This document shows, in pieces, positions 1 to 61,886 of a DNA stretch of 61,886 nt (the first letter of the stretch is position 1; each line of letters starts with the position of its first letter). The notes beneath the pieces are model-generated. The model was not told the DNA's origin and ran no database searches. It worked only from the letters and a program-made list of their open reading frames with translations. This DNA is from a virus. The stretch is from IMG/VR virus record IMGVR_UViG_3300025879_000023, positions 1 to 61,886 of that record; one strand, given 5' to 3'. Both the position numbers and the translations under genes were made by a program.

Positions 1-2
1 AA

Positions 3-677
3 CAAAGGGGTTATGTAACACCAGATGAGTTTAATAAGATAGGTACACAAGTTCAATTAGAAATATTTGAAAAGTACTTTGAAGATCTTAATCAACAACT
101 ACGTGTGCCACAAGCTGACAGTGAATATGCTGACAGACAAAAAAACATTGACAATAATATATCCATTTTTAAAACAATAGGTAATGCTACTTATAATTCA
201 GCTGGATATTTTTTTCCGCCAAATGATACACACAGAATTGGCACTGTAATTTATAAAGACGAAGTAGAATTGCAAAGGGTTCAAAGGAACGAATTGCTTA
301 ATATAAACATGTCTAAGCTTACAAGACCAACAACAACTCACCCTATATACGTTTATGAAGAAGGTACTACTGCAACTCCTCCACGTATATATGTCTATCC
401 AAAAACTATAACTACGGCTTCTGATATAACGGTTTCTTACATAAGAAAACCAGCTAATGTTGTTTGGGGCTACCAACAATTAGGAGGAGGCGCTTGGACT
501 TCTGGTCCGTATATATATAACCCAGCAACATCAACGCAATTTGAATTAGATGCTACTGAACAAACTAACGTTATAACTAAAGTGCTTTTATACATGGGTA
601 TCGTTATAAGCGATCCTCAAGTAATACAAATAGCCGCACAACAGGCTCAAGTAGAAGAAGCAAATAAAAAAAGCTAA
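3..677 (+). CDS. Head-tail connector (ring/stopper-like) protein, 5' truncated
   Basis: The reading frame is open from base 3, so the gene begins outside the window; an internal ATG at 105 is not the likely start because the upstream residues (GYVTPDEFN...) continue the same fold without a stop. The N-terminal GYVTPxEFN-like segment followed by a helical stretch and then a beta-rich part (IYVYPKT..ITVSYIRKPANVVWG) resembles the neck or ring proteins encoded just after the capsid in crAss-like podoviruses. It probably forms part of the dodecameric adaptor between portal and tail. The next gene starts 6 bases after the stop. Family placement is by recognition; the exact ring number is not certain. 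Confidence 0.65.
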   Translation, partial: QRGYVTPDEFNKIGTQVQLEIFEKYFEDLNQQLRVPQADSEYADRQKNIDNNISIFKTIGNATYNSAGYFFPPNDTHRIGTVIYKDEVELQRVQRNELLNINMSKLTRPTTTHPIYVYEEGTTATPPRIYVYPKTITTASDITVSYIRKPANVVWGYQQLGGGAWTSGPYIYNPATSTQFELDATEQTNVITKVLLYMGIVISDPQVIQIAAQQAQVEEANKKS

Positions 678-683
678 TAGATT

Positions 684-1907
684 ATGTCCAAACCAAATAA
701 CGGTTTAATAACCGAAACAAATAGCCAATATTATTCTGGGTCACAAAGTTTTACAACAGAAGCTGGACAAACTTCTTTTACGTCAACTTTTAATACAGAT
801 TTAGTTTTTGGTAGTTATACTCCAAATAGCTCTGACTATAGTTTAAACAATTTTGTTTTATATAGCAGTTTAAGTGGTTTGCCTGGTACTTTCAATGAAT
901 ACGTTGAAGCTTATTCTGTTTTAGATAATACCATTACTTTAGCTACAGCATTACCTGCAAACAGTTATTTAATAATACAACTTAAAACAAAAGATGGTGG
1001 CGAGTTTGGAAATGAAGACGCATATGGTGATGCAGTAGAAAATAACTATGGCGGATACGAATATATTAAATTAAACGATATAATAAATAACTTTTTAGTT
1101 GCTTATGTTGGAGCTGGCAAGTTAATATCTGATGTAAAAAGAACTGATGTTATTTTTCATGCTAAGCGTGGGTTACAAGAATTTAGCTATGATACTTTAA
1201 AAAGTATTAAATCACAAGAACTAAGTGTCCCTCCTAGTTTAAGCATTCCATTGCCTCAAGATTATGTAAATTATGTAAAAGTTTCTTGGGTTGACGAATT
1301 AGGTGTAAAACATCAAATATTCCCAACGCAATTAACAAGCAACCCCTATGCAACTCCTATACAGGATAATAATGGAATACCTATTCAAGACAATTACGAA
1401 GAAAACCTTCAAGGGTCTTCTCAAACAATTGAAAGATGGGCAGAAGCAAATAAAGACAAGGTAAACAACATAAGTACATTAAACGAATATAATAATGGGC
1501 TTGATGGTGAAAACTATTGGGGTAACTATGATAATTTCTTTGGACAAGCTTATGGGTTGGACGGTAAATACGCTAATATAAATGGTTACTTTACTTTAAA
1601 TCATAGAGAAGGAAAAATATCTTTCTCAAGCGACCTTGTAGGCGCTTTAATTATATTAGAATACATATCAGATGGTTTAGCGTATGATATGGATACTAGA
1701 GTGCCTAAAATGGCTGAAGAGGCAATGTATAAGCATCTTATGTACAGTATTATTTCTACAAGAGCTAACCAACCAGAGTATGTGGTTCAAAGATTTAAAA
1801 GAGAAAGATCTGCGGAACTTAGAAACGCTAAAATAAGATTATCCAATATTAAACTTAGCGAAGTAATACAAGAGATGAGAGGTAAGTCTAAGTGGATTAA
1901 ACATTAA
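684..1907 (+). CDS. Head-tail connector / tail hub-like structural protein
   Basis: 407 residues. The central part has a motif typical of crAss-like connector or tail hub proteins (IPLPQDYVNYVKVSWVDELG), followed by a low-complexity loop rich in N, Y and G and a helical C-terminus (residues about 340-400) with many R and K. The beta-rich N-terminus (residues 15-105) carries a repeated F-x-S-x-Y pattern. It lies between the ring-like protein and the large muzzle-like protein with 4-6 base spacings, consistent with one late structural operon. It likely helps build the short tail. No enzymatic motif is seen. Confidence 0.6.
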   Translation: MSKPNNGLITETNSQYYSGSQSFTTEAGQTSFTSTFNTDLVFGSYTPNSSDYSLNNFVLYSSLSGLPGTFNEYVEAYSVLDNTITLATALPANSYLIIQLKTKDGGEFGNEDAYGDAVENNYGGYEYIKLNDIINNFLVAYVGAGKLISDVKRTDVIFHAKRGLQEFSYDTLKSIKSQELSVPPSLSIPLPQDYVNYVKVSWVDELGVKHQIFPTQLTSNPYATPIQDNNGIPIQDNYEENLQGSSQTIERWAEANKDKVNNISTLNEYNNGLDGENYWGNYDNFFGQAYGLDGKYANINGYFTLNHREGKISFSSDLVGALIILEYISDGLAYDMDTRVPKMAEEAMYKHLMYSIISTRANQPEYVVQRFKRERSAELRNAKIRLSNIKLSEVIQEMRGKSKWIKH

Positions 1908-1911
1908 TTAA

Positions 1912-4900
1912 ATGGCTGAAATTAAAAATAATTTTATAAAAGCCAAAATGAACAAAGACCTGGACGACAGGCTTGTTCCTTCTGGAGAATATAGAAATGC
2001 GCAAAATATATCTATAAGTAGATCAGAAGGATCTGATGTTGGTGCTTTAGAAAATATATTAGGTAATTCTAAAGTAAACATTAGTGACCTTGGAATAAAT
2101 AATTTAGATGTTATTGGCTTTTTAGCTGATAGTGCAACTGATAGTATATATTTATTTTTAACTAATTACACAGATACATCTCCTTCTGGTTTAAGCAATT
2201 TTGCTCCGTCATCTGCTAATTGTATAATATCAAAATACAATAACGTTTCTAATACATATATAAAGCTTGTGCAGGGAAGTTTTTTAAACTTTTCTAAAAA
2301 TAGTCCAATAACCGGCGTTAATATACTAGAGGATTTGCTGTTTTTTACAGATAATAGAAACCAACCTAGAAAAATAAACGTTGCTTTAGCAAATACAAAC
2401 TCTTCGCCTAATCCAACATATTACGTTACAGAAGATACTATTTCTGTTGCTAAGCCAGCTCCGTTTGAAGCCATAAGACTTATTGATATTTCTTCTGGTT
2501 CAAGTAATTTAGAATCAACCATGGTTAATCCTGCACAAGAATTTATGCCAGATGGTTCTGAAAATCCTGATTATGATCCAAATTGGGATGGTGATCCAAA
2601 TTACCTTAAAGATAAATTTGTTAGATTTAGTTATAGATATAAGTTTGATGATGGCGAGTATTCTATAATTGCCCCGTTTACTCAAACATGCTTTATACCT
2701 AAACAGCAAGGATATTTTTTAGAAGGTGATCAAGACGAAGCGTATAGAAGTACAATAGTAAGGTTTTTTGAAAACAACGTTACTAATATTGGCTTAAATA
2801 TACCTTTTCAAACTACCAACCCAAAAACAGATTTACATATAAGTGAATTAGAAATTTTATATAAAGAATCCGATTCTACAAATATAAAAGTAATAGAGTC
2901 TATTCCAGTAAATGCTGTAGTTAGCAATATGCAGTCAAATGTAAACAAAACTGTTTACACTTTTGATTATATATCTACAAAGCCATATAAAACTTTACCG
3001 GCGGATCAAACGACTAGGGTTTATGACATGGTGCCAGTTAGAGCACTAGCCCAAGAGGTATCTGGCAATAGGGTTATGTATGGTAATTTTATGGATAAAA
3101 TGTCACCGCCAAGATCTTTAGATTATGGCGTTGGATATTCTAATAAACTTTATATACAAGACAACGAAAAATATCAAAGTCAAGTTGAATATCCTAACCA
3201 TACTTTAAAGCAAAATAGGAACTATCAGGTAGGTGTAGTATTATCAGATAAATTTGGCAGGCAATCTTCAGTCATTTTATCTTCAAACGATTTTTCAGGA
3301 TCAGAAGAGGAAGAAGTGCAGTATGGAGGTTCAACTATATATTTACCTTATTTTAATGGTGAACTTTCAGAAATACTAAGCTGGCCAGGCTATGCTCTTA
3401 GGGTTTTGTTTAATTCTGCAATTCCTGGAGTAGATTCAACAATTGAAGGTTATCCTGGTTTATATAGCTCTACAAATCCACTCGGCTGGTATTCTTATAA
3501 AATTGTAGTAAGACAACAAGAACAAGACTATTACAATGTATTCTTACCTGGTATTTTAAATGGTTATCCCAGTGGAACAACAAACTTTAATACTGAAGTA
3601 GATCAAACAGCAAACATCGTATTAATAAACGATAACATAAATAAAATTCCAAGAGATTTATCTGAAGTTGGTCCTGATCAAAGACAATACAGAAGTAGTG
3701 TTCAAATATTTGGTAGAGTAACACCAGATCCTTTAGATTCTACTTTAAACAAACAATATAAGCCTGGTATATTATCAGATACAGTTGTTTCAATATCTAC
3801 TGTAAATGATACTAACTACAATGAAACACAAGGATTAGATTTAGTATATCCGGAGTTTTATCAAAGTGAAACAAATCCACTTATCGGAAGGGTTAGCACA
3901 CAGCAGTCTATAGGAACTATTGGTAGTGCCACTTATAATATAACACTTGGAGTGTATGAAACTTCTCCAGTAATATCTTTATTAGATATATATTGGGAAA
4001 CAAGTACAACAGGATTAATTTCAGAATTGAACAATGAAATAACCCAAGGATTTAATGGTCCAGTTTATATTAATTTAAATGGAATATATAACCATAATGA
4101 AGGGATGGCTCCAGGCACAAAAGTAGTAAGCGGGGCTTATGCGGAAACAAGTGCTAGGGTTCCTATAAATGATAGAGAAGTATCATTTGAATTAGTTTCC
4201 GTTGTAAACGGTGGAGGAAATGATATTACAAATTCTTTTAATTTAGAAAAAACCCCAAATTCAAATTATCAATTTGATTTATTTATTGATGGAAGTTTCT
4301 ACTATGGAAGCAACAGCCAAAATGATATTAATATAAGAAATTTTACATTTACGGTAGCATGCACCGATAGTATTGATGGAACTACTCAAAATTTAGAATT
4401 TACTGGAAGCTTAAGCAATGTAGCGCCTAGTATAACAAATTGCCCTGGCTCAATAAATACAGGTGAATTAACCTCTCCTTGGGAAGTTTTTGATATGGAA
4501 GGAGTAAATGGATCTTATGGAATTCCTTTTATTGGATTAAAATGGGGATTAAAAGATATTAAAAAATTAGGAACATTAATTAGCGATCAAGATATGTTTG
4601 CTATAGATCAAACTAGCGGTCTTATAACAAATACAAATGGCACAGCAGAAGAAGGAGCAACGTATGAGTTTACTGTTACATTAGAAGATGCTGCTGGTGA
4701 ATTTGCTGAAGATTGTATTATATATGCTACTATTGGATCTGCTGCTCCAACCGCAACAATTATTCCGCACGCATCTTTGGATTCTACACAATCAACATAC
4801 TGGTATGTTTCATGGCTAGCTCTTGGTAGTGAATCAGAAGTTGGAATGCAACTATACTCTGGCCAAGAACGTACAGGTAGTCCACTTCCGCCGCCACCAG

Positions 4901-5118
4901 ATGGAAATTTATCGGTTTTAATAAATAAAGAAGACGGATTGCCAGTTTCTGGCGTAACTCTTGTTGAGTTCTTTTTTAAGCCGGAATCATCAAGCACTTG
5001 GCGACTAGTAGACTTTATAGAATTAGACCCAGGCACTCCCGGCCAATTATATTTTACTTTTACAAATGTACAGGATTATTACGAGTATAAGGTTAAAATC
5101 AAGGAAGGGGTAAGTTAA
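1912..5118 (+). CDS. Tail 'muzzle'/stabilisation-type protein, N-terminal part
   Basis: 1068 residues. The N-terminus (NDLDDR..PSGEYRNAQNI.I..SEGSDVGALENILGN) is the signature of the large tail stabilisation or muzzle protein of crAss-like podoviruses. Residues to about 690 look like a beta-rich tail shell. Residues about 760-1000 contain Ig/cadherin-like sandwiches (for example EGATYEFTVTLEDAAGEF), likely an added carbohydrate- or surface-binding insertion. The protein ends in another beta domain rather than continuing into the segment conserved in the next gene, so the muzzle appears to be split over two genes. It would sit at the distal tail and contact the cell surface. Confidence 0.6.
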   Translation: MAEIKNNFIKAKMNKDLDDRLVPSGEYRNAQNISISRSEGSDVGALENILGNSKVNISDLGINNLDVIGFLADSATDSIYLFLTNYTDTSPSGLSNFAPSSANCIISKYNNVSNTYIKLVQGSFLNFSKNSPITGVNILEDLLFFTDNRNQPRKINVALANTNSSPNPTYYVTEDTISVAKPAPFEAIRLIDISSGSSNLESTMVNPAQEFMPDGSENPDYDPNWDGDPNYLKDKFVRFSYRYKFDDGEYSIIAPFTQTCFIPKQQGYFLEGDQDEAYRSTIVRFFENNVTNIGLNIPFQTTNPKTDLHISELEILYKESDSTNIKVIESIPVNAVVSNMQSNVNKTVYTFDYISTKPYKTLPADQTTRVYDMVPVRALAQEVSGNRVMYGNFMDKMSPPRSLDYGVGYSNKLYIQDNEKYQSQVEYPNHTLKQNRNYQVGVVLSDKFGRQSSVILSSNDFSGSEEEEVQYGGSTIYLPYFNGELSEILSWPGYALRVLFNSAIPGVDSTIEGYPGLYSSTNPLGWYSYKIVVRQQEQDYYNVFLPGILNGYPSGTTNFNTEVDQTANIVLINDNINKIPRDLSEVGPDQRQYRSSVQIFGRVTPDPLDSTLNKQYKPGILSDTVVSISTVNDTNYNETQGLDLVYPEFYQSETNPLIGRVSTQQSIGTIGSATYNITLGVYETSPVISLLDIYWETSTTGLISELNNEITQGFNGPVYINLNGIYNHNEGMAPGTKVVSGAYAETSARVPINDREVSFELVSVVNGGGNDITNSFNLEKTPNSNYQFDLFIDGSFYYGSNSQNDINIRNFTFTVACTDSIDGTTQNLEFTGSLSNVAPSITNCPGSINTGELTSPWEVFDMEGVNGSYGIPFIGLKWGLKDIKKLGTLISDQDMFAIDQTSGLITNTNGTAEEGATYEFTVTLEDAAGEFAEDCIIYATIGSAAPTATIIPHASLDSTQSTYWYVSWLALGSESEVGMQLYSGQERTGSPLPPPPDGNLSVLINKEDGLPVSGVTLVEFFFKPESSSTWRLVDFIELDPGTPGQLYFTFTNVQDYYEYKVKIKEGVS

Positions 5119-5147
5119 ATAAAAACAAAAATAAGTGATTATAAATT

Positions 5148-6545
5148 ATGGCAGCATCAATAGAAGTATCATACTTTAATTCGTTTTGGTTAAAACAGGT
5201 TCGAGATACAAATAGCGATGCTGTTTGGCCAGACGGTTATCCATACCAAAGTTCGTTTCCAGGTACAGCTGTAAATGGAGATAACAATTGGTTTATTGAA
5301 GAATCAAGAATTAGGGGAGGATATAATAATACTCAAGTAGATTTAGGTGTAAAAGCGTATATAGTTGAGGAGGAGTCAAAACAACAGCATAGATCAAACG
5401 CTTTAATATATTCAGGTATATTTAATTCAAGAACTGGAATTAATAATACAAATCAATTTTCAGTCGGCGAAAGCATCACAAAGGCTACTGATCCAGCTAA
5501 TGGGTCAATACAAAAGTTATATGCTGAAGATACAAATTTAATAGTATTTCAAGAAAATAAAGTAAGTAGAGCATTAATAGATAAAGACGCTATATATTCA
5601 GCCGAGGGTAATGCTTCGGTAACATCAACATCTCTTGTAGTAGGACAAATAGTGCCTTATGCTGGTAATTTTGGTATTAGCAGAAACCCTGAAAGTTTTG
5701 CTGTTTATGGTTATCAAAAATATTTTGCAGATAAAGATAGGAATGCTATTTTAAGATTGTCTATGGACGGTATAACGGAAATATCTAATTATGGAATGTC
5801 CGACTTTTTTAGAGACAATTTAAGTGATATAGGAGAATATGGCAAAATTGTTGGTGGTTATGATATACATAATAAAAACTATACAATTTCACTGCAAAAA
5901 ACAGCGGCTTTACAAAACAACCAAGATGATCCGTCTAACTATGCTACTTTAAGTTTCGATGAATTAGTAGGAGGCTGGAGCAGCTTTTATACCTACAAGC
6001 CTACGGGTATGACCAGCTTAAAAAATAAATTTTTTAGTTTTAAAAACGGAGTTATATATAAGCATTATGCTGATACAAATGGAAACAATAGAGGTTATTT
6101 TTATGGTTCTTATTCTCCATCAAATATAACTTTTGTGTTTAACGAAAACTCTTCAACTTCTAAAAATTTCCAAACAGTAAATTATGAAGGCGACAATGGC
6201 TGGCAAGTTACAAGTTTTTCTTCTGACCAACAAAAATATGATAATGTAAATGGTGGCTGGTTTAGTTATGACGATACAACAGCTCAAGTGCCAAGTTATA
6301 GTCAAACATATAATGATGGCGGCGTAATTTATAGATTAGGTTTTGATAGAAAAGAAAACAAATATTTTGCTAATTTAATAAACAATAGCCCAGCTAGAGA
6401 CGGGGAGGTTGTTTGGGGTAATGAAATGTCCGGTATTAAAGGATATTTTGCAACCGTTACATTTTCTACGGATGCTATTACAGATATTGGCGGCGCTAAA
6501 GAATTATGGAGCGTTGGATCAAAATTTGTAGTATCTTCGTATTAA
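5148..6545 (+). CDS. Tail 'muzzle'-type protein, C-terminal part
   Basis: 465 residues, starting 29 bases after the preceding gene. The segment with IRGGYNNTQVDLGVKAYI, HRSNALIYSGIFNSRTGIN and KLYAEDTNLIVFQENKVS is the conserved half of the muzzle/stabilisation protein of crAss-like phages, which I know usually as one polypeptide together with the N-terminal signature found in the gene before. Later residues hold beta-propeller-like strands (ILRLSMDGITEISNYG). It most likely assembles with the product of the preceding gene in the tail. Whether the two chains reflect an ancestral split or an insertion cannot be decided here. Confidence 0.6.
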   Translation: MAASIEVSYFNSFWLKQVRDTNSDAVWPDGYPYQSSFPGTAVNGDNNWFIEESRIRGGYNNTQVDLGVKAYIVEEESKQQHRSNALIYSGIFNSRTGINNTNQFSVGESITKATDPANGSIQKLYAEDTNLIVFQENKVSRALIDKDAIYSAEGNASVTSTSLVVGQIVPYAGNFGISRNPESFAVYGYQKYFADKDRNAILRLSMDGITEISNYGMSDFFRDNLSDIGEYGKIVGGYDIHNKNYTISLQKTAALQNNQDDPSNYATLSFDELVGGWSSFYTYKPTGMTSLKNKFFSFKNGVIYKHYADTNGNNRGYFYGSYSPSNITFVFNENSSTSKNFQTVNYEGDNGWQVTSFSSDQQKYDNVNGGWFSYDDTTAQVPSYSQTYNDGGVIYRLGFDRKENKYFANLINNSPARDGEVVWGNEMSGIKGYFATVTFSTDAITDIGGAKELWSVGSKFVVSSY

Positions 6546-6555
6546 ACAGCAAAAA

Positions 6556-7002
6556 ATGAAATTAAGTCAATTTTATAAAAAATTAGAAAATCTTCAAGAT
6601 GTTATTATAGCAAATAATGATAAAGAAGGTTTATACGGCGATGGTAAAAGCTTAGTTAATAACGAAGACTTTCCTATTACACATGATTTCTCAGATCAGT
6701 TGTATATGCGTAAAATGGAAATGAAAGCTGGAAGTATAGTTGTTAGTGCAATACATCATACCGATCATTTTTGGTTTTTATTAAAAGGCAGAATAATTGT
6801 TAATGATTGTGGCGAAGTAGTCGAGCATATTGCTCCATGCTATGAAAAGTCAAAAAAAGGAGCTAAGCGATTAATTCACTGCGTTGAAGATTGCTTATTT
6901 ATAAATGTACATAAAAATCCAACGAATACAGAAAACATGGAGGAAATAGAAGATTTTTTATACTCTATGACTCTGGAGGAATATAAAGAAAAAAACAAAT
7001 AA
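6556..7002 (+). CDS. Cupin-like small structural or accessory protein
   Basis: 148 residues. Residues 50-118 have the pattern of a single cupin barrel: AGSIVVSAIHHTDHFWFLLKG, then a strand-turn-strand ending with AKRLIHCVEDCLFINVHKN. The HH-T-DH cluster could bind a metal, but a catalytic role is not evident. Cupin-like proteins of this size are common in marine podovirus tail modules. It lies between the muzzle gene and the ejection-type protein with 10 and 1 base gaps, so it is co-transcribed with the tail. Function unknown. Confidence 0.5.
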   Translation: MKLSQFYKKLENLQDVIIANNDKEGLYGDGKSLVNNEDFPITHDFSDQLYMRKMEMKAGSIVVSAIHHTDHFWFLLKGRIIVNDCGEVVEHIAPCYEKSKKGAKRLIHCVEDCLFINVHKNPTNTENMEEIEDFLYSMTLEEYKEKNK

Positions 7003-7003
7003 T

Positions 7004-7723
7004 ATGGCAGGAATTCTAGCAGCTGGTATTGGTGCCGGTGTATCTTTATTAGGGGGTATATTTGGTGCTTCAAAAGCTAAAAAACAAGCAAAAGCAGCTG
7101 ATAAGCAAAGAAAAATAGCGGAAGCTAAAATAAACCATTTAGAAAGAACAAGGCAGCCAATTGTAAATCCATATGAGAGTGTTACAAATGTTAGCGGTCT
7201 TGCTACTGATTTAAGCGGTCAATTAAGTAATCCTTTCGAAAGTTTAGGTGTAGCTACTCAAGCGGCTGAAATGCAAATTGAAGAAGCAGATATAGCTTTA
7301 GCAAATACTTTAGACACAATTAGAGCTACTGGGTCTGGGGCTGGTGGCGCAACCGCGTTAGCGCAAGCTGCCTTACAAAGTAAAAAAGGTGTTTCTGCAA
7401 GCATTGAACAACAAGAAGCTCAAAACGAAAAATTAAGAGCTCAAGGAGAAAGCCAATTGCAGCAAGCAAAAATGGCAGAACAGCAAAGAGTGCAGGGTGT
7501 TCAAATAAGTGAAGCACAAAGAGTGCAACAAGCAGAAGCAGCTGGAAAGCAATTTATGTTTGGAGCTCAAGAGCAAAGAGACGTTGCAAAATTAGATAGA
7601 CTGTCTGGTCAAGAAAGCCAAGCAAGAGCCAATGTAGCTCAAGCAAATCAAGCAGGCGCTGCAGCATGGAGCGGCGCAATAAGCTCTATCGGCGGTATAG
7701 CCGGTTCATTAGCGGGAAAGTAG
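7004..7723 (+). CDS. Internal/ejection-type protein, zero-frame product
   Basis: 239 residues. The N-terminus is a glycine- and alanine-rich hydrophobic segment (ILAAGIGAGVSLLGGIFGA, residues 3-21), followed by a long alpha-helical region rich in Q, A, E and K (residues 25-60 and 85-215), and a second small hydrophobic Gly/Ala segment near the end (residues 220-237). Two membrane-seeking segments flanking a long helix are typical of podovirus internal core or ejection proteins such as T7 gp14. The following cargo-type gene supports this. The last codons hold a GGGAAAG slippery heptamer with a hairpin just after the stop, so a longer 276-residue product is expected (separate entry). Function is inferred from architecture only. 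Confidence 0.6.
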   Translation: MAGILAAGIGAGVSLLGGIFGASKAKKQAKAADKQRKIAEAKINHLERTRQPIVNPYESVTNVSGLATDLSGQLSNPFESLGVATQAAEMQIEEADIALANTLDTIRATGSGAGGATALAQAALQSKKGVSASIEQQEAQNEKLRAQGESQLQQAKMAEQQRVQGVQISEAQRVQQAEAAGKQFMFGAQEQRDVAKLDRLSGQESQARANVAQANQAGAAAWSGAISSIGGIAGSLAGK

Positions 7724-7833
7724 CAACCCCAAGCGCGGGGTTAGACATTAATAATAAAGCACTAGAAACATATAGAAATCCTAGTATATATTCAACAGGT
7801 AGCGCCAGTAATGATTATGGTTCGTTAAGTTAA
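7004..7833 (+). CDS. Predicted -1 frameshift product of the ejection-type protein
   Basis: If ribosomes slip back one base on GGGAAAG at 7714-7720, translation bypasses the TAG at 7721-7723 and reads 37 further codons (7720-7830) to a TAA at 7831-7833, giving a 276-residue product. The extension (VATPSAGLDINNKALE... ending in NDYGSLS) is hydrophilic and fully open, and it fills an otherwise unexplained 120-base gap before the next gene. The overlap of a short and a long form would resemble the lambda G and GT tail assembly proteins, which use the same heptamer. Protein evidence is lacking; the call rests on the site, hairpin and open frame. Confidence 0.6.
7714..7742 (+). promoter_or_regulatory. 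Programmed -1 frameshift site with hairpin
   Basis: Seen: in-frame codons GCG GGA AAG TAG give the heptamer G GGA AAG (X XXY YYZ). It is followed after 4 bases by AACCCC (7725-7730), loop AAGCGC and GGGGTT (7737-7742), a 6-bp GC-rich stem that is rare in this AT-rich genome. Known: GGGAAAG is the slippery sequence of the lambda G/GT genes. Inferred: the hairpin stimulates slippage. Confidence 0.65.
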
Positions 7834-7843
7834 ACAAAATAAA

Positions 7844-9409
7844 ATGAGTTATAGAAATCCAGAAATAATAACTGATAAGTCAGGAGAAATATTAGCACAG
7901 GGCTTTGCGTCGTTTGGCCAAAGTATGGCTGCTGGTGTTACTAAAGCTATTCAAAGAGCTGATGAAATAAAAAGACAAAGAAAAGCTGATACTTTGCGGC
8001 TTAATAAGTTGGATACCGACATTAAAATTCAAGGCGCTAAAAAAGCAGCGGAGTTTAAATCTAATCTACCTAAGACATCTTTAAACACAAAGCTTAATCC
8101 TATTATAGACCAAAGAATTAAAGCTGCTGGAGACGCTCAAATGGCTTTATATAATGAATCAGATCCTGAAGTAAGAAGCCAGCTTTTAAAAGTTATTCAA
8201 GACGCTGATAGTTTTTTAGTAAACACTGGAGCTTTTTTAGAAGATTTAAAAAGCGAAGCAGCTGCTTTTAGAGAAAGAAAAAGCGGAGGTTTAAATAAAC
8301 AATGGGGTGTTAACGGGATTGACGAACAAGATCGAGTTAATAAATTTGGTTTATTAAGCGTGCTCTCAGGCGAAGCTGAGGGTGATATAGATTTGGAATT
8401 TGATACAGAGTCAAATTCATTAAATTTAAATGCTTACGGTAAAATTGGAGAGGAAAGCTGGAATGTTAACGGATTTAATAGCAATAATTATTTAGCATCG
8501 GGCAGCGAACTATTTCATGAAATACCCCAAATGTTAGAAGAAAGCATAACTGCTTCTACAAAAATTATAACTAATGATAAAGGCGAGCTATTGCCAAATG
8601 TGGTAGGAAAACCTGTTACAAAAAGAATATATCAAGATGTTGTTAATGATAATGATCAAAAAATAGGTAGAAAACTTGTTGAAGGTCAAATTGAAGAAAT
8701 TAATCAATCAGCAATAGATAATTTAATTAAAAAAGAAATTTCTTCGTCTGTAGCTGGATTTAATGCCGCAGCTCCTTTGGATCAAAACGCAATTTTTTCA
8801 TATGAATTGGATGCTCCGTATAAAAGTTATAGTGATTTTTTAGAAAAAGTAAAAGACCCAAAAGAGCAAGATAAGATCCTTTATCAAATGTTCAAAGAAA
8901 AAACAATTGAGGGCATTGGCGAACAGTTTCAATCATACGAAAAAGACGGTCAAAAAGTTTATTTTAGAGCAGTAACTCCTTTAAAAGAGGTTAAAGCTGA
9001 AAAACCTGAAAAAACAACTAAATTAACTAAGGATGATAAACTTGATTTAAAAGTTCAAGAAAATTTAACAAAAGCAGATAACATTTTAAAATGGGAAGGT
9101 GTAGACGATATGAGCTCGCCTATATCTAAAAGTTTAGCTAATGTTGATTTCGAATCTTTAGTTGGTGATGAATTAGGATTAAAAGCTACTCCTTTAAATG
9201 ATAAAGATAGCGGAGAGCAAATTGGTTGGACTATTTTAAATCCAGACTTAAAGCAGTGGGGTCAAGATATTCTTTTTGAAGAAACAATTCCACAAATAAA
9301 TAAAAAAATAAAGCTAGCTATTGGTTCTAATTGGGCTGGATTATCAGAAGATCCTACAGCTAAAACAACAGCAGCTGATCTTATACAAAAATACTCACAA
9401 AGTAATTAA
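7844..9409 (+). CDS. Cargo/internal virion-type protein of unknown function
   Basis: 521 residues. The N-terminus (about 60 residues) is helical and basic, with a hydrophobic patch (ILAQGFASFGQSMAAGVTKA). A long helical region follows (residues 60-150), then a mixed acidic region. I recognise no enzyme motif. The position between the ejection-type gene and the giant polyvalent gene matches the cargo proteins that crAss-like phages package in the tail and deliver with DNA. The ATG at 7844 follows an A-rich leader and lies 10 bases after the end of the frameshift extension. A virion location is inferred from context only. Confidence 0.5.
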   Translation: MSYRNPEIITDKSGEILAQGFASFGQSMAAGVTKAIQRADEIKRQRKADTLRLNKLDTDIKIQGAKKAAEFKSNLPKTSLNTKLNPIIDQRIKAAGDAQMALYNESDPEVRSQLLKVIQDADSFLVNTGAFLEDLKSEAAAFRERKSGGLNKQWGVNGIDEQDRVNKFGLLSVLSGEAEGDIDLEFDTESNSLNLNAYGKIGEESWNVNGFNSNNYLASGSELFHEIPQMLEESITASTKIITNDKGELLPNVVGKPVTKRIYQDVVNDNDQKIGRKLVEGQIEEINQSAIDNLIKKEISSSVAGFNAAAPLDQNAIFSYELDAPYKSYSDFLEKVKDPKEQDKILYQMFKEKTIEGIGEQFQSYEKDGQKVYFRAVTPLKEVKAEKPEKTTKLTKDDKLDLKVQENLTKADNILKWEGVDDMSSPISKSLANVDFESLVGDELGLKATPLNDKDSGEQIGWTILNPDLKQWGQDILFEETIPQINKKIKLAIGSNWAGLSEDPTAKTTAADLIQKYSQSN

Positions 9410-9417
9410 ATAAAATT

Positions 9418-12400
9418 ATGAACGAATTAGAGCAAATAGTTCAGAGAATGATTGATGCTGGTGAATCAGAAGAAAACATAGCACTAGTAATAAAAGAGTA
9501 TAACAGCAAAACTTTACAGCCTTCTGAAAATGTGGGAAAGCCAGAAAGCCAAGGACTGGGTGCGCCTGTGGCGGAAAATGCAGCACCCGAAATTCAGCTA
9601 ACCGATACGGTTTCGCCATCGGCAGGTGGTTCTTTGGAATTACCAACCACTAAAGCTTATAGCATTGATGGCAAAAAGGTAACAAAAGAAGAATTTGATA
9701 ATTATACAAAAGAGCAAGAAAAAAAGAAAGAAATTGCTAAAATGAGCTTTATTGATAAGCTTAAAGTTGATTTAGCTAAAGGAAGTGTTAGTTTAGGTGA
9801 AATGTTTGCGTCAGTGCCTGAAACTATATATGATATAGCTTCATTGCCTCAAAACTTATTAGCAAAAATACCTGGTTTAGAAAAATTAAAAACTAGTTCT
9901 AAAGATTTTAAAGAGACAATTAATGTAGAAAATCCTATATTAGAATATTATTCTCAAGAAAAAGAGGAACTTGAAAAAGTGCAGAACATATATAACAATG
10001 CGAATTACGATACGCAAGGCATATATGAAAACTTTAAAAAAGGAAATTATTCTGATGGATTTAAACAGCTTGCTAGCGGCATAACCGAGAGTGCTCCCGT
10101 TAGTATATCTATGATGGTTGGTGGCGCAACTACTTCTATTGGTAAACTTAGTGCTGGCGGCACTGTGGTATTTGCTGGGCCAGAAATTGCAACTCAAAGA
10201 GAAGAAAAGCCAGAGCAATCAGAATTTGCAAATGTAATAAAGGGATTAGGTCTAGCAGCAGCAGAGACCGTATATAGCTCTATTGGTACAGGTACAATAG
10301 GTAAGGTATATAAAGACATATTACTTAGAGAAGGTAAAGAAGAAGGAGTTAAGGTATTTAGAAAAGGGCTGGTAGACATGTATTCTACTGCTTTAAAAAA
10401 GTTCGGCGCCCCAGCAGCGATGCTTGGAGAAGGCGTGGAAGAAGTAGCCACAACTATTACGCAGAACATGATAAACGAAAAAAACCCATTTGAAAATGTA
10501 GCTGATTCCTTTATACAAGGAGTTGGTGGTGGAGGCATATATGGGGCTCCGATAAACACTGCTCAAGCCATATCTGGAGTTAAAGACGGTATTACCAATA
10601 TAAAAATAAATAAAGAATTAAAAAATTCAAGCTTTAATAATATAGTAGACGCGTTTAAACCAGGAGCTAAATCCGAAGAGGCAACTATTAATGTTTCTAA
10701 AATTAAAAACGTTACTTCTGTATTTGACAAAAAAGTTAATTTAGAGGTTGAAAATGGAAACATTACAGAGTCCGAAGCTTATGACACTAAATTAAATTTT
10801 AGAAAAACACAACAAGCTGTAAACAGGCTTAAGCCGTTAGAATTTTCTTCTACTTTTGAAACAGAAGCTGTGGACTTGTTAAAAGAAAAAGAAAATTTAT
10901 CTAATGAAATAAAAGAAATTAACGATCCAAGTTTAACAGTTGTTCAAAAAACAAAATTAGAAACAATAAATAACAGGTTAGAAGAGCTTGTTATCGAAGA
11001 TTCTAAGACAAAAACAAAAGTAAAAGGCGAAGAGGATATTGCTAAGGCTAAAAAAATAGCAGAAGCTTTGCCTGAAGAGTTAAATCTTACTATAGAAGAT
11101 TTTGAAACTACAGCTGAGCTACAAGAAGCTTTGCAAAAAGAAGGCAAAACAGAGGGCGAAGCAAAAAAATTGTCTGATTCTTTTGGTTTTATTGTGCAAA
11201 AACCAAATGGTGGACCTCAAAAAATATATATAAACAAAGAGGTTGCTTTTAATTCTGGCGTGGCCACTACTGCTCAACATGAAGTTTTGCATGCTGTTTT
11301 AAGAAAAGCTATACCTGGTAACATTGAATTAGGAAAAAATTTAAAAGATTTTGTAGAGGAAATTGCCGGGGATAAATTCATGAACACTGAATTTGCTCAA
11401 AGGTTTGAGGCTTATGAGTTAGAATATGATAATACATTAAATAGTTTAAATACAGAATTAGATAGCGGAGCTATATCACAAGAAAAATACGAAACTGAAT
11501 CGCAAAAAGCATTAAGTAATTTATGGGAAGAAACTATGCCTTTGCTTTCAGAATCCATTACAAATGGTGATATTGACGTAAAGTCATCTATATGGGAAAA
11601 ATTAAAAGATTTTTTAAATAGAGTATTTAATACTTCTAATATTAAAAATGTTAAGTTTGATTCAGGTAAAGATGTATTTAATTTTGTAAAAGATTACAAT
11701 AAAATATACAAGACTGGAAAAGGCATTAAGACTCTTTCTAAAATAGCAAAAGGGGATATAGAAGGTAAGCTTGTAACAAATCAAGAATCAAAAATAGATG
11801 AAGTTATTAAATCATCTGTAGGTGATTTAGCATCAAGTAGAGTTCAACAAATATACGATGAACAAGGTGTTGCGGGAGCTATGGATATTGTTGATGAGTA
11901 TAAAGGTATGGCGGCTAAAATTGCCGCGGTATACAGAGATAGGCCTGGGTTTGAAACGTATAAAGAAGATTTAATAGATGGTATTTTAAACGATCCAACT
12001 TACGGGGTTTTAGGGTTAACTTTAAAATATAAGCCAGAAGAAAACAAAGGAGTGCCTTTGGCTGCTTATATTAATAAATATTTGCGACCTAGAAGTATTA
12101 CTTTAGCTAATCAACTTTTAGGCAAAGACGAAGCAAGTACATTTAAATCTGATATTACAGAAGTAAAAGATGTAATGGCTACAGAAACAGCAGAGGATGC
12201 TATTACTGCTTCTGAAGAAATTGCAAAAGAAAAACCTGTTAAAAAGAAACCTAAGCTTAGGGAATCTATTAGGCTAGACTCTGAGCTTAATGAAAAATTA
12301 AATAACGCATTACAAAAAGCAATTGCTTTAAATATTAAAAAATTTGATCAAGCTAAAGGGCAGAATCAAACAATATCCCCATTTGTAGCCGATGTTAAAA

Positions 12401-15400
12401 TAGACCTAGCCGAGCTTCTTGAAAAAGACGTAGTCAAATTAATAAAAAGCCAAGGTGTTGAAAATTTTTTAATAGAAAACAGAGAAGCTTTACTTGATAA
12501 TCTTACTACAACATTTTTATCTAAGCATCCGTTTTTTAGAAAAGGTATACTTAAAAGAGTAAAAGGAGAATGGGTCGCTCCGACTAAAGTTAGCACGTAT
12601 AAATACGATTGGATTAACGAAAAAACAGGAGATAAACTTAAAATAGATAGAGATAATGCAGCTGGCAGAGGTTTAACTTCTGGCCCTGAGTTTATTAAAA
12701 GAAATCCAAAAATAAAAGAAATATTAAAAGAAAATGAATTTGTAGATTATCATTTTCAAGATGGTGCTTTAAGAAATAAAATTAAAACAAATCCAGTTAA
12801 TTCTATTGCTAGACAAATATCTTCAGAATATGGCTTAGAAGTTCTGCAAGATGATTTACTTACGGAAGGGCCGTTAACAAAAGCTATTTCTGAAAGAGCA
12901 GATTTATATGGCATTGTAGTAGCTAAAGCAAGTGCTGAAAAGGCAGCTAAAGATATAGACAGGGGATTAATTAAATTCTCTATGTCAACCGCTCGAGTTG
13001 CGGATTCTGTTGTTAAAGGATATTTAAAATCTACTGACGGTATTAATTCTAAAGAATATAAAGATTATATAATCAGTCTTGGCAAAGATGGTAGTTATAT
13101 AGATGATTTAATTCAAAATAATTTATGGATTACGGAGCTTCTTCAAAACGAAAAAGCGGCTAATAAAGGATTAAAATATGAAAAGGTAATTGAAAGATTG
13201 CTTAATTCAACAATAAAAGAATCTGTAAAAGATTTTAAAGTTAAAATTTTAAAAGACCCTAAGCAAGGAGGTTTTTCTTCTAAAGGAAAAGGTGATTTAT
13301 CAATAGCTTTTAAAGACGTAATAGCAAATATTGAATTAAAATTAAATTCTGAAGCACAATCCGGAAGTTTTACTATAAAAAATATTGGCGAACAAAAACC
13401 AATTGAGGTAACAAACAAAAAAACAAGCTATCTTAAAGAAATGCAAGATGCTGTTGATAGTAAAGAATTTAAAGATGGTATTGCTAATTTTTTAAAGAAT
13501 GCAAAAGCAGAATTAAAAAGGCAAGGGTTTGATCCAAAAGAATATGATACAAGTAAGTTTCCTGTAGATCTTCCTAAAAGTGTAATGGAATCAATTGAAA
13601 AAACTGGTTTAAGTTTTAATATAGATCTTGAAAACTTAAATGAGATTATTGATTTTTATTCTAATAAAGGCGTCAACTATATTCAGATCGGAGATAAAGG
13701 ATTATTTTCAATTGGTAAGGATGTTCTAGGACTTGGTATTATGGCTCCAAGTTTACGTGGAAAAGGACAAATAAGGGTTAGAATGTTATCTTCTAACAAA
13801 GGAAAAGATATTAGATCGCAAAGATTTAGAGCATTTTATAACTTTACAGAAGTTAATACTCAAGATGGAGGTTTAACATTAGATAAACCGGATGACATTA
13901 AATTAATGTTAGAATCTGGCATTGATAATATAAAATTTTCTAAATCGATGGAGGCAACTCCTGAGGTAGAAAACTCTATGAATACCACGTTTAATAAAAT
14001 TATTGAACGTAAAAAAGGCGTTCTTGCAACTGAAACTATTTCAAAAGCAACAGCTAAATTAGCTGGTCAAAAAGAAGGTAGATTTAAATTATTTGTTCCG
14101 CCAACTGCTGATGATTTATTAGGTTTAGTATATAACTTTTTAGGAACAGGCAAGCAAGGAGATGCTGATATGCAATTTTTTAATGAAAAATTGTTTAGAC
14201 CATTAGCCAGAGCAAATTTTCAATTAAATGCTGAACGACAAGCTATAAAGCAAAGATGGCAAGAAGTTGTAAAATCAAATAAAGGCATTACCAAGGTTCT
14301 TAGGAAAGAAAGTGACTATAAGTTTTATACAAATGACCATGCTGTTAGAGCGTGGATGTGGGATAAACTTGGTTATGATATTCCTGGAATAAGCGAAACA
14401 GACAAGGCAGCATTAATAGAATCAGTTAATTCTAGTGAAAAGCTTTTAAAATTTGGAGAAGAACTTATAGATGTTCCAAACAAAAAAGAAAGCTGGTTAA
14501 AACCAGAAGATGATTGGACGGCTAGTACGGTTGAAATGGATCTTCAAGAAATACTAAGTAAAATTGGTAGAGCTAGAATATTTGAAGAGTTTATTACAAA
14601 TTCTGATATTATATTTTCAGAAGGTAATTTAAATAAAATTGAAGCAGCCTACGGTCCAAAATTAAGAGGAGCATTGGAAGATATGCTTTATCGTATTGAA
14701 AAAGGTAGAGCAAGAAATGAAGGCGGGAATAAAATGGCTGCGGCATATTTAGATTGGGTCAGAGGCTCGGTGGCTACAACTATGTTCTTTAACACAAGAT
14801 CAGCATTGCTTCAACAACTTTCTATTGTTAACTTTACAAACTGGGAGGATAACAACATATTTGCTCAGGGTAAATTTATCGCAGGGAGCCCTAAAACGTA
14901 CGCAAAATATTGGACTGATATATTTAATTCCGATTGGATGAAAGAGCGTAGACAGGGCTTAAAAACAGATATAAACGAGTCTGAGCTTGTAGCTAAACTA
15001 GAAGGAAGCAAAAACAAAAACAAAGCTTTATTAGCTTATATTTTAGAAAAAGGATTTTCACTTACTAAATATGGAGATAATATCGCAATAGCAACCGGCG
15101 GAGCGCCGTTTTTGTATAACAGAGAACAAAAGTATATTAAAGAAGGCATGACGCCTGCTGAAGCAAAAAAAGAAGCATTTTTAGATTTTCAAGAATTAGC
15201 AGAAAGCACACAACAATCTTCAAGACAAGATTTATTGTCAAATCAACAGGTTAGTGTTATTGGCAGGATATTTTTAGCTTTCCAAAACACGACTATGCAA
15301 ATGACCCGCTTACAAAAGAAAGCTGCTTTAGATTTAATAAATAAAAGAGGTAGCTTTAAAGCGAATATATCAAGGCTTGTTTACTATGGCGCAATCCAAA

Positions 15401-16056
15401 ATACTATATTTTCTTTCTTACAAAGCGCTTTATTTGCTGGTGTTTTTGGAGATGATGAAGATGAAAATTTAAAACTAGATGATAAAACTTTAAGAGCTGC
15501 TAATACTGTACTCGATAGTGCATTAAGAGGATCCGGTATTGGTGGAGCAGCATTAGCTACATTAAAAAATGCAATTATTGCATGGGCAAAAGAAAATGAT
15601 AAAGGTTGGAAAGCTGATAATTCAAAAGTAATTATTGAATTACTAAATATTTCTCCAGCTGTTGGTATTAAGGCTAGAAAAATTAACACAGCAATGAATG
15701 CTTATAAATATGGCAACAAGGTAGTTGATGATGTTAGCTTTGCTAATCCAAATCACCCTTATTACGGTATTGCTGGAAGTTTAACTTCAGCAGCATTTAA
15801 CATACCATTAGATCGAGTTGTTACAAAAGCGCAAAACCTGCAAGCTTTAACAAATCAGGAAGCAGAAGCATGGCAACGTACAGCTCTATTTTTAGGTTAT
15901 AACACTTGGGATGTTGGATTAAAAGATCCTGAAATTGAAGCAGCTAAAAAATCTGCTAAAAAAAGTAAATCATCAAGCAGAACATCGGGCAGAACATCCG
16001 GTAGAACATCCGGTAGAACATCCGGTAGAACATCAGGAAGAAGCTCAAATAGATAA
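9418..16056 (+). CDS. Giant polyvalent internal protein with HExxH metallopeptidase motif
   Basis: 2212 residues, the largest gene. The region about 205-390 has several Gly/Ala-rich hydrophobic stretches (SISMMVGGATTSIG, GGGGIYGAPINTA) that could cross or perturb membranes. HEVLH at residues 621-625 is a zincin-type HExxH motif, preceded by TTAQ, suggesting a peptidase domain. Residues about 810-910 (IVDEYKGMAAKIAAVYRDRPG... LAAYINKYLRPR) match a helical domain I associate with large polyvalent phage proteins. Residues about 1780-2050 form a conserved helical C-terminal region (RGSVATTMFFNTRSALLQQLS). The tail is (RTSG)x5. This is the usual style of virion proteins injected with the DNA. No RNA polymerase catalytic motif was seen. 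Peptidase activity is an inference. Confidence 0.6.
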   Translation: MNELEQIVQRMIDAGESEENIALVIKEYNSKTLQPSENVGKPESQGLGAPVAENAAPEIQLTDTVSPSAGGSLELPTTKAYSIDGKKVTKEEFDNYTKEQEKKKEIAKMSFIDKLKVDLAKGSVSLGEMFASVPETIYDIASLPQNLLAKIPGLEKLKTSSKDFKETINVENPILEYYSQEKEELEKVQNIYNNANYDTQGIYENFKKGNYSDGFKQLASGITESAPVSISMMVGGATTSIGKLSAGGTVVFAGPEIATQREEKPEQSEFANVIKGLGLAAAETVYSSIGTGTIGKVYKDILLREGKEEGVKVFRKGLVDMYSTALKKFGAPAAMLGEGVEEVATTITQNMINEKNPFENVADSFIQGVGGGGIYGAPINTAQAISGVKDGITNIKINKELKNSSFNNIVDAFKPGAKSEEATINVSKIKNVTSVFDKKVNLEVENGNITESEAYDTKLNFRKTQQAVNRLKPLEFSSTFETEAVDLLKEKENLSNEIKEINDPSLTVVQKTKLETINNRLEELVIEDSKTKTKVKGEEDIAKAKKIAEALPEELNLTIEDFETTAELQEALQKEGKTEGEAKKLSDSFGFIVQKPNGGPQKIYINKEVAFNSGVATTAQHEVLHAVLRKAIPGNIELGKNLKDFVEEIAGDKFMNTEFAQRFEAYELEYDNTLNSLNTELDSGAISQEKYETESQKALSNLWEETMPLLSESITNGDIDVKSSIWEKLKDFLNRVFNTSNIKNVKFDSGKDVFNFVKDYNKIYKTGKGIKTLSKIAKGDIEGKLVTNQESKIDEVIKSSVGDLASSRVQQIYDEQGVAGAMDIVDEYKGMAAKIAAVYRDRPGFETYKEDLIDGILNDPTYGVLGLTLKYKPEENKGVPLAAYINKYLRPRSITLANQLLGKDEASTFKSDITEVKDVMATETAEDAITASEEIAKEKPVKKKPKLRESIRLDSELNEKLNNALQKAIALNIKKFDQAKGQNQTISPFVADVKIDLAELLEKDVVKLIKSQGVENFLIENREALLDNLTTTFLSKHPFFRKGILKRVKGEWVAPTKVSTYKYDWINEKTGDKLKIDRDNAAGRGLTSGPEFIKRNPKIKEILKENEFVDYHFQDGALRNKIKTNPVNSIARQISSEYGLEVLQDDLLTEGPLTKAISERADLYGIVVAKASAEKAAKDIDRGLIKFSMSTARVADSVVKGYLKSTDGINSKEYKDYIISLGKDGSYIDDLIQNNLWITELLQNEKAANKGLKYEKVIERLLNSTIKESVKDFKVKILKDPKQGGFSSKGKGDLSIAFKDVIANIELKLNSEAQSGSFTIKNIGEQKPIEVTNKKTSYLKEMQDAVDSKEFKDGIANFLKNAKAELKRQGFDPKEYDTSKFPVDLPKSVMESIEKTGLSFNIDLENLNEIIDFYSNKGVNYIQIGDKGLFSIGKDVLGLGIMAPSLRGKGQIRVRMLSSNKGKDIRSQRFRAFYNFTEVNTQDGGLTLDKPDDIKLMLESGIDNIKFSKSMEATPEVENSMNTTFNKIIERKKGVLATETISKATAKLAGQKEGRFKLFVPPTADDLLGLVYNFLGTGKQGDADMQFFNEKLFRPLARANFQLNAERQAIKQRWQEVVKSNKGITKVLRKESDYKFYTNDHAVRAWMWDKLGYDIPGISETDKAALIESVNSSEKLLKFGEELIDVPNKKESWLKPEDDWTASTVEMDLQEILSKIGRARIFEEFITNSDIIFSEGNLNKIEAAYGPKLRGALEDMLYRIEKGRARNEGGNKMAAAYLDWVRGSVATTMFFNTRSALLQQLSIVNFTNWEDNNIFAQGKFIAGSPKTYAKYWTDIFNSDWMKERRQGLKTDINESELVAKLEGSKNKNKALLAYILEKGFSLTKYGDNIAIATGGAPFLYNREQKYIKEGMTPAEAKKEAFLDFQELAESTQQSSRQDLLSNQQVSVIGRIFLAFQNTTMQMTRLQKKAALDLINKRGSFKANISRLVYYGAIQNTIFSFLQSALFAGVFGDDEDENLKLDDKTLRAANTVLDSALRGSGIGGAALATLKNAIIAWAKENDKGWKADNSKVIIELLNISPAVGIKARKINTAMNAYKYGNKVVDDVSFANPNHPYYGIAGSLTSAAFNIPLDRVVTKAQNLQALTNQEAEAWQRTALFLGYNTWDVGLKDPEIEAAKKSAKKSKSSSRTSGRTSGRTSGRTSGRTSGRSSNR
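15979..16038 (+). repeat. Five tandem 12-bp repeats encoding RTSG
   Basis: Five adjacent copies of AGAACATCnGGn encode (Arg-Thr-Ser-Gly)5 at the C-terminus of the giant protein; the three central units are identical. A multiple of three keeps the frame when copy number changes. The other frame reads EHPV repeats, which is only a shadow. Confidence 0.9.
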
Positions 16057-16078
16057 ATTAAAACAAAAACAAACAATT

Positions 16079-16351
16079 ATGGAACCACTAATTATTATTT
16101 TAGGATTATCAATATTAACAAACATCGTATTAGGCTTTATGCACTTAGGTAAAATTAAAGATGCCGATAAAGACTTTATACCAGATGCTATTGAAGACAA
16201 AGCAAAAAAAATTAAAGATGAAACTAAGCATCGTGCTAAAAGAATTAAAGAAGAACTTAGCGATGTAGGAGCAGCTATTAAAGAAGTTGGAAATCAAATT
16301 GGCGATTTACCAGACGCTGCTAAAGGTAAAACCAGAAAAGGCAGAAAATAA
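16079..16351 (+). CDS. Small membrane-anchored protein with charged helical tail
   Basis: 90 residues starting at MEPLIIILG. An earlier in-frame ATG at 15935 would lie inside the giant gene and only read the RTSG repeats out of frame, so I prefer 16079, 22 bases after that gene. Residues 3-21 are one transmembrane helix; residues 30-90 are a highly charged helix (KAKKIKDETKHRAKRIKEEL). This N-anchored layout could be a virion membrane protein or a spanin-like protein. The stop shares one base with the next ATG (TAATG), indicating coupling. Confidence 0.6.
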   Translation: MEPLIIILGLSILTNIVLGFMHLGKIKDADKDFIPDAIEDKAKKIKDETKHRAKRIKEELSDVGAAIKEVGNQIGDLPDAAKGKTRKGRK

Positions 16352-16485
16352 TGGCGAAAGATGCGTGTTACCATAAAGTAAAAGGAAGATATAAAGTTTT
16401 CCCTTCTGCATACGCCTCAGGCGCAATAGCAAAATGCCGCAAAGTTGGCGCTAAAAACTGGGGGAATGGCAGTAAGAAAAAGTAA
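16351..16485 (+). CDS. Tiny conserved basic phage protein (KVFPSAYASG motif)
   Basis: 44 residues, ATG overlapping the previous stop. It carries the motif YKVFPSAYASGAIAKCRK and ends GAKNWGNGSKKK. I recognise this motif from small basic proteins of marine phages, where the segment often follows structural genes; no function is established that I know of. The two cysteines (C6, C29) and many lysines suggest binding to nucleic acid or to a virion partner, which is a guess. It overlaps the next gene by 20 bases. Confidence 0.65.
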   Translation: MAKDACYHKVKGRYKVFPSAYASGAIAKCRKVGAKNWGNGSKKK

Positions 16486-16741
16486 AGAAGGAGCTAGTCT
16501 TAAAAGATGGTTTAAAGAAGAGTGGACTGATATTCGCACAGGTAAAGCTTGCGGTAGATCAAAAGGCGACGGAAGAGGAGTGCCATATTGTAGACCTAAA
16601 AAAAGAATATCTTCTGCAACCCCTAAAACAGTTTCTGAAATGTCAGCTTCTGAAAAAGCTAAAAAAATAAAAGAAAAGAAAAGTCTTGGTCAACCAGCCG
16701 GAAAGCCTAAAAGAGTCAGTTCTTTAAAAAGAAAAAAATAA
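16466..16741 (+). CDS. Small basic protein, DUF5872-like
   Basis: 91 residues from the ATG at 16466; an in-frame ATG at 16445 would give 98 residues with deeper overlap. The segment SLKRWFKEEWTDIRTGKACG with GVPYCRP is a Trp-rich, Cys-containing motif that I associate with the DUF5872-type family. The C-terminus is Lys/Ser-rich and probably disordered. With the preceding 44-residue gene it forms a pair of small basic, cysteine-bearing proteins. Function unknown; the family name is from memory. Confidence 0.6.
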   Translation: MAVRKSKEGASLKRWFKEEWTDIRTGKACGRSKGDGRGVPYCRPKKRISSATPKTVSEMSASEKAKKIKEKKSLGQPAGKPKRVSSLKRKK

Positions 16742-16754
16742 TTAAAAAAAATAA

Positions 16755-17060
16755 ATGAGCAATATAGACGTAGACACCAAAATAAAGTTTACAATGTCGC
16801 AATTGATTACGGCTGGAGGTATGCTAATATCAATTGTAGGTAGTTATTATACTTTAAATTCTAAAATACAATCGCTAGAGGCTGCGTCTAATAAACTCAA
16901 ACAAAACGAACAACAATATACTTGGCCAGCTCAAAGAAAGTTAGAAGAGGATGTTGCTAATATGAGATTAGAGTTTGTGAATACAATGAAAGATTTAGAA
17001 TATTCAATGAAAGAATTGGATGAAATAAAACAAGAAATAAAAGAGAAGGAACAAAGATAA
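16755..17060 (+). CDS. Small membrane protein with coiled coil
   Basis: 101 residues. A transmembrane helix at residues 14-34 (MSQLITAGGMLISIVGSYYT) is followed by a long coiled coil (residues 36-100) rich in E, K and Q. It is the last gene of the plus-strand structural block, 33 bases before the terminator stem. A single N-terminal anchor with a long coiled coil could be a spanin-like or holin-associated protein, or a virion protein; the sequence does not distinguish. Confidence 0.6.
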   Translation: MSNIDVDTKIKFTMSQLITAGGMLISIVGSYYTLNSKIQSLEAASNKLKQNEQQYTWPAQRKLEEDVANMRLEFVNTMKDLEYSMKELDEIKQEIKEKEQR

Positions 17061-17093
17061 AATGGGCACCATACCCAATAGTTCCTGTAACCA

Positions 17094-17125
17094 AAAAGGG
17101 GAAGCTTCACGGCCTCCCCTTTTTT
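17094..17125. terminator. Bidirectional Rho-independent terminator
   Basis: AAAAGGGG (17094-17101) pairs with CCCCTTTT (17116-17123), with a short inner stem and loop between. It is flanked by A- and T-runs on both sides, so it can act on both strands. It sits exactly between the converging structural operon (plus) and the ribonucleotide reductase end of the minus operon. Confidence 0.85.
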
Positions 17126-17157
17126 AATATAACTAACTAAACTAACTAAGTATTATA

Positions 17158-18933
17158 CTATCCATCACAAGATAAGCAATCTGGATCCATAGCTTTAGAA
17201 GCAATATCTCCTCTTAACACAGATTCTGTTCTGGTATAGTATAATGTTTTTACTCCTTTCTTCCATGCTTCAAAATGAACTTGATTAATCCATTTTGGTG
17301 TAGCAATACTTGGGAAGGCAAGATTTAAACTAACCGACTGGTCTATATATTGTTGTCTTATACCAGCTTGATTAACTAATTCTAACTGGTTTATTTCTTT
17401 AAACGTTTTAAATACATCTTTAACAGAATCATACCCGTTTAGCAGGTCTTGCTCAGACGCATCAGGTAAATATACTAGTTTTTTATTTATATACCCCCAA
17501 TCATCTAAAGTATTTATATCTTGAATACTTCCGCCGTCTTCGAGTATTTTGTTCCAGGTTTCATCTGTATCAATACCAGCTTTCTTTAAAACTTTAATAA
17601 GTTCTTTATTTTTGCGAATAAACGTACCTTTTGCAGATTGCTCCGTAAAAACATTAGCGGCCCAAGGCTCAATACCTGGACTAACATTCCCAGATAGTTT
17701 ACTATTTGATACAGTAGGTGCAATAGCCCTAAGATGAGTATTCCTAAATCCAGTGTCACGACACCAAAGAGGTTCTCCGTATACCTCGGCGAGTGCACGC
17801 GACGCCCTTTCGCTTTCAATTTTAATCTGGCTAAATATTCTCCTAGTCTCAAACTGAGCTTGTAATCCTTCGAAAGGTATTCCGTTTTGCTGGAGGTAAG
17901 TGTGCCACCCAAGGACTCCAAGACCAAGCGCTCTTCCTTTTTCTGCAGAACGAACTGAGTTTTCAAATCCTTTAAGGCCTTTAGCCTTTTGTAAAAACTC
18001 TTCAAGTACTCCATCAAGGAACCAAATCGCGTCATAAATAAGATTAGTATCTTTCCATTCTTCATATTTAGTAAGATTTAAAGATGATAAACAGCACACA
18101 AAGCTATGATTTTCATCAGTATGCAATGCTATTTCACTGCATATGTTAGTCATGTGTACTTTTAAACCGTTTTTCTTATACGCTTCGGGGTTGCTCTTGT
18201 TTGTATTTCCTTTAAACAAGATGTAAGGTTCTCCAGTAGCTTTTCTTTTTTGCAAGAGCTTACTCCATTTTCTTCTAGCTGTTGAATCTCCTTCTTCAAG
18301 CTTTCGCATAAATTTATCACCAATAACCGCGCACTGGTGTAAATTAAGGGATTGTCTATTAACATCACCTTTTGGTTCTCTAATTTCAAGCCATTCTTCG
18401 AAATCATCGTGATCAATGTTAATATTAACACTAGCTGCTCCGCGTCTAACTGATCCTTGATTAGTTGCAAGAATTGTGGAGTCATATATTTTACAAAAGG
18501 GTACGACCCCATCTGATGTGCCATTTCCTGTTATTTTAGCTCCGGCAGGACGAATCATATTAATTCCGATACCAACTCCCCCACCGTGTTTAGCTAGCAA
18601 CATCATTTCTAAATTCTTAGCGCCAATCTCTTGTATGCTATCCCCAACATCAATGCCAAAGCATGATATAGGCAAACCTCTGTCTGTACCCGTGTTAGAT
18701 AGCACTGGAGAAGCTAAATTCAACCAGCCCTTCCATATGTACTGAAAGAACTTATCTGCCAATTCTGGCTTATATAACCGCTTTGCAACAGTATTTGCTA
18801 CTCGCATATAAGCGTCTTTTGGCGTTTCGCCAACCATTAAGTATCCTCCAGATATTGTTTTTTTATACACCTCTGTATTACCCCAAGTAGGATAATCAAC
18901 CCCTTTTACCCAATCATTATTCCACATCTCCAA
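17158..18933 (-). CDS. nrdA: Class I ribonucleotide reductase, large subunit
   Basis: 591 residues. It reduces ribonucleoside diphosphates to deoxy forms together with the beta subunit encoded upstream. Visible catalytic features: C91 in LPISCFG, N263-x-C265-x-E267, C280/C281 in VCCLSSLN, the tyrosine pair in TLYYTRTES near residue 566, and the C-terminal redox pair C586-x-x-C589. It starts directly in the alpha-helical N-domain, so the N-terminal ATP-cone allosteric domain of the usual longer enzyme is missing and dATP inhibition would be reduced. The start overlaps the end of the small gene before it by 17 bases. It is the last gene of the minus block before the terminator. Confidence 0.95.
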   Translation of the reverse strand: MEMWNNDWVKGVDYPTWGNTEVYKKTISGGYLMVGETPKDAYMRVANTVAKRLYKPELADKFFQYIWKGWLNLASPVLSNTGTDRGLPISCFGIDVGDSIQEIGAKNLEMMLLAKHGGGVGIGINMIRPAGAKITGNGTSDGVVPFCKIYDSTILATNQGSVRRGAASVNINIDHDDFEEWLEIREPKGDVNRQSLNLHQCAVIGDKFMRKLEEGDSTARRKWSKLLQKRKATGEPYILFKGNTNKSNPEAYKKNGLKVHMTNICSEIALHTDENHSFVCCLSSLNLTKYEEWKDTNLIYDAIWFLDGVLEEFLQKAKGLKGFENSVRSAEKGRALGLGVLGWHTYLQQNGIPFEGLQAQFETRRIFSQIKIESERASRALAEVYGEPLWCRDTGFRNTHLRAIAPTVSNSKLSGNVSPGIEPWAANVFTEQSAKGTFIRKNKELIKVLKKAGIDTDETWNKILEDGGSIQDINTLDDWGYINKKLVYLPDASEQDLLNGYDSVKDVFKTFKEINQLELVNQAGIRQQYIDQSVSLNLAFPSIATPKWINQVHFEAWKKGVKTLYYTRTESVLRGDIASKAMDPDCLSCDG

Positions 18934-19144
18934 GATCTAATTTAGTTTCTTTTTCTTCTTTAACTTTTTCTTTCAATTGCTCTATAGCTTCGTCATATCC
19001 AGGCATCAATTTAACAGCCTCTAACGTACCAACAGATAAATCTTTAAGATATGTATTCTCGCTTAGTAATTGTTGCACTACATTGATTAATGCTTGTACT
19101 TTTTTTTCTAATAAATCTTGTCTACTTTGTTTTTGTCCTTTCAT
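18917..19144 (-). CDS. Small coiled-coil protein between nrdB and nrdA
   Basis: 75 residues, strongly helical and charged (KKVQALINVVQQLLSENTYL; EQLKEKVKEEKETKLDLGD). It is encoded between the two reductase genes, 15 bases after nrdB and overlapping nrdA by 17 bases, in an AATTAAATTAAAT leader. I do not recognise the family. Context suggests a partner or regulator of the reductase, but nothing in the sequence proves that. Confidence 0.65.
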   Translation of the reverse strand: MKGQKQSRQDLLEKKVQALINVVQQLLSENTYLKDLSVGTLEAVKLMPGYDEAIEQLKEKVKEEKETKLDLGDVE

Positions 19145-19159
19145 ATTATTTAATTTAAT

Positions 19160-20128
19160 TTACCATATATCTTCAAAATCTTCTCCTTCACCCGCTTTGC
19201 TATAGTCTGTTGGACGAGTAGCAAAAAAATCAGTGTGAGTAACACCACCTGTAAGGTGATAGAACCAGTCGAGGTTTTTTGATCCTTTTTCGTCAAATGC
19301 AAAGTAGGACCCAAGGTCGACGTATCCAAGTTCAACGAGTTTTTCGTTAAGTCTTTTTCTAATGAATTGTTTGAGATCGTAAGCTTTAATTCCTTCAACG
19401 TCTCCTGCTTCAAACATTTTGTCAATATAATTTTCTTCAGCGTTTAGCATTGATTCTGCTGCTGCAACAACATCTTCTCTGCAGTTGTTTAATAATTCTT
19501 TATCTTCTTCACACATGTGCCTAAAAAGCTGGCAGCCCATTCTACTATGCAACGACTCATCTCTTACGCTCCATTTCATTTGCTGGCCTATACCTTTAAG
19601 AAGATTTCTAAGTTGAAAACTATATAATACAGCAAAAGCAGAGTAAAGAGAAACGCCCTCAGCAAAAGCAGAAAATATAGCCAAAGACTTAGCAATACCG
19701 CGAGTATCATTGCCTTCATAAGAAACGAGTGCGTTAAACCTGTCCATAGTAGCTTCATCTTGTAAAAAAGCTTTAAAATCTTCCAGTCCAAGTGTTTCAT
19801 TTAAATAAGAATAAGCAACGGCATGAATTGTTTCTTGCGAACCAAACATCATGGCCATTTGTTGTATTTCATGTTTAGGGAACCAACTAACTACTTTTTG
19901 TGTCCAGTAGTCAGATACAGCGCATTCAGTTTGCGCAAAGCCTAGCAATATGTTACCTACTAAACTTTTTTCTTCTGGCGTTAATTTTTCATTCCAATCT
20001 TTCACGTCTCCTGACATACTAATTTCAGTGTGCAGCCAAAATGCTTGCGCTTGTTTTAGCCAACCTTCTGTAAAGTAGATTGGGTATTCAAAAGGCTTGT
20101 ACTCAATTCTCGGTGTAAATAATCCCAT
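19160..20128 (-). CDS. nrdB: Class I ribonucleotide reductase, small (radical) subunit
   Basis: 322 residues, a normal size for the ferritin-like beta subunit. Metal ligands visible: E68, E99, H102, E157 (AEGVSLY), E191 and H194 (RDESLH). The radical tyrosine is present at Y106 (ETIHAVAY). The first carboxylate is Glu (QTECAVSDYW) rather than the E. coli Asp, as in some phage and Bacteroidota enzymes. It generates the tyrosyl radical used by the large subunit. The start overlaps the stop of the preceding small gene as TAATG, indicating coupled translation. Confidence 0.95.
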   Translation of the reverse strand: MGLFTPRIEYKPFEYPIYFTEGWLKQAQAFWLHTEISMSGDVKDWNEKLTPEEKSLVGNILLGFAQTECAVSDYWTQKVVSWFPKHEIQQMAMMFGSQETIHAVAYSYLNETLGLEDFKAFLQDEATMDRFNALVSYEGNDTRGIAKSLAIFSAFAEGVSLYSAFAVLYSFQLRNLLKGIGQQMKWSVRDESLHSRMGCQLFRHMCEEDKELLNNCREDVVAAAESMLNAEENYIDKMFEAGDVEGIKAYDLKQFIRKRLNEKLVELGYVDLGSYFAFDEKGSKNLDWFYHLTGGVTHTDFFATRPTDYSKAGEGEDFEDIW

Positions 20129-20289
20129 TAGTCGTTTGTTATATTTTTAATTGTTCTTAATGTTGACTCCCACGAGTCTAGATATAAAAGGAGGTCTTTT
20201 TTAGTAACCCCCTTATTTTTTATTGCTTTCATTTCCTCAAGCATGTCATCTACCCACCATTCAATAGCGGATGCTTTATCGTTATTCAT
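20128..20289 (-). CDS. Tiny acidic helical protein upstream of nrdB
   Basis: 53 residues, beginning MNNDKASAIEWWVDDML and ending LRTIKNITND. It looks like two amphipathic helices with a WW pair. Its stop overlaps the nrdB start by one base and its start overlaps the preceding tiny gene by 8 bases, so it belongs to the same translationally coupled operon. Family unknown. No motif indicates a function. Confidence 0.6.
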   Translation of the reverse strand: MNNDKASAIEWWVDDMLEEMKAIKNKGVTKKDLLLYLDSWESTLRTIKNITND

Positions 20290-20422
20290 CTTTAAAGATC
20301 TCTAAACATATATCTATAAATGGCAAATATAAAACATGTAACGATGAATCCGGCTGTGGATATGTTCTAATTCCTAATAATATGCCAGGATACAATCCAA
20401 TAGTTAATTCCCAATTTCCCAT
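20282..20422 (-). CDS. Tiny hydrophobic protein (LGIRTYPQ motif)
   Basis: 46 residues, with a central hydrophobic part (GLYPGILLGIRTY) and a second one (HVLYLPFIDICLEIF). Short proteins with this layout (G-x-R-T-Y then L-P-F-I-D/N) are widespread in tailed phages, but I know no function. Its ATG overlaps the preceding stop (TAATG) and its stop overlaps the next start, so it is embedded in a tightly packed operon. It could be membrane-associated. Confidence 0.6.
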   Translation of the reverse strand: MGNWELTIGLYPGILLGIRTYPQPDSSLHVLYLPFIDICLEIFKDE

Positions 20423-20592
20423 TATTCTATTTTTATTTTATATTTATCTTGCATTTCAACAAGCTCTTTCCATTTAATTTTACCTTTTATTTCCCAACTC
20501 CATTTAATCCATTTATCAATCTGGCGCTGAGAATATTTTTGCCTAGCTAGCTTCTTCGCTTTTCCAGGATCAATTGTACTGTTCTGTCGCAT
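20422..20592 (-). CDS. Tiny basic protein overlapping the nuclease gene
   Basis: 56 residues, starting MRQNSTIDPGKAKKLARQKY and very rich in Lys, Trp and Ile (WIKWSWEIKGKIKW). Its first 46 bases overlap the 3' end of the nuclease gene in another frame, and its stop shares a base with the next ATG. Conserved coupling on both sides supports it being real despite the overlap. The basic, Trp-rich character suggests nucleic-acid or protein binding; the family is unknown. Confidence 0.55.
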   Translation of the reverse strand: MRQNSTIDPGKAKKLARQKYSQRQIDKWIKWSWEIKGKIKWKELVEMQDKYKIKIE

Positions 20593-20999
20593 TCAGTTTG
20601 ATTTTGTGGTTTGTATAAAGTAATGTTAGGAAATTGTTCTGATACTAATTTTTTAAACAGCTTCCATCGCATTGGAAATGATTCGTTGGCTCTACCTTTT
20701 GTTTCTATTATAAAATCGTCGCCTATAAAGTCTGGAGTATATTTAATTGGCAATATTCTTTTGCTTCCTCTATTTGCATAATCTCCTTTACCATTTGATT
20801 GTCTTTCATAAACTTCGTTTTCAAAATGAAAACCATTTAATAATACAAATGTTTCTCCTTCATATTTAGATCGTATCTTAGCTTTTTTTAAAGCCATATA
20901 CATATACTTCTCAAGTCCTGAAGCAAAGTCAATACCATCAAATGATACTTTCTTTGCTCTCACAGGTCCTTTTTTCCTACTTCTTTTCTTTATTGCCAT
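20547..20999 (-). CDS. PD-(D/E)xK nuclease, Holliday-junction resolvase-like
   Basis: 150 residues. The catalytic pattern of a small PD-(D/E)xK nuclease is visible: E30 in SGLEKYM, D90 in KYTPDF, and E99-x-K101 in IIETKG. A basic N-terminus (KKRSRKKGPVRAKK) could bind DNA. The size and layout resemble T7 endonuclease I and DUF1064-type phage nucleases, which resolve branched DNA before packaging. It lies among the replication genes. Whether it acts on junctions or another substrate is inferred. Confidence 0.75.
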   Translation of the reverse strand: MAIKKRSRKKGPVRAKKVSFDGIDFASGLEKYMYMALKKAKIRSKYEGETFVLLNGFHFENEVYERQSNGKGDYANRGSKRILPIKYTPDFIGDDFIIETKGRANESFPMRWKLFKKLVSEQFPNITLYKPQNQTECDRTVQLILEKRRS

Positions 21000-21277
21000 A
21001 TGTCATCATTATCAAGCATATGCCCATCGTGTGATGCTTCATATTTTTCTACAAGTTTATCTTGTAAAACCTCAGTAGTAACACGCTTAAGCTTTTCAAT
21101 ATAATTAACAGCATCCATAAGTTCTTCCTGTAAATGTGTCATCCAAACATTAAGATCGCTTGGATCTTGATCGAGCGTAACGCCATACTTTTTAAAGCCG
21201 ACATTAGATCGTTCAACAAATTTATCTACAACGCTTTCTATAACAGGATCACGAAATGTAATTTCTTTCTTATTCAT
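20990..21277 (-). CDS. Small MazG-like (all-alpha NTP-PPase) protein
   Basis: 95 residues. The segment FKKYGVTLDQ followed by WMTHLQEELMDAVNYIEKL has the helix with an EE-x-x-DA pattern seen in all-alpha nucleotide pyrophosphatases and related phage proteins. That would hydrolyse non-canonical or excess NTPs. It overlaps the following nuclease gene by 10 bases and lies one base from a second MazG-type gene. The second metal-binding helix of full MazG domains is not clear, so activity is uncertain. Confidence 0.55.
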   Translation of the reverse strand: MNKKEITFRDPVIESVVDKFVERSNVGFKKYGVTLDQDPSDLNVWMTHLQEELMDAVNYIEKLKRVTTEVLQDKLVEKYEASHDGHMLDNDDIWQ

Positions 21278-21278
21278 A

Positions 21279-22040
21279 TTAAGATTCTTTTACAAATGTT
21301 CCGTTAATCATTTTACCTTTTCTGTTTTGAATTACATTGTAAGCCGATTGCACACAATCTTCAATTTTAAGGTCTTCAAGTTTAGCTAAGTTTGTAAGAA
21401 CAACTACGCAATCACCAATAGCGTCAATAATTTCAGGTTTGTCTTTTTCAAGTATAGCTTTAGCTAATTCGCCAACTTCTTCTAAAAGCTTTATATATTG
21501 CGTTTTGCTATCGCCCTTAGTATATATTCCTTTTGCAGCAGCCCATAGACGTATATCGTCATATACAGTATGTACACTTTCTGTAAAATTTTCAGTAAAT
21601 GCTTCATAAAATGCTTTATTATATATAAAAGAACGTTGTTTGTCATACATTGAAATTACAGAATTATGTTCAATCCATCTAATTGATTCAGTTGTTAATT
21701 CAAATTCGCCAAGAGATGTTTCCCATTTCATTCCAATGTTTTCCATTAGGTTACCCTTTAATTTGTCTTTAGGGAAAGGAAAAGTTGTAGTTTGCTCGGT
21801 TACATTAATTTTCATTTGATTTGATTTTTTATTTATTAAGTCTTTATACAATTGTCTGTCTACTTTATACCCATATGCCTTTTGCAAAGCTATTTCTCTT
21901 TTAGATATATAGTGTATATCGTCGGAAGATTCGACAACTTCATACTCATTAGAATTGTAGCCTTGAGCCTGAGTAACCCTTAATTCAAGATTACGTGTAA
22001 CTCCAATTTTTTTACCAGGTATATGATATATATGATACAT
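21279..22040 (-). CDS. Fusion of GIY-YIG-like and MazG-like domains
   Basis: 253 residues. The N-terminus (YHIYHIPGKKIGVTRNLELR..QAQGYN, residues 2-30) has the strand pattern of a GIY-YIG-like module with K-IGVT and the following arginine; its usual catalytic tyrosines are only partly present. Residues about 180-250 (YIKLLEEVGELAKAI ... EIIDAIGDCVVVL) form a MazG-type helix pair with E-E-x-x-E and E-x-x-D metal ligands. The middle looks like a linker domain. Role: probably nucleotide pool cleaning, with a DNA- or nucleotide-related N-terminal module of unknown use. Confidence 0.7.
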   Translation of the reverse strand: MYHIYHIPGKKIGVTRNLELRVTQAQGYNSNEYEVVESSDDIHYISKREIALQKAYGYKVDRQLYKDLINKKSNQMKINVTEQTTTFPFPKDKLKGNLMENIGMKWETSLGEFELTTESIRWIEHNSVISMYDKQRSFIYNKAFYEAFTENFTESVHTVYDDIRLWAAAKGIYTKGDSKTQYIKLLEEVGELAKAILEKDKPEIIDAIGDCVVVLTNLAKLEDLKIEDCVQSAYNVIQNRKGKMINGTFVKES

Positions 22041-22052
22041 AACAATTTGTTT

Positions 22053-22868
22053 TTACCCTACCGATAACGGTGCTAAGATTGCGGGATGTGATTTATAATT
22101 ATTTAAAGATACGGAATTATGCACAGGCATAAAAATAGCATCGTTGTCAAGATACAAACCGTGTTCAACACTAATTGTTGGTAACTCATACATATATCTT
22201 TCTAATTGTTCAGAAGCTTGCTTTATATGATTACTATATAAATGACAATCACCTAGTTGTCCAATTAACGATCCTGCTTTTAAACCATTACCTTTAGCTA
22301 AGAACTCTAATAACAACCCATACATTGCAATATCATAAGGTAAACCTAAAAATATATCTACAGAACGTTGTTGCCACATTAAATCTATAACGCCATCATT
22401 AATATAAACTTGAAAACCGTAATGACAAGGCGGTAAAGCCATATCCGGCATTTCAATTGGGTTCCACGCGCTCACTATAAGACGTCTTGAATCAGGATTA
22501 GACTTAATATCTGCCAAAAGGTTTTTAAGCTGATCTACGCCGCCGAAATCGCGCCATTGCTTTCCGTATACAGGCCCTAAAGTGTTGTCTGTTCTTCCTG
22601 ATCTTTCATAATCAGCATCCCAGTAGTGCACTTTGTGGTTTTGCAAGTAAGTTATATCTGTTCTACCTTGTAAAATCCATAGAATTTCTGTTAAAGCAGC
22701 ATTGAACCAAACTTTCTTTGTAGTAAGTAAAGGAAAGCCATTACTCATATCGTGTCTTATTGTTCTACCAAACACGCTTAACGTGCCCGTGCCAGTACGA
22801 TCACTTTTCTTTTTGCCTTGATATAAGACTTCTGACATTAATTTGTGGTACTCTTCTTGTATATTCAT
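22053..22868 (-). CDS. thyA: Thymidylate synthase
   Basis: 271 residues, full length for ThyA. Methylates dUMP to dTMP with methylene-tetrahydrofolate. Visible: SDRTGTGTLSVFG at the N-terminus, the folate/dUMP site arginine, the catalytic cysteine C148 in LPPCHYGFQVY, and QRSVDIFLGLPYDIA. The C-terminus keeps the short HP-x-I-x-x-x-S end. With the reductase and MazG genes it makes a nucleotide-supply set. Its start shares one base with the stop of the small gene upstream. Confidence 0.96.
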   Translation of the reverse strand: MNIQEEYHKLMSEVLYQGKKKSDRTGTGTLSVFGRTIRHDMSNGFPLLTTKKVWFNAALTEILWILQGRTDITYLQNHKVHYWDADYERSGRTDNTLGPVYGKQWRDFGGVDQLKNLLADIKSNPDSRRLIVSAWNPIEMPDMALPPCHYGFQVYINDGVIDLMWQQRSVDIFLGLPYDIAMYGLLLEFLAKGNGLKAGSLIGQLGDCHLYSNHIKQASEQLERYMYELPTISVEHGLYLDNDAIFMPVHNSVSLNNYKSHPAILAPLSVG

Positions 22869-23161
22869 TATTTATTGTGTTTGTTGTAATAATATAAACA
22901 TGCTTTATAATACTCTTGCCATATATTGTCTTTTGTATATACACTAGGTGACAAATGAAAGGCTTTATAGTTTTCCCCTATACTTATGGCTATTTTCCAT
23001 TTATCAGGGTTTTGAACGTAATCTATTGCTTGAAGACCTATTCTTATGTTGTTTTTCAAACACCATTTGTATGCAGAAGCTTCTTCTTTATTTGCAATAT
23101 AATTATCTGGTAAATTGTTTTTCTTTTTATTTTTTAATCCGCTTCCCATTAAATTTCCCAA
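22868..23161 (-). CDS. Hypothetical protein between primase-helicase and thyA
   Basis: 97 residues; a second in-frame Met at residue 5 could be the start and would reduce the overlap with the primase-helicase gene, which ends at 23149. The C-terminal half (KWKIAISIGENYKAFHLSPSVYTKDNIWQEYYKACLYYY, in pieces) looks like a small alpha/beta domain ending in an aromatic helix. The family is not recognised. Position in the operon suggests a replication or nucleotide role only by association. Confidence 0.6.
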   Translation of the reverse strand: MGNLMGSGLKNKKKNNLPDNYIANKEEASAYKWCLKNNIRIGLQAIDYVQNPDKWKIAISIGENYKAFHLSPSVYTKDNIWQEYYKACLYYYNKHNK

Positions 23162-24870
23162 GGCATTGCGTCGTTGTCAGCAACAGACTGGTTAGGATCA
23201 CGTATTGGCAAGAAACACCCTGACTTGTGCTCCCATTTGAAATGAGCTTCAGCACCGTTTTCGCCTAAATTTTGAAACTTAACTTTAAGTACTTTGGCTT
23301 TAACAGTTTTGTTTTCATAATCTCTATGAACTAATAACCCGTGGTAAGAAGCATCATACCATTCACCACCGCCTTTAATGTTATACATTGTAGGCTCTTC
23401 AATTTTGCCATTAGCATCCTTATACATTTTAGTTGGGTGTGCTACCACAATAACTAAAACATCATATTTTTTTGCAAATATTTCAATCTTAGTTAGGTAC
23501 TCAAGTGTATAAGCATTAACGTCTCCAGAATTGCCGTCATAATCTCTAACCTTATTAAAAGGATCAATAACTAAACACTTAATTCCTTTGCGCTTAACAA
23601 GCTCAGCACCTTTTCTAAGCACTCCTTCTAAGCTGTATCTATCCATATCAATATGATAGAAGTTTGAATTACAATGATCTGCAACTTGATCCCATTTACC
23701 ACTACCAATATCTTCCTTAGAAGGCATATCGCCCCATACTTTTCTCATTAATTTATGAGCGTGCAAATATGTTGGTGCGTTTTCAGGCGAAGCAAAAGCT
23801 GTTTTCCAGCCATAATTCATATTATACCCAACGACCATCTGATCAACAAAATCAGACTTTCCACTACTAGGTATGCCAGTAACAGTAATAAACTGGCCGG
23901 TATAAGTACTAAAAATATCGTCAAAATTTTTAAGGCCAACTTGGTAACCTGGTTTAAAACCGTTTCTAACAAAATCTGTAATCTCGTCTTCAATGTCTTT
24001 GAAGGTTGTGACTCCTTCGAGGGGAACTGGCTTTGCACCGGTAATACGCTGCGCCAAACTTTCTTTTCCATGTTTTAATAAATATTCGTTTGAATCTTTG
24101 CAGTCATCAAAAGTTGATATAAAACAAACTTCAGCTCCGAGTCTTCTAATAAACTCGCTTTGCAAGGCTTGTCCAGCCTCATCTCCGTCTAAAGCTAGTA
24201 TTACTTTTTCTTTATCAGTAAAGTAATCTATACAGTTATCTAAATAATCTAAATTGTTTGTTCCAAGTGTAGCACCATTTGGTACAGATACAACATTGGG
24301 TATTCCAGCTTCATGCAAACTAAGAGCATCCATTTCGCCTTCTACAATTACGCAATACTCATATCCAACTATTGCATTTATGTTATAGAAAACTTTTTCA
24401 GCGCCTTTATAAAGCTTAAAGTTTTTGCGTCCATCTCTGTATTTTACATTTATAAGGTCATCACCCATAAAGTAATTAAAATGAATAGCATTTTCTTCTT
24501 TTCCGGTTTGAGGCATAAATTCTTTGCCTTCTGTAACTTTAAGAGCTTTTAATGTATCGTTTGAAATTCCTCTACTTTGAAACCACTCTTGAACCTTAGT
24601 ACTTACTTCTTTAGGTTGTATTGGTTCTGGTTTAATGTAGACTTTTTCAGCGTTTCCTTTCCGCTGATATGTATGAAGTTGAAATGTGTTGGAGCAATGA
24701 TGGCAAGTGCCTAAGCCCCTTTCCCAATCATAAGATGCACATTTAGCTTTCTTATTTTCAGGTTTTCTATTTTCGGAACAAATAGGACAAATACCTTCTG
24801 GTTTACCTACTTGTAAATCATACTGGTTGAATTGTTCTATTTGAAATCCGTTTATCTCCGTTGTTTGCAT
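23149..24870 (-). CDS. Bifunctional primase-helicase (T7 gp4-like)
   Basis: 573 residues. An N-terminal zinc ribbon is formed by C28/C31 and C56/C59. A TOPRIM domain follows with E178 (VIVEGEMDAL) and D228/D230 (LALDGDEAG). A RecA-like hexameric helicase domain comes last, with Walker A G332-x4-GKS339 and Walker B (CLVIDPFN). It would unwind DNA and lay down primers at the phage fork. No phage DNA polymerase is seen nearby, so it probably works with the host enzyme or one encoded outside the window. Confidence 0.93.
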   Translation of the reverse strand: MQTTEINGFQIEQFNQYDLQVGKPEGICPICSENRKPENKKAKCASYDWERGLGTCHHCSNTFQLHTYQRKGNAEKVYIKPEPIQPKEVSTKVQEWFQSRGISNDTLKALKVTEGKEFMPQTGKEENAIHFNYFMGDDLINVKYRDGRKNFKLYKGAEKVFYNINAIVGYEYCVIVEGEMDALSLHEAGIPNVVSVPNGATLGTNNLDYLDNCIDYFTDKEKVILALDGDEAGQALQSEFIRRLGAEVCFISTFDDCKDSNEYLLKHGKESLAQRITGAKPVPLEGVTTFKDIEDEITDFVRNGFKPGYQVGLKNFDDIFSTYTGQFITVTGIPSSGKSDFVDQMVVGYNMNYGWKTAFASPENAPTYLHAHKLMRKVWGDMPSKEDIGSGKWDQVADHCNSNFYHIDMDRYSLEGVLRKGAELVKRKGIKCLVIDPFNKVRDYDGNSGDVNAYTLEYLTKIEIFAKKYDVLVIVVAHPTKMYKDANGKIEEPTMYNIKGGGEWYDASYHGLLVHRDYENKTVKAKVLKVKFQNLGENGAEAHFKWEHKSGCFLPIRDPNQSVADNDAMPWEI

Positions 24871-24899
24871 CGGGTAAAAAAGTTAGAAGTTAATTAAAA

Positions 24900-24928
24900 T
24901 AAGGGGAGCTGTTCACATTACTCCCCCT
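24900..24928 (-). terminator. Terminator-like hairpin downstream of the SSB gene
   Basis: On the minus strand a stem of CTCCCC (24921-24926) with GGGGAG (24903-24908), 12-base loop, is followed by TTATTTTAATT. It lies between the SSB-like gene and the primase-helicase gene, and could end or attenuate transcription from the recombination genes. Confidence 0.6.
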
Positions 24929-24952
24929 ATTGACACACACATTATTACAGAA

Positions 24953-25276
24953 TTAAAATGGCAAATCATCCTGTGGTTGTGCAGCAGGTGGAGCTGCTTG
25001 AAAACCACCTTGTTGTACTTGATTATCTCTTGGTGCTGCATCTACGTTTGTTCCATTAGACCAAACAACTTTTACATTTCCAAGATATACTTTGTCCGCT
25101 TTCGCTTCTCTTTCTTCTTTTGACTGTTCAACAATTACAGGCCCTTGGTTTCCATAATTGTCTACTGCGTCATTGAGTGTAATTGTAATAGGTAAATACT
25201 TTCCTTTTTTACCTTCAATAATTTTGTCTTTTGGTATCGCGTTTAAGTTGATACTAGTTTTAATAATTGATGCCAT
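24953..25276 (-). CDS. Single-stranded DNA-binding protein
   Basis: 107 residues. The N-terminal part is beta-rich (SIIKTSINLNAIP, KYLPITITLND, VYLGNVKVVW), consistent with an OB fold, followed by a Q/A/P-rich linker and an acidic-hydrophobic tip DDLPF like that of bacterial SSB. The tip normally recruits replication partners. It is next to the exonuclease, ERF and primase genes. The sequence is not close to E. coli SSB; assignment rests on size, tip and neighbours. Confidence 0.7.
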   Translation of the reverse strand: MASIIKTSINLNAIPKDKIIEGKKGKYLPITITLNDAVDNYGNQGPVIVEQSKEEREAKADKVYLGNVKVVWSNGTNVDAAPRDNQVQQGGFQAAPPAAQPQDDLPF

Positions 25277-25294
25277 AGTTTTAGTTTTAATTAA

Positions 25295-26035
25295 TTAAAG
25301 TGTTTTTGATATAAAATAATTCTTAGGATCGAAACTTTGATCCTTATAGTACAATCTGTACTGCTCAGCGGCTTCCTCAACTTTAAACTTACCACGCTCA
25401 AGGAACTGAGGGGAACAGTCAAAGATACCAATTTTTTTTGTTTTTTTATCTATAACCAAGAAAATAAAATCCATATTAAAATAACTTGAATATATAAATG
25501 CTTGACTATCATAGTTATAGTTTCTTGCGCTTTGCTCAAAACGTGTTATGTCTCCAGATGTTTTAAGATCAACAATAATACCTTGTGTATTGTTTTTAAT
25601 ATCTGTTTTACATTTCCACCATTCACCCGCTAATTCTATAAGGCCTGGAATTTCGTACTCAACATCTATGTCGCGAATTAAGCCATTTGCCGTTTCATTA
25701 GCCATAAGGGTTTCATTCAAGGCCTGTAGCATATCAGCTTCATGCTGCAATAAACATATCTCTGGGTTTGTCAGAGCTTTGTACTCATTATTGTTACGTG
25801 TTTTTGCATCAATAATTTTGTACCTATTCAGTTTTTCCGGTTCCAACACTAATGTGTGGAAGTAAGCTCCTTTTACCAAGTTCGGATTAGCGGGCTGTGG
25901 TTGGTGTAACATAAGAGGATCAGTTAAAAGAGTTCCTATGTTAGAATTAGATAAAAACTGTTTTCCGAAATCACCGTAATACAGCTCATCATCTTCTAGC
26001 TTTTTTAGTATGTCATTTAACTGAGCCTTTTTCAT
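25295..26035 (-). CDS. PD-(D/E)xK exonuclease, RecE/YqaJ-type
   Basis: 246 residues. The N-terminal pattern NSNIGTLLTDPLMLHQP and GAYFHTLVLEPEKL, and the catalytic GIIVDLKTSGD with a following Q-x-x-F/Y helix, match the RecE-like exonuclease group (PDDEXK/DUF3799). It would resect double-stranded ends to provide single strands for the annealing protein. Its start overlaps the ERF stop by one base, a classic exonuclease-annealase pair. Confidence 0.8.
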   Translation of the reverse strand: MKKAQLNDILKKLEDDELYYGDFGKQFLSNSNIGTLLTDPLMLHQPQPANPNLVKGAYFHTLVLEPEKLNRYKIIDAKTRNNNEYKALTNPEICLLQHEADMLQALNETLMANETANGLIRDIDVEYEIPGLIELAGEWWKCKTDIKNNTQGIIVDLKTSGDITRFEQSARNYNYDSQAFIYSSYFNMDFIFLVIDKKTKKIGIFDCSPQFLERGKFKVEEAAEQYRLYYKDQSFDPKNYFISKTL

Positions 26036-26559
26036 TATAGTGTTTTTAAAAGTTGAGGATCTACTTCGTATTTCTTTTTAATATCTTCTATAGTTCCTTT
26101 ACCAGATTTAATAAATTCTTTTGCTTTTTCTAAAGCTTGCCCTTCTAATTTAGGTTTTGTTACTGCCCTACCATGTTGATTTGTTGCATCCGAATCAGCT
26201 GTATCATCTATTAATAATAAATTCCCAAGCGCGTATTTTTTTCCATAAGAAGAACCGCTGCCATACTGTTGAGGCACTTGCATACCCTTTTGATTTAAAT
26301 CAACACCAACCAAAGCTGTTGCAGATATTTCAGCTGTACCATCAGATATTGTAGCAACTGATTTAAACATTGGAACAGGTTCTGTGGCTATTAACTCTTC
26401 GTCTATTTTAAAATACACACTGTATTTATCATTAAACGGCTTAAGTCCTTCAAGTATATCCTCAGCAGATCTGAAGTTGTACTTACCAAAAGAATTAAAT
26501 CTACTTTTCTTCGATTTAAACTCTACTTGGATTTTACTTAGTTTTTCGTGTAGTTTCAT
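26035..26559 (-). CDS. ERF-family single-strand annealing protein
   Basis: 174 residues. Features of the ERF family: KLSKIQVEFKSKKSRFNSFGKYNFRSAEDI at the start (known pattern K-x-x-x-N-x-F-G-x-Y-x-Y-R), a central SATALVGVDL, and the QYGSGSSYGKKYALGNLL segment. Anneals complementary strands in phage recombination. It works with the neighbouring exonuclease and SSB. The leader has AAATTAAATTAATATG immediately before the start. Confidence 0.88.
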   Translation of the reverse strand: MKLHEKLSKIQVEFKSKKSRFNSFGKYNFRSAEDILEGLKPFNDKYSVYFKIDEELIATEPVPMFKSVATISDGTAEISATALVGVDLNQKGMQVPQQYGSGSSYGKKYALGNLLLIDDTADSDATNQHGRAVTKPKLEGQALEKAKEFIKSGKGTIEDIKKKYEVDPQLLKTL

Positions 26560-26583
26560 ATTAATTTAATTTAGTTATACATC

Positions 26584-27345
26584 TCAAAGATAATCAATTA
26601 CTTGCGAAGAATCTACATTTTCTATTAATTTTTGCACTGCTTGTTTCTTTATTTCAGAAATTCTCACATACGCACTTGATCCTTCTATATTTAATATTTC
26701 TGCTATTTTATTTGCAGAATGCTTATCACAATTAAGCCCATAGCTTAATCTCAATACTTCAAATTCTCTTTCATCTAAATGCTTTTTTAACAAACTTGTT
26801 AAATATACATTAAGCAAAGCTATATTATAAGGTTCAGACTGATCTGGTATTTGGTGCATCATATTTTCATCATCTTCATTAACTTGTTCATCAATACTTA
26901 AGAATATAGAATTAAAAAACATAGCCACCATTGCTTTATCTTTACCTTCATCTTTTCTAATTTCATTTAGCTTATGCTCTGGTATTCTTATATCACCTCT
27001 ATTAATATCAATAGCTCTTCGTATTGACCCTTTTATTCTTTTTGACAGGAATGACTTTAATGTTTTTTCTGGATCGTCAGATTCAATTACTGTCTCCCAA
27101 ATTATTTTATCTACCGCTCTTATTAGTCCAAGACTTCCATCTTGAATAAGATCTGTAATATCCATAACACCTGATGCTTGATCAGAAGTTGAAAACTTCC
27201 TAGCAATATTCTCTACCAATGGCAGGAAAGTAACAATTAGTTCGTCTCGTGTGTAATCTTGAAATGCTTTAAACTCAATTAAATTAATTGACGCTTTAAC
27301 ATCATCTTTATACCTCACATAATTGCGAATGTTGTACTTTTTCAT
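26584..27345 (-). CDS. Phage-encoded sigma-70 family factor
   Basis: 253 residues. Region 2 is visible (residues about 35-115): LVENIARKF, then MDITDLIQDGSLGLIRAVDK, then an SFLSKRIKGSIRRAI helix. Region 4 (residues about 190-245): LDEREFEVLRLSYGLN, then KIAEILNIEGSSAYVRISEIKKQA as an HTH. It lacks a clear sigma 1.1. It would redirect host RNA polymerase, probably to the plus-strand late genes or to the repeated elements described here. The start overlaps the upstream gene by 38 bases. Confidence 0.85.
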   Translation of the reverse strand: MKKYNIRNYVRYKDDVKASINLIEFKAFQDYTRDELIVTFLPLVENIARKFSTSDQASGVMDITDLIQDGSLGLIRAVDKIIWETVIESDDPEKTLKSFLSKRIKGSIRRAIDINRGDIRIPEHKLNEIRKDEGKDKAMVAMFFNSIFLSIDEQVNEDDENMMHQIPDQSEPYNIALLNVYLTSLLKKHLDEREFEVLRLSYGLNCDKHSANKIAEILNIEGSSAYVRISEIKKQAVQKLIENVDSSQVIDYL

Positions 27346-27961
27346 TTTGTTGATTTAATAGTTCTTTCTCATCTTTAAGTTCATTGGTTATATTTCGGTG
27401 TATGGTTCTAGTTGTGCAGTTTAATAGCTTAGCTATTTTTGTTATTGTTATTTTTTCGCCATTATCATTTATATAAAGCATCATGTCATATATGTCTGCT
27501 TCTGTTACTCTTTTTGTTTTACCTATCATTTGGCCCACAATGCTGAGCTTTTCTGATAATGATAATTTACACTGATATTTAAATATTATTTTACGTGTTT
27601 TATTTTTAGGCGGTTGTTCTAAATCTTTCATGCTAACATCGTAAACAATTTTGCTTACTGAATCATCTGGCGGTTCAAATGTTATAAATCCATTTTTTTT
27701 ATTACAAATATACTCTGCTAAATTATTAAAAGCTTTTTGATCAAGCTGAGGATTTAAATACCATAAAACTAATAAGTGCCACTTTAAAGATCTATAACTT
27801 GTTATTTTAGCTTTGCTTCTAAACAGATCGTAACACTCATGAGTACCATCTTCATAAAAGTAACCCCATTCAAAACATGCTGTTGGCTTGTCTGATATAG
27901 GTAACCTCCTATAAATTATCCGTCTTTGATTTAAATAATCAAGCAATCTTTCGTGCGACAT
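27308..27961 (-). CDS. HTH protein, candidate phage regulator
   Basis: 217 residues. The C-terminus (residues about 165-190, ITITKIAKLLNCTTRTIHRNI) is a clear helix-turn-helix. The N-terminal half is aromatic-rich and unrecognised (YRSLKWHLLVLWYLN). Its ATG lies inside one copy of the three-copy dyad element (27954-28000), suggesting autoregulation or a common binding site. It overlaps the sigma gene by 38 bases, so both are probably co-expressed. Alternatively it is a replication initiator; the sequence does not decide. Confidence 0.65.
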   Translation of the reverse strand: MSHERLLDYLNQRRIIYRRLPISDKPTACFEWGYFYEDGTHECYDLFRSKAKITSYRSLKWHLLVLWYLNPQLDQKAFNNLAEYICNKKNGFITFEPPDDSVSKIVYDVSMKDLEQPPKNKTRKIIFKYQCKLSLSEKLSIVGQMIGKTKRVTEADIYDMMLYINDNGEKITITKIAKLLNCTTRTIHRNITNELKDEKELLNQQNEKVQHSQLCEV

Positions 27962-28000
27962 TAGCCTATTACTATTTATATTAACTACCTATTGTCACTG
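27954..28000 (-). repeat. Dyad element copy C, over the HTH gene start
   Basis: On the minus strand: CAGTGACAATAG, a loop with GTTAATATAAATAGTA, then GGCTAATGTCGCAC. It shares arms and loop with copies A (32496-32543) and B (34370-34416). The ATG of the HTH gene is inside the right arm. Confidence 0.75.
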
Positions 28001-28036
28001 TTTTTTTGTGAAAGTAGTAATTTTTTTTTAAAGTTG

Positions 28037-28378
28037 TTAATTTATTTTAGTTATTTGAACTTTATCCCATTTGCCAATTGGCATATCATTATTGATTAAA
28101 AAATCAATTCTTTTTTTATATCGTTTATTCATTAAGTCCCTAACTACCCATATACCTTCATAGGGGCAATCACAGGACACTTTTACTTTAGTGCCGAACT
28201 TATACCCTAATTTGTATAAATCTCGCGACACGGCTAAGATACGATGTTTATATGGATCTTCTAAGTCTATTTCATACATTGATGCCGTATGTCCTGGATC
28301 TTCATTTGTTTGTTCAGGTACTGCATTGTAAACGGTTGCTGTTACGCATGCTATTATACTTACTATTAATGTTTTCAT
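28037..28378 (-). CDS. Exported 3D/RlpA-like protein
   Basis: 113 residues. The N-terminus (MKTLIVSIIACVTATVYNA) looks like a signal peptide or lipoprotein-like anchor with a cysteine at position 11. The rest (RILAVSRDLYKLGYKFGTKVKV ... GIWVVRDLMNKRYKKRIDFLI, in pieces) matches the double-psi barrel / '3D' domain (GTKV, then V-R-D, then ID-L). Such domains bind or cleave cell-wall glycan. It could act at the envelope of the infected cell. It is preceded by two GTAAAC/GTTTAC dyads. Confidence 0.7.
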   Translation of the reverse strand: MKTLIVSIIACVTATVYNAVPEQTNEDPGHTASMYEIDLEDPYKHRILAVSRDLYKLGYKFGTKVKVSCDCPYEGIWVVRDLMNKRYKKRIDFLINNDMPIGKWDKVQITKIN

Positions 28379-28419
28379 AATTTATTCTTTTCAATTAAAC
28401 TAAATTGTTTGATTTATAT

Positions 28420-28469
28420 GTAAACATATTGGTTTACTTTTATACATATATGTAAACACATTAGTTTAC
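28420..28469 (-). promoter_or_regulatory. Two GTAAAC-N6-GTTTAC operator-like dyads
   Basis: Perfect dyads at 28420-28437 (spacer ATATTG) and 28452-28469 (spacer ACATTA), centres 32 bp apart, about three helix turns. They lie upstream of the 3D-domain gene; the second overlaps the stop of the gene before it. A TTGACG at 28471-28476 could be a -35 next to them. A third copy is inside a structural gene at 2941-2958. Confidence 0.6.
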
Positions 28470-28633
28470 TCGTCAAAAAATTCCTCTACTGCATCTGTAC
28501 CCCATTCTGCTGCTAAGGTTATTTTTCTTAAAAGTTCTACGTACTCTGTAAAGTCTATATCTGAATGGTCTACTTCTACCGAGTACTTATACTCGTACTG
28601 TTCTATTGTTATTCTGTAAGGTTGTTTTTTCAT
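28466..28633 (-). CDS. Tiny acidic protein after the DnaA-like gene
   Basis: 55 residues: beta-rich N-terminus (MKKQPYRITIEQYEYKYSVE) and acidic helical C-terminus (LRKITLAAEWGTDAVEEFF). Its ATG overlaps the DnaA-like stop (ATGA), so it is coupled to that gene. The family is not recognised. The stop codon lies within the second operator-like dyad. Confidence 0.6.
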   Translation of the reverse strand: MKKQPYRITIEQYEYKYSVEVDHSDIDFTEYVELLRKITLAAEWGTDAVEEFFDE

Positions 28634-29139
28634 ATCATTTTTACAATTGCGTCAAGACGTGTGTATAGCATATCAAGCTTTTCTTCGTCCACTGAATTAA
28701 TTAACTCTATGAATTCCTCTGTTTTATTTTTAGGTTCTATTTTTTGTTTCTTTAAAATATCTATCTCAAGATTTTGTTTAAATACTTTTGTTCTTAGCCT
28801 TTTGTTTTGCTCTGCTAAGTTTTTAATATTTAACATATTGGAGTCGGCATCTTCTAGGTTTTTATTTTCTACATTAACAGAAAATGAATCATATACAACT
28901 TTAAGAGGTTCTGAATACATAACAGCTTCATCAAATAGTTTTAAGCCGTGTAATACTGTTGCGTGATCTCTACCTACTAATTTACCAATTGACGTTAAAG
29001 ATTGTACTGTGTATCTTTTAGCAAGCTTATAGTATACAGCTCTTGCATAAGCCATATCTCTGGTTCTTGTTTTCTTTTTTAAACTAACTTTAATGTTAGC
29101 TTCAATATAATCTCTTATAGTTTCTAATTGTACTGTCAT
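28630..29139 (-). CDS. DnaA domain IV-like DNA-binding protein
   Basis: 169 residues. Residues 20-75 (ARAVYYKLAKRYTVQSLTSIGKLVGRDHATVLHGLKLFDE, in pieces) match the DnaA domain IV helix-turn-helix with the signature RDHATVLHGLK. The AAA+ ATPase domains of DnaA are absent; a coiled-coil tail (residues 100-165) follows. It may bind DnaA-box-like sites, recruit host replication or act as a repressor of initiation. Which is unknown. Confidence 0.8.
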   Translation of the reverse strand: MTVQLETIRDYIEANIKVSLKKKTRTRDMAYARAVYYKLAKRYTVQSLTSIGKLVGRDHATVLHGLKLFDEAVMYSEPLKVVYDSFSVNVENKNLEDADSNMLNIKNLAEQNKRLRTKVFKQNLEIDILKKQKIEPKNKTEEFIELINSVDEEKLDMLYTRLDAIVKMI

Positions 29140-29144
29140 AATAT

Positions 29145-29345
29145 TTAATATAGTTGTTCAAAATCTATTATTGCATCTTGAGGAAAGTCTTTTAGTATTT
29201 TACTAGTGATGTCATCGATAACATGGTCAGCCAGTCTTGTATTGATCAGATACTCATGACGACCATAGCTATCAATTACTATAAGCTTACCCAATGTGAT
29301 CAAACTTATAATTCCACTTAATATACTTATTAAAGAATCTACCAA
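29145..29345 (-). CDS. Small hypothetical protein after the KTSC gene
   Basis: 66 residues from the ATG at 29345, but this start overlaps the KTSC gene by 59 bases. A TTG at 29294 would give 49 residues (LGKLIVIDSYGRHEYL...) with an 8-base overlap, which may be the true start. The C-terminal half (LADHVIDDITSKILKDFP) is a plausible helical domain. The family is not recognised and its role is unknown. Confidence 0.5.
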   Translation of the reverse strand: MVDSLISILSGIISLITLGKLIVIDSYGRHEYLINTRLADHVIDDITSKILKDFPQDAIIDFEQLY

Positions 29346-29511
29346 TTGATTCAGAATGTTTCATTGCATAAAATATTTCAGTAGACACATTTTCAAATTG
29401 GTATACTCTTCTGTTTGCAAACTTAACAGTTAGCAGCTTAGCTTCAAAGTCATATGACATTGTTAAAATTGCACTTGAATTTACTTGTAGTTTTTCTTTA
29501 GTTACTTTCAT
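29287..29511 (-). CDS. KTSC-domain protein
   Basis: 74 residues. The pattern SSAILTMSYDFEAKLLTVKF, then VYQFENVS, and the final SESIGRFFNKYI match the KTSC domain (named for a Lys-Thr-Ser-Cys signature in its family; SxGxxF(N) motif near the C-terminus). KTSC proteins are small RNA/nucleotide-related or unknown proteins, frequent in phages. The stop of the upstream gene overlaps its ATG (ATGA). Confidence 0.7.
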   Translation of the reverse strand: MKVTKEKLQVNSSAILTMSYDFEAKLLTVKFANRRVYQFENVSTEIFYAMKHSESIGRFFNKYIKWNYKFDHIG

Positions 29512-29780
29512 AATTGGTTTCTTTTGGTTTTTAATTTTTGTATTTTTTTCTGTATTAATAATGCTTCAGTGTATTCTTCTTTAGCAACATGCTCACGCTC
29601 AATATCTTGCAACTCATCTATTTGAAAAGTAATAAATTCGTATTCGGTAATTTCATACCTATCGCCATGCTCATCAACTGCATAAAATCTTTCTGGTTCT
29701 TCTTGTGCTTTTTTACTACCAAGATCAAATATTTTCTCCGCTATTAGCGTTGATAAGCGTTGCATTTCTGACTCTGTCAT
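29508..29780 (-). CDS. Small helical protein of unknown function
   Basis: 90 residues; a second Met at residue 6 (29765) is an alternative start. It has an acidic beta segment (DEHGDRYEITEYEF) and a long coiled coil (EREHVAKEEYTEALLIQKKIQ). The start overlaps the previous gene by 56 bases, and the stop overlaps the KTSC start by 4. The family is not recognised. Confidence 0.55.
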   Translation of the reverse strand: MTESEMQRLSTLIAEKIFDLGSKKAQEEPERFYAVDEHGDRYEITEYEFITFQIDELQDIEREHVAKEEYTEALLIQKKIQKLKTKRNQL

Positions 29781-29973
29781 CTGTAATTAATTTTAAAATG
29801 TGTTTATATATTTCTACTTCTTGCTTGTGTTGCTTAATTTGATTGCGTTTTACAGCAGGGCTTTCGTCAATACCCATCCATTGCCAGTCGTCAGCTTCAG
29901 CTTGTTGCCATTTGTGTATAGCATTTTGCAGCTTAGCATTAATTTTGTTGTGTGCTTTTTCTCTTATATCCAT
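29725..29973 (-). CDS. Small helical protein of unknown function
   Basis: 82 residues, helix-rich with many Trp, Gln and Lys (KLQNAIHKWQQAEADDWQWM; KQHKQEVEIYKHILKLI). It overlaps the tiny gene upstream by 11 bases. No motif known to me. It belongs to the dense early-type gene cluster. Confidence 0.55.
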   Translation of the reverse strand: MDIREKAHNKINAKLQNAIHKWQQAEADDWQWMGIDESPAVKRNQIKQHKQEVEIYKHILKLITDDRVRNATLINANSGENI

Positions 29974-30076
29974 TCTCTATCTATTTGAGTTTCTAAATCA
30001 GTTATACGTTCGTGCATTGATGCTAAGATACGAATTAATTGTTCGTTACTTGCATTTAATTTTAATATTTCTTCCA
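29963..30076 (-). CDS. Tiny coiled-coil peptide
   Basis: 37 residues, nearly a single amphipathic helix (MEEILKLNASNEQLIRILAS, then MHERITDLETQID). Starts 25 bases after the previous tiny gene and overlaps the next by 11 bases. Leucine-zipper-like heptads suggest oligomerisation. The function is unknown; the short length lowers confidence. Confidence 0.5.
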
Positions 30077-30101
30077 TAAATTTTATATTTTTTGTGTAAA
30101 G

Positions 30102-30224
30102 CTATTTGTATTTTAAATATAGTATATAGTTTAGTACAGCCCATGCAATTAAAAATAATGCTTTAGCTAGCTTCTCTATTACTGCAGCAAGTTTGTTGCT
30201 AGGTGTTATGAGTTGTTTATTCAT
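30102..30224 (-). CDS. Tiny single-pass membrane protein
   Basis: 40 residues. A basic N-terminus with one helix (KALFLIAWAVLNYILYL, residues 21-37) and a short basic end. It follows promoter cassette 9, but its ATG is only 3 bases from the -10, so the transcript start would fall at or inside the ATG; it may be made leaderless or by read-through. A small membrane toxin-like or envelope-modifying early peptide is possible. Confidence 0.5.
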   Translation of the reverse strand: MNKQLITPSNKLAAVIEKLAKALFLIAWAVLNYILYLKYK

Positions 30225-30227
30225 ACA

Positions 30228-30256
30228 ATTATATTATCAATTAGTATTCGTGCTAA
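30228..30256 (-). promoter_or_regulatory. Promoter cassette 9 (degenerate)
   Basis: TTAGCA (30251-30256), 17-bp spacer containing CGA and TTGATAA, then TATAAT (30228-30233). Starts just after the stop of the 62-residue gene. Unlike the others, only 3 bases separate it from the next ATG. Confidence 0.65.
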
Positions 30257-30258
30257 GT

Positions 30259-30447
30259 TTATTTTTTAAACGAACTTTGTTTTACTAATTTATTTTTAAA
30301 TCTTGATTTGCCTTTAGTTTCAATAGACAACCATTCGTCGTCAGTTAATGGTTTACACTCACCAAGACCAGCTAATTTTTTGATACGTGCATAAGCTGCT
30401 TGCTTGCGTTGTTCTTCTTTGTATTGTAAAAATTCTTCTTTGGTCAT
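30259..30447 (-). CDS. Small basic helical protein
   Basis: 62 residues from the ATG at 30447, chosen because it lies 2 bases after the previous stop; a longer in-frame start would sit in the previous gene. Lys/Gln-rich helix (EEFLQYKEEQRKQAAYARIK), then LAGLGECKPLTDDEWLSIE and a basic tail. Unrecognised. It ends 2 bases before promoter cassette 9. Confidence 0.6.
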   Translation of the reverse strand: MTKEEFLQYKEEQRKQAAYARIKKLAGLGECKPLTDDEWLSIETKGKSRFKNKLVKQSSFKK

Positions 30448-30449
30448 GA

Positions 30450-30797
30450 TTAAAAAGTATGTGCCATGTGATTTCTTATGTAAAGTTCCTTGTATAATTG
30501 TTCCCATCTGATGCTGTCGTCGTCTAGTCCGCAAGCATTAAGTATGTATTGATCAACATATATATTAGAACCTAAGTCTATAGCAGATTCGATTTCATCT
30601 TGAAGCATATAAGCATCAATATATATATCTCTATCAGTTATTACATTACCCCATTTACCTTGATCCATAGCTACATAAATATCGTAGCCATCTGCTGTTT
30701 GTATTGATTCAAATGTAACATCATAATCCGTTCCTTTGTGTTCAGTGTCAAGTATTGCTCCTGACTTTTCAATTACTAAATTTTTGTAGTGTGACAT
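30450..30797 (-). CDS. Small acidic protein, antirestriction-like in style
   Basis: 115 residues from the second ATG (30797), since the first (30806) overlaps the preceding gene. The protein is acidic and aromatic (YDIYVAMDQGKWGNVITDRD; YVDQYILNACGLDDDSIRW). Such acidic small early proteins are common among host-takeover or anti-defence factors, but no family is recognised and this is only a stylistic hint. Confidence 0.55.
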   Translation of the reverse strand: MSHYKNLVIEKSGAILDTEHKGTDYDVTFESIQTADGYDIYVAMDQGKWGNVITDRDIYIDAYMLQDEIESAIDLGSNIYVDQYILNACGLDDDSIRWEQLYKELYIRNHMAHTF

Positions 30798-30799
30798 AA

Positions 30800-30988
30800 T
30801 TACCATGTTTTAGTTAAGTGTGTGTTATAATATTGTTTTAATGTTTTATTAAATATTTGTATTGCTTCGTCGTCTGTTTCTTTAATTATATTTTTTGTGT
30901 ATAGCATTTCAAGTAGTTGCTCGCTTACAAAGTCACAAGTAAGTTCGTATAGATCGCTAGATAGTTCTTGATATTCTGGCTTTGTCAT
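30800..30988 (-). CDS. Small acidic helical protein
   Basis: 62 residues, acidic with helical periodicity (SDLYELTCDFVSEQLLEMLY; EIQIFNKTLKQYYN-like end). Its start shares one base with the stop of the upstream 99-residue gene (TAATG). Unknown family. Part of the operon from promoter cassette 8. Confidence 0.55.
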   Translation of the reverse strand: MTKPEYQELSSDLYELTCDFVSEQLLEMLYTKNIIKETDDEAIQIFNKTLKQYYNTHLTKTW

Positions 30989-31287
30989 TATTGTGCGATT
31001 AAGTTATTAGCTGCATACTCTTCAAATGATGGTCCGTGATCGTAGAAGTTTTGATAGATTGCATTGTAAGCTGCTTCTTCATAGCTTCGAGGTCTGCCAA
31101 ACAAATCGTCTTCTTGAAATACATCGTAGTTTAATTCGTCAACTGCATCTTTGCAATCTTTAGTGTAGATACACATATTGTCAACAACCTCGTGTATAGC
31201 AGCGTAGTAGTCGTCTAGATCTTGAATAGTATAATCTTTTAAGTCTAATAAAATTCGTTCAGTGTAAAGTCTTTCAAAGTGTGTCAT
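30988..31287 (-). CDS. Acidic early-type protein
   Basis: 99 residues, strongly acidic and rich in Tyr/Asp (DLKDYTIQDLDDYYAAIHEV; DVFQEDDLFGRPRSYEEAAY). First gene after promoter cassette 8, with the ATG 24 bases past the -10. The family is not recognised. Its acidic, DNA-mimic-like composition and placement suggest an early host-interaction role, unproven. Confidence 0.6.
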   Translation of the reverse strand: MTHFERLYTERILLDLKDYTIQDLDDYYAAIHEVVDNMCIYTKDCKDAVDELNYDVFQEDDLFGRPRSYEEAAYNAIYQNFYDHGPSFEEYAANNLIAQ

Positions 31288-31309
31288 AGTTATATGTTTT
31301 TAGTTGTTA

Positions 31310-31340
31310 CATTTATATTATCAATTGTTGTTCGTGTTAA
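31310..31340 (-). promoter_or_regulatory. Promoter cassette 8
   Basis: TTAACA (31335-31340), 17-bp spacer with CGAA at its start and TTGATAA at its end, TATAAATG (31310-31317). The -35 begins shortly after the GP88-like stop; the next ATG is 24 bases from the -10 hexamer. Confidence 0.8.
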
Positions 31341-31345
31341 GCTTA

Positions 31346-31951
31346 TTAGTGGTATATTAATCCTACTTTGTTTGTTGTATTAAACCATTTGGTTGCGTTT
31401 AAATCATTCTCAGAAGCATTTGCGTATCCTGCTGCAGTTAGTTCATCTTTACTTTTAAAAATTTCTGTGTGACGATCAATTGTGCGATCAATCATATGTT
31501 TTTGTTTGCCCGAGTTACTATAGATAACATCAAAATTGTCAGGTAGTATTGTGTTTTTAAACATCTCAACCATATTCGTGTAGCTATAGAATTTAACATC
31601 TGGATTTTGTACTGCAATCTTTAACCACTTGTCAAGATATGCCCTAGAATAATAGTCGCCCGAGTCGTGTATGCGGACAAAGTCTGCTTTCTTCTTTTTT
31701 ATTTCATCATTCATTTTTGAAATGAATTCTGTTGTTTTAGTTAATTCATACCTCTTTTCAAATGCCGGTTTAACGTTCGACCATATATATGCACCTTTCT
31801 TAGCATAACAAAACTTAACACATTCAAGAGCCATCGGACAAGTTAATTTACCACTTGCAGATTTGTATGCAGGGATCCCAAAGTTAAATACCCGCTTGTT
31901 AAGTAATGTACTTGTTTTTTTTAGTTTAGAGTTTTGTGTAAGTAAATTCAT
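31346..31951 (-). CDS. GP88-family protein with cysteine cluster
   Basis: 201 residues. Recognised from the GP88 family of phage proteins by the early NFGIPAYKSASGKLTCPMA segment and the cysteine cluster C38-x5-C44-x3-C48 (CPMALECVKFCYA). The following alternating pattern DFVRIHDSGDYYS, VKFYSYTNM and IYSNSG suggests a beta/alpha barrel. The cluster could ligate a metal or an iron-sulfur centre, as in radical-SAM-like folds; this is inference. It is driven by promoter cassette 7. Confidence 0.75.
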   Translation of the reverse strand: MNLLTQNSKLKKTSTLLNKRVFNFGIPAYKSASGKLTCPMALECVKFCYAKKGAYIWSNVKPAFEKRYELTKTTEFISKMNDEIKKKKADFVRIHDSGDYYSRAYLDKWLKIAVQNPDVKFYSYTNMVEMFKNTILPDNFDVIYSNSGKQKHMIDRTIDRHTEIFKSKDELTAAGYANASENDLNATKWFNTTNKVGLIYH

Positions 31952-31972
31952 TTTAGTTTGTTTTAGTTGTTA

Positions 31973-32003
31973 CATATATATTATCAATGCTCTACCGTGT
32001 TAA
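31973..32003 (-). promoter_or_regulatory. Promoter cassette 7
   Basis: TTAACA (31998-32003), 17-bp spacer ending TTGATAA, TATATATG (31973-31980). ATG of the GP88-like gene lies 23 bases past the -10 hexamer in an A-rich leader. Confidence 0.8.
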
Positions 32004-32008
32004 CCTTG

Positions 32009-32197
32009 TTAAAGCTTTAAATCTTTATTTATTTTTCTAATTTCTTTTTTCATTTCAATAATCAATTCTTTTAATACATATTTGTATTCAATCTTCAACG
32101 CAGCAAAATCTTCAAAATATAAATGCTTTCCTAAACTTGGTTTTGTTACCGCCGCGTGTATAGCATGCTCCCGTACCTTATCTTTATATAAACTCAT
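32009..32197 (-). CDS. Small basic helical protein
   Basis: 62 residues from the ATG at 32197, which overlaps the preceding stop as ATGA; an earlier ATG at 32203 is possible. Lys-rich helix at the C-terminus (LKELIIEMKKEIRKINKDLK). Unknown family. Coupled to the 60-residue gene before it. Confidence 0.6.
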   Translation of the reverse strand: MSLYKDKVREHAIHAAVTKPSLGKHLYFEDFAALKIEYKYVLKELIIEMKKEIRKINKDLKL

Positions 32198-32376
32198 GAC
32201 CATACTCTTATTAGATATTTTAATGTGTATTCTTCATCTTGTCTTGCAGTAAATTTCTTTGCTTCATCATATGCAGCATGTATATCCTCAGCATAAAAAC
32301 TATACTCAATTAGTTGTCTATTGTCTTGGACAGCTTGGAACTCTGTTCTATATAAGCCTAAGTTATTGTCTTCCAT
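32194..32376 (-). CDS. Small hypothetical protein
   Basis: 60 residues, with a beta-hairpin style start (LYRTEFQAVQDNRQLIEYSF) and a helix (AYDEAKKFTARQDEEYT). Layout resembles small PUA-like or DUF-type phage proteins but I do not recognise it. It lies 120 bases downstream (minus strand) of dyad element A, with a weak A/T leader. Confidence 0.55.
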   Translation of the reverse strand: MEDNNLGLYRTEFQAVQDNRQLIEYSFYAEDIHAAYDEAKKFTARQDEEYTLKYLIRVWS

Positions 32377-32552
32377 AATTATATAAGTTTTATTTATATT
32401 GTTGTAAAGGTTGTTAATTATTTGTTAGAATTAAAAGTAATGGTGTTATAATGAAGAGTCTCGTACTCTGTCGCATTATTTCTTCGTGTGAAAAACAGCG
32501 ACATTAGCCTGTTAATTATTATAGTAGTAGGCTAACGTCCCACTTTTTTTAG
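32377..32552. other. Intergenic stretch with dyad element A and a possible 20-residue leader
   Basis: Besides element A it holds a GAGT-ACGAG-ACTC hairpin and, on the minus strand, an ATG at 32476 opening a 20-codon hydrophobic reading frame (MRQSTRLFIITPLLLILTNN) ending at 32414. No promoter cassette is seen here; TGTCGC near 32470 pairs with the GCGACA of element A. Confidence 0.4.
32496..32543 (+). repeat. Dyad element copy A
   Basis: CAGCGACATTAGCCT, loop GTTAATTATTATAGTAGT, AGGCTAACGTCCCAC: an 11-bp arm pairs with one G-U. Located just after a small gene's stop and followed by T-rich DNA on either strand, so a terminator role is possible, but the conserved loop argues for a specific site. 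Confidence 0.75.
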
Positions 32553-32771
32553 TTATAATTCTGCACTTTCAAAACAGTCGTATGCGTCAGTTACTTGTTT
32601 TATTTTGAATGCTGTTTTAAGATCTAGCAAGACGCTAAGTGTTAAGTCGCCTACAAATTTTTGCGTGGTGAGGTTGTGTTCAAGACGTTCACCGAGTGCC
32701 GGGTATTCTTTTTTGAATAAGATTAGTCTTGTTTGATATTGCGGTTGTAGTCTTTGGTTTAGTGTTTTCAT
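32553..32771 (-). CDS. Small hypothetical protein
   Basis: 72 residues, basic helical N-terminus (RLQPQYQTRLILFKKEYPAL) and an acidic C-terminal end (VTDAYDCFESAEL). The family is not recognised. It stands alone under promoter cassette 6, 20 bases from its -10, and its stop is 9 bases before dyad element A. Confidence 0.6.
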   Translation of the reverse strand: MKTLNQRLQPQYQTRLILFKKEYPALGERLEHNLTTQKFVGDLTLSVLLDLKTAFKIKQVTDAYDCFESAEL

Positions 32772-32789
32772 GTGTGTGTTTTTTAGTTA

Positions 32790-32820
32790 CGTATATATTA
32801 TCAAATGTGTTTCGTGTCAA
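32790..32820 (-). promoter_or_regulatory. Promoter cassette 6
   Basis: TTGACA (32815-32820), 17-bp spacer CGAA...TTGATAA, TATATACG (32790-32797). Stop of the upstream gene lies just before the -35; the next ATG is 20 bases past the -10 hexamer. Confidence 0.85.
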
Positions 32821-32826
32821 CCTTAT

Positions 32827-33003
32827 TTAAAAGTAGTCTTGGCGTATAAAGTTATTTATTATGTTATGTATAGCATCTTGATTGGTTCTTGTGTTGTGCA
32901 CATATCTTTCATCTTGTTTCCAATTCTTCAAGTTGTTTTCACCTTGCCACTTAGCATAGATCTCGTGAGCGATTTGTTGTAGTGTAGTTTCTTGTGTAGT
33001 CAT
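32827..33003 (-). CDS. Tiny hydrophilic protein
   Basis: 58 residues: MTTQETTLQQIAHEIYAKWQ, then a Trp/Asn/Lys-rich part and an Ile/Asn-rich helix (AIHNIINNFIRQDYF). The family is unrecognised. Single gene between cassettes 5 and 6. Confidence 0.6.
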   Translation of the reverse strand: MTTQETTLQQIAHEIYAKWQGENNLKNWKQDERYVHNTRTNQDAIHNIINNFIRQDYF

Positions 33004-33022
33004 AGTTATATTATTTAATGTT

Positions 33023-33053
33023 CATATTTATTATCAATTTAGTCTCGTGTCAA
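33023..33053 (-). promoter_or_regulatory. Promoter cassette 5
   Basis: TTGACA (33048-33053), 17-bp spacer CGAG...TTGATAA, TAAATATG (33023-33030). The upstream stop and GG lie directly before the -35; ATG is 21 bases past the -10. Confidence 0.85.
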
Positions 33054-33055
33054 CC

Positions 33056-33220
33056 TTATTTATATTCATTGTCTAAGGATCCATGGATATAAGACTCTTC
33101 AATAGCACTTTGTATTTTAGCTAAGCACATTTTTTCTGAGATGGTTTGTTTATTTATGTAGCAATCCATTATTGAAGTGATGAGGTCTAGTGTTGCTTCG
33201 TTTGTTTTAGCTTCGTTCAT
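33056..33220 (-). CDS. Tiny protein
   Basis: 54 residues: MNEAKTNEATLDLITSIMDC, then NKQTISEKMCLAKIQSAIEE and a short polar end. Two Cys and amphipathic helices. Located 11 bases after the 35-residue gene and probably transcribed from cassette 4. The family is not recognised. Confidence 0.55.
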   Translation of the reverse strand: MNEAKTNEATLDLITSIMDCYINKQTISEKMCLAKIQSAIEESYIHGSLDNEYK

Positions 33221-33231
33221 AGTTGTATTTT

Positions 33232-33339
33232 TTAATTGTTAAAATCTTCATATACTTCTTGTACCCATTCTTTTTCATTAGGACCTAGTTGGTTGTAGTC
33301 CATACCAAATTCGTCGTTTGCAATTCCATTGTAAGTCAT
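33232..33339 (-). CDS. Tiny acidic peptide
   Basis: 35 residues: MTYNGIANDEFGMDYNQLGP, then NEKEWVQEVYEDFNN. Strongly acidic. The ATG is exactly 20 bases past the -10 of cassette 4, as in the other cassettes, which is the main evidence that this short frame is real. Confidence 0.6.
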   Translation of the reverse strand: MTYNGIANDEFGMDYNQLGPNEKEWVQEVYEDFNN

Positions 33340-33357
33340 AGTTATATTTTTTAGTTA

Positions 33358-33388
33358 CATATATATTATCAATAGTCCTTCGTGTTAA
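33358..33388 (-). promoter_or_regulatory. Promoter cassette 4
   Basis: TTAACA (33383-33388), 17-bp spacer CGAA...TTGATAA, TATATATG (33358-33365), then leader GTAACTAAAAAATATAACT before the ATG. Confidence 0.85.
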
Positions 33389-33408
33389 CCTTTTTTATGT
33401 ATAGCATT

Positions 33409-33630
33409 TTATTTACAATACTTTTCTTCGTAGGCCATTAAATATTCTACTTGTTCTTTAAGATTTTTAAATTGTTTTTTTACTTGGTAGATTAATGGAG
33501 CTTGGTGGTAAGGGTTGTCTTGATTTGTTTTAAACCTTATGTATCTAGTTGTTGGGTATATTGCAGCCCATTTGCCATTTGCTAATGTGAAATAAAGATT
33601 TCCTTTTTTAGTTACTTTTATTAGTTCCAT
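33409..33630 (-). CDS. Small hypothetical protein
   Basis: 73 residues: beta-rich start (ELIKVTKKGNLYFTLANGKW) then a basic aromatic stretch and helix (VKKQFKNLKEQVEYLMAYEE). The LYFTLANGKWAAIYPTTRYI-like beta pattern may be a small barrel. Single gene under cassette 3, with the ATG 20 bases from the -10. Confidence 0.6.
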   Translation of the reverse strand: MELIKVTKKGNLYFTLANGKWAAIYPTTRYIRFKTNQDNPYHQAPLIYQVKKQFKNLKEQVEYLMAYEEKYCK

Positions 33631-33648
33631 AATTATATTTTTTAGTTA

Positions 33649-33679
33649 CATTTATATTATCAATTTACTCTCGTGTCAA
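33649..33679 (-). promoter_or_regulatory. Promoter cassette 3
   Basis: TTGACA (33674-33679), 17-bp spacer CGAG...TTGATAA, TATAAATG (33649-33656). The stop of the upstream gene plus GG directly precedes the -35. Confidence 0.85.
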
Positions 33680-33681
33680 CC

Positions 33682-33864
33682 TTATCTTTTTAGTAAACTA
33701 TCTAAGAATAAAGCTATTCCATTCTCATAGTCTTGCATTGCTTTAGACTCTTCGCATGTGTAGATTGGTTTGTGTGTCATAGCTCTTGTTTCTACTCCAT
33801 TTTTAGTGTAGTCGATCCATGTGTAATTAGACTTAGGGCTTGTGTGAATTTTGTAAGGAATCAT
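33682..33864 (-). CDS. Small hypothetical protein, first minus-strand gene
   Basis: 60 residues from the ATG at 33864. An in-frame ATG at 33897 would place the start inside promoter cassette 2, so it is rejected. MIPYKIHTSPKSNYTWIDYT, then MTHKPIYTCEESKAMQDYEN. A beta-hairpin style N-terminus with one Cys. It is the gene nearest the control region, with two promoter cassettes in tandem upstream, so probably the earliest and strongest expressed. Unknown family. Confidence 0.65.
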   Translation of the reverse strand: MIPYKIHTSPKSNYTWIDYTKNGVETRAMTHKPIYTCEESKAMQDYENGIALFLDSLLKR

Positions 33865-33882
33865 AGTTATATATTTTATATT

Positions 33883-33913
33883 CATATATATTATCAAAGT
33901 GAACTCGTGTCAA
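33883..33913 (-). promoter_or_regulatory. Promoter cassette 2
   Basis: TTGACA (33908-33913), 17-bp spacer CGAG...TTGATAA, TATATATG (33883-33890). ATG 20 bases past the -10. Confidence 0.85.
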
Positions 33914-33968
33914 CTCTTTTTTTATTTAGACTAAGTAATATTTAATTATTATTATTATTTTTTACTTA

Positions 33969-33999
33969 CATATATATTATCAAATAGCACTCGTGTCAA
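33969..33999 (-). promoter_or_regulatory. Promoter cassette 1, outermost
   Basis: TTGACA (33994-33999), 17-bp spacer CGAG...TTGATAA, TATATATG (33969-33976). No ATG follows at the usual distance; it runs into cassette 2, giving tandem promoters at the edge of the control region. Confidence 0.8.
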
Positions 34000-34369
34000 C
34001 CCTTTTAAAAATGCCCAAGGAAATGCTCAGTAATACACGTGAGGTGTCCTCAACGTAGCAAAGCTAAACGCAAAGTAAAACGTAAGTGTCAATGTAAACA
34101 TAGTATGGCGCCATAGAATATCCCAAACGTACACGAAAATCCCGCGGAAAGGTCAAACATAAACGCCAAAACGTCAGAAAAGCGGGGGACCCGGTCAAAA
34201 CAAAATCAAAAAGGTTTTTAGTGCAGCGTTGTAAAATATAGGTGTAATACCATACCTCAATATTTGCAACAATTTTTTTTCCATTCAGTGCTTTTATATA
34301 AAAAAAGGTGAATTTTTTTTAAAAAATTTCAAAAAACGCTACGCGTATTATATAAGGTACGGTGTAAAA

Positions 34370-34416
34370 GTGCGACGTTAGGGTGTTAATATAAATAGTA
34401 GGGGGCTAATGTCACC
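34370..34416 (+). repeat. Dyad element copy B, in the control region
   Basis: GTGCGACGTTAG, GGTGTTAATATAAATAGTAG, GGGGCTAATGTCACC. Same arms (GACnTTAG/CTAAnGTC) and loop as copies A and C. It lies 68 bases upstream of the first plus-strand gene of the fibre block. Confidence 0.75.
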
Positions 34417-34438
34417 TTTTGGCATTTGATTGTAAAAA

Positions 34439-34466
34439 TTGGGTCCTATGTGTAAGTATATATAGT
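34439..34466 (+). promoter_or_regulatory. Possible plus-strand promoter
   Basis: TTGGGT (34439-34444), 16-bp spacer, TATAGT (34461-34466), 17 bases before the ATG at 34484. A plausible sigma-70-like match only; it does not follow the cassette consensus on the minus strand, so another sigma may be needed. Confidence 0.35.
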
Positions 34467-34483
34467 ATACAAATTACTTAAAA

Positions 34484-34579
34484 ATGGCTATTAACTTAGG
34501 ATCTGACAACATTACGGATATTTATCTAGATGGAGAGCTTGTTACGGCTATTTATATAGGGGAAGAACAGGTATTATAG
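34484..34579 (+). CDS. Tiny tail-associated peptide (LGS-x-x-IY motif)
   Basis: 31 residues: MAINLGSDNITDIYLDGELV, then TAIYIGEEQVL. The pattern L-G-S-x-x-x-x-x-IY-x-G/D-x-x-x-x-x-IY is a tiny beta repeat found in small phage virion proteins and returns in the 80-residue gene at 39928. First gene of the plus block; 2 bases before the next gene. Confidence 0.6.
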   Translation: MAINLGSDNITDIYLDGELVTAIYIGEEQVL

Positions 34580-34581
34580 GC

Positions 34582-34845
34582 ATGGCTAAGCAAAAACTAT
34601 CACCTGAAGCTGCAATAGCTAAGGCAAAGAGGGATTTACGCTATGCAAATAGTAGGGATCGCGAAATAAAAAGAGCAGATGCTCAAAAAAAGCGAAGAGC
34701 AGCAAAAAACTCTGGAAGAAGCATCGACGGAAAAGACTATGATCACAATACAGAGCGTTTTGTGTCGGCTAGTTACAACAGGGGAGGCACACAGAAAGGT
34801 GGTACCGATGGTACAAAGGCAGAAAAGAAATCAAGAAAGAAATAA
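34582..34845 (+). CDS. Small basic protein with GKDYDH motif
   Basis: 87 residues, highly basic helix (AIAKAKRDLRYANSRDREIK; ADAQKKRRAAKNSGRS), then GKDYDHNTERFVSASYNRGG and a Gly/Lys tail. The G-K-D-x-DH...RFV...NRGG pattern recurs in tailed-phage small proteins I have seen, function unknown. The basic nature suggests DNA or capsid binding. Confidence 0.6.
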   Translation: MAKQKLSPEAAIAKAKRDLRYANSRDREIKRADAQKKRRAAKNSGRSIDGKDYDHNTERFVSASYNRGGTQKGGTDGTKAEKKSRKK

Positions 34846-34851
34846 TATAAG

Positions 34852-37800
34852 ATGGCAATAATATATAGCTACGAACAGGAGGCAAATCCTCATTTTTCGG
34901 ATTTATTACTAGGTACAGATGTAAGTGCGGTTGGGAAACCCACTAAATCTTTTTCTATACAAAGCATTGTTGACTTAGTGCAGTCGGTTATACCAGGCGG
35001 TGGGACTGTTACAAGTGTTGCAACTAATGACACTAGTTTTATTTCAATGGGTGGCGGCCCAATTTTAACTTCGGGTACACTTACTGCTTCGCTTTCTGCT
35101 ACAGGTGTTCCATCTGTAAATACTTTCCTAAGAGGCGACAATACTTGGTCAACAATACCTGCATCGCCAAATACATTATATACTTTAAGCAGTAGTTTAG
35201 TTGGGACTAATGTTAATATTGACTTAAACGGAACAGATAGCACAAAAACAGTTGTTTCTTTAGCTGCTGGCCCAAATATAAGTTTAACAGACAATGGATC
35301 TAACCGTATTACTATAGGGGTAACTAATTTACCAGCCGGTACTGTTACTAGTGTAACAACAGGTAAAGGATTGGAAATACAGTCTGGAACTGCGACTAAA
35401 GATCCTAAGCTAGCCATTGATATTACAGGTAGTAATAACTACATAAAAGTATCAGAAGATCAAACTACAGCATTTGCTGAAGATGTTATCGCTTTTAATC
35501 AAAACTCTTCTACAAATATAAAAACCACTAAGTTGGGTGAAATTACACCGACTTCTTTAACGTTAATCAAAAACTATATAGACGCAGGTGACGCTGGAGA
35601 TATTACAAATACTACAGACAATTATGAAACCACAGCTTCTGTTAAAAATGTAGTAACATTAACATCGGCGGAATATACGGCATTGGCGCAAAAAGACGCT
35701 AATACAATGTATATTATTGCTGGTGCTCAGCCTACGTATACTACAACATTGGCTTTTACTAATAATATAGTAGGTACTGAATATACAATAGTTGGTGATC
35801 AAGCTGGTTTAGAAAAAACCGGACCTGTAAATGCCTCTTATGCTTATAATACCACTGTTTCTCCAAACGAGGGATATTACTTCTCTGTACCGGCTTCAAT
35901 AACAAATGCCAGTGGTTTATTTACTGCTGATGAAACGGTTAATACAATATTGTCAGGTACTGTATCTGCAATAGCTGATCCAGGTGTTACAGCTACACTT
36001 GCTCTTCAAGTAGCCCCAAGTATGGGCGTTGAGGGCGTTGAATACACTTTAGACGGAAACGTCTCGGGTAATACGGTTACAGGTTCATCTCCATTAGATT
36101 ATAGTTTTAATACTATAGTTAATGTAACCCCTGGATATACAGCTACAACACCGGTTGTGGTAGATAACGCATCGTCAACAAGAGACGGGCAATTAAACGC
36201 TAACGAAACAGTTATAACTTATATAACGGGCGCTATTGAAAAAGATCCTGGTGCTGAGGTAACAGTTACAGCTGATATAATAGAAAACTTTACCGGGGAA
36301 TATCCAAATGAAGCTACTATAGTTGTTACACCTTTATCATTTTCTGGCGACTCTCCTGTATTTTATGACTTTAATGTTTCTGTTGTTGCAAATGAAGGCT
36401 ACTATTTTGTTGAGCCACCTGTTATTACTGGTGATTTAACTGGTACATCAGAAGTTACTAGGGATGCTGTTATAAATGTTTCCGGTCAAATAGAAAAAGT
36501 AAGTAACACTGCTATTGTTAATTTAGAAATAACAAATACAATTGATGGGCCTTCAAATGGTTATACAGTTACTACTGTTCCGTCTTCATTACAACTAATA
36601 GGTGAAATACCTTTCCCTTATGCTTTTAATACTACTGTAACATTAAACGAAGGTTTTGAATGGATCTCAGGTGTTGCGCCTACAATTGAAAATGCTACAG
36701 GTACATCTAATACTGTAGGCGAGCAGACAGTTACAACAACAATATCAAATGCTCAAGTTGCAGAAACAACGCAGTTAGTAGAAGCTACATTAAATGTTGA
36801 CTATGTTATAACAGGTGACGCGGTATGGTCACCAGCAGGTGATCCTTTCGGAACAATACAAAGTGGTTTACCTCCTTTTCAATATAACTGGAACAATACA
36901 ACCGAATTCCCTAATAGAAAACCAACAGTTGTTATAGATGAGCCAAACTATGGTTTCTCTGTGACTCCATATACGGTACCATCGAGCATTGCGGATCAAA
37001 TAGTAGAAGACACAACAGTTAATGTTACGGTATATGCTACTATTGTGCCTATCGTTGAAACAGGAAGTGTTACTTTAGATGTACAAAACAATATAACACC
37101 TAGTGGGACTACAAGTGTTACTGTTACTAAATACTTAAATGGTGTTTTAGATGAATCAGCTGGAAATACTATAGAAGGAGAAGTTGGTGATACATATTCA
37201 TTTACTACAACAGCGGTTGCTATTGCGCCGAGCGAAATATCTAACGGTCCATTCTACTCAGAAGGTAATCCAGTCAGTGGAATTATAGGTTCTGGAAATA
37301 TTACTAGAACGCAAACTATAACTGGAGAAACTACAACAACATCTACACCAGTGGTAACTACTGCTACGGGTAGAACATGGAAAGCAATGAACGAAGGCGC
37401 TACAAGAGTTGCTCTTAGTTCAACCGACGACCAAGCTAGAGGATATTTTTACCAATGGGGTAGATTAACAGATGGGCACCAGTTAAAAAATTCTGATGCT
37501 GTTACTCAAACATCTGATTCAGACGACCCTGGATCAAGTGATTTTTTCAGGCAATTTTCAGAGCCTGTTGATTGGAGAATTCCTCAAAATAATGCTTTGT
37601 GGCAAGGAGTTAGTGGAGTTAATAATCCTGGAACAGACGGATTTAGATTACCAACGCAAGCAGAGTGGGAGGCTGAGGTGGCAACGTGGGATACGCCAGA
37701 CGCCGAAGGCGCTTTTAGGTCTCCTTTAAGGCTACCTATTAATGGGCTTAGGCAAGCAAGCGGAGGTGGATATGTGCTACAAGGAACCGCTGCACTATAT

Positions 37801-37980
37801 TGGACTAGTGACACTGACGGAACTAAATCTATAGCTATGAATGCTGGTGGTACATATTCCACAACAAACCCTTCTTCTACCGCCTATTACCCATATAGTA
37901 GAGCTATAGGTACAGGCGTAAGGTTAATACTCGATGAGGCTTACGATCCAAATTATTCTGGTTATACTCCGCTAATCTAA
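34852..37980 (+). CDS. Tail fibre with C-terminal lectin/FGE-like domain
   Basis: 1042 residues. The N-terminus (MAIIYSYEQEANPHFSDLLL) is a virion-attachment module also used by the next gene. Then come FLRGDNTWST-type repeats, a run of Ig-like beta domains (residues about 290-830; repeated 'YAFNTTVTLNEGFEW', 'YDFNVSVVANEGYYF' patterns), and a C-terminal C-type-lectin / formylglycine-generating-enzyme-like fold (TGRTWKAMNEG, GFRLPTQAEWEAEV, LPINGLRQASGGGY, ALYWTSDTDG). That fold is used for ligand binding by variable phage receptor-binding tips. No reverse transcriptase or template repeat is seen, so diversification is not claimed. Confidence 0.75.
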   Translation: MAIIYSYEQEANPHFSDLLLGTDVSAVGKPTKSFSIQSIVDLVQSVIPGGGTVTSVATNDTSFISMGGGPILTSGTLTASLSATGVPSVNTFLRGDNTWSTIPASPNTLYTLSSSLVGTNVNIDLNGTDSTKTVVSLAAGPNISLTDNGSNRITIGVTNLPAGTVTSVTTGKGLEIQSGTATKDPKLAIDITGSNNYIKVSEDQTTAFAEDVIAFNQNSSTNIKTTKLGEITPTSLTLIKNYIDAGDAGDITNTTDNYETTASVKNVVTLTSAEYTALAQKDANTMYIIAGAQPTYTTTLAFTNNIVGTEYTIVGDQAGLEKTGPVNASYAYNTTVSPNEGYYFSVPASITNASGLFTADETVNTILSGTVSAIADPGVTATLALQVAPSMGVEGVEYTLDGNVSGNTVTGSSPLDYSFNTIVNVTPGYTATTPVVVDNASSTRDGQLNANETVITYITGAIEKDPGAEVTVTADIIENFTGEYPNEATIVVTPLSFSGDSPVFYDFNVSVVANEGYYFVEPPVITGDLTGTSEVTRDAVINVSGQIEKVSNTAIVNLEITNTIDGPSNGYTVTTVPSSLQLIGEIPFPYAFNTTVTLNEGFEWISGVAPTIENATGTSNTVGEQTVTTTISNAQVAETTQLVEATLNVDYVITGDAVWSPAGDPFGTIQSGLPPFQYNWNNTTEFPNRKPTVVIDEPNYGFSVTPYTVPSSIADQIVEDTTVNVTVYATIVPIVETGSVTLDVQNNITPSGTTSVTVTKYLNGVLDESAGNTIEGEVGDTYSFTTTAVAIAPSEISNGPFYSEGNPVSGIIGSGNITRTQTITGETTTTSTPVVTTATGRTWKAMNEGATRVALSSTDDQARGYFYQWGRLTDGHQLKNSDAVTQTSDSDDPGSSDFFRQFSEPVDWRIPQNNALWQGVSGVNNPGTDGFRLPTQAEWEAEVATWDTPDAEGAFRSPLRLPINGLRQASGGGYVLQGTAALYWTSDTDGTKSIAMNAGGTYSTTNPSSTAYYPYSRAIGTGVRLILDEAYDPNYSGYTPLI

Positions 37981-38014
37981 ATTATTTACTAAGTAATAAA
38001 AACAAAAAAACTAA

Positions 38015-39928
38015 ATGGCAATAATATACAGTTATCCACAGGTAAAACCTAAAACTACAGATTTATTAGTAGGTACAGTGGTTTATCAATCAGATGAAGC
38101 CAACCCGGTAGACGGCAACCCCACTAGGACTTTTAGCCTTAGAGATGTAGGTGAATTACTTTCTTCTTATAAATTATCAAGTAAAGCCCTTGGCCCAAAT
38201 GCCACTATAATTTTATCTGATGACTTTGATCATATTAGTGCTGTTAATTTAATTAGAGGCAGCGGTATATCAATAAGTGATAATGGATCAAATAATATTA
38301 CTTTAAGTAATACAGGCGTTTTATCTGTAGCAGGAGCAAATACAACTTTTATAAATTCAACTCCTGTTCTTACTTCTACTGGAGCAGTTACCGTATCCTC
38401 TAGCTTATCTGCTTCAGGTGGTGCTGGAAATAGAACATATTTAAGAGGCGACAATACTTGGTCAACCCCGGTCCTTACAGTAAATACGTTTAATACGTCG
38501 TTTATAGATTTATCTCCAACATCTTCTACCAATGGAGATGTTATTGTGTCGGCTTCATTATCAGCCGCAGGTACTCCTAGCGCGTCTAGATATTTAAGAG
38601 GAGATAATACATGGTCTACTCCATTAAACTCAATAGAAGCTTCAAATACAACTTATATAGCTACAACGCTATCCACGTCTGAAACTGGTAATGTTTCTTT
38701 TTCATCTGCATTGTCTGCTACGGGAACGCCAAGTTCTTTAAACTTTTTAAGGGGCGACAATGTTTGGGCAGTACCGGCCGGGGGTGGAACTTTAACATCT
38801 ATTGTAGCGGGCAACGGTATTAGCGTTGACGACACAGATCCAGCTAATCCAGTAGTAAGCAATACTGGCGTTTTGTCAGTAAACACTAAGACTGGTGATG
38901 CTGTATTAAATACAGATGATATTAATGAAGGCACAACAAACCTTTATGATAAAGTAGTAACAATTGAAGGTGACGGCGCAACTACCGTAACAAGCAATTA
39001 CCCTAGCTTTACTATTAGTTCAACAGACACTATTGGTTTAGAAAGCGTTGTTGCTGGAGATGATATAACGGTAGATAGCACTGATCCATTAAATCCAATA
39101 ATAAATAATTCAGCGCCTGATCGAACTGTTGTACTAGAGGAGGGGCCTAATATAACAATTAGCGGTATATATCCAAGTTTTACTATTTCTGCTGCTGATG
39201 CTCCAGAATCTGCGGTTACTTCTGTAAACACTCAAACTGGCGCAGTTGTTTTGGACACAGATGACATAGCAGAGGGTTTAACTAATTTATATGACAAAAC
39301 AGTCAGCATAACAGGTAGTGGTGCTGCTGTGGTTACCGGCGATTATCCTAGTTTTAATGTTTCAGTTACACCAGGAGAAGCCGGGGCAATAGCAAAAAAC
39401 AATTTTATTAGCAATGGTGTTCAAACAGATTATCAGCTATCAGTAACACCTACCTCAGCTACTTACACAGAAGTTTTTATAAGTGGTGTTTATCAAGAAG
39501 CATCTACTTATACATTATCTTCAGATACTATAACTTTATCTACCCCGGCTGATAATGGAGATACAATAGAAGTTGTTATTTTTGATTTAGGTACTGCAGG
39601 AAGCGGAGGTGGCAGCGGAGCTGTTGATTCTGTAAATGGAGAAACTGGTGTAGTAGTTTTAGATTCTGACGATATATCCGATATTGGAAAAACAAATCAG
39701 TGGGATAAAACAGTGGTATTAACTGGTGGTGGAGCAACAACAGTAACTGGAGATTATCCTAGTTTTACTGTGTCTACCCCAATTGTTGATACGTCTAGTT
39801 TTGTATCAAATGAAGATGACACCTACGCCACTACCCCGAAAGTAACTAATATAGTAACTTTAACGCAGGCAGAATATGATTTGTTAAGCCCAGCTAATGT
39901 GAACACTATGTATTTAATAATAGGATAA
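38015..39928 (+). CDS. Tail fibre with YLRGDNTW repeats
   Basis: 637 residues. The N-terminus (MAIIYSYPQVKPKTTDLLVG) is paralogous to that of the previous fibre. The shaft has at least four copies of an S-x-x-YLRGDNTWSTP/FLRGDNVW motif, then SVNTQTGAVVLDTDDI repeats, and the module IAKNNFISNGVQTDYQLSV shared with the 806-residue fibre. Trimeric beta-helical shaft, likely. Its last base overlaps the next ATG. Confidence 0.75.
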   Translation: MAIIYSYPQVKPKTTDLLVGTVVYQSDEANPVDGNPTRTFSLRDVGELLSSYKLSSKALGPNATIILSDDFDHISAVNLIRGSGISISDNGSNNITLSNTGVLSVAGANTTFINSTPVLTSTGAVTVSSSLSASGGAGNRTYLRGDNTWSTPVLTVNTFNTSFIDLSPTSSTNGDVIVSASLSAAGTPSASRYLRGDNTWSTPLNSIEASNTTYIATTLSTSETGNVSFSSALSATGTPSSLNFLRGDNVWAVPAGGGTLTSIVAGNGISVDDTDPANPVVSNTGVLSVNTKTGDAVLNTDDINEGTTNLYDKVVTIEGDGATTVTSNYPSFTISSTDTIGLESVVAGDDITVDSTDPLNPIINNSAPDRTVVLEEGPNITISGIYPSFTISAADAPESAVTSVNTQTGAVVLDTDDIAEGLTNLYDKTVSITGSGAAVVTGDYPSFNVSVTPGEAGAIAKNNFISNGVQTDYQLSVTPTSATYTEVFISGVYQEASTYTLSSDTITLSTPADNGDTIEVVIFDLGTAGSGGGSGAVDSVNGETGVVVLDSDDISDIGKTNQWDKTVVLTGGGATTVTGDYPSFTVSTPIVDTSSFVSNEDDTYATTPKVTNIVTLTQAEYDLLSPANVNTMYLIIG

Positions 39929-40170
39929 TGGATTTTTTAATAGGATCAACGTCGCTTGCATTAGGAAAAATAAAATTAGGATCTGATAGTGTAGACAAAA
40001 TATATTTTAACAGCGATTTAATATGGCCCCCGCAAGGACCATCTGTGTTTTGCTCTATTGAGGGTACGGCATCTTCTACATATTCTTTTAGCATTTGCTC
40101 TATTGAAGGAACAGCTTCGGCATCGTATTCTTTTAGTTCGTGTGCAATAGAAGGCCAAGCAATAATATAA
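39928..40170 (+). CDS. Small protein with Cys-containing 15-residue repeats
   Basis: 80 residues. First half has the LGSDSVDKIYFNSDLIWPP motif, related to the 31-residue peptide at 34484. Second half has near-identical units FCSIEGTASSTYSFS, ICSIEGTASASYSFS, SCAIEGQA, each with one Cys. A small virion decoration or fibre-cap protein is a guess. Starts on the last base of the previous fibre gene. Confidence 0.6.
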   Translation: MDFLIGSTSLALGKIKLGSDSVDKIYFNSDLIWPPQGPSVFCSIEGTASSTYSFSICSIEGTASASYSFSSCAIEGQAII

Positions 40171-40209
40171 AATAATTAAAGCTCTTTTAATTTTAAATAA
40201 TATAAAAAA

Positions 40210-41463
40210 ATGGAAGTACAAGTCCAACTGCAAATATCTGGAAACGACATATCATCGTATGATATATATCAAGACTCAGACAATTTTGCTACTCAATTAG
40301 TTACTGCAACGTCGAATGATTTATTGACTGGGATTTCGCTAATTTGCAACGATTTAACTAAAACAATTAGAGTAATTTCTAACGGTGGTTGTGGCACGCA
40401 AAGGGACATACCTATTAATTTTAATGACACAACGCCATCGGTTACAGTGCAAGGAGATGATCTTGTGGATTTGGATTCCTACTACTCTAATATGGCTTCA
40501 GATGGAAAAGGTAATATATGTTTAGTCTCTAATGGAGGGTTTAAAATATCGGTTAACAATGGATCAAGCTTTTCTCCAATACCATCTGCTTTGTTTACGC
40601 AGGGTGAATATCGATTTGTTATACGGGATAACAACAATTTTAGAATATTAAGTAGGGATGGGCAATTGGTGAATTGTTCATATAACGGTAGCACTTGGGC
40701 AATTAATGGCCCTTATTCCATATCGCCTATAACAGATACAATTTATGATTTTTATTTTTATAATAACTTTTATTATATAAAAACAAATAAAGAGCTATTT
40801 AGGGCTCCTGCCGGCGAGAATTTTCAAAGTGTTTTAGTTTTTGAAAACACATTAAACGCGGTAGCAAATAATAGTATGGATTCATACGGAGATGTTATGG
40901 TTGTTTCTGCAAGTGGAGATGGTTTTTATAAATCAACAGATAACGGTTTAAATTGGACAAAAATATACGATGGTCCAGGTGGGTTTGCCGGAACTGTTTA
41001 TGTTGAAAGTGAAACTAAATTCATGGTTCAGCTAGCTTCTAGTATAGCATCAACAGATAATAATTGGCTTTTTACACTTAACGGGGGGGTTAACTGGGGC
41101 TCTTCTTGGCTCGAACCAGTTAGGTATGCTAAGCTTTCTGCGCCCACAAGTCCGTATTGCTATTCAACTTCTATAATTAAAGTTGGGCCAAATTATTATT
41201 ATAATACTTCACCTAATAATGTCTCTGGCGCAACCAATCTTAAATACACTTCTACTGATATTTTTTCTACATCTTTTAGCGGTACGATTTATGAAGTAAA
41301 TAATTCCGAAATGAATATTACAGCAGCATTGCCTCCTGGTCTGGGTAGATATAATAATACCGATCTACTTTATTCTAAAGGCAGTATAGTATATTCAAGG
41401 TCTACCCCGTATAATTCAGATGTATCTACGTTTTGTTTAAGAGCTGATATAGCAAATACATAA
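40210..41463 (+). CDS. Beta-propeller (BNR-like) receptor-binding protein
   Basis: 417 residues. BNR/sialidase-type Asp-box motifs are visible: STDNGLNWTKIYDG and TLNGGVNWGSSW, plus weaker ones (SVNNGSSFSP). The N-terminal 80 residues are a separate beta domain with paired Cys. Such propellers bind or cleave surface glycans; no catalytic set of a sialidase is visible. Lies in the fibre array. Confidence 0.65.
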   Translation: MEVQVQLQISGNDISSYDIYQDSDNFATQLVTATSNDLLTGISLICNDLTKTIRVISNGGCGTQRDIPINFNDTTPSVTVQGDDLVDLDSYYSNMASDGKGNICLVSNGGFKISVNNGSSFSPIPSALFTQGEYRFVIRDNNNFRILSRDGQLVNCSYNGSTWAINGPYSISPITDTIYDFYFYNNFYYIKTNKELFRAPAGENFQSVLVFENTLNAVANNSMDSYGDVMVVSASGDGFYKSTDNGLNWTKIYDGPGGFAGTVYVESETKFMVQLASSIASTDNNWLFTLNGGVNWGSSWLEPVRYAKLSAPTSPYCYSTSIIKVGPNYYYNTSPNNVSGATNLKYTSTDIFSTSFSGTIYEVNNSEMNITAALPPGLGRYNNTDLLYSKGSIVYSRSTPYNSDVSTFCLRADIANT

Positions 41464-41514
41464 TTAAAAACCGCCAAAACCAAGTAATAATAATATATAA
41501 CTAATAAAAGATAA

Positions 41515-43935
41515 ATGGCTACAACTAAAGTATCTAAAGGACTTATAAAAGACGGTGCCGTAACTATAGAAAAGTTAAACAACGCACTAGTAGTTACAGA
41601 AGCCGAGGGTATAGTAAATAACGATAATGACATTACAGTGCCAACCTCTGCTGCTGTAAAGCAATATGTGGATGATAATGTTGTTGGCGGGCTTATTTAT
41701 CAAGGTGCTTATGATGCTTCTACAAATACCCCAGCACTTGATAGCAGAGGCACTCAAATAGCTGTTACTAAAGGCTGGACATATACAGTTACAGTAGACG
41801 GAACGTTTTATGGTGAAACCGTTAGAGTTGGTGATGTGCTTATTGCTGAAACAGATTTAGCTGCTGGGGCTGGAGCTTTAACTGATTGGACAACGGTGCA
41901 AAGTAATATTGATTTAGCTACAGCTGGAACATCAGCGACTGCTGTAAGAGGATTAGCTGGTTTTGACACAGACAACTTTACTGTTGTTGATGGATTCGTA
42001 AATTTAAAAGCAGGTGATATTATACCTTCTACCGTAGTAACAAGCATTACTGCTGGCACTGGACTTACTGGTGGGACAATAACTACAAGCGGAACAATAG
42101 CCTTAGCTGATACCGCTGTAACACCTGGAACTTATACTAATGCGAACGTAACAGTTGACCAGCAAGGTAGAATTACATTAGCATCAAATGGAGCAGCTGG
42201 CGGTGTAACTTCATTTACTGCCACTGACGGCACTTTTATAACGCTAACGCCTAATACATCACAAACTGGAGCCGCTACTCTTACGGCTAATCTATCTGCT
42301 GCTGGAACTCCTGATGCAACCACATTTTTACGTGGCGATAACCAATGGGTAACAGTTGCTGGTACAACATATGATTATTCAAGTGCTCAGTCAGGCGATA
42401 ATGTAAATTTAAATTTAATTCCTTCAACGGGAGATACAGACACGGTTACTCTTGTTGCTGGGTCAAATATTCAATTAATTAATTCTGGAAATAGCGTTAC
42501 AATAAATGCTACTTCAGAACCTATTCCAACGGTATTACCAAGTGATTTTGTTTTTATAAATGTTAAAAACGAAACTGGTAGTACAATACCATTAGGAACA
42601 GGACTTATGGCTGTAGGTACTGATGGTAATTCAGGTCATATATTAGTAGCTCCAATGGTTGCTGATGGTTCTGTTGAACCTAAATACTATATTGGGGTAT
42701 TAGAAGAAGAACTTTTAAATGGAGAATTAGGTAGAGCTGTTACTCAAGGAGAGGTTAATCAAATAAACACTAATGCTTTTCTTGATTCTGATATTTTATG
42801 GTGTGATCCAGCAAACCCTGGAGGTTTTACAGCAACTGAGCCTTCTGCACCTAATTTAAAAATTTCTACAGCAATTGTATTGAACGCTTCAACAAATGGT
42901 AAAATATTTGTAAGGGTTCAAGGCAATGAAGGATTACACGAATTGCACGATGTAGGTATATCATCTCAAACAGATAAACAAGTACTTGCTTGGAATAATA
43001 CTGCTGGTTACTGGCAAAATCAAGATAACTTATATTCTTTAACTGCTGGCACAGGATTAAATGGTGGTACTATAACTACAACTGGTACAATATCGCTAGC
43101 AGACACCACTGTAACACCGGGCGCTTATACAAATGCTAATATAACAGTTGACCAACAAGGTAGAATTACTTTAGCTTCAAGCGGTGAGTCATTTTCAAGT
43201 TCAATTGCTAAAGATGATTTTGTAGGTGATGGTACAATACAAGCATTTAATTTATCCGTAACGCCTTTTTCTACATTATTTACAAGCGTTTACATTGCTG
43301 GTGTTTACCAAGAAAAAGAAACATATTCAATAACGGATAGTACTCTTACTTTTACTACAGCTCCTCCAAACAATGCTTCTATTGAAGTTATGTCAGTTGT
43401 TGTTGCAGATATAACGCCTGGCGCTAATACAATTACAAGGAATGATTTTACTGGAACTGGTAGTCAAACTGATTATACGTTAACAGTTGCACCTTCTAGT
43501 ATTAACTTTGTGGATGTATATGTAAGTGGTACATACCAAAACAAAGATACATTTACAATTGTAGGTACAACTTTATCTTTTTCTGAAGCTCCGGCTAATA
43601 GTGATGAAATAGAGGTGATTATAATATCTAATGTGTCACTGGTTCAAAATGAACAAGTAAATTATGGCGTTAATACAATATCAACAAGTACTACAGCTGT
43701 TAAAAATAACTTGTATGTATTAACTGCTGATTTAACATTAACACTACCGGCTTCACCTGCAAACGGTGATTCAATTAAAATAAGTAACTTATCAGGAGTT
43801 GCTACTTGTATACTAGGTAGAAATGGTAGTTTAATAATGGGTGTAGCATCTGATTTAACTTTAGATACGCCTTCAGCATCATTTGAGTTAATATATTCTG
43901 GAGCAACAAAAGGTTGGGTAATAGTAGGATTATAA
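41515..43935 (+). CDS. Long tail fibre with internal duplication
   Basis: 806 residues. N-terminus MATTKVSKGLIKDGAVTIEK is a module shared with the genes at 44861 and 47077. The segment near residues 177-226 (AGTGLTGGTITTSGTIALAD) is repeated near 508-557 (AGTGLNGGTITTTGTISLAD), each ending VDQQGRITLAS. Two further copies of the module seen in the 637-residue fibre (IAKDDFVGDGTIQAFNLSV; ITRNDFTGTGSQTDYTLTV) follow. A fibre assembled by module exchange and duplication. Confidence 0.75.
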   Translation: MATTKVSKGLIKDGAVTIEKLNNALVVTEAEGIVNNDNDITVPTSAAVKQYVDDNVVGGLIYQGAYDASTNTPALDSRGTQIAVTKGWTYTVTVDGTFYGETVRVGDVLIAETDLAAGAGALTDWTTVQSNIDLATAGTSATAVRGLAGFDTDNFTVVDGFVNLKAGDIIPSTVVTSITAGTGLTGGTITTSGTIALADTAVTPGTYTNANVTVDQQGRITLASNGAAGGVTSFTATDGTFITLTPNTSQTGAATLTANLSAAGTPDATTFLRGDNQWVTVAGTTYDYSSAQSGDNVNLNLIPSTGDTDTVTLVAGSNIQLINSGNSVTINATSEPIPTVLPSDFVFINVKNETGSTIPLGTGLMAVGTDGNSGHILVAPMVADGSVEPKYYIGVLEEELLNGELGRAVTQGEVNQINTNAFLDSDILWCDPANPGGFTATEPSAPNLKISTAIVLNASTNGKIFVRVQGNEGLHELHDVGISSQTDKQVLAWNNTAGYWQNQDNLYSLTAGTGLNGGTITTTGTISLADTTVTPGAYTNANITVDQQGRITLASSGESFSSSIAKDDFVGDGTIQAFNLSVTPFSTLFTSVYIAGVYQEKETYSITDSTLTFTTAPPNNASIEVMSVVVADITPGANTITRNDFTGTGSQTDYTLTVAPSSINFVDVYVSGTYQNKDTFTIVGTTLSFSEAPANSDEIEVIIISNVSLVQNEQVNYGVNTISTSTTAVKNNLYVLTADLTLTLPASPANGDSIKISNLSGVATCILGRNGSLIMGVASDLTLDTPSASFELIYSGATKGWVIVGL

Positions 43936-43949
43936 AATAATAAAAAGAT

Positions 43950-44507
43950 ATGAGTAATTTAACAGATTTTTTTCCATCAGGAGGCGGTGGAGGTTTAACC
44001 CCTAAGTTTGAAGAGTTTAATTCCTCAGGAACATTCACTCCATCTCAAGAGCTAATAGATGCAGGAGGATATATAGAGGTGTTTTTAGTAGGTGCAGGAT
44101 CATCCTCAAACAATGCAGGAAAAGGAGGAGGAGGAGGAGAGGTGATTATTAAAAAAATGTATTTAACATCTACAAATAATTGCACTGTAACAATAGGAGC
44201 CGCAGGAGCTGTGGGAACAAGTAACTATGGGGGAAATAGTATTTTTGATGGAACCCCTGCAGGAGGAGTAAGTGTTACATCAACAGGAGGTAATCAAAAT
44301 GGACAAGTACAAATGTTAGGTGCAGGTTTTGGAGCTTTGTCATCTACTGATCACGTTGGTGGTGGTAGCGGTGTGATGGGATATGGTGCTGGTGGCGCTC
44401 ACTATTCAGCAGGAGGAGTTTTATGGGGTAAAGCAAATTCAGGTCAAGGATCTAATACTTATAATTTTGCAGGATCTGGATATTGTTTAATTAAATGGTA
44501 CGAATAA
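43950..44507 (+). CDS. Glycine-rich receptor-binding/adhesin protein
   Basis: 185 residues. Starts with FNSSGTFTPSQELIDAGGYI and a poly-Gly stretch, then GAAGAVGTSNYGGNSIFDG and more Gly-rich loops. This is the glycine-rich adhesin fold used at fibre tips, reminiscent of T-even gp38. Codon use is strongly GGA and GGAGGA, unlike the GGT-rich genes next to it, a sign of separate origin. It likely contacts the receptor. Confidence 0.65.
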   Translation: MSNLTDFFPSGGGGGLTPKFEEFNSSGTFTPSQELIDAGGYIEVFLVGAGSSSNNAGKGGGGGEVIIKKMYLTSTNNCTVTIGAAGAVGTSNYGGNSIFDGTPAGGVSVTSTGGNQNGQVQMLGAGFGALSSTDHVGGGSGVMGYGAGGAHYSAGGVLWGKANSGQGSNTYNFAGSGYCLIKWYE

Positions 44508-44509
44508 AA

Positions 44510-44857
44510 ATGGAAAACTTAATAGCTATAATAAGACAAGGTAAAGTAGAAAATATAATAGTAGCATCTGATGATTATGCTGCAACTTTACAAGATGAAA
44601 CTGTAAACGTAACAGGTAAAGGTGTTGGGATTGGTCACACATATAAAAATGGTGTGTTTACTGCTCCTGTAAAAACTTTAGAGGAAAAAACTGCTGAAGA
44701 AAAAGGGTGGAGAGATATGGAGCTTCAAGCAAGTGATTTTATCGTGCCATTAACTGATCATCCGCAGCACGCTGCTTATATGACATACAGGCAAGAGCTA
44801 AGGGATTATCCAGCTCAAGAAGATTTTCCAAACGGTACTAGACCAGTAAAACCTTAA
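44510..44857 (+). CDS. Fibre assembly chaperone-like protein
   Basis: 115 residues from the ATG at 44510 (an in-frame ATG at 44495 overlaps the previous gene). Ends with EKGWRDMELQASDFIVPLTDHPQH, then AYMTYRQELRDYPAQEDFPN, a pattern of small tail fibre assembly or tail chaperone proteins with W-R-D-x-E-L-x-x-x-D. Directly after a receptor-binding gene, as expected for a helper. Confidence 0.65.
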   Translation: MENLIAIIRQGKVENIIVASDDYAATLQDETVNVTGKGVGIGHTYKNGVFTAPVKTLEEKTAEEKGWRDMELQASDFIVPLTDHPQHAAYMTYRQELRDYPAQEDFPNGTRPVKP

Positions 44858-44860
44858 TAT

Positions 44861-45565
44861 ATGGCACTAACAAGAATATCAAACGATACTTTACAAGACG
44901 CTACTATAACGCAGCCAAAGCTTGGAGCGGAATTTACAACAAGCATTGTAATGCCTACAGTTACGGGTCCTTTAGTAGATTTATATCCTGGGCAAACTAT
45001 ATTTGTAGATTTTTATTACGGAACAGGGAGCGGTTCAGGAATCGATATAAGGTTTCCTAATTATACTGACCCTAATATAATCGTAAATCAATTAGTCGGT
45101 GCGACAGTTACATTTGATGGGCCACCAGGTTCAACTATAGGTTCAATTCCTTTGGGTAGTTACATAGTTGGCTCTAATGGGGCGTCTTTTATGGGTCCTA
45201 TGGGAGATTTTCTTGTAACCATTGTATTAAACCCAACAGAGCAAACAAACACTGATAATGGACCGGTTTATGGCCCAACTGCAACTTTACTACAAGCGGC
45301 TTCTTCTCCAACCGTAGATTTTAGTTCAGCTCAGGTGTTTACAAAAACACTCACCGCAAATGAAAATATAGTTTTTACAAATTACACCACAGGTGCTGTT
45401 AAAGATTTAGTAATAACGGGTGATTTTACACTAGGATTTACTACAGGAACTGTAAATATAGCTGCTGGTGAATATGATGGCACAGTGTCTAACTTAATAC
45501 AAGTAATCTGCGTAGATGATGTTACACCGACATTTTGGGTAACAATTTCACAACCTCAAATATAA
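44861..45565 (+). CDS. Tail fibre / tip protein
   Basis: 234 residues. N-terminus MALTRISNDTLQDATITQPK belongs to the shared attachment module. The rest is beta-rich with repeated Gly/Asn/Thr turns (VGATVTFDGPPGSTIGSIPL). No catalytic motif. Three bases after the chaperone-like gene. Confidence 0.6.
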   Translation: MALTRISNDTLQDATITQPKLGAEFTTSIVMPTVTGPLVDLYPGQTIFVDFYYGTGSGSGIDIRFPNYTDPNIIVNQLVGATVTFDGPPGSTIGSIPLGSYIVGSNGASFMGPMGDFLVTIVLNPTEQTNTDNGPVYGPTATLLQAASSPTVDFSSAQVFTKTLTANENIVFTNYTTGAVKDLVITGDFTLGFTTGTVNIAAGEYDGTVSNLIQVICVDDVTPTFWVTISQPQI

Positions 45566-45568
45566 AAT

Positions 45569-46021
45569 ATGAAAGCAATAAAAATAAACGGCGAAATAAA
45601 AACATTTGGTTCAGTTCCTAAAAACTGGACAGACAGCAATGGCACGTATTTTAATATTGGCGATGGCTACGCTATTGGTTTTAAAAATGTTATTACTCCT
45701 GAATATAATCATTTAACTGAAGAGCTTTCTGAAATTAAACTTATTGACCGCGTATATACGTACGATGTAATTGAAAAGCCGATTAAGGGAACGCTATCTG
45801 AATTAAAAGAGCAAAAAGTATCTGAATTAAAATCTATTATAGGGGGCAGACTATCACAAACAGATTGGTACGTTATAAGACAAGCAGACGCAGGAACAGA
45901 TATTCCACAAGATATTAAAGATGATAGGGCAGCGTTAAGAACCGCAAGCGATTTAATTGAAGCAGAAATAAATGCTTTAACAACTAAAAAAGCAGTTGTA
46001 TTGTTTGACATTAACCTTTAA
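45569..46021 (+). CDS. Second fibre assembly chaperone-like protein
   Basis: 150 residues. C-terminal part LSQTDWYVIRQADAGTDIP, then DDRAALRTASDLIEAEINAL is the classic tail fibre assembly/DUF4376-type pattern (L-x-x-TDWYV-R-x-D-x-G-x-x-IP). N-terminal beta part unknown. Follows a fibre-tip gene by 3 bases, so each tip may travel with its own helper. Confidence 0.75.
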   Translation: MKAIKINGEIKTFGSVPKNWTDSNGTYFNIGDGYAIGFKNVITPEYNHLTEELSEIKLIDRVYTYDVIEKPIKGTLSELKEQKVSELKSIIGGRLSQTDWYVIRQADAGTDIPQDIKDDRAALRTASDLIEAEINALTTKKAVVLFDINL

Positions 46022-46031
46022 AATTTAAGTT

Positions 46032-46907
46032 ATGTCTTTAAATAAAAGATTAATAAATACAGGAGGCGGAGGCGGCGGTGCTTTTGATGTAGCTAATTTT
46101 ACACCAATTAATTATTATAGTTTTTCCGCTGCAATAGGAGGAGATAATTATGGTGGTATTTGGTCTACAAATGGTTTGCATTATTACGTTTCAAAGTCTA
46201 CAACGACAAAAGGAGTTTATCAATTTGATGCTTCTACTGCTTGGGATGTGACATCTTTATCTTATTCAGGAAATTATAGTGCATTAACAGGTACTGAATT
46301 TGCAGCAAATTATCAACCCTTAGAAATAAGTAGCGATGGAGTTTATTTTTGGAGTGATAGAAGGGAATGGAACGGAAGTAGTTTTACTTGTGGAACTTTT
46401 AGATGGACATTAAGTACTCCTTATGATATTTCTACCGCAGGAAGCAGGATTAATTTCTACACATCAGGAAATAACAATGTTATATATTCTCAAAAATGGT
46501 ATAATGACGGAAGTTATTACCACGTTCAATATGGTACTACACATAGAGTGTTTAGTTGCCCAACTCCATATTCTCTAACAGGTGCTACTACTTTAAGTAA
46601 TGGGACAATAACTCAATCTGCCTCAGATGTATCAATGACACCTGATGGTTTGTTTTATTGTTGGGTATATTCAACAAGTAATAATGATAATATGACTTTT
46701 TATCAATTTCCATTAACAACACCTTTTGATTTAGACACAAGAACAACTACTACAAATTTTACTTATTCAAGATTAGATTTACCATCACCCCCATCAACTG
46801 TAAGACTTGCACACGGAATACAAATAAGTCCTGATGGAACAAAAGCGTATTATTTATCTTCTCAAGGTAGAGTTTTAGTTGAGTTTGATACTAATGCGGT
46901 TTTTTAA
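46032..46907 (+). CDS. Beta-propeller-like receptor-binding protein
   Basis: 291 residues. Short poly-Gly N-terminus (GGGGGG), then blades with repeated patterns (WSTNGLHYYVSKSTTTKGVY; VSMTPDGLFYCWVYSTSNND; QISPDGTKAYYLSSQGRV). Resembles a beta-propeller with S-x-DG-x-x-x-Y. Codon use (GGA, ACA) differs from the older fibre genes, suggesting recent exchange. Probable host-range determinant. Confidence 0.6.
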   Translation: MSLNKRLINTGGGGGGAFDVANFTPINYYSFSAAIGGDNYGGIWSTNGLHYYVSKSTTTKGVYQFDASTAWDVTSLSYSGNYSALTGTEFAANYQPLEISSDGVYFWSDRREWNGSSFTCGTFRWTLSTPYDISTAGSRINFYTSGNNNVIYSQKWYNDGSYYHVQYGTTHRVFSCPTPYSLTGATTLSNGTITQSASDVSMTPDGLFYCWVYSTSNNDNMTFYQFPLTTPFDLDTRTTTTNFTYSRLDLPSPPSTVRLAHGIQISPDGTKAYYLSSQGRVLVEFDTNAVF

Positions 46908-47001
46908 ATTATTAAAATAAAACGGAATATAAAAACCTTCAATTAAACTATGTGCGATAAAATATCATTCATTAGTAGGTTAAGCTAATTAAAAATTAAA
47001 T

Positions 47002-47073
47002 ATGTTAACAAAAGTAACAAACGATTTATTAGCGCTTGGTGAAAGCACAAGCGGTTTAAACAATAAAAAATAA
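47002..47073 (+). pseudogene. Remnant of a fibre-type N-terminus
   Basis: 23 codons, MLTKVTNDLLALGESTSGLN... then stop. It matches the start of the MAxTKV modules of neighbouring fibre genes but nothing else follows, so it looks like debris of a replaced fibre gene. A functional mini-peptide cannot be ruled out. The 94 bases before it (46908-47001) hold nothing I can support. Confidence 0.4.
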
Positions 47074-47076
47074 AAA

Positions 47077-47667
47077 ATGGCAATAACAAAAGTAGTAGGT
47101 GAATTAATAGCTGACAATGCAATAGGCGCTATAAACTTAAATGTTTCTGGAAATGGAACAGCCGGCCAAGCATTACTATCAGATGGCGACGGCACATTTA
47201 GCTGGGGAGCCGCTGGTGAATCTTACACGGCAGGAACTGGAATAACCTTAACTGGAACAGAGTTTTCTATAGGGCAATCTGTTAATACTGCTTCAGATGT
47301 TCAATTTAATAGTCTTGGGGTTGGAACCGCTGCTCCAACAACCGCTGGATTAATTAGAGCAACCAATGACGTTGTAGCTTTTTACTCCTCTGACAAAAGA
47401 TTAAAAGATAATATTACAACTATACCAAATGCTTTGGATAAAGTATGTAAATTAGGTGGATATGAATTTGACTGGAACGCTAAGCAAGACGTTTACGAGG
47501 GTCATGACATTGGGGTTATTGCTCAAGAAGTTGAAGCAGCATTTCCAGAGTTGGTTGCCACAAGAGACAGTGGGTATAAGGCTGTTAAATACGAAAAGCT
47601 AGTAGCAGTACTTATTGAAGCTATCAAAGAATTAAAAGCGGAAGTTGAATCTTTAAAAAACAAATAA
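47077..47667 (+). CDS. Short fibre protein with S74 intramolecular chaperone
   Basis: 196 residues. N-terminal module MAITKVVGELIADNAIGAIN, then a short beta shaft, then a Peptidase_S74 domain: SSDKRLKDNI (S105 and K110 as the Ser-Lys pair), GGYEFDWNAKQ, GHDIGVIAQEVEAAFPELV and a coiled-coil tail. Such domains trimerise fibres and cleave themselves off. Unusually short shaft; it may be the remainder of a longer fibre. Confidence 0.85.
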   Translation: MAITKVVGELIADNAIGAINLNVSGNGTAGQALLSDGDGTFSWGAAGESYTAGTGITLTGTEFSIGQSVNTASDVQFNSLGVGTAAPTTAGLIRATNDVVAFYSSDKRLKDNITTIPNALDKVCKLGGYEFDWNAKQDVYEGHDIGVIAQEVEAAFPELVATRDSGYKAVKYEKLVAVLIEAIKELKAEVESLKNK

Positions 47668-47668
47668 A

Positions 47669-48097
47669 ATGGCGTTAGTAGGAGATTTGATTCAAACGGA
47701 ATATATAGAGTCTGCAACAGAGAAAAAAACAGTAGAGATTTTTTACCCTGAAAATTTAACTGAATTAGATAATAATTATGAAAAAAGAGGAACAAGCGAA
47801 CAAATAGAGGTTCCGTTAACAAAAATAAAAGAAAATATTATAGAAAATGTTTATGTAACGGTTCACTCTATGCACAGCTTTAAATTTGTTGCAGATGGCG
47901 AACACAAAACACTTTATAACATAACTTATAGAGTATACAAAAGTAAACAAGACAGGCTAAAGGATATAAATTCTTTTGTTTATCAAAACGTAGTAGACTC
48001 ACAAGAGATAAACTACAATTTAGATAAGAAAGAAATTCAACAAGCTTATGAAATCGTGAAAACAGTACAAGGGTTTGAAAATTTAATAAACGATTAA
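47669..48097 (+). CDS. Hypothetical tail-module protein
   Basis: 142 residues, one base after the S74 gene. Beta-rich centre (IENVYVTVHSMHSFKF; GEHKTLYNITYRVYKSKQD) with an acidic start. Layout fits small fibre-connector or chaperone proteins but no family is recognised. Contact with the fibre array is inferred from position. Confidence 0.55.
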   Translation: MALVGDLIQTEYIESATEKKTVEIFYPENLTELDNNYEKRGTSEQIEVPLTKIKENIIENVYVTVHSMHSFKFVADGEHKTLYNITYRVYKSKQDRLKDINSFVYQNVVDSQEINYNLDKKEIQQAYEIVKTVQGFENLIND

Positions 48098-48100
48098 GAT

Positions 48101-49048
48101 ATGGCGGTACCTAGTAGCGGAGCTTTAGGATTATATTCAGATATAGGAGTAGAATTAGGTGTGCCTCAGAGCAATGTATCTCTAGGGTCAATGTCTGACT
48201 CAGCGGGATTTGCCGCTCCTGATGCTATGTCTGATTTTTATGGTTATGTGGATGCTATAGCTCCAAGTGTTACAACAAGCGCAATTAGTAATGTAGGCAC
48301 TACAACTTTAAGAGCTAATGGCAATGTCTCATCAGATGGTGGAGCAACTATAAGTCAAAGAGGGTTTTACATTGGAACAAATAGCTCATCTCCAACAAAT
48401 AATACTAAATACACTGTAGGAGGTACTACAGGCAGTTATTTATACAATGCTTCTGGTTTAAGTGATAATACAACTTATTACTGTTGGGCTTTTGCCACTA
48501 ATTCAGTAGGAACTACATATGGGGCAAGGGTTCAGTCAACAACTGTACAAGCATTTACACCAACATACGCACTTGCTAATTTAACAAGGACTCAAGTGTT
48601 AATAGGTAATATAAATTCTGCTATACCGCGTGCGGGTACTTTTACTATGTATGGATTGACATATTATATTAACCCTATAACAGGAGGATATGTAGGTACA
48701 TATAATGACAATGATAGCGCTTATTTAAATGTTGGGGATTGGTTTCCTGCAAATCAAAACTTTAGAACATTTGAAAGAAATCCAGCGAGTTATAATTGGG
48801 TAACAAACGCACAAAATGAGCATAGGGCTCAAATGAACACAACTATTGGCGAATGGAATAATTATTATTCAACTCACAATTTTGAATTAACTGCATATCC
48901 TGGCAAATCTTTTACTAACTACTCTTTTGGTAATGTTAAAACTATAAACCTTGGCACAAATCAATCTAGCTCAAGGTTATACGCATCAGGAAACGGCGAT
49001 ACTTATGGGGCTACCGCATACATTTGGGCAAGATTTAATTACTCATAA
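48101..49048 (+). CDS. Fibronectin-like tail/adhesion protein
   Basis: 315 residues. N-terminal 50 residues, then a fibronectin type III-like sandwich (PSVTTSAISNVGTTTLRANG ... LSDNTTYYCWAFATNSVGT), then a C-terminal domain with aromatic and polar loops. The TTYYxWAFATNSxGT stretch is typical of FN3-like repeats of secreted and viral adhesins. Last gene of the array. Confidence 0.65.
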   Translation: MAVPSSGALGLYSDIGVELGVPQSNVSLGSMSDSAGFAAPDAMSDFYGYVDAIAPSVTTSAISNVGTTTLRANGNVSSDGGATISQRGFYIGTNSSSPTNNTKYTVGGTTGSYLYNASGLSDNTTYYCWAFATNSVGTTYGARVQSTTVQAFTPTYALANLTRTQVLIGNINSAIPRAGTFTMYGLTYYINPITGGYVGTYNDNDSAYLNVGDWFPANQNFRTFERNPASYNWVTNAQNEHRAQMNTTIGEWNNYYSTHNFELTAYPGKSFTNYSFGNVKTINLGTNQSSSRLYASGNGDTYGATAYIWARFNYS

Positions 49049-49058
49049 TTAAAACAAA

Positions 49059-49112
49059 ATGATTACAGCCTTGAAAATATACCTATTGAACGCAGTAGCG
49101 CTTGCTGCTTAA
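49059..49112 (+). CDS. 17-residue hydrophobic mini-ORF, possible holin fragment
   Basis: MITALKIYLLNAVALAA, then TAA. It aligns loosely with the first membrane helix of the holin-like gene at 52234 (IKLYIINAISLL). May be a leader peptide or a relic. Function not supported beyond this. Confidence 0.3.
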   Translation: MITALKIYLLNAVALAA

Positions 49113-49163
49113 AAAAACCAAAAAACACGTAATCTTATAACTATTAACTATAAACCAAAACCA

Positions 49164-49454
49164 ATGACACTTTTTTACCGCACTCATTCGTGGAGTAGTG
49201 AACCACAAATTACCGATGAAACCAAAAAGCTATGGAAGCATATTGCTACTAAAGCTAATTGGAGAATCACCCAATTACCAAACGGTTTTTTTCAAACCGA
49301 ATACCAAGATCTAGAAGATAAAGATACTTGGAACGACGTAACCAGAAGAGAAACAGTTAAAGGTGCAGAAGCTGCTATTGATTCAACAATAGAGCACTAT
49401 GCTAAAAAACTAGAATTCTTAGACGGACCTAAAGTCGTTAAAACCTTTAAATAA
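49164..49454 (+). CDS. Hypothetical protein upstream of groEL
   Basis: 96 residues, begins MTLFYRTHSWSSEPQITDET. Then KLWKHIATKANWRITQLPNG and a helical end. Trp-rich. Not recognised; it lies between the fibre array and the chaperonin pair and may be co-transcribed with it. Confidence 0.55.
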   Translation: MTLFYRTHSWSSEPQITDETKKLWKHIATKANWRITQLPNGFFQTEYQDLEDKDTWNDVTRRETVKGAEAAIDSTIEHYAKKLEFLDGPKVVKTFK

Positions 49455-49469
49455 AATACTACTTCAATC

Positions 49470-49484
49470 AAATTAAATTAAATT
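49470..49484 (+). promoter_or_regulatory. AATTAAATTAAATT translation leader of groEL
   Basis: A/T repeat directly before the groEL ATG. The same leader type precedes genes at 54596 (plus) and 26559 and 19144 (minus). It replaces a Shine-Dalgarno sequence, which is absent, as common in Bacteroidota. Confidence 0.5.
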
Positions 49485-51041
49485 ATGTCAGACGCAATTG
49501 TCAAGAACCTAAGTTTCGGTAACGAAGCTAAGGACAAAGTATTTGAAGGTATCACAAAACTCACAAAAGCCGTTAGCTCCACGCTCGGGGCTAGCGGTAA
49601 ATGTGTGATGCTTGAAGATGGAAATGGAAGACCAATAATAACAAAAGACGGTGTAACAGTAGCAGATAGTATTATACTATTAGATCCTGTTGAAAATATG
49701 GGGGCAACGCTTTTAAAAGAAGCTGCTAGAAAAACCGTAAGCGAAGCAGGTGACGGCACAACAACCGCAACTGTATTAGCGCACTCTATACTAACTGAAG
49801 CTTACAATGTAGCCGATAAAATTAGTTCAAGAGATTTAAAAATAGGTATAGACAACGCTGTTGAAAAAGTAGTTAAATACTTAGAGTCAATTTCAGTTGG
49901 TGTACAAGGAGATATGATAGATCAAATAGCTACTATCTCTACAAACAATGATTCTGAATTAGGTAAAATTATAGGTGATGCCTTTAGATCTGTTGATGAA
50001 ACAGGTGTAGTTATGATGGAAACATCGTCGAATGGTTCTACAGAAGTAGAAATAGTAGATGGAGTACAATATAACAAAGGATTAACGAACTCTCATTTTG
50101 TAACAAGCAAAAGTCAAAGAGTTGCTGAATTAGAAAACCCTTACGTGTTATTAGTTGAATCGCCAATAGATAACATAAGACAAATTCAAAGCGTGCTAGA
50201 GTTTGTTATAAAGGGTAATAAGTCTTTACTTGTAATAGCCGATGTAGACCAGCCAGTACTTGCAACTTTAGCAATGAATAAAGTTAAAGGTAATTTAAAG
50301 ATCAATGTTATTAATGCACCCACGTATGGTGTTGCTAAAAAAGAAACATTAGATGATCTTGCAATGCTAACAGGCGCCACTATTATAAATGAAGACTTAG
50401 GAGATGATTTAGATTTAATTAATCCTCAATACCTAGGCTCTTGCATAAAAAGTGTAACTACAGACGAAGAAACAATATTACAAGTTGGAGAAGTTTCAGA
50501 AGAGGTTCAAAATACTATAAAAGGTATTAAAGAAAAACTACTGACAACTACTGAACCACATGAAGTGGTAAAACTTGAAAGACGATTAGCAAGACTTGCA
50601 GCTAAAATAGCTATAGTAAAAGTTGGTGCTAATTCTGAAATAGAATTAAAAGAAAAGAAAGATAGAGTAGAAGATGCTATATGCGCAACTAAAGCCGCAA
50701 TTAAAGAAGGTATTGTACCTGGTGGTGGAATTGCACTGTTAAACGCATCGGAAACAGTTAAAGCTAAATCAATAGGTGAAGAAGCTTTGTTAGAGGCTAT
50801 TAAGGCGCCGTTTAAGACCATTTTAGAAAACGCAGGTATAGAGTATCAAGAATCTCTTAGAGGCAAAGGAATGGGTCTAAATGTGATAACTGGTAAAAAG
50901 GTTAATATGATCAAACAAGGTATTATTGATCCATTATTGGTTACTAAAAGTGCATTAAGAAATGCTGCCTCGGTTGCTACAACTATTTTATCTACTGATT
51001 GTGTAATTAATAACTTAAGGATTAATGAAGGCAATAGGTAG
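49485..51041 (+). CDS. groEL: Phage-encoded GroEL chaperonin
   Basis: 518 residues. Folds capsid or other virion proteins in an ATP-driven ring. ATP-site residues kept: ITKDGVTVA (D55), GDGTTTATVLA (89-99), RVEDAICATKAA with its Asp, GGGIALL, and IIDPLLVTKSAL near the C-terminus. Shorter than E. coli GroEL (548) and lacking the GGM tail; it ends NNLRINEGNR. The order groEL-groES is reversed relative to the usual groES-groEL, and they overlap by 17 bases. An apical domain differing from host GroEL is expected to choose phage substrates. Confidence 0.95.
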   Translation: MSDAIVKNLSFGNEAKDKVFEGITKLTKAVSSTLGASGKCVMLEDGNGRPIITKDGVTVADSIILLDPVENMGATLLKEAARKTVSEAGDGTTTATVLAHSILTEAYNVADKISSRDLKIGIDNAVEKVVKYLESISVGVQGDMIDQIATISTNNDSELGKIIGDAFRSVDETGVVMMETSSNGSTEVEIVDGVQYNKGLTNSHFVTSKSQRVAELENPYVLLVESPIDNIRQIQSVLEFVIKGNKSLLVIADVDQPVLATLAMNKVKGNLKINVINAPTYGVAKKETLDDLAMLTGATIINEDLGDDLDLINPQYLGSCIKSVTTDEETILQVGEVSEEVQNTIKGIKEKLLTTTEPHEVVKLERRLARLAAKIAIVKVGANSEIELKEKKDRVEDAICATKAAIKEGIVPGGGIALLNASETVKAKSIGEEALLEAIKAPFKTILENAGIEYQESLRGKGMGLNVITGKKVNMIKQGIIDPLLVTKSALRNAASVATTILSTDCVINNLRINEGNR

Positions 51042-51285
51042 AAACTTAATAATAGAAAAAGTAAAAGAAGGAACCACCGAAACAAAAGGTGGTTTACTTC
51101 TTGCTGAAAACCAAAGGGAGGACATTAGGTATATTATGGCTAATGTAGTTTCTGTAGGTGATGAAACAGCTGGTATAAAAGAAGGTGATCAAATTTATTA
51201 TGATCGTCATGCTGGGCATAAAATAGAAGTGGATAAAAATATTTACCATATTATAAAATTACAAGATGTAGTTGTTGTTCTATGA
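51025..51285 (+). CDS. groES: Phage GroES co-chaperonin
   Basis: 86 residues, slightly shorter than E. coli GroES (97). Mobile loop with ETKGGLLLAENQ (LLL in place of IVL), and the C-terminal half VVSVGDETAGIKEGDQIYYD of the Chaperonin_10 fold. Caps the phage or host GroEL ring. It overlaps the groEL 3' end by 17 bases in another frame, so both are co-translated. Confidence 0.9.
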   Translation: MKAIGRNLIIEKVKEGTTETKGGLLLAENQREDIRYIMANVVSVGDETAGIKEGDQIYYDRHAGHKIEVDKNIYHIIKLQDVVVVL

Positions 51286-51728
51286 AAAGGCTAGAAGCAG
51301 GAGATGTTCGAGAACTCAACCTGTTAAAACATTATCGAATAATAAGACAATGGGCTAGTAGAAACAACAACTTAAATGATGCGGATTTAGAATTACTGAT
51401 CTACTTTGATTGCATGGGCTTTTTTACCAAGCAAGATTATAAAATCGGTACGTATGCTTATAGCTGGGACAATAAGCGCTGGAACAGATTGTTGAAAGAA
51501 GGGTGGATTACGGTTTGGAGAAAAAGAAACCATACCACTCAAAAATATCATATATACAAAGTTTCATTTAAGTGCAAACAGCTTATAAGTAGGATGTATC
51601 GTATTATGCTTGGCGAAGAAGATATACCAACAAGTCATAGAAGAAATAATATAATGAAGGGCAAAACATATATGGATACTGTCCTTAAAACTGCAATTGA
51701 TAACGTAAACAAAGATAAAGACAGATAA
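51282..51728 (+). CDS. Winged-helix-like DNA-binding protein
   Basis: 148 residues. A probable winged helix: HYRIIRQWASRNNNLNDADL, LLIYFDCMGFFTKQDYKIG, then WNRLLKEGWITVWRKRN and HTTQKYHIYKVSFKC. Resembles MarR/PadR-style regulators or small terminase-type HTH proteins. Overlaps the GroES stop by 4 bases (ATGA). May regulate late genes or packaging; unresolved. Confidence 0.6.
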   Translation: MKRLEAGDVRELNLLKHYRIIRQWASRNNNLNDADLELLIYFDCMGFFTKQDYKIGTYAYSWDNKRWNRLLKEGWITVWRKRNHTTQKYHIYKVSFKCKQLISRMYRIMLGEEDIPTSHRRNNIMKGKTYMDTVLKTAIDNVNKDKDR

Positions 51729-51729
51729 T

Positions 51730-52005
51730 ATGTACAACCCAAATGAACAAATGATAGATCCAATGACTGGTATGCCGATGCAACAAACGGTAGTTCCACC
51801 AGCTCCTAGTAATACATTAGGTGCTGCTAAACCAGTTTTTAATAATACAACTCAAACTGCAGCTCAAGGGCTTTACGGAGATGTAGAGCAAAGACAAATG
51901 TCTATGGGTAATAGAACACCTATGTTCATGAAAGATCAAACTGGTGATGGTAAAATTACTAGAGCAGATGTTATAAAGGCTAGGATTGAAGGTTACAAAG
52001 AATAA
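51730..52005 (+). CDS. Small protein with EF-hand-like loop
   Basis: 91 residues. Proline- and methionine-rich N-terminal half (MTGMPMQQTVVPPAPSNTLG) and C-terminal DQTGDGKITRADVIKARIEG, which matches an EF-hand/dockerin-like calcium loop (D-x-T-G-D-G-x-I-x-x-x-D). Such loops recur in small marine-phage virion proteins. Stop overlaps the next ATG. Confidence 0.6.
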   Translation: MYNPNEQMIDPMTGMPMQQTVVPPAPSNTLGAAKPVFNNTTQTAAQGLYGDVEQRQMSMGNRTPMFMKDQTGDGKITRADVIKARIEGYKE

Positions 52006-52247
52006 TGATTAAACTAATAAAAGATATTATGAAAAAAACTACAACACCAGCTGTAAGTAAAATAGAGGCCCACGGTACAACCGGGGCTAATGCTTTATGG
52101 GATGGGCCATTAGATACCACTGGTTTTCCAATGGGTAAAGGTTCTAGCAGTGGAAAAAATGGTATGAAAGTTAACATGGCAGATGTTCCTTATTCAGAAG
52201 GGCCTATTACGTCAAAGACTTATGCTAAGGGAAATGGCAGGGGCTGA
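52005..52247 (+). CDS. Small hypothetical protein
   Basis: 80 residues: MIKLIKDIMKKTTTPAVSKI, then Gly/Ser-rich low-complexity (GKGSSSGKNGMKVN) and a basic end. A second Met at residue 9 is possible. Unrecognised. Overlaps the next gene (52234) by 14 bases. Confidence 0.5.
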   Translation: MIKLIKDIMKKTTTPAVSKIEAHGTTGANALWDGPLDTTGFPMGKGSSSGKNGMKVNMADVPYSEGPITSKTYAKGNGRG

Positions 52248-52386
52248 TATTAAACTGTACATCATTAACGCAATATCTTTATTAGTATCTATGACGAGCA
52301 TTGAGCCTGTATTAAAAATAATGCTACTAGTGGTTACTATTGGATATACTGCTAATAAGTGGTATCATTTGTATAAAAAGAAATAA
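52234..52386 (+). CDS. Holin-like two-helix membrane protein
   Basis: 50 residues from the ATG at 52234; an in-frame ATG at 52183 reads into the preceding gene in another frame. Two hydrophobic helices (KLYIINAISLLVSM; IEPVLKIMLLVVTIGYTA) with a basic C-terminus (KWYHLYKKK). This is typical of a small class II-like holin. It lies 2 bases before the endolysin gene, the usual holin-endolysin order. Confidence 0.65.
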   Translation: MAGADIKLYIINAISLLVSMTSIEPVLKIMLLVVTIGYTANKWYHLYKKK

Positions 52387-52388
52387 AA

Positions 52389-52844
52389 ATGATTAGTAAG
52401 CACGTGTCTGATAAAGAAGGTGTTTATTCAAGGACTGCGCTAAGACTTGATATAGACAACACGCCTGAGCCATATCACTTGGTTAATATGCAGATAATTG
52501 CTGAACTTGTTTTTGAACCACTTAGAGAGTGGGTTGGTGGGCCTATAAAGATTAATTCTTTTTATAGGTGTAAAGAATTAAACTTAGCTATTGGAGGAAG
52601 TTCTAGATCACAACATTGTGAAGGTAGAGCTATTGATTTAGATGATACATTTGGCCATAAAACAAATGCTGAAATGTTTAATTATATAAAAGACAACTTA
52701 GATTTTGATCAATTAATTTGGGAATTTGGTGACGATAAAAATCCTGATTGGGTGCATGTTAGTTATGCCTCTGGTGATGAAAATAGAAGAAGAATATTAA
52801 AGGCTTACAAGCTTAATGGCAAAACAAAATACGAAGTAATATAA
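52389..52844 (+). CDS. Endolysin, peptidase M15-type
   Basis: 151 residues. The M15 (D-Ala-D-Ala carboxypeptidase / VanY-like endolysin) metal set is visible: H76 and D83 in SSRSQHCEGRAIDLDD, H123 in DWVHVSYA. Cleaves peptide bonds in peptidoglycan for lysis. No signal peptide, so it needs the holin. Also carries the E112 (WEFG) typical of the active site region. Confidence 0.88.
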   Translation: MISKHVSDKEGVYSRTALRLDIDNTPEPYHLVNMQIIAELVFEPLREWVGGPIKINSFYRCKELNLAIGGSSRSQHCEGRAIDLDDTFGHKTNAEMFNYIKDNLDFDQLIWEFGDDKNPDWVHVSYASGDENRRRILKAYKLNGKTKYEVI

Positions 52845-53128
52845 TGGCATATATACAAAACTCTCCTCTTAATAAACTTAAGAAAACAACTAAAGGTAAA
52901 GGAAGACACTTCCTTACTGCTAAAGAAGGTGCTGGAATGACAGAGGCTGGCCGAAAAGCTTACAATAAAGAAACTGGTGGTGATTTAAAAGCGCCTCAAC
53001 CAGGCGGTGGAAAACGCAAAAAAAGCTATTGTGCTAGGTCAAAAGGCCAAATGCAAATGCACAATATAGATTGTTCAAAAACACCAGATAAAAGAATTTG
53101 CGCAGCAAGACGCAGATGGAAATGCTAA
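52844..53128 (+). CDS. Small Cys-rich basic protein, DUF6321-like
   Basis: 94 residues. Contains HFLTAKEGAGMTEAGRKAYN, LKAPQPGGG and KSYCARSKGQMQ with four Cys near the end (C..C..C..C, ending RRRWKC). I associate this with the DUF6321-type phage family. Shares one base with the endolysin stop (TAATG). Function unknown. Confidence 0.6.
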   Translation: MAYIQNSPLNKLKKTTKGKGRHFLTAKEGAGMTEAGRKAYNKETGGDLKAPQPGGGKRKKSYCARSKGQMQMHNIDCSKTPDKRICAARRRWKC

Positions 53129-53146
53129 CATTAATAAATAAATATT

Positions 53147-53308
53147 ATGGGAAATTACAGTAAAGGACCTTCAATGAAAGATTCAGAAATGAAAATGGAG
53201 AAACAAATGTCTATGGCTGGTCCGTCAATGACTGGTTCTCCAGCTAAAATGAATAACTCACCAATGGCTATGAAAGGTTCTTGGATGAGCAAACACTGTT
53301 CAAAGTAA
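53147..53308 (+). CDS. Tiny methionine-rich protein
   Basis: 53 residues with 11 Met: MGNYSKGPSMKDSEMKMEKQ, MSMAGPSMTGSPAKMNNSP, MAMKGSWMSKHCSK. Low complexity and probably disordered. Its stop shares the A with the next ATG (TAATG). Met-rich segments can bind metals or membranes; that is speculation here. Confidence 0.6.
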   Translation: MGNYSKGPSMKDSEMKMEKQMSMAGPSMTGSPAKMNNSPMAMKGSWMSKHCSK

Positions 53309-53466
53309 TGGAATCCAAAGGTTTAGGCGATACTGTTGAAAAAATAACTAAAGCAACTGGTATTAAAACAGTAGTTGATAAAGTATCAGAAGGCCTTAAT
53401 ATCCCTTGCGGATGCCAAAAAAGAAAAGAAGCTTTAAATAAAATGTTTCCATATAATGGCGTTTAA
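53308..53466 (+). CDS. Tiny Cys-x-Cys protein
   Basis: 52 residues from the ATG at 53308, coupled to the preceding stop; an in-frame ATG at 53281 overlaps the Met-rich gene. MESKGLGDTVEKITKATGIK, then LNIPCGCQKRKEALNKMFPY with a C-G-C motif, possible metal site. Overlaps the next gene by 11 bases. Unrecognised. Confidence 0.6.
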   Translation: MESKGLGDTVEKITKATGIKTVVDKVSEGLNIPCGCQKRKEALNKMFPYNGV

Positions 53467-53776
53467 ATTAAGTAATCCACCGTATTACATCGATAATACG
53501 CCTATATACAACGTAGACTTAGGCAACGAAGTATTAGGCAAAGCCGATAGAAACGGCAGCATACTTATAAATAAAAATATTACTGACGAAAAACAAAAAC
53601 AAGATGTAATTAATCACGAGAAAGTTCATTTAGATCAAATGAAAAGAGGTGATTTAGATTACAACGACAGTGCAGTTTTTTGGAAAGGTAAAAAATATTC
53701 AAGAGCGCAAATGAAGGAAGGCGCTAAAAATCTTCCTTGGGAAAAAGAAGCTTATAAAAAATCTAAAACAAAATAA
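53456..53776 (+). CDS. Small metallopeptidase-like protein with HExxH
   Basis: 106 residues. VINHEKVHLDQMKRG contains H54-E55-x-x-H58, and downstream LPWEKEAYKK offers a possible third ligand Glu. This is a zincin-like minimal peptidase motif. Whether it acts on cell wall or host protein is unknown; it lies in the lysis neighbourhood. Confidence 0.65.
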   Translation: MAFKLSNPPYYIDNTPIYNVDLGNEVLGKADRNGSILINKNITDEKQKQDVINHEKVHLDQMKRGDLDYNDSAVFWKGKKYSRAQMKEGAKNLPWEKEAYKKSKTK

Positions 53777-53778
53777 TT

Positions 53779-54111
53779 ATGGCATTTAAAATGAAACACA
53801 GCAGTCCTTTAAATATGATTAATAAAGGAAAAGATGATAACACAAAAAAAGGAAGCAGAATGAGTGCTTCTGAAGCGTCTGCGTCTGCAAAGCCGGATAT
53901 GGAAGTAACCATTACGGCTAAAAAGAAAACTGTGCCTAGAGGATATGCAGCTCCAGCTGGAGACGTTAAAAAAGGTAGAAAAGTTAAAGAGATAAAAAAA
54001 GAAAGAAAATTTGATACAGTATCTTTATCTCAAAAAGAAAAACAAGGTGCAAAAGGTGCTAAATGGGCTAAAACAAAAACTTATAGTGTACAAAACGTAA
54101 AGTTTAACTAG
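53779..54111 (+). CDS. Basic low-complexity protein
   Basis: 110 residues: MAFKMKHSSPLNMINKGKDD, then SASEASASAKPDMEVTITAK, and Lys/Arg-rich C-terminus (KKGRKVKEIKKERKFD). Mostly disordered by composition. The MAFKMKHSSPLN start is a recurring phage small-protein leader style. Function unknown. Confidence 0.5.
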   Translation: MAFKMKHSSPLNMINKGKDDNTKKGSRMSASEASASAKPDMEVTITAKKKTVPRGYAAPAGDVKKGRKVKEIKKERKFDTVSLSQKEKQGAKGAKWAKTKTYSVQNVKFN

Positions 54112-54113
54112 TT

Positions 54114-54569
54114 ATGCCTAAAGATAAAAAACCTTTTAAAGAAACCGGGCTGGGTAAATTTTTACTTGGTGCGGGCTCTACTATTATAGACGTAGTAGGC
54201 GATGCTCTTCCGGATAAAGGTCTTTTAGGTGTAGTTAAAAATTTAATAGATAAAGATCCAGATTTAAGTGAAGATCAAAAAGCAGAGGCTCACGATAGAT
54301 TAGTAGAACTTTATAGATTAGAAGTAGCTGATAGAGACTCAGCAAGAAAAAGAGAAGTTAACCTAAGAAAGTATGGAACTGACTGGATGTTTAATGCAAC
54401 AGGTATAGTTGGATTAGCGTCATTTGCTTTTTTAGTATATACAGTAGTTACTACAGAAGTACCGCAGTCGAATAAAGAAATTTTTATACATTTGTTAGGA
54501 ATTGTAGAAGGAGTAGCCTTAAGTATTTTTGGTTATTATTTCGGTTCTGCAATTAAAGATAATAAATAA
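54114..54569 (+). CDS. Holin-like membrane protein (3TM/GTA-type)
   Basis: 151 residues. N-terminal amphipathic part (FLLGAGSTIIDVVGDALPD), then acidic helix, VADRDSARKREVNLR (a motif I associate with GTA_holin_3TM proteins), then two membrane helices (ATGIVGLASFAFLVYTVV; IHLLGIVEGVALSIFGYYFG). A second holin or pinholin candidate beside the 50-residue one. Alternative: a virion membrane protein. Confidence 0.65.
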   Translation: MPKDKKPFKETGLGKFLLGAGSTIIDVVGDALPDKGLLGVVKNLIDKDPDLSEDQKAEAHDRLVELYRLEVADRDSARKREVNLRKYGTDWMFNATGIVGLASFAFLVYTVVTTEVPQSNKEIFIHLLGIVEGVALSIFGYYFGSAIKDNK

Positions 54570-54595
54570 CAATTAATTAAATTAAATTAAATCAA

Positions 54596-54838
54596 ATGAA
54601 AAAAGTACAAGAAATTACAAAAGAACAATTAGCAAAAATCCAAGAACAGCAAAAGCAGTTATCTGATTTGTTGAAAGATATTGGATTTGTAGAAGTTCAA
54701 AAGCACGCTTTATTACATAAACAAGCTGGTCTTAATGAAGAGATTGAAGCTTATAAAGCAGAATTGGAAAAAGAGTATGGGGCTATTACTATTGATATAG
54801 AAACAGGTTCTTATACTGAAATTAAAAAAGAAGAGTAA
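54596..54838 (+). CDS. Small coiled-coil protein
   Basis: 80 residues, coiled coil (ITKEQLAKIQEQQKQLSDLL; HKQAGLNEEIEAYKAELEKE). Preceded by the AATTAAATTAAATTAAAT leader, so probably well expressed. The family is unknown; similar short coiled coils are seen before terminases in related phages. Confidence 0.6.
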   Translation: MKKVQEITKEQLAKIQEQQKQLSDLLKDIGFVEVQKHALLHKQAGLNEEIEAYKAELEKEYGAITIDIETGSYTEIKKEE

Positions 54839-54839
54839 A

Positions 54840-55067
54840 ATGTCTTCTGTTATAAGAAAAATAAGTATAGGCTCTGACTATAAAAATGATGCAATGCACT
54901 ATGCTGTAGGGCAAAGCGTTTATGGCGGTCATAAAATAGCTTATATATTATTTGACGAACAGGATAGCTCTTATAACATTCACATAAAGAAGGACAGCGA
55001 GGTAATGCCATGGAAGAAGTTTAATTCTAACATGGCAATATCCGTTGAGTATGATCTCGAGTACTAA
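54840..55067 (+). CDS. Small protein conserved upstream of terminase in crAss-like phages
   Basis: 75 residues. Pattern I-S-I-G-S-D-Y-K-N-x-A-M-H-Y-A-V-G-Q, then GGHKIAYILFDEQDSSYNIH and MPWKKFNSNM. I associate this pattern with a small gene located before the packaging genes of crAss-like phages; the role is unknown. Overlaps the next gene by one base (TAATG). Confidence 0.6.
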   Translation: MSSVIRKISIGSDYKNDAMHYAVGQSVYGGHKIAYILFDEQDSSYNIHIKKDSEVMPWKKFNSNMAISVEYDLEY

Positions 55068-55672
55068 TGAGAAGTATTTACGACTTCATTGTGAAGCCAG
55101 TTGGCAAGCGCTATGACAACGAAAAGAAAGTTGGCGATAAAACCTTAATTACTAATTCATCTATTGAAAGCTTTAAATCGGTAAATAATTATGCTGAAGT
55201 TGTTGCGACTCCATTAGCGTATGAAACAGGTATAAGCGTGGGCGATATTGTTGTTATTCACCACAACGTTTTTAGAAGGTTTTACGACATGCGAGGCAAC
55301 CAAAAAGATAGTAGATCAATGTTTATTGACGGCCTATACTTTGTTGCGCCAGATCAAATATATTTATATGGGAATACTAAAAAATGGAAAACTTTTAATG
55401 ATAGATGTTTTGTTATTCCGATTAAAAATAAAGATAGCTTTTCTCTTGAAAAAGAGCAAGAGCTTATTGGTATACTTAAATACGGTAATAGTTCCTTACA
55501 GGCGCTAGGAATCAATCCTGGAGACCTCGTTGGCTACACTCCTGGAAGTGAATTCGAATTTGTGGTTAACGAAAAGAAATTATACTGTATGAAATCAAAT
55601 GATATTGTAATTAAATATGAATACCAAGGAGACGAAGAAGAATATAATCCAAGCTGGTCAAAAAGCAGTTGA
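55067..55672 (+). CDS. Tandem GroES-like protein
   Basis: 201 residues with two Chaperonin_10-like halves. First (about 1-125): RSIYDFIVKPVGKR, then GISVGDIVVIHHNVFRRFYD and GLYFVAPDQIYLYG. Second (about 135-195): LIGILKYGN, LGINPGDLVGYTPGSEFEF and KLYCMKSNDIVIKY. The V-GD-I/L-V pattern is that of the GroES core strand. It is a different protein from the 86-residue GroES, and may serve as a chaperone cap or a virion morphogenesis factor. Confidence 0.7.
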   Translation: MRSIYDFIVKPVGKRYDNEKKVGDKTLITNSSIESFKSVNNYAEVVATPLAYETGISVGDIVVIHHNVFRRFYDMRGNQKDSRSMFIDGLYFVAPDQIYLYGNTKKWKTFNDRCFVIPIKNKDSFSLEKEQELIGILKYGNSSLQALGINPGDLVGYTPGSEFEFVVNEKKLYCMKSNDIVIKYEYQGDEEEYNPSWSKSS

Positions 55673-55889
55673 AGAATTAATAAAAGTAGCTAGAGAAAAA
55701 ATTGTTGATTCAGATGATGATATATCAGCTGATAGATTAAAAAATGCTGCAGCCACTAAAAAGCTAGCCATATTCGATGCTTTTGAAATACTAACACGTA
55801 TTGAGCAAGAAGAACAGCTATTAAATGATGAATCAGCAGATTCGCCGCAAAAAAACTTCAGAGGATTTGCTGAAGGTAGATCTAAGTAA
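55617..55889 (+). CDS. Probable terminase small subunit
   Basis: 90 residues, helical (AGQKAVEELIKVAREKIVD; ATKKLAIFDAFEILTRIEQE), located directly before the large terminase subunit and sharing its last base with the next ATG. Overlaps the GroES-like gene by 56 bases; no other Met start is available. Assignment rests on position and size. Confidence 0.5.
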   Translation: MNTKETKKNIIQAGQKAVEELIKVAREKIVDSDDDISADRLKNAAATKKLAIFDAFEILTRIEQEEQLLNDESADSPQKNFRGFAEGRSK

Positions 55890-58114
55890 TGTACGAGCAA
55901 ACGTTATATAAAATACTGCCTGATCATATTAAGTCTAAAACCATTAAAATACAAAATAGGTATAATAAATGGGAATACGGCTATAATAAAGAGCATGATG
56001 TTGTTGTTATAAGCAAGACTGGTAAGATTGGAGAAATATACGAAATACAAGGATTAAAAATAGCTTTGCCATATATAGATAAAGCTTATTTAAGATCTGA
56101 AAATAAATTAGATCAGTACTGGGAAGCTCAAAGTATACCGGCAGAATTGTCAAAGATTAAAACAATTTTTGAGTGGGATACTTACCCAGATCATTTTAAA
56201 AACAAATGGTACGAGTATATTGATCAAGAGTTTGAGTACAGAGAAAAAGGTTTTTCGTTTTACAACAAAGGCGTTCCTACTTATATTACTGGTACACATT
56301 ATATGTATTTACAGTGGACTAAAATTGATGTTGGTCAGCCGGATTTTCGTGAAGCAAATAGATTATTTTTTATATTTTGGGAAGCTTGTAAAGCTGATAA
56401 CAGATGTTTCGGAATGTGTTATCTTAAAAATAGACGTTCAGGTTTTAGTTTTATGTCATCAGCTGAGTTAGTTAATCAAGCTACTATATCGTCAGACGCG
56501 AGATTTGGTATATTATCAAAGTCTGGTGCTGATGCTAAAAAAATGTTTACTGATAAAGTTGTACCAATATCTCTTAATTATCCGTTTTTCTTTAAGCCTA
56601 TTCAAGACGGTATGGATAGACCTAAAACAGAATTAGCTTATAGGGTTCCGGCTTCAAAGATTACAAGAAAATCAGTTGATAAAGTATCTAAAGATAAAAG
56701 TGAATTGCAAGGTCTTGATACAACAATTGACTGGAAAAACACAGGAGACAACTCGTATGATGGTGAAAAATTAAAATTACTAGCACACGACGAATCTGGT
56801 AAATGGGAAAGACCTGATAATATACTAAATAACTGGAGGGTTACAAAAACCACTTTAAGACTTGGTAGCAGAATTATTGGCAAGTGTATGATGGGATCAA
56901 CATCAAATGCTTTAGATAAAGGAGGTGAAAACTTTAAAAAACTTTATTATGACTCAGACGTTACCAAGAGAAACCGCAATGGACAGACTAGCTCAGGATT
57001 ATATTCTTTGTTCATACCTATGGAATGGAACTACGAAGGATTCATTGATACTTATGGAATACCTGTATTTGATACACCAGAAAAACCTGTTGAAGCCGCG
57101 GATGGCTCTTTAATTGAATATGGGGTTATAGAGCATTGGCAAAACGAGGTTGATGGTTTAAAAAATGATCAAGACGGATTAAATGAAATGTATAGGCAGT
57201 TCCCTAGGACAGAGCAGCATGCGTTTAGAGATGAAGCAAAACAATCTCTTTTTAATCTAACAAAAATATACCAGCAAATAGATTATAACGAAGACTTAAG
57301 AAATACTTCAGTTATAACTACTGGTAGCTTTGCTTGGGAGAATGGTATGCCTGACACTAGGGTTGTTTTTAACCCTCATAAAGACGGCAGGTTTAAAATA
57401 AGCTGGGTACCACCTAAACATCTCCAAAATCAAGTGATAATAAAGAATGGCACTAAATGGCCAGGAAATGAACACTTAGGGGCTTTTGGTTGTGATAGTT
57501 ATGACATATCAGGTACAGTTGATCAAAGAGGTTCTAATGGATCTCTGCATGGGTTAACTAAGTTTTCAATGGAAGATGTTCCTCCTAATCATTTCTTTTT
57601 AGAATATATATCCAGGCCTCAAACTGCCGAAATATTTTTTGAAGATGTTTTAATGGCTTGTGTTTTTTATGGTATGCCTTTACTGGCAGAAAATAACAAA
57701 CCTAGACTTTTATATCATTTTAAAAGAAGAGGATATAGAGGTTTCTCAATGAATAGACCAGACAAAGTTTGGAATAAACTTTCTGTAACTGAAAGAGAAA
57801 TTGGCGGAATACCTAACTCAAGTGAAGATATTAAACAAGCGCATGCAGCCGCTATAGAAACTTATGTAGAATCATATGTTGGTTTATTAGATACTGGTTA
57901 TGGGGACATGTATTTTCAAAGAACGCTAGAAGATTGGGCAAGATTTAATATAAACAATAGAACTAAGCATGATGCCTCTATTAGCAGCGGATTAGCTTTA
58001 ATGGCTTGTAACAAGCATAGGTATGTTCCTGCTAATAAAATAGAAAGAAAACCAATTGATTTAGGTTTTAAAAGATACAATAATGATGGTAGTACCTCAA
58101 AAATTATACTATAA
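55889..58114 (+). CDS. Terminase large subunit
   Basis: 741 residues. ATPase domain with a deviant Walker A K180-N-R-R-S-G-F-S187 (Lys moved to the first position, as in lambda gpA KSARVGYS), the YITGTHYMYLQWTKI signature, and a nuclease domain whose Asp is visible in GAFGCDSYDISGTVD. Motor that packages DNA into the capsid through the portal; the nuclease cuts genome ends. Adjoins the portal gene (stop and start one base apart). Confidence 0.88.
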   Translation: MYEQTLYKILPDHIKSKTIKIQNRYNKWEYGYNKEHDVVVISKTGKIGEIYEIQGLKIALPYIDKAYLRSENKLDQYWEAQSIPAELSKIKTIFEWDTYPDHFKNKWYEYIDQEFEYREKGFSFYNKGVPTYITGTHYMYLQWTKIDVGQPDFREANRLFFIFWEACKADNRCFGMCYLKNRRSGFSFMSSAELVNQATISSDARFGILSKSGADAKKMFTDKVVPISLNYPFFFKPIQDGMDRPKTELAYRVPASKITRKSVDKVSKDKSELQGLDTTIDWKNTGDNSYDGEKLKLLAHDESGKWERPDNILNNWRVTKTTLRLGSRIIGKCMMGSTSNALDKGGENFKKLYYDSDVTKRNRNGQTSSGLYSLFIPMEWNYEGFIDTYGIPVFDTPEKPVEAADGSLIEYGVIEHWQNEVDGLKNDQDGLNEMYRQFPRTEQHAFRDEAKQSLFNLTKIYQQIDYNEDLRNTSVITTGSFAWENGMPDTRVVFNPHKDGRFKISWVPPKHLQNQVIIKNGTKWPGNEHLGAFGCDSYDISGTVDQRGSNGSLHGLTKFSMEDVPPNHFFLEYISRPQTAEIFFEDVLMACVFYGMPLLAENNKPRLLYHFKRRGYRGFSMNRPDKVWNKLSVTEREIGGIPNSSEDIKQAHAAAIETYVESYVGLLDTGYGDMYFQRTLEDWARFNINNRTKHDASISSGLALMACNKHRYVPANKIERKPIDLGFKRYNNDGSTSKIIL

Positions 58115-60526
58115 ATGAATATATACACAAATACCAATAGTTCTTTTCCAAGCCAAGTGGTTAGTGATGCGGAGAAAGCATCGTTAGAGTATGGTATTCA
58201 AGTGGCTAGAGCCATTGAACAAGAATGGTTTGATCAAGGAAGAACTAATGCTAACAGGTATCAAACAAACTATAATAACTTTCATCAATTAAGGTTATAT
58301 GCTAGAGGCGAGCAATCTATACAAAAATACAAAGATGAATTAGCTATTAATGGTGATTTATCTTATCTTAATTTAGATTGGAAGCCAGTACCTGTTATAT
58401 CTAAATTTGTAGATATAGTTGTAAATGGTATGTCGCAAAAAACATACGACATAAAAGCTTTTTCTCAAGATCCAGAATCTTTAAAGAAGCGAACAAATTA
58501 TGCGTTGGCGGTAATGAGGGATATGTATACTCAAGACCTTATTCAAAAAGCTAATCAAATAACTGGTGGTAATTTTTCAAATTCGTCATTAAGCCCTAGC
58601 GAGCTACCAGAAACAAAAGATGAATTAGAGCTGCATATGCAGCTAAGCTATAAGCAATCAGTTGAAATTGCAGAAGAAGAGGCAATAAATAATGTTTTAT
58701 CTGCAAACAAATATGATTTAATTAGACGAAGATTAAATTATGATTTAACCGTACTTGGTATTGCTGCGCTTAAAACGTCTTTTAATAAAGCAAATGGAAT
58801 TGTTGTAGACTATGTAGATCCTGCTTATATGGTATATTCATATACAGAAGATCCAAACTTTGAAGACATTTATTATGTTGGAGAAGTAAAATCAATTACA
58901 ATTGCTGAACTTAAAAAACAATTTCCTAATATAACCGAAGAAGAGTTAAAAGATATTCAGAACATGCCTGGAAATAGCCAGTATGTTTCTGGATGGGGAA
59001 ATTATGATGAAAATACTGTACAGGTTTTATATTTTGAATATAAAACATATTCAAATCAAGTATTTAAAATAAAACAAACAGAATTTGGATTAGAAAAAGC
59101 TATTGAAAAAGATGATAGCTTTAATCCTCCTCAAAACGATAATTTTGAAAGGGTTTCCAGAACTATAGAAGTATTATACTCTGGAGCAAAAGTGTTAGGC
59201 AATAATACTATGCTTGAATGGAAACTAGCGGAGAACATGACTAGGCCATATGCTGATACTACTAAAGTAGAAATGAGCTATGCAATTACAGCGCCTAGGA
59301 TGTATAAAGGTAGAATTGAATCTATAGTTAGTAAGGTAACAGGCTTTGCTGATATGATTCAATTAACGCATTTAAAGCTACAACAAGTTATGTCAAGAAT
59401 AGTTCCAGATGGAGTATTCTTAGATATGGACGGTTTAGCTGAAGTAGATCTTGGTAATGGTACTACATATAACCCAGCTGAAGCATTAAATATGTATTTC
59501 CAGACTGGTAGTGTTGTAGGTAGATCACTTACTCAAGATGGAGAATTAAATAGAGGTAAAATTCCAGTTCAAGAGCTGGCATCGTCTTCAGGGCAAGGCA
59601 AAATAGCTTCCTTAATAAATACATACAACTATTATCTACAAATGATAAGAGATGTAACTGGTTTAAATGAAGCAAGAGACGGTAGTAATCCGGATAAAGA
59701 TGCGCTTCTAGGGCTTCAAAAGATGGCCGCTAATCAATCAAATGTTGCAACTAGGCATATATTACAGTCGAGCTTATATTTAACCCTTAGAGCTTGCGAA
59801 AACATCTCGCTTAGGATTGCAGATTGCTTAGATTTTGAGCTAACCTCAAACGCGCTAGCTAATAGTGTATCTACTTTTAATTTAGAAACATTAAAAGAAA
59901 TAAAAAATTTAAATCTGCATGACTTTGGTATATACTTAGAGTTAGAGCCAGACGAAGAAGAAAAAGCGCAGTTAGAATCTAATATACAAATAGCATTACA
60001 GTCTGGAGGTATTGATTTAGAAGATGCTATAGATATTAGACAAATTAAAAACTTAAAGCTTGCAAATGAGCTTCTTAAATTAAAAAGAAAAAAGAAACAA
60101 GCCGCAATGGAGGCTGCTCAGCTTAATAACATACAAGCTCAAGCCCAAGCAAATGCAGAAACAGCTGAAAAAGCGGCATTTGCAGAGGTTCAAAAACAAC
60201 AAGCTCTTACACAAGAAAAAGTTAATATTGAACAAGCTAAGTCTCAGTTTGAGATACAAAGAATGCAAACAGAAGCTCAAATAAAAAGAGAGCTTATGGC
60301 CGAGGAATTTAATTATCAAATGCAACTAGCACAAATAAGAGCTACTGCTGAAGCTAATAAAATTTCAGAAGTTGAAGATCGTAAAGATAAACGAACAAAA
60401 ATACAAGCCACACAACAATCTGAGTTAATAGATCAAAGAAAAAATGATTTATTGCCAAAAGATTTTGAATCCCAAGGAAATGATGGCCTTGGAGGATTTA
60501 ACTTAGAGCAGTTTACGCCTAGGTAG
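58115..60526 (+). CDS. Portal protein
   Basis: 803 residues. Portal features: N-terminal clip/wing region (YARGEQSIQKYKDELAINGD), conserved VPVISKFVDIVVNGM, central helices, and a long helical C-terminus (about residues 640-770) rich in Q, A and E (KKKQAAMEAAQLNNIQAQAQ) forming the barrel. Length and order TerL-portal-scaffold match crAss-like phages. Dodecameric channel for packaging and ejection. Confidence 0.85.
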   Translation: MNIYTNTNSSFPSQVVSDAEKASLEYGIQVARAIEQEWFDQGRTNANRYQTNYNNFHQLRLYARGEQSIQKYKDELAINGDLSYLNLDWKPVPVISKFVDIVVNGMSQKTYDIKAFSQDPESLKKRTNYALAVMRDMYTQDLIQKANQITGGNFSNSSLSPSELPETKDELELHMQLSYKQSVEIAEEEAINNVLSANKYDLIRRRLNYDLTVLGIAALKTSFNKANGIVVDYVDPAYMVYSYTEDPNFEDIYYVGEVKSITIAELKKQFPNITEEELKDIQNMPGNSQYVSGWGNYDENTVQVLYFEYKTYSNQVFKIKQTEFGLEKAIEKDDSFNPPQNDNFERVSRTIEVLYSGAKVLGNNTMLEWKLAENMTRPYADTTKVEMSYAITAPRMYKGRIESIVSKVTGFADMIQLTHLKLQQVMSRIVPDGVFLDMDGLAEVDLGNGTTYNPAEALNMYFQTGSVVGRSLTQDGELNRGKIPVQELASSSGQGKIASLINTYNYYLQMIRDVTGLNEARDGSNPDKDALLGLQKMAANQSNVATRHILQSSLYLTLRACENISLRIADCLDFELTSNALANSVSTFNLETLKEIKNLNLHDFGIYLELEPDEEEKAQLESNIQIALQSGGIDLEDAIDIRQIKNLKLANELLKLKRKKKQAAMEAAQLNNIQAQAQANAETAEKAAFAEVQKQQALTQEKVNIEQAKSQFEIQRMQTEAQIKRELMAEEFNYQMQLAQIRATAEANKISEVEDRKDKRTKIQATQQSELIDQRKNDLLPKDFESQGNDGLGGFNLEQFTPR

Positions 60527-60557
60527 AAACAATTAATTAATTATATATTATTATATC

Positions 60558-61733
60558 ATGTCAGAACTCGTAAAACAAGAGGGGGATTTTAAATTAAAAA
60601 AGAAAAAACCCGCAATGAAAAAGCTTAATAACAATGAAGATGTTATTAAAGTTGATTTAACACCTAACAAAGAAGAAGATGCCATTCAAGAGCAAAGCAC
60701 AGATGAAAGCGTGTTACGCGCAGAACAACCCGAAGTGGAATTGCAAGAAGTGGTCGAAGGAGACGAAAAACCCAAAGTCGTTACCGAAGAGGTTACTGAA
60801 GAAGAGCCAGTAGTTATTCAAGAAATAACTGAAGATGAGGAAGAGGAAGTTAAAGATTTAACAGAACAAGTTGAACAGGCTGTTCAAGAAAATAACGAAA
60901 CAGGTAAACAATTGCCTGAAAATATTGAAAAGCTAGTTTCTTTTATGGAAGAAACCGGCGGAACTGTAGAAGATTATGTCAGATTAAATGCTGATTATAA
61001 TAATGTAAATAACGAAACATTATTAAAAGAGTACTATAAAAAAACAAGACCTCATTTAGATGCTGAAGAAATACAATTCCTTATGGAAGATACTTTTAGC
61101 TATGACGAGGAACTTGATGATGAGCGAGAAGTAAGAAAAAGAAAACTCGCCTATAAAGAAGAAGTTGCAAAAGCTAAGAACTATCTTGAAGATCTTAAGG
61201 GTAAATATTACGAGGAAATCAAGTTGAGACCTGGTATTACACAAGAGCAAAAGAAAGCGCTTGACTTTTTCAACCGATATAACGAAGAGCAAAGCATAGC
61301 TGCTGAACAACACGAAAGATTTAAAGCTGAAACTAAAAAGCTTTTTTCTGATGATTTCAAAGGTTTTGACATCAATGTAGGAGAAAAGAAATTTAGGTAC
61401 GGTATTCAAAACGTTGAAAAAGTAGCTGAAAACCAATCAAACATCAATAACCTAATTAAGAAGTTCTTAAATGATAAAGGGGATGTTGTTGACACGAAAG
61501 GTTATCACAAAGCTATGTATGCCGCCGAGAACATTGACAAAATAGCAGCACATTTTTATGAGCAAGGAAAATCCGATGCTGTAAAAGAAGTTGTTGCTAA
61601 ATCAAAAAATCCAAGCACTGATGTAAGACAAGCCGCCGCAGGCGATGTTTATATCAATGGATTGAAAGTTAAAGCTATTAGCGGTCTTGATTCTTCAAAA
61701 CTTAGAATTAAAACAAAAAAATTTAACAATTAA
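60558..61733 (+). CDS. Scaffold-like acidic protein upstream of the capsid gene
   Basis: 391 residues. Highly acidic, disordered N-terminal half (EEPVVIQEITEDEEEEVKDL), helical middle, basic C-terminal end (SKLRIKTKKFNN). The acidic-to-basic layout next to portal and capsid is that of a head scaffold; the basic end would bind capsid subunits. No protease motif visible. Leader has ATTAATTAATTATAT. Confidence 0.65.
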   Translation: MSELVKQEGDFKLKKKKPAMKKLNNNEDVIKVDLTPNKEEDAIQEQSTDESVLRAEQPEVELQEVVEGDEKPKVVTEEVTEEEPVVIQEITEDEEEEVKDLTEQVEQAVQENNETGKQLPENIEKLVSFMEETGGTVEDYVRLNADYNNVNNETLLKEYYKKTRPHLDAEEIQFLMEDTFSYDEELDDEREVRKRKLAYKEEVAKAKNYLEDLKGKYYEEIKLRPGITQEQKKALDFFNRYNEEQSIAAEQHERFKAETKKLFSDDFKGFDINVGEKKFRYGIQNVEKVAENQSNINNLIKKFLNDKGDVVDTKGYHKAMYAAENIDKIAAHFYEQGKSDAVKEVVAKSKNPSTDVRQAAAGDVYINGLKVKAISGLDSSKLRIKTKKFNN

Positions 61734-61744
61734 AAAAATTAATT

Positions 61745-61886
61745 ATGGCAGTAGTCGCGCCCGTATATGGGTCAATTAAACCGTCTCAGAAGCAACAACT
61801 TCTTGAGTCAAATTATTTAAACTTTACAGACGGATCTGGAAATGATTTCGCACAACAGTATTTACCTGAAATTTATGAGGCTGAAG
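61745..61886 (+). CDS. Major capsid protein, 3' truncated
   Basis: First 47 codons only, cut by the window end. MAVVAPVYGSIKPSQKQQLL, ESNYLNFTDGSGNDFAQQYL, PEIYEAE resembles the N-terminus of crAss-like capsid proteins (QYLPEIYEAE). HK97-fold shell subunit by position and this match. The rest lies outside the window. Confidence 0.65.
   Translation, partial: MAVVAPVYGSIKPSQKQQLLESNYLNFTDGSGNDFAQQYLPEIYEAE

What the first reader, a model, noticed from the sequence alone, without database searches (positions are those of the whole stretch)
7714..7742. Lambda-type -1 frameshift site in an ejection-type protein
Seen: G GGA AAG in frame directly before TAG, then a 6-bp AACCCC/GGGGTT stem four bases later, and an open -1 frame of 37 codons to 7833. 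Known: GGGAAAG is the slip site of lambda G/GT. The extension accounts for an otherwise empty 120-base gap. Use in an internal/ejection-type gene rather than a tail assembly chaperone would be unusual.
Basis: partly seen in the sequence, partly recalled or inferred. Interest (0 to 1): 0.75.

Follow-up and report, generated by a model that had tools for sequence, protein, structure and literature searches.

The report
Frameshift-added tail on phage ejection-type protein
A group of viruses of bacteria appears to make ribosomes slip backwards just before a stop signal, so that some copies of a protein thought to be carried inside the virus particle gain an extra tail; the pattern looks real and recurrent, but no experiment has been done.

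Summary
In detail: ORF 7004-7723 ends GCG GGA AAG TAG with G_GGA_AAG in the slippery frame, a 6-bp hairpin 4 nt downstream, and a -1 frame open for 37 codons to TAA 7831-7833. Of 243 distinct family members (window included), 23 carry a -1 tail of 15-38 codons, 18 of these with a canonical heptamer starting within 13 nt of the stop; one more has a +1 tail. A gap of 45 nt or more to the next gene occurs in 26 of 238 members, and 24 of the 26 are these loci. Nineteen members fetched later held four tails, all with a heptamer. Tails are under purifying selection in the -1 frame, one is fused in frame in a relative, and in 16 of 23 no start codon lies upstream in that frame. Programmed -1 frameshifting is very likely. 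The gene sits where internal/cargo proteins lie in podoviruses; the 'ejection-type' label is plausible but rests on gene order and weak homology. Efficiency and tail function are unknown. A new variant of a known kind.

The parts
7004..7723 (+). 0-frame gene: 239-aa helical, Gln/Ala-rich internal/cargo-type protein, short form; stop TAG 7721-7723
   Evidence: family alignment A1; AlphaFold model mostly helical, mean pLDDT 75, pTM 0.40
7714..7720 (+). slippery heptamer G_GGA_AAG in frame, directly before the stop
   Evidence: 18 of 243 members have a canonical heptamer with a -1 tail
7725..7742 (+). putative stimulatory hairpin, AACCCC-aagcgc-GGGGTT, 4 nt after the heptamer
   Evidence: p=0.003 by shuffles; 7-bp version in L001
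7720..7833 (+). -1 frame tail, 37 codons VATPSAGLDINNKALETYRNPSIYSTGSASNDYGSLS, then TAA
   Evidence: dN/dS 0.12 against L001 over 36 codons
5148..6545 (+). upstream muzzle-like gene (Pfam crAss_MUZ and crAss_MUZ_C)
   Evidence: homologues mostly in flavobacterial phages
6556..7002 (+). gene between the muzzle-like gene and the frameshift gene; matches short tail fibre families
7844..9409 (+). next gene, 521 aa, in the position of T7 gene 15 / crassvirus cargo 2
   Evidence: gene order only
9418..16056 (+). 2212-aa giant internal protein candidate, in the position of T7 gene 16 / phi38:1 gp101
   Evidence: gene order only; no homologue found in the phages collection

Best explanation
The gene makes two proteins from one mRNA. 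Most ribosomes stop at TAG and give the 239-aa short form. A minority slip back one base on G_GGA_AAG, helped by the hairpin and perhaps by a slowly read TAG, and add a 37-residue polar tail. Shown by sequence: the heptamer, the hairpin, the conserved -1 reading frame, and recurrence of this design in other relatives. Inferred: that slippage happens, at what rate, and that both forms enter the virion. The protein is most likely a DNA-ejection/cargo protein of a podovirus of Flavobacteriia or other Bacteroidota. I infer that the tail is a docking segment at the C-terminal tip, needed on only some copies, so that the slip rate sets the ratio of tailed to untailed subunits; this last step is the least certain (about 0.4 on its own).
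For: Twenty-three of 243 distinct members have a -1 tail and 18 of these a canonical heptamer starting within 13 nt of the stop: ten GGGAAAG, one GGGAAAC, two GGGAAAT, one GGGAAAA, four AAAAAAG. A gap of 45 nt or more before the next gene occurs in 26 of 238 members, of which 23 are -1 tails, 1 is a +1 tail, and 2 are gene-call or indel artefacts by my reading. Nineteen later members held four tails, all with a heptamer at -7 or -10, one of them on a Bacteroidetes MAG contig. Hairpin 3-8 nt downstream for the 18 heptamer loci: mean score 10.9 against 3.8 +- 1.05, 0 of 300 shuffles as high. Third-position changes are in excess in the -1 frame: 57 of 118 over seven disjoint pairs, binomial p 5e-4 (counts, test). 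L085's -1 tail is fused in frame in L088, E 2.6e-9. TAG ends 15 of 23 frameshift genes against 22 of 219 others. No ATG, GTG or TTG lies in the open -1 stretch upstream in 16 of 23.
Against: No protein, ribosome-profiling or reporter data. Three of 18 heptamer loci have no simple hairpin (L030, L203, L350), and L007, L042, L230, L144, L228 are matched by 12-28% of shuffles; none of the five non-canonical loci has a hairpin above chance. The L030/L203 pair shows no constraint (dN/dS 1.47, only six differences). In the window itself an ATG at 7666 in the -1 frame leaves an internal start possible. None of 11 inspected isolate homologues has an out-of-frame tail, though six of them have a CCCTTT-type heptamer near the stop without one. 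Homology to T7 gp14 was not found and to crAss001 gp45 it is weak.
Confidence: 0.85

Rival explanations
1. The tail is a separate small gene with its own start, translated by reinitiation or from an internal ATG.
For: In the window and L001 an ATG lies 18 codons upstream in the -1 frame; 7 of 23 members have some ATG, GTG or TTG there.
Against: 16 of 23 tails have no ATG, GTG or TTG in the open -1 stretch upstream, and in L298, L058, L209, L144 and L228 that frame is closed 2-5 codons before the stop. Tails of the same kind are fused in frame in L088 and, more weakly, L023. It would not explain the heptamers.
Confidence: 0.05
2. Assembly error, or a recent one-base indel that broke a longer gene.
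For: Single-base shifts are common artefacts, and the tail is fused in frame in some relatives.
Against: The same design recurs in 22 other distinct loci of the first set and 4 of 19 later ones, with slippery sites at a fixed place and mostly different tails. The window-L001 pair differs at 14 tail positions yet keeps the frame.
Confidence: 0.02
3. Frameshifting occurs but the protein is not an ejection protein, for example a scaffold or minor tail component.
For: No Pfam or PHROGs hit at 1e-3 for the window protein; no T7 gp14 similarity; Foldseek found no match at E 0.001 or better.
Against: Gene order muzzle, small gene, this gene, mid-size gene, giant gene matches phi38:1 and resembles T7 and the muzzle-cargo order of crAss001. 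phi38:1 gp99 matches the family profile at 91% probability, and phi18:3 gp120, a tblastn homologue of gp99, is annotated from MS/MS of virions.
Confidence: 0.2
4. The tail is displayed outside the particle as a variable decoration, like frameshift extensions of coat proteins.
For: Tails are diverse among relatives and rich in Thr, Ser, Gly, Asn and Pro, GRAVY -0.28.
Against: The carrier's gene sits in the internal-protein block, not with the capsid gene.
Confidence: 0.12

Closest known systems
Phage lambda gpG/gpGT tail assembly chaperone frameshift
   Same: -1 shift near the end of a short gene, two products in a fixed ratio (30:1 in lambda), heptamer of the highly shift-prone G_GGA_AAG type (passages of PMC5009743; that lambda itself uses GGGAAAG is recalled).
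   Different: Lambda gpG and gpGT are not in mature virions and act on a tape measure protein. Here the gene lies between a muzzle-like gene and large internal-protein candidates, and isolate homologues are annotated virion proteins.
T7/T3 gene 10 and Listeria A118/A500/PSA coat and tail frameshifts
   Same: A virion protein gains an alternative C-terminus by recoding; -1 and +1 are used by different relatives.
   Different: Those are coat or major tail proteins; several extensions are Ig-like, T7's is not. Here the carrier is an internal/cargo-type protein and the tails are short, polar and of several families without detected similarity to each other.
phi38:1 gp99 family (Cellulophaga, Flavobacterium, Tenacibaculum, Maribacter phages)
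   Same: Gene order and distant sequence similarity.
   Different: In 11 inspected isolate genes the next annotated gene starts within 6 nt and there is no out-of-frame tail.
crAss001 cargo protein C1 (gp45)
   Same: Directly follows the muzzle gene; weak profile match (62%, 57 columns) over the region holding its predicted transmembrane helix.
   Different: gp45 is 842 aa; the word frameshift does not occur in the paper's main text.

Membership tests
programmed -1 ribosomal frameshifting | X_XXY_YYZ heptamer in the 0 frame near the overlap | tested here: met
   18 of 243 members with a tail, plus 4 of 19 later ones
programmed -1 ribosomal frameshifting | downstream stimulatory RNA structure at about 3-8 nt | tested here: met
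   window p=0.003; the 18 heptamer loci together exceed 300 of 300 shuffles, but L030, L203 and L350 lack one
programmed -1 ribosomal frameshifting | -1 frame under coding constraint | tested here: met
   dN/dS 0.09-0.61 in 10 of 11 pairs, 1.47 in L030/L203
programmed -1 ribosomal frameshifting | no independent initiation of the downstream frame | tested here: inconclusive
   no upstream start in 16 of 23 members; the window has an upstream ATG in the -1 frame
programmed -1 ribosomal frameshifting | both products detected | not testable with these tools
   needs proteomics or a reporter
lambda G/GT tail assembly chaperones | lies just before a tape measure gene in a long-tailed phage | tested here: not met
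   neighbours are a muzzle-like gene and 521-aa and 2212-aa genes in podovirus-like order; no search for a tape measure gene elsewhere was made
lambda G/GT tail assembly chaperones | not part of the mature virion | tested here: inconclusive
   distant isolate homologues are annotated virion proteins; the window phage is untested
phi38:1 gp99 virion proteins | sequence similarity | tested here: met
   hhalign 91%; hmmsearch 19 bits, best of 220 shuffled sequences 8.7 bits
phi38:1 gp99 virion proteins | gene order muzzle - small gene - X - mid-size - giant | tested here: met
T7 gp14 internal virion proteins | sequence similarity | tested here: not met
   hhalign probability 0.3%
crassvirus cargo protein C1 | sequence similarity along the protein | tested here: inconclusive
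   62% over 57 columns of an 842-residue protein
DNA ejection proteins | leaves the virion with the DNA and enters the envelope | not testable with these tools
   needs experiment

The most novel reading that the evidence does not exclude
The C-terminal tip of this ejection protein is a fast-changing cassette whose dosage is set by recoding: lineages repeatedly switch the tip between absent, fused in frame, -1 shifted by a heptamer, -1 shifted at a stop codon, and +1 shifted, so that only a set fraction of the subunits in each ejection complex carries a host- or partner-specific tail.
Probability: 0.35. Interest if true: 0.75.

Novelty: new variant of a known kind. Interest (0 to 1): 0.62.

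Why it matters
Recoding in tailed phages is described mainly for tail chaperones, coat and major tail proteins (passages seen). A family that uses it in an internal, ejection-type protein, with the tail in several states among relatives, gives a natural series (none, fused, -1, +1) for asking why a phage would want only some subunits extended. It also shows that short-form gene calls in these phages miss coding sequence, since the tail is unannotated space unless the slip is recognised. If the protein is indeed ejected, the heptamer would be a stoichiometry control on an ejection complex that can be tested directly by mutation.

Tried and rejected
The phages collection searched with the window protein plus tail gave no match, nor did the 2212-aa protein. 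Pfam and PHROGs gave nothing for the protein at 1e-3; scanning all 62 aligned members gave only scattered weak hits. PDB by profile gave one chance-level hit, E 0.34, and Foldseek of the model found nothing at E 0.001 or better (mostly coiled-coil look-alikes). T7 gp14 similarity was not found.

A 50-nt folding test was weaker than the positional hairpin test: mean z -0.78 for 23 frameshift loci against 0.02 for 220 controls. The raw energy difference there is confounded by AT-rich intergenic controls, so I rely, whose score and spacer range I chose after seeing the sequences. In one search heptamers in frame 1 (30 of 243) exceed those in frame 0 (24); I read this as codon composition, and used codon shuffles as the control for that reason. 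The tree is a FastTree of 218 rows with many weak branches; 18 changes of state is a rough figure, and the tool's own table counted the two label groups separately at 5 changes each against rows of the other group.

Papers: passages seen of PMC10172136, PMC10885494, PMC5009743 (300,000 of 475,107 characters held), PMC10386132, PMC9022992. Other listed papers were seen in search listings only. That frameshifting in an ejection or internal virion protein is not in print rests on the searches and 81 of this open-licence library only; the two T7-like genome papers listed were not opened, and subscription papers were not searched.

Full report
What is there. The ORF at 7004-7723 ends ...GCG GGA AAG TAG. 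The heptamer GGGAAAG (7714-7720) is in the slippery frame, G_GGA_AAG, and touches the stop. Four bases after it comes AACCCC-aagcgc-GGGGTT (7725-7742). The -1 frame then runs 37 codons to TAA 7831-7833, and the next gene starts at 7844.

Relatives. Six scans of IMG/VR with members of the family gave 423 loci, many of them repeats of the same contig. With the window that is 424 items; 11 ran off the contig end and 170 duplicated a stop context, leaving 243 distinct ones, or 217 clusters by shared 11-mers. Of the 243, 23 carry a protein-like -1 tail of 15-38 codons after the stop. Eighteen of those have a canonical heptamer starting 7, 10 or 13 nt before the stop: ten GGGAAAG, one GGGAAAC, two GGGAAAT, one GGGAAAA and four AAAAAAG. 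Five lack one (L061, L131, L298, L209, L232). By my reading four of these have a P-site codon that can re-pair one base back with the stop codon in the A site (T_TTT_TAA or TAG, G_GGG_TAA, A_AAG_TAA); L232 (GGG AAG TAG) is less clear. One more member, L236, has a +1 tail of 39 codons after GGG TAA C. I picked the 23 by eye from lists of -1 ORFs and heptamers, so the next tests matter more.

Tests against chance. (1) Frame-0 heptamers in the last 16 nt: 24 of 243 observed, 4.5 +- 2.3 expected from shuffling the last 40 codons, maximum 11 in 200 shuffles; 22 of 217 against 3.9 in cluster representatives. Of the 24, 19 have a -1 ORF of 14-60 codons, against 40 of 219 without a heptamer; most of those 40 look to me like the next gene read out of frame. 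(2) Gap to the next gene, found for 238 of 243: median 104 nt in the 23, 13 nt in the 215 others. Gaps of 45 nt or more occur in 26, namely the 23, L236, and two (L239, L048) that I read as gene-call or indel artefacts. (3) Control ends: among 770 other stop-to-stop ORFs of 150 codons or more in the same loci, 62 had a heptamer, 7 a gap-filling -1 tail, none both. These are mechanical ORFs, not curated genes. (4) Out of sample: two more IMG/VR scans and one GTDB scan, with the rule already formed. The 134 newly numbered IMG/VR loci gave 6 open, 119 duplicates and 9 new; with 10 GTDB loci that is 19. Four had a gap of 45 nt or more or no next gene in reach (L433, L487, L497, L517), and all four carry a heptamer at -7 or -10 and a -1 tail of 24-31 codons. 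Among the other 15, one (L432) has a heptamer and no tail. L433 is on a contig binned as a Bacteroidetes bacterium.

RNA structure. With a simple score (helix of 4 bp or more starting 3-8 nt after the heptamer), the 18 heptamer loci average 10.9 against 3.8 +- 1.05 in shuffles, 0 of 300 as high. The five non-canonical loci do not exceed chance: 244 of 300 shuffles as high. The window has p 0.003 and L001 p 0.007, with one more base pair in L001. L030, L203 and L350 have none. Three of the four later tails have a helix at spacer 4 (L487, L497, L517; p 0.036, 0.010, 0.110), L433 none. I set the spacer range after looking at sequences, so the p-values flatter the result.

Coding constraint. Window against L001: 36 codons, 4/1/9 changes at codon positions 1/2/3, dN/dS 0.12. 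Over 11 pairs dN/dS is 0.09-0.61 except L030/L203 at 1.47 with six changes. Over seven disjoint pairs 57 of 118 changes fall in third positions, p 5e-4. The -1 tail of L085 is fused in frame in L088 (81% over 16 residues, E 2.6e-9), and tails of L298, L209 and L007 resemble the in-frame end of L023 (E 5e-5 to 0.02). In 16 of 23 members no ATG, GTG or TTG exists upstream in the open -1 stretch. The window is not one of those 16: it has an ATG at 7666.

Stop codon. TAG closes 15 of 23 frameshift genes and 22 of 219 others, p 8e-9, not corrected for relatedness. That a slower reading of TAG favours slipping is inference.

What the protein is. The window holds a large terminase and a portal gene and a muzzle-like gene at 5148-6545 (Pfam crAss_MUZ), whose homologues lie in 89 phage records, of which 86 bear the names Flavobacterium, Cellulophaga, Tenacibaculum or Maribacter. 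Gene order muzzle, small gene, this gene, 521 aa, 2212 aa is that of phi38:1 gp97-gp101 and resembles T7 genes 12-16. In crAss001 cargo gp45 and gp46 follow muzzle gp44. The family profile matches phi38:1 gp99 at 91% and the gp45 transmembrane region at 62%, but not T7 gp14. phi18:3 gp120, found by tblastn from gp99, is annotated from MS/MS of virions; my profile does not reach it directly. The AlphaFold model is nearly all helix with low pTM (0.40). 'Internal, probably ejection-type' is the best label, at about 0.75-0.8.

How it likely works. The short form is the default product; slippage gives a tailed minority. The short forms end in a fairly hydrophobic stretch (last 25 residues GRAVY 0.56), while the tails are polar (-0.28). 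On a tree of 218 rows the frameshift state changes about 18 times, and near neighbours of frameshift members may have no tail (L140, L164, L004) or a fused one (L088). Fourteen of 243 members carry instead a long in-frame C-terminal domain ending in DVEFK, none of them among the 23. The C-terminal tip is thus a variable site, and recoding is one way of fitting it to some copies. That it docks to a partner is my guess.

Known or new. The mechanism is ordinary -1 frameshifting as in lambda G/GT and T7 gene 10 (PMC5009743 passages). My paper searches found no report of it in an ejection or internal virion protein; they cover only an open-licence library. Membership of the lambda-type chaperones fails on gene context. 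I call it a new variant of a known kind.

Noticed in passing
L236 stop context (contig 3300034409_000004; L237 comes from a second contig with the same match figures): A +1 frame tail of 39 codons follows GGG TAA C, in a relative near the -1 member L232 on the tree.
   Followed up: partly
L397, L210, L369, L116 and others, C-termini: Fourteen of 243 members have DVEFK within the last 15 residues, after a roughly 70-residue in-frame domain starting SDRRLK or similar; it looks like an S74-type chaperone domain (recalled), but Pfam gave no hit.
   Followed up: partly
window 7771-7781 and 7850-7860: The 11-mer TATAGAAATCC occurs in the tail and at the start of the next gene, giving YRNP in both proteins; a small duplication or chance.
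   Followed up: no
window 49485-51041: Phage-encoded GroEL-type chaperonin (PF00118, phrog_5725).
   Followed up: no
L434, L435, L438, L440: Family members on contigs binned as Aliivibrio, Ilumatobacteraceae and Woesearchaeota MAGs, probably misbinned phage contigs.
   Followed up: no
window, end of ORF 9418-16056: The 2212-aa protein ends in a repeated RTSG run.
   Followed up: no

What the first reader, a model, noticed from the sequence alone, without database searches (positions are those of the whole stretch)
30228..33999. Nine near-identical promoter-leader cassettes in front of single tiny genes
Seen: on the minus strand TTGACACGA (or TTAACA/TTAGCA variants), a 17-bp -35/-10 spacer that always ends TTGATAA, then TATATATG-like, repeat at 33969-33999, 33883-33913, 33649-33679, 33358-33388, 33023-33053, 32790-32820, 31973-32003, 31310-31340 and 30228-30256. 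In seven of them the next ATG is 20-24 bases past the -10 with a similar A-rich leader. Most begin within a few bases of the previous stop, so each looks like a movable stop-promoter-leader-start unit. TATATATG nearly fits the Bacteroidota TAnnTTTG, with TTG 20 bases earlier. Inference: host-type early promoters, copied with genes.
Basis: partly seen in the sequence, partly recalled or inferred. Interest (0 to 1): 0.8.

Follow-up and report, generated by a model that had tools for sequence, protein, structure and literature searches.

The report
Array of phage-specific early promoters
An uncultured phage repeats one strictly built switch sequence nine times in front of its early genes; over a hundred related phage fragments carry the same switch, each with its own single-letter variant, it is not the ordinary host switch, and the stretches carrying it can be swapped together with genes.

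Summary
The nine repeats are real, exactly placed and far beyond chance. Across 45 related phage contigs (331 sites) they are one rigid three-box element: TTACA / AAAYACGA / GATAAT, with the AYACG-GATAAT distance fixed, and a purine-only position 7 nt after GATAAT. That position is the likely transcription start, because in relatives 49 genes have their ATG exactly there (leaderless). So GATAAT is the -10 box, "TATATATG" is -6 to +1, and "TTGACA" is a lineage-specific sequence 12 bp from the -10. The Bacteroidota -33/-7 promoter is not met. The motif hits one contig in 84,980 cellular genomes, itself phage-like. Nearly every adequately covered motif-bearing contig encodes one orthologous sigma-70-family factor whose region 2 is closest to FliA, which reads GCCGATAA; phage sigma on host polymerase is the likeliest but unproven reader. 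Base -13 is genome-specific: within a genome copies agree although their spacers differ, and it switched at least 13 times. No RNA data exist; reader identity and timing are inferred.

The parts
33969..33999 (-). promoter copy 1: -10 GATAAT 33981-33976, +1 at 33969; no ORF follows before copy 2; outermost copy of the early arm
33883..33913 (-). promoter copy 2: -10 33895-33890, +1 33883; 19-nt leader to ATG 33864 (gene 33682-33864)
33649..33679 (-). promoter copy 3: +1 33649; 19-nt leader, gene 33409-33630
33358..33388 (-). promoter copy 4: +1 33358; 19-nt leader, genes 33232-33339 and 33056-33220
33023..33053 (-). promoter copy 5: +1 33023; 20-nt leader, gene 32827-33003
32790..32820 (-). promoter copy 6: +1 32790; 19-nt leader, genes 32553-32771, 32194-32376, 32009-32203
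31973..32003 (-). promoter copy 7: +1 31973; 22-nt leader, GP88-family gene 31346-31951 (PF17338)
31310..31340 (-). promoter copy 8: +1 31310; 23-nt leader, genes 30988-31287, 30800-30988 and following
30226..30256 (-). promoter copy 9 (TTAGCACG variant): +1 30226; 2-nt leader, gene 30102-30224; last copy before the sigma/replication operon
26584..27345 (-). phage sigma-70-family factor (regions 2 and 4; best solved relative sigma-28/FliA); candidate reader of the -10 box
27308..27961 (-). P217: conserved HTH-like protein overlapping the sigma gene, found in 84 of 87 relatives; candidate regulator
26035..26559 (-). Erf-type single-strand annealing protein; possible agent of recombination between cassettes
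25295..26035 (-). exonuclease VIII-like nuclease (partner of Erf)

Best explanation
The nine repeats are a phage-specific class of promoter that fires the early arm. Each has a -10 box GATAAT (-12 to -7) with +1 at the last base of the repeat, plus fixed upstream boxes centred near -25 (AAAYACGA) and -36 (TTACA in most relatives; lost in the window's own lineage, which has AAGGTTRACACGA instead). Transcripts start GUAAC (GAAC in some copies) and reach an A-rich, Shine-Dalgarno-free start after about 20 nt; in many relatives the AUG itself is +1 (leaderless). RNA polymerase of the Bacteroidota host most likely reads them while carrying the phage's own sigma factor (FliA-like region 2, GATAA-type -10), with a second, fast-changing specificity input seen as the genome-specific base at -13 and as turnover of the AYACG box. 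Because the unit runs from the previous stop codon to the next start codon, it also acts as a joint at which early genes are gained, lost or exchanged, plausibly by the phage's Erf/exonuclease recombination. Shown by computation: motif, spacing, strand, arm, register, base -13 pattern, gene turnover. Inferred: promoter activity, sigma reader, timing, recombination agent.
For: Nine copies, 0 expected. Gap between AYACG and GATAATA is 10 in 299 sense-strand cases against at most 4 at any other gap; 5 at gap 10 antisense. Anchoring on the upstream half alone predicts GATAATA at 98-100% per base in 220 sites, 2 antisense. Position 28 is purine-only, and ATG sits exactly there in 49 sites, against 0 one base upstream and 1 one base downstream. 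The copies lie on the early arm in one orientation. Sigma orthologue in 10 of 11 first contigs and 30 of 42 further ones; those lacking it whose positions were listed mostly have their array close to the contig end towards which the sigma gene would lie. Sigma profile's best solved match is FliA 1rp3, aligned through RIKGAI; FliA consensus is TAAAGTTT-n11-GCCGATAA (PMC2859248). Promoter unit present, absent or re-paired with genes among three close genomes.
Against: No RNA 5' ends. The sigma gene lies downstream of the array with no motif copy closer in the window, so a sigma-dependent array needs another first promoter or packaged sigma. Base -13 and loss of AYACG do not track sigma residues once kinship is considered. 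The extended GCC of FliA promoters is absent. All contigs are one phage family, so motif/sigma co-occurrence is not independent evidence.
Confidence: 0.6

Rival explanations
1. Same promoters and register, but read early by the host's primary sigma-A polymerase (perhaps helped by a virion or early phage protein binding AAAYACGA); the phage sigma serves the late arm.
For: Early-arm position upstream of the sigma gene removes the bootstrap problem. Neither base -13 nor AYACG covaries with sigma. Group A copies show GTTG-N20-TATATATG, a loose -33/-7 likeness.
Against: Host box TAHHTTTG at -12 to -5 (PMC6847099, PMC9723704) is met only at A-11 and T-7 by GATAATAT; none of the nine carries TAHHTTTG. 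No shared late-arm motif for the sigma was found. Motif absent from host genomes.
Confidence: 0.3
2. The repeats are operators of a phage regulator (like mycobacteriophage stoperators or ESAS) rather than promoters; the genome-specific base reflects repressor specificity.
For: Rigid bipartite site with a genome-specific base; cluster K ESAS repeats also have genome-specific consensus bases (PMC3203893).
Against: Polar, not palindromic; always co-directional with the gene; GATAAT at the distance from a purine-only +1 expected of a -10 box; ATG exactly at +1 in 49 cases.
Confidence: 0.06
3. The uniform base at -13 and the similar leaders are only the trace of recent cassette duplication or gene conversion, with no reader behind them.
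For: Leaders within the window lineage are nearly identical.
Against: Within-genome identity at -13 is 0.78 against 0.28 shuffled (z 35), while the seven adjoining spacer positions show excess of at most 0.09; conversion tracts of one base are implausible.
Confidence: 0.04

Closest known systems
PeSL mobile regulatory cassettes of T4-type phages (Arbiol 2010; seen here only as a cited reference in PMC4177764; otherwise from memory)
   Same: Early promoters repeated between small early genes, apparently serving as joints for gene shuffling.
   Different: From memory, PeSLs pair a host sigma-70 early promoter with a stem-loop; here the promoter is not host-type and no stem-loop accompanies the nine copies.
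SAS/ESAS of cluster K mycobacteriophages (PMC3203893)
   Same: Short asymmetric repeats just upstream of starts of non-structural genes, mostly one orientation, nearly absent from the host, with genome-specific consensus bases.
   Different: SAS is a ribosome-binding-site element with optional inverted repeats; here it is a three-box promoter-like element with a -10 box and +1.
sigma-28/FliA promoters (TAAA-N15-GCCGATAA)
   Same: Core -10 GATAA; phage sigma's best solved relative is FliA; CAAA lies at -35 to -32 in the family consensus.
   Different: GCC is replaced by N-T-X with a genome-specific X; additional fixed AAAYACGA box; spacing one base longer; -35 part lost in the window lineage.
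T4 middle (MotA-box) promoters (from memory)
   Same: A conserved box about 12 bp upstream of a -10 replaces a normal -35.
   Different: Box sequence unrelated; no MotA homologue was identified; a third box is present in most relatives.

Membership tests
Bacteroidota sigma-A promoter (-33 TTTG / -7 TAHHTTTG) | TAHHTTTG at -12 to -5 from +1 | tested here: not met
   -12 to -5 is GATAATAT; no TAHHTTTG at any of the nine copies
Bacteroidota sigma-A promoter (-33 TTTG / -7 TAHHTTTG) | TTTG about 19 bp upstream of the -7 box | tested here: not met
   family consensus there is TAAA or cTAA; GTTG only in the window's three-genome lineage
canonical sigma-70 promoter | TTGACA with 16-18 bp spacer to TATAAT | tested here: not met
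   TTGACA limited to G000, G002, G007 and 12 bp from GATAAT
sigma-28/FliA-type promoter | core -10 GATAA | tested here: met
   98-100% in 220 sites not selected for it
sigma-28/FliA-type promoter | extended -10 GCC at -15 to -13 | tested here: not met
   -15 A/T, -14 T 0.67, -13 genome-specific
sigma-28/FliA-type promoter | recognition by a FliA-like sigma | not testable with these tools
   phage sigma resembles FliA in region 2, but binding needs the bench
PeSL-type mobile regulatory cassette | repeated early promoter units with gene exchange between them | tested here: met
   three-genome comparison
PeSL-type mobile regulatory cassette | stem-loop next to the promoter | tested here: not met
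   one terminator-like site, on the other strand, in the region, and no inverted repeat within the cassette family
Start-associated sequence (SAS) | GGGATAGGAGCCC-type ribosome-binding repeat 3-7 bp before ATG | tested here: not met
   0 of 37 window genes have an SD-like site; the repeat is 2-23 nt from ATG and AT-rich

The most novel reading that the evidence does not exclude
A phage-encoded, fast-evolving specificity factor reads these promoters, so each phage lineage runs its early genes on a private one-base 'dialect' at -13 (and box AYACG), with all copies in a genome switching together; this would insulate a phage's early programme from co-infecting relatives.
Probability: 0.25. Interest if true: 0.85.

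Novelty: new variant of a known kind. Interest (0 to 1): 0.6.

Why it matters
It gives a testable promoter code for a large uncultured phage family, with predicted start sites, predicted leaderless early mRNAs and a candidate sigma. It is also a natural experiment in promoter-specificity evolution: one base changed in most or all of the roughly 4-13 promoters of a genome, at least 13 times, while the neighbouring spacers stayed diverse. If a phage factor reads that base, whole-regulon switching becomes directly testable.

Tried and rejected
First collection pattern had the spacer one base too long and found nothing. About 28 contigs share the motif only through one coding sequence (ttgcaTTAACACGCACTTGGTTTGATAATAGATGTG). 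Search for a late-arm promoter motif: the top hit GATATTGT is mostly conserved coding sequence. Covariation of base -13 with sigma or P217: no discriminating residue; apparent signals are no stronger than in the control enzyme ThyA. Sigma A111R against loss of AYACG: only three independent pairs, and L236 and L192 share R but differ in the box. Virion RNA polymerase in the 2212-aa protein: no polymerase motif or match. RNA hairpin for the palindromic element: no covariation. Rfam: nothing. P217 fold: no confident match. No cultured phage with a close sigma or similar region.

Full report
OBSERVATION. The window is a whole IMG/VR virus record of 61,886 nt. All nine repeats are present on the minus strand; with up to three mismatches they are the only ones, and shuffled sequence gives none. 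Seven have an ATG 19-23 nt after the box. Copy 9 has a 2-nt leader; copy 1 has no gene. No window gene examined has a Shine-Dalgarno-like site (0 of 37) and A is favoured at -3 and -6, as described for Flavobacterium (PMC6847099), so a Bacteroidota host is likely but not shown.

SURROUNDINGS. The genome has two divergent arms. The minus-strand arm (34.0 to 17.2 kb) carries the array, then a sigma factor, an Erf annealing protein, an exonuclease, a primase-helicase, thymidylate synthase and ribonucleotide reductase. The plus-strand arm carries virion genes. Relatives share this layout.

RELATIVES. A pattern scan found two close phages (G002, G007) and several distant ones carrying arrays of the same element. 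A looser pattern hit 103 stretches of viral contigs. A scan of 84,980 cellular genomes hit one contig, from a Sphingobacteriales MAG. It carries 12 copies on one strand and a GP88-like gene, so it is most likely a phage contig. Eighty further contigs were collected through the sigma factor.

THE REAL MOTIF. AYACG and GATAATA are almost always 10 bases apart: 299 sites, against at most 4 at any other distance. Selecting sites on the upstream half alone, the downstream GATAATA is 98-100% conserved per base in 220 sites, with 2 antisense sites. Some relatives have changed the middle box to AYACA or lost it, most of them keeping TTACA and GATAATA.

REGISTER. Seven bases after GATAAT lies a position that is A or G and practically never C or T. 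In 49 sites this is the A of the start codon of an ORF of at least 35 codons; none start one base upstream and one starts one base downstream. A second peak lies at 19-22 nt. This fits a -10 box followed by +1, giving leaderless mRNAs in some phages and about 20-nt leaders in the window's relatives. The host -7 box TAHHTTTG occupies -12 to -5 (PMC6847099, PMC9723704). Placing it on TATATATG would put +1 downstream of those start codons, so that reading fails for the family.

DIALECT BASE. In 45 genomes with at least four sites (331 sites), base -13 is the same within a genome far more often than expected (0.78 against 0.28, z = 35), while the adjoining spacer is essentially random. In the window it is T in all nine. 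On a sigma tree it changed at least 13 times. Uniformity without spacer uniformity argues against recent duplication and points to a trans-acting reader.

CANDIDATE SIGMA. The sigma is 65-94% identical to the window's in the nine relatives of the first set that have it. Of 42 further motif-bearing contigs, 30 encode it; the rest whose match positions were listed mostly have the array close to a contig end, so truncation is the likely reason. It has regions 2 and 4. Its best solved match is FliA, aligned across RIKGAI, and the FliA consensus -10 is GCCGATAA (PMC2859248). This is the basis for naming it as likely reader; it is inference, and the bootstrap question (how the first sigma is made) is open.

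MODULARITY. Among G000, G002 and G007 the spacer works as a tag. Tag AAACACAT precedes the same gene in all three. Tag AGAGTAAA precedes one gene in G000 and another in G007. Family F17 has its own cassette in G007, sits without promoter in an operon in G002 and is absent in G000. The GP88 cassette is missing in G007. New genes F19 and F22 are wedged between a promoter and its former first gene. So the stop-promoter-leader-start unit does behave as a joint. Recombination by the phage Erf/exonuclease pair is a plausible but untested agent.

LIMITS. No transcript data; the host is not known; contigs are uncultured and many incomplete; trees are quick maximum-likelihood trees of one protein; literature was limited to open papers, in which no description of this motif was found.

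Noticed in passing
window 34374-34413, 32500-32539, 27957-27996: A second family-wide element, a palindrome GTG(T)GAC-RTTAG-N20-26-CTAAYGTCaC, at the early/late junction, once inside the early arm, and overlapping the start codon of P217 (CTA-ATG-TC). That overlap is conserved in most relatives; no RNA covariation, so probably a DNA operator.
   Followed up: partly
window 27308-27961 (-): P217, an HTH-like protein found in 84 of 87 relatives next to and overlapping the sigma gene, with no confident fold match; its start lies inside the palindrome, suggesting autoregulation.
   Followed up: partly
window 33391-33409, 30891-30909, 29911-29924, 28658-28671, 32153-32166: Recurrent TGCTATACA(C/T)AAA, partly inside genes and upstream of promoter copy 4; the 9-mer TGCTATACA is also strongly enriched in the early arms of several relatives. 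Unexplained.
   Followed up: partly
window 34000-34350; L024 1900-2280: Noncoding stretch before the array with short GC-rich tracts (GACCGGGTCCCCC); in L024 it holds many GGTATCGG-like repeats. Possible origin or control region.
   Followed up: no
window 49485-51041 (+): The phage encodes a full-length GroEL-type chaperonin (phrog_5725, E 1e-133).
   Followed up: no
window 9418-16056 (+): 2212-aa ORF on the virion arm without any Pfam, PHROG or PDB match; not polymerase-like by motif.
   Followed up: partly
upstream of the first late gene: window 34440-34481 (+), and the same place in G001, G006, G009, G010: Conserved TACGTAAGTATATA-like sequence (GTGTAAGTATATATAGTATAC in the window), a candidate late promoter.
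   Followed up: partly
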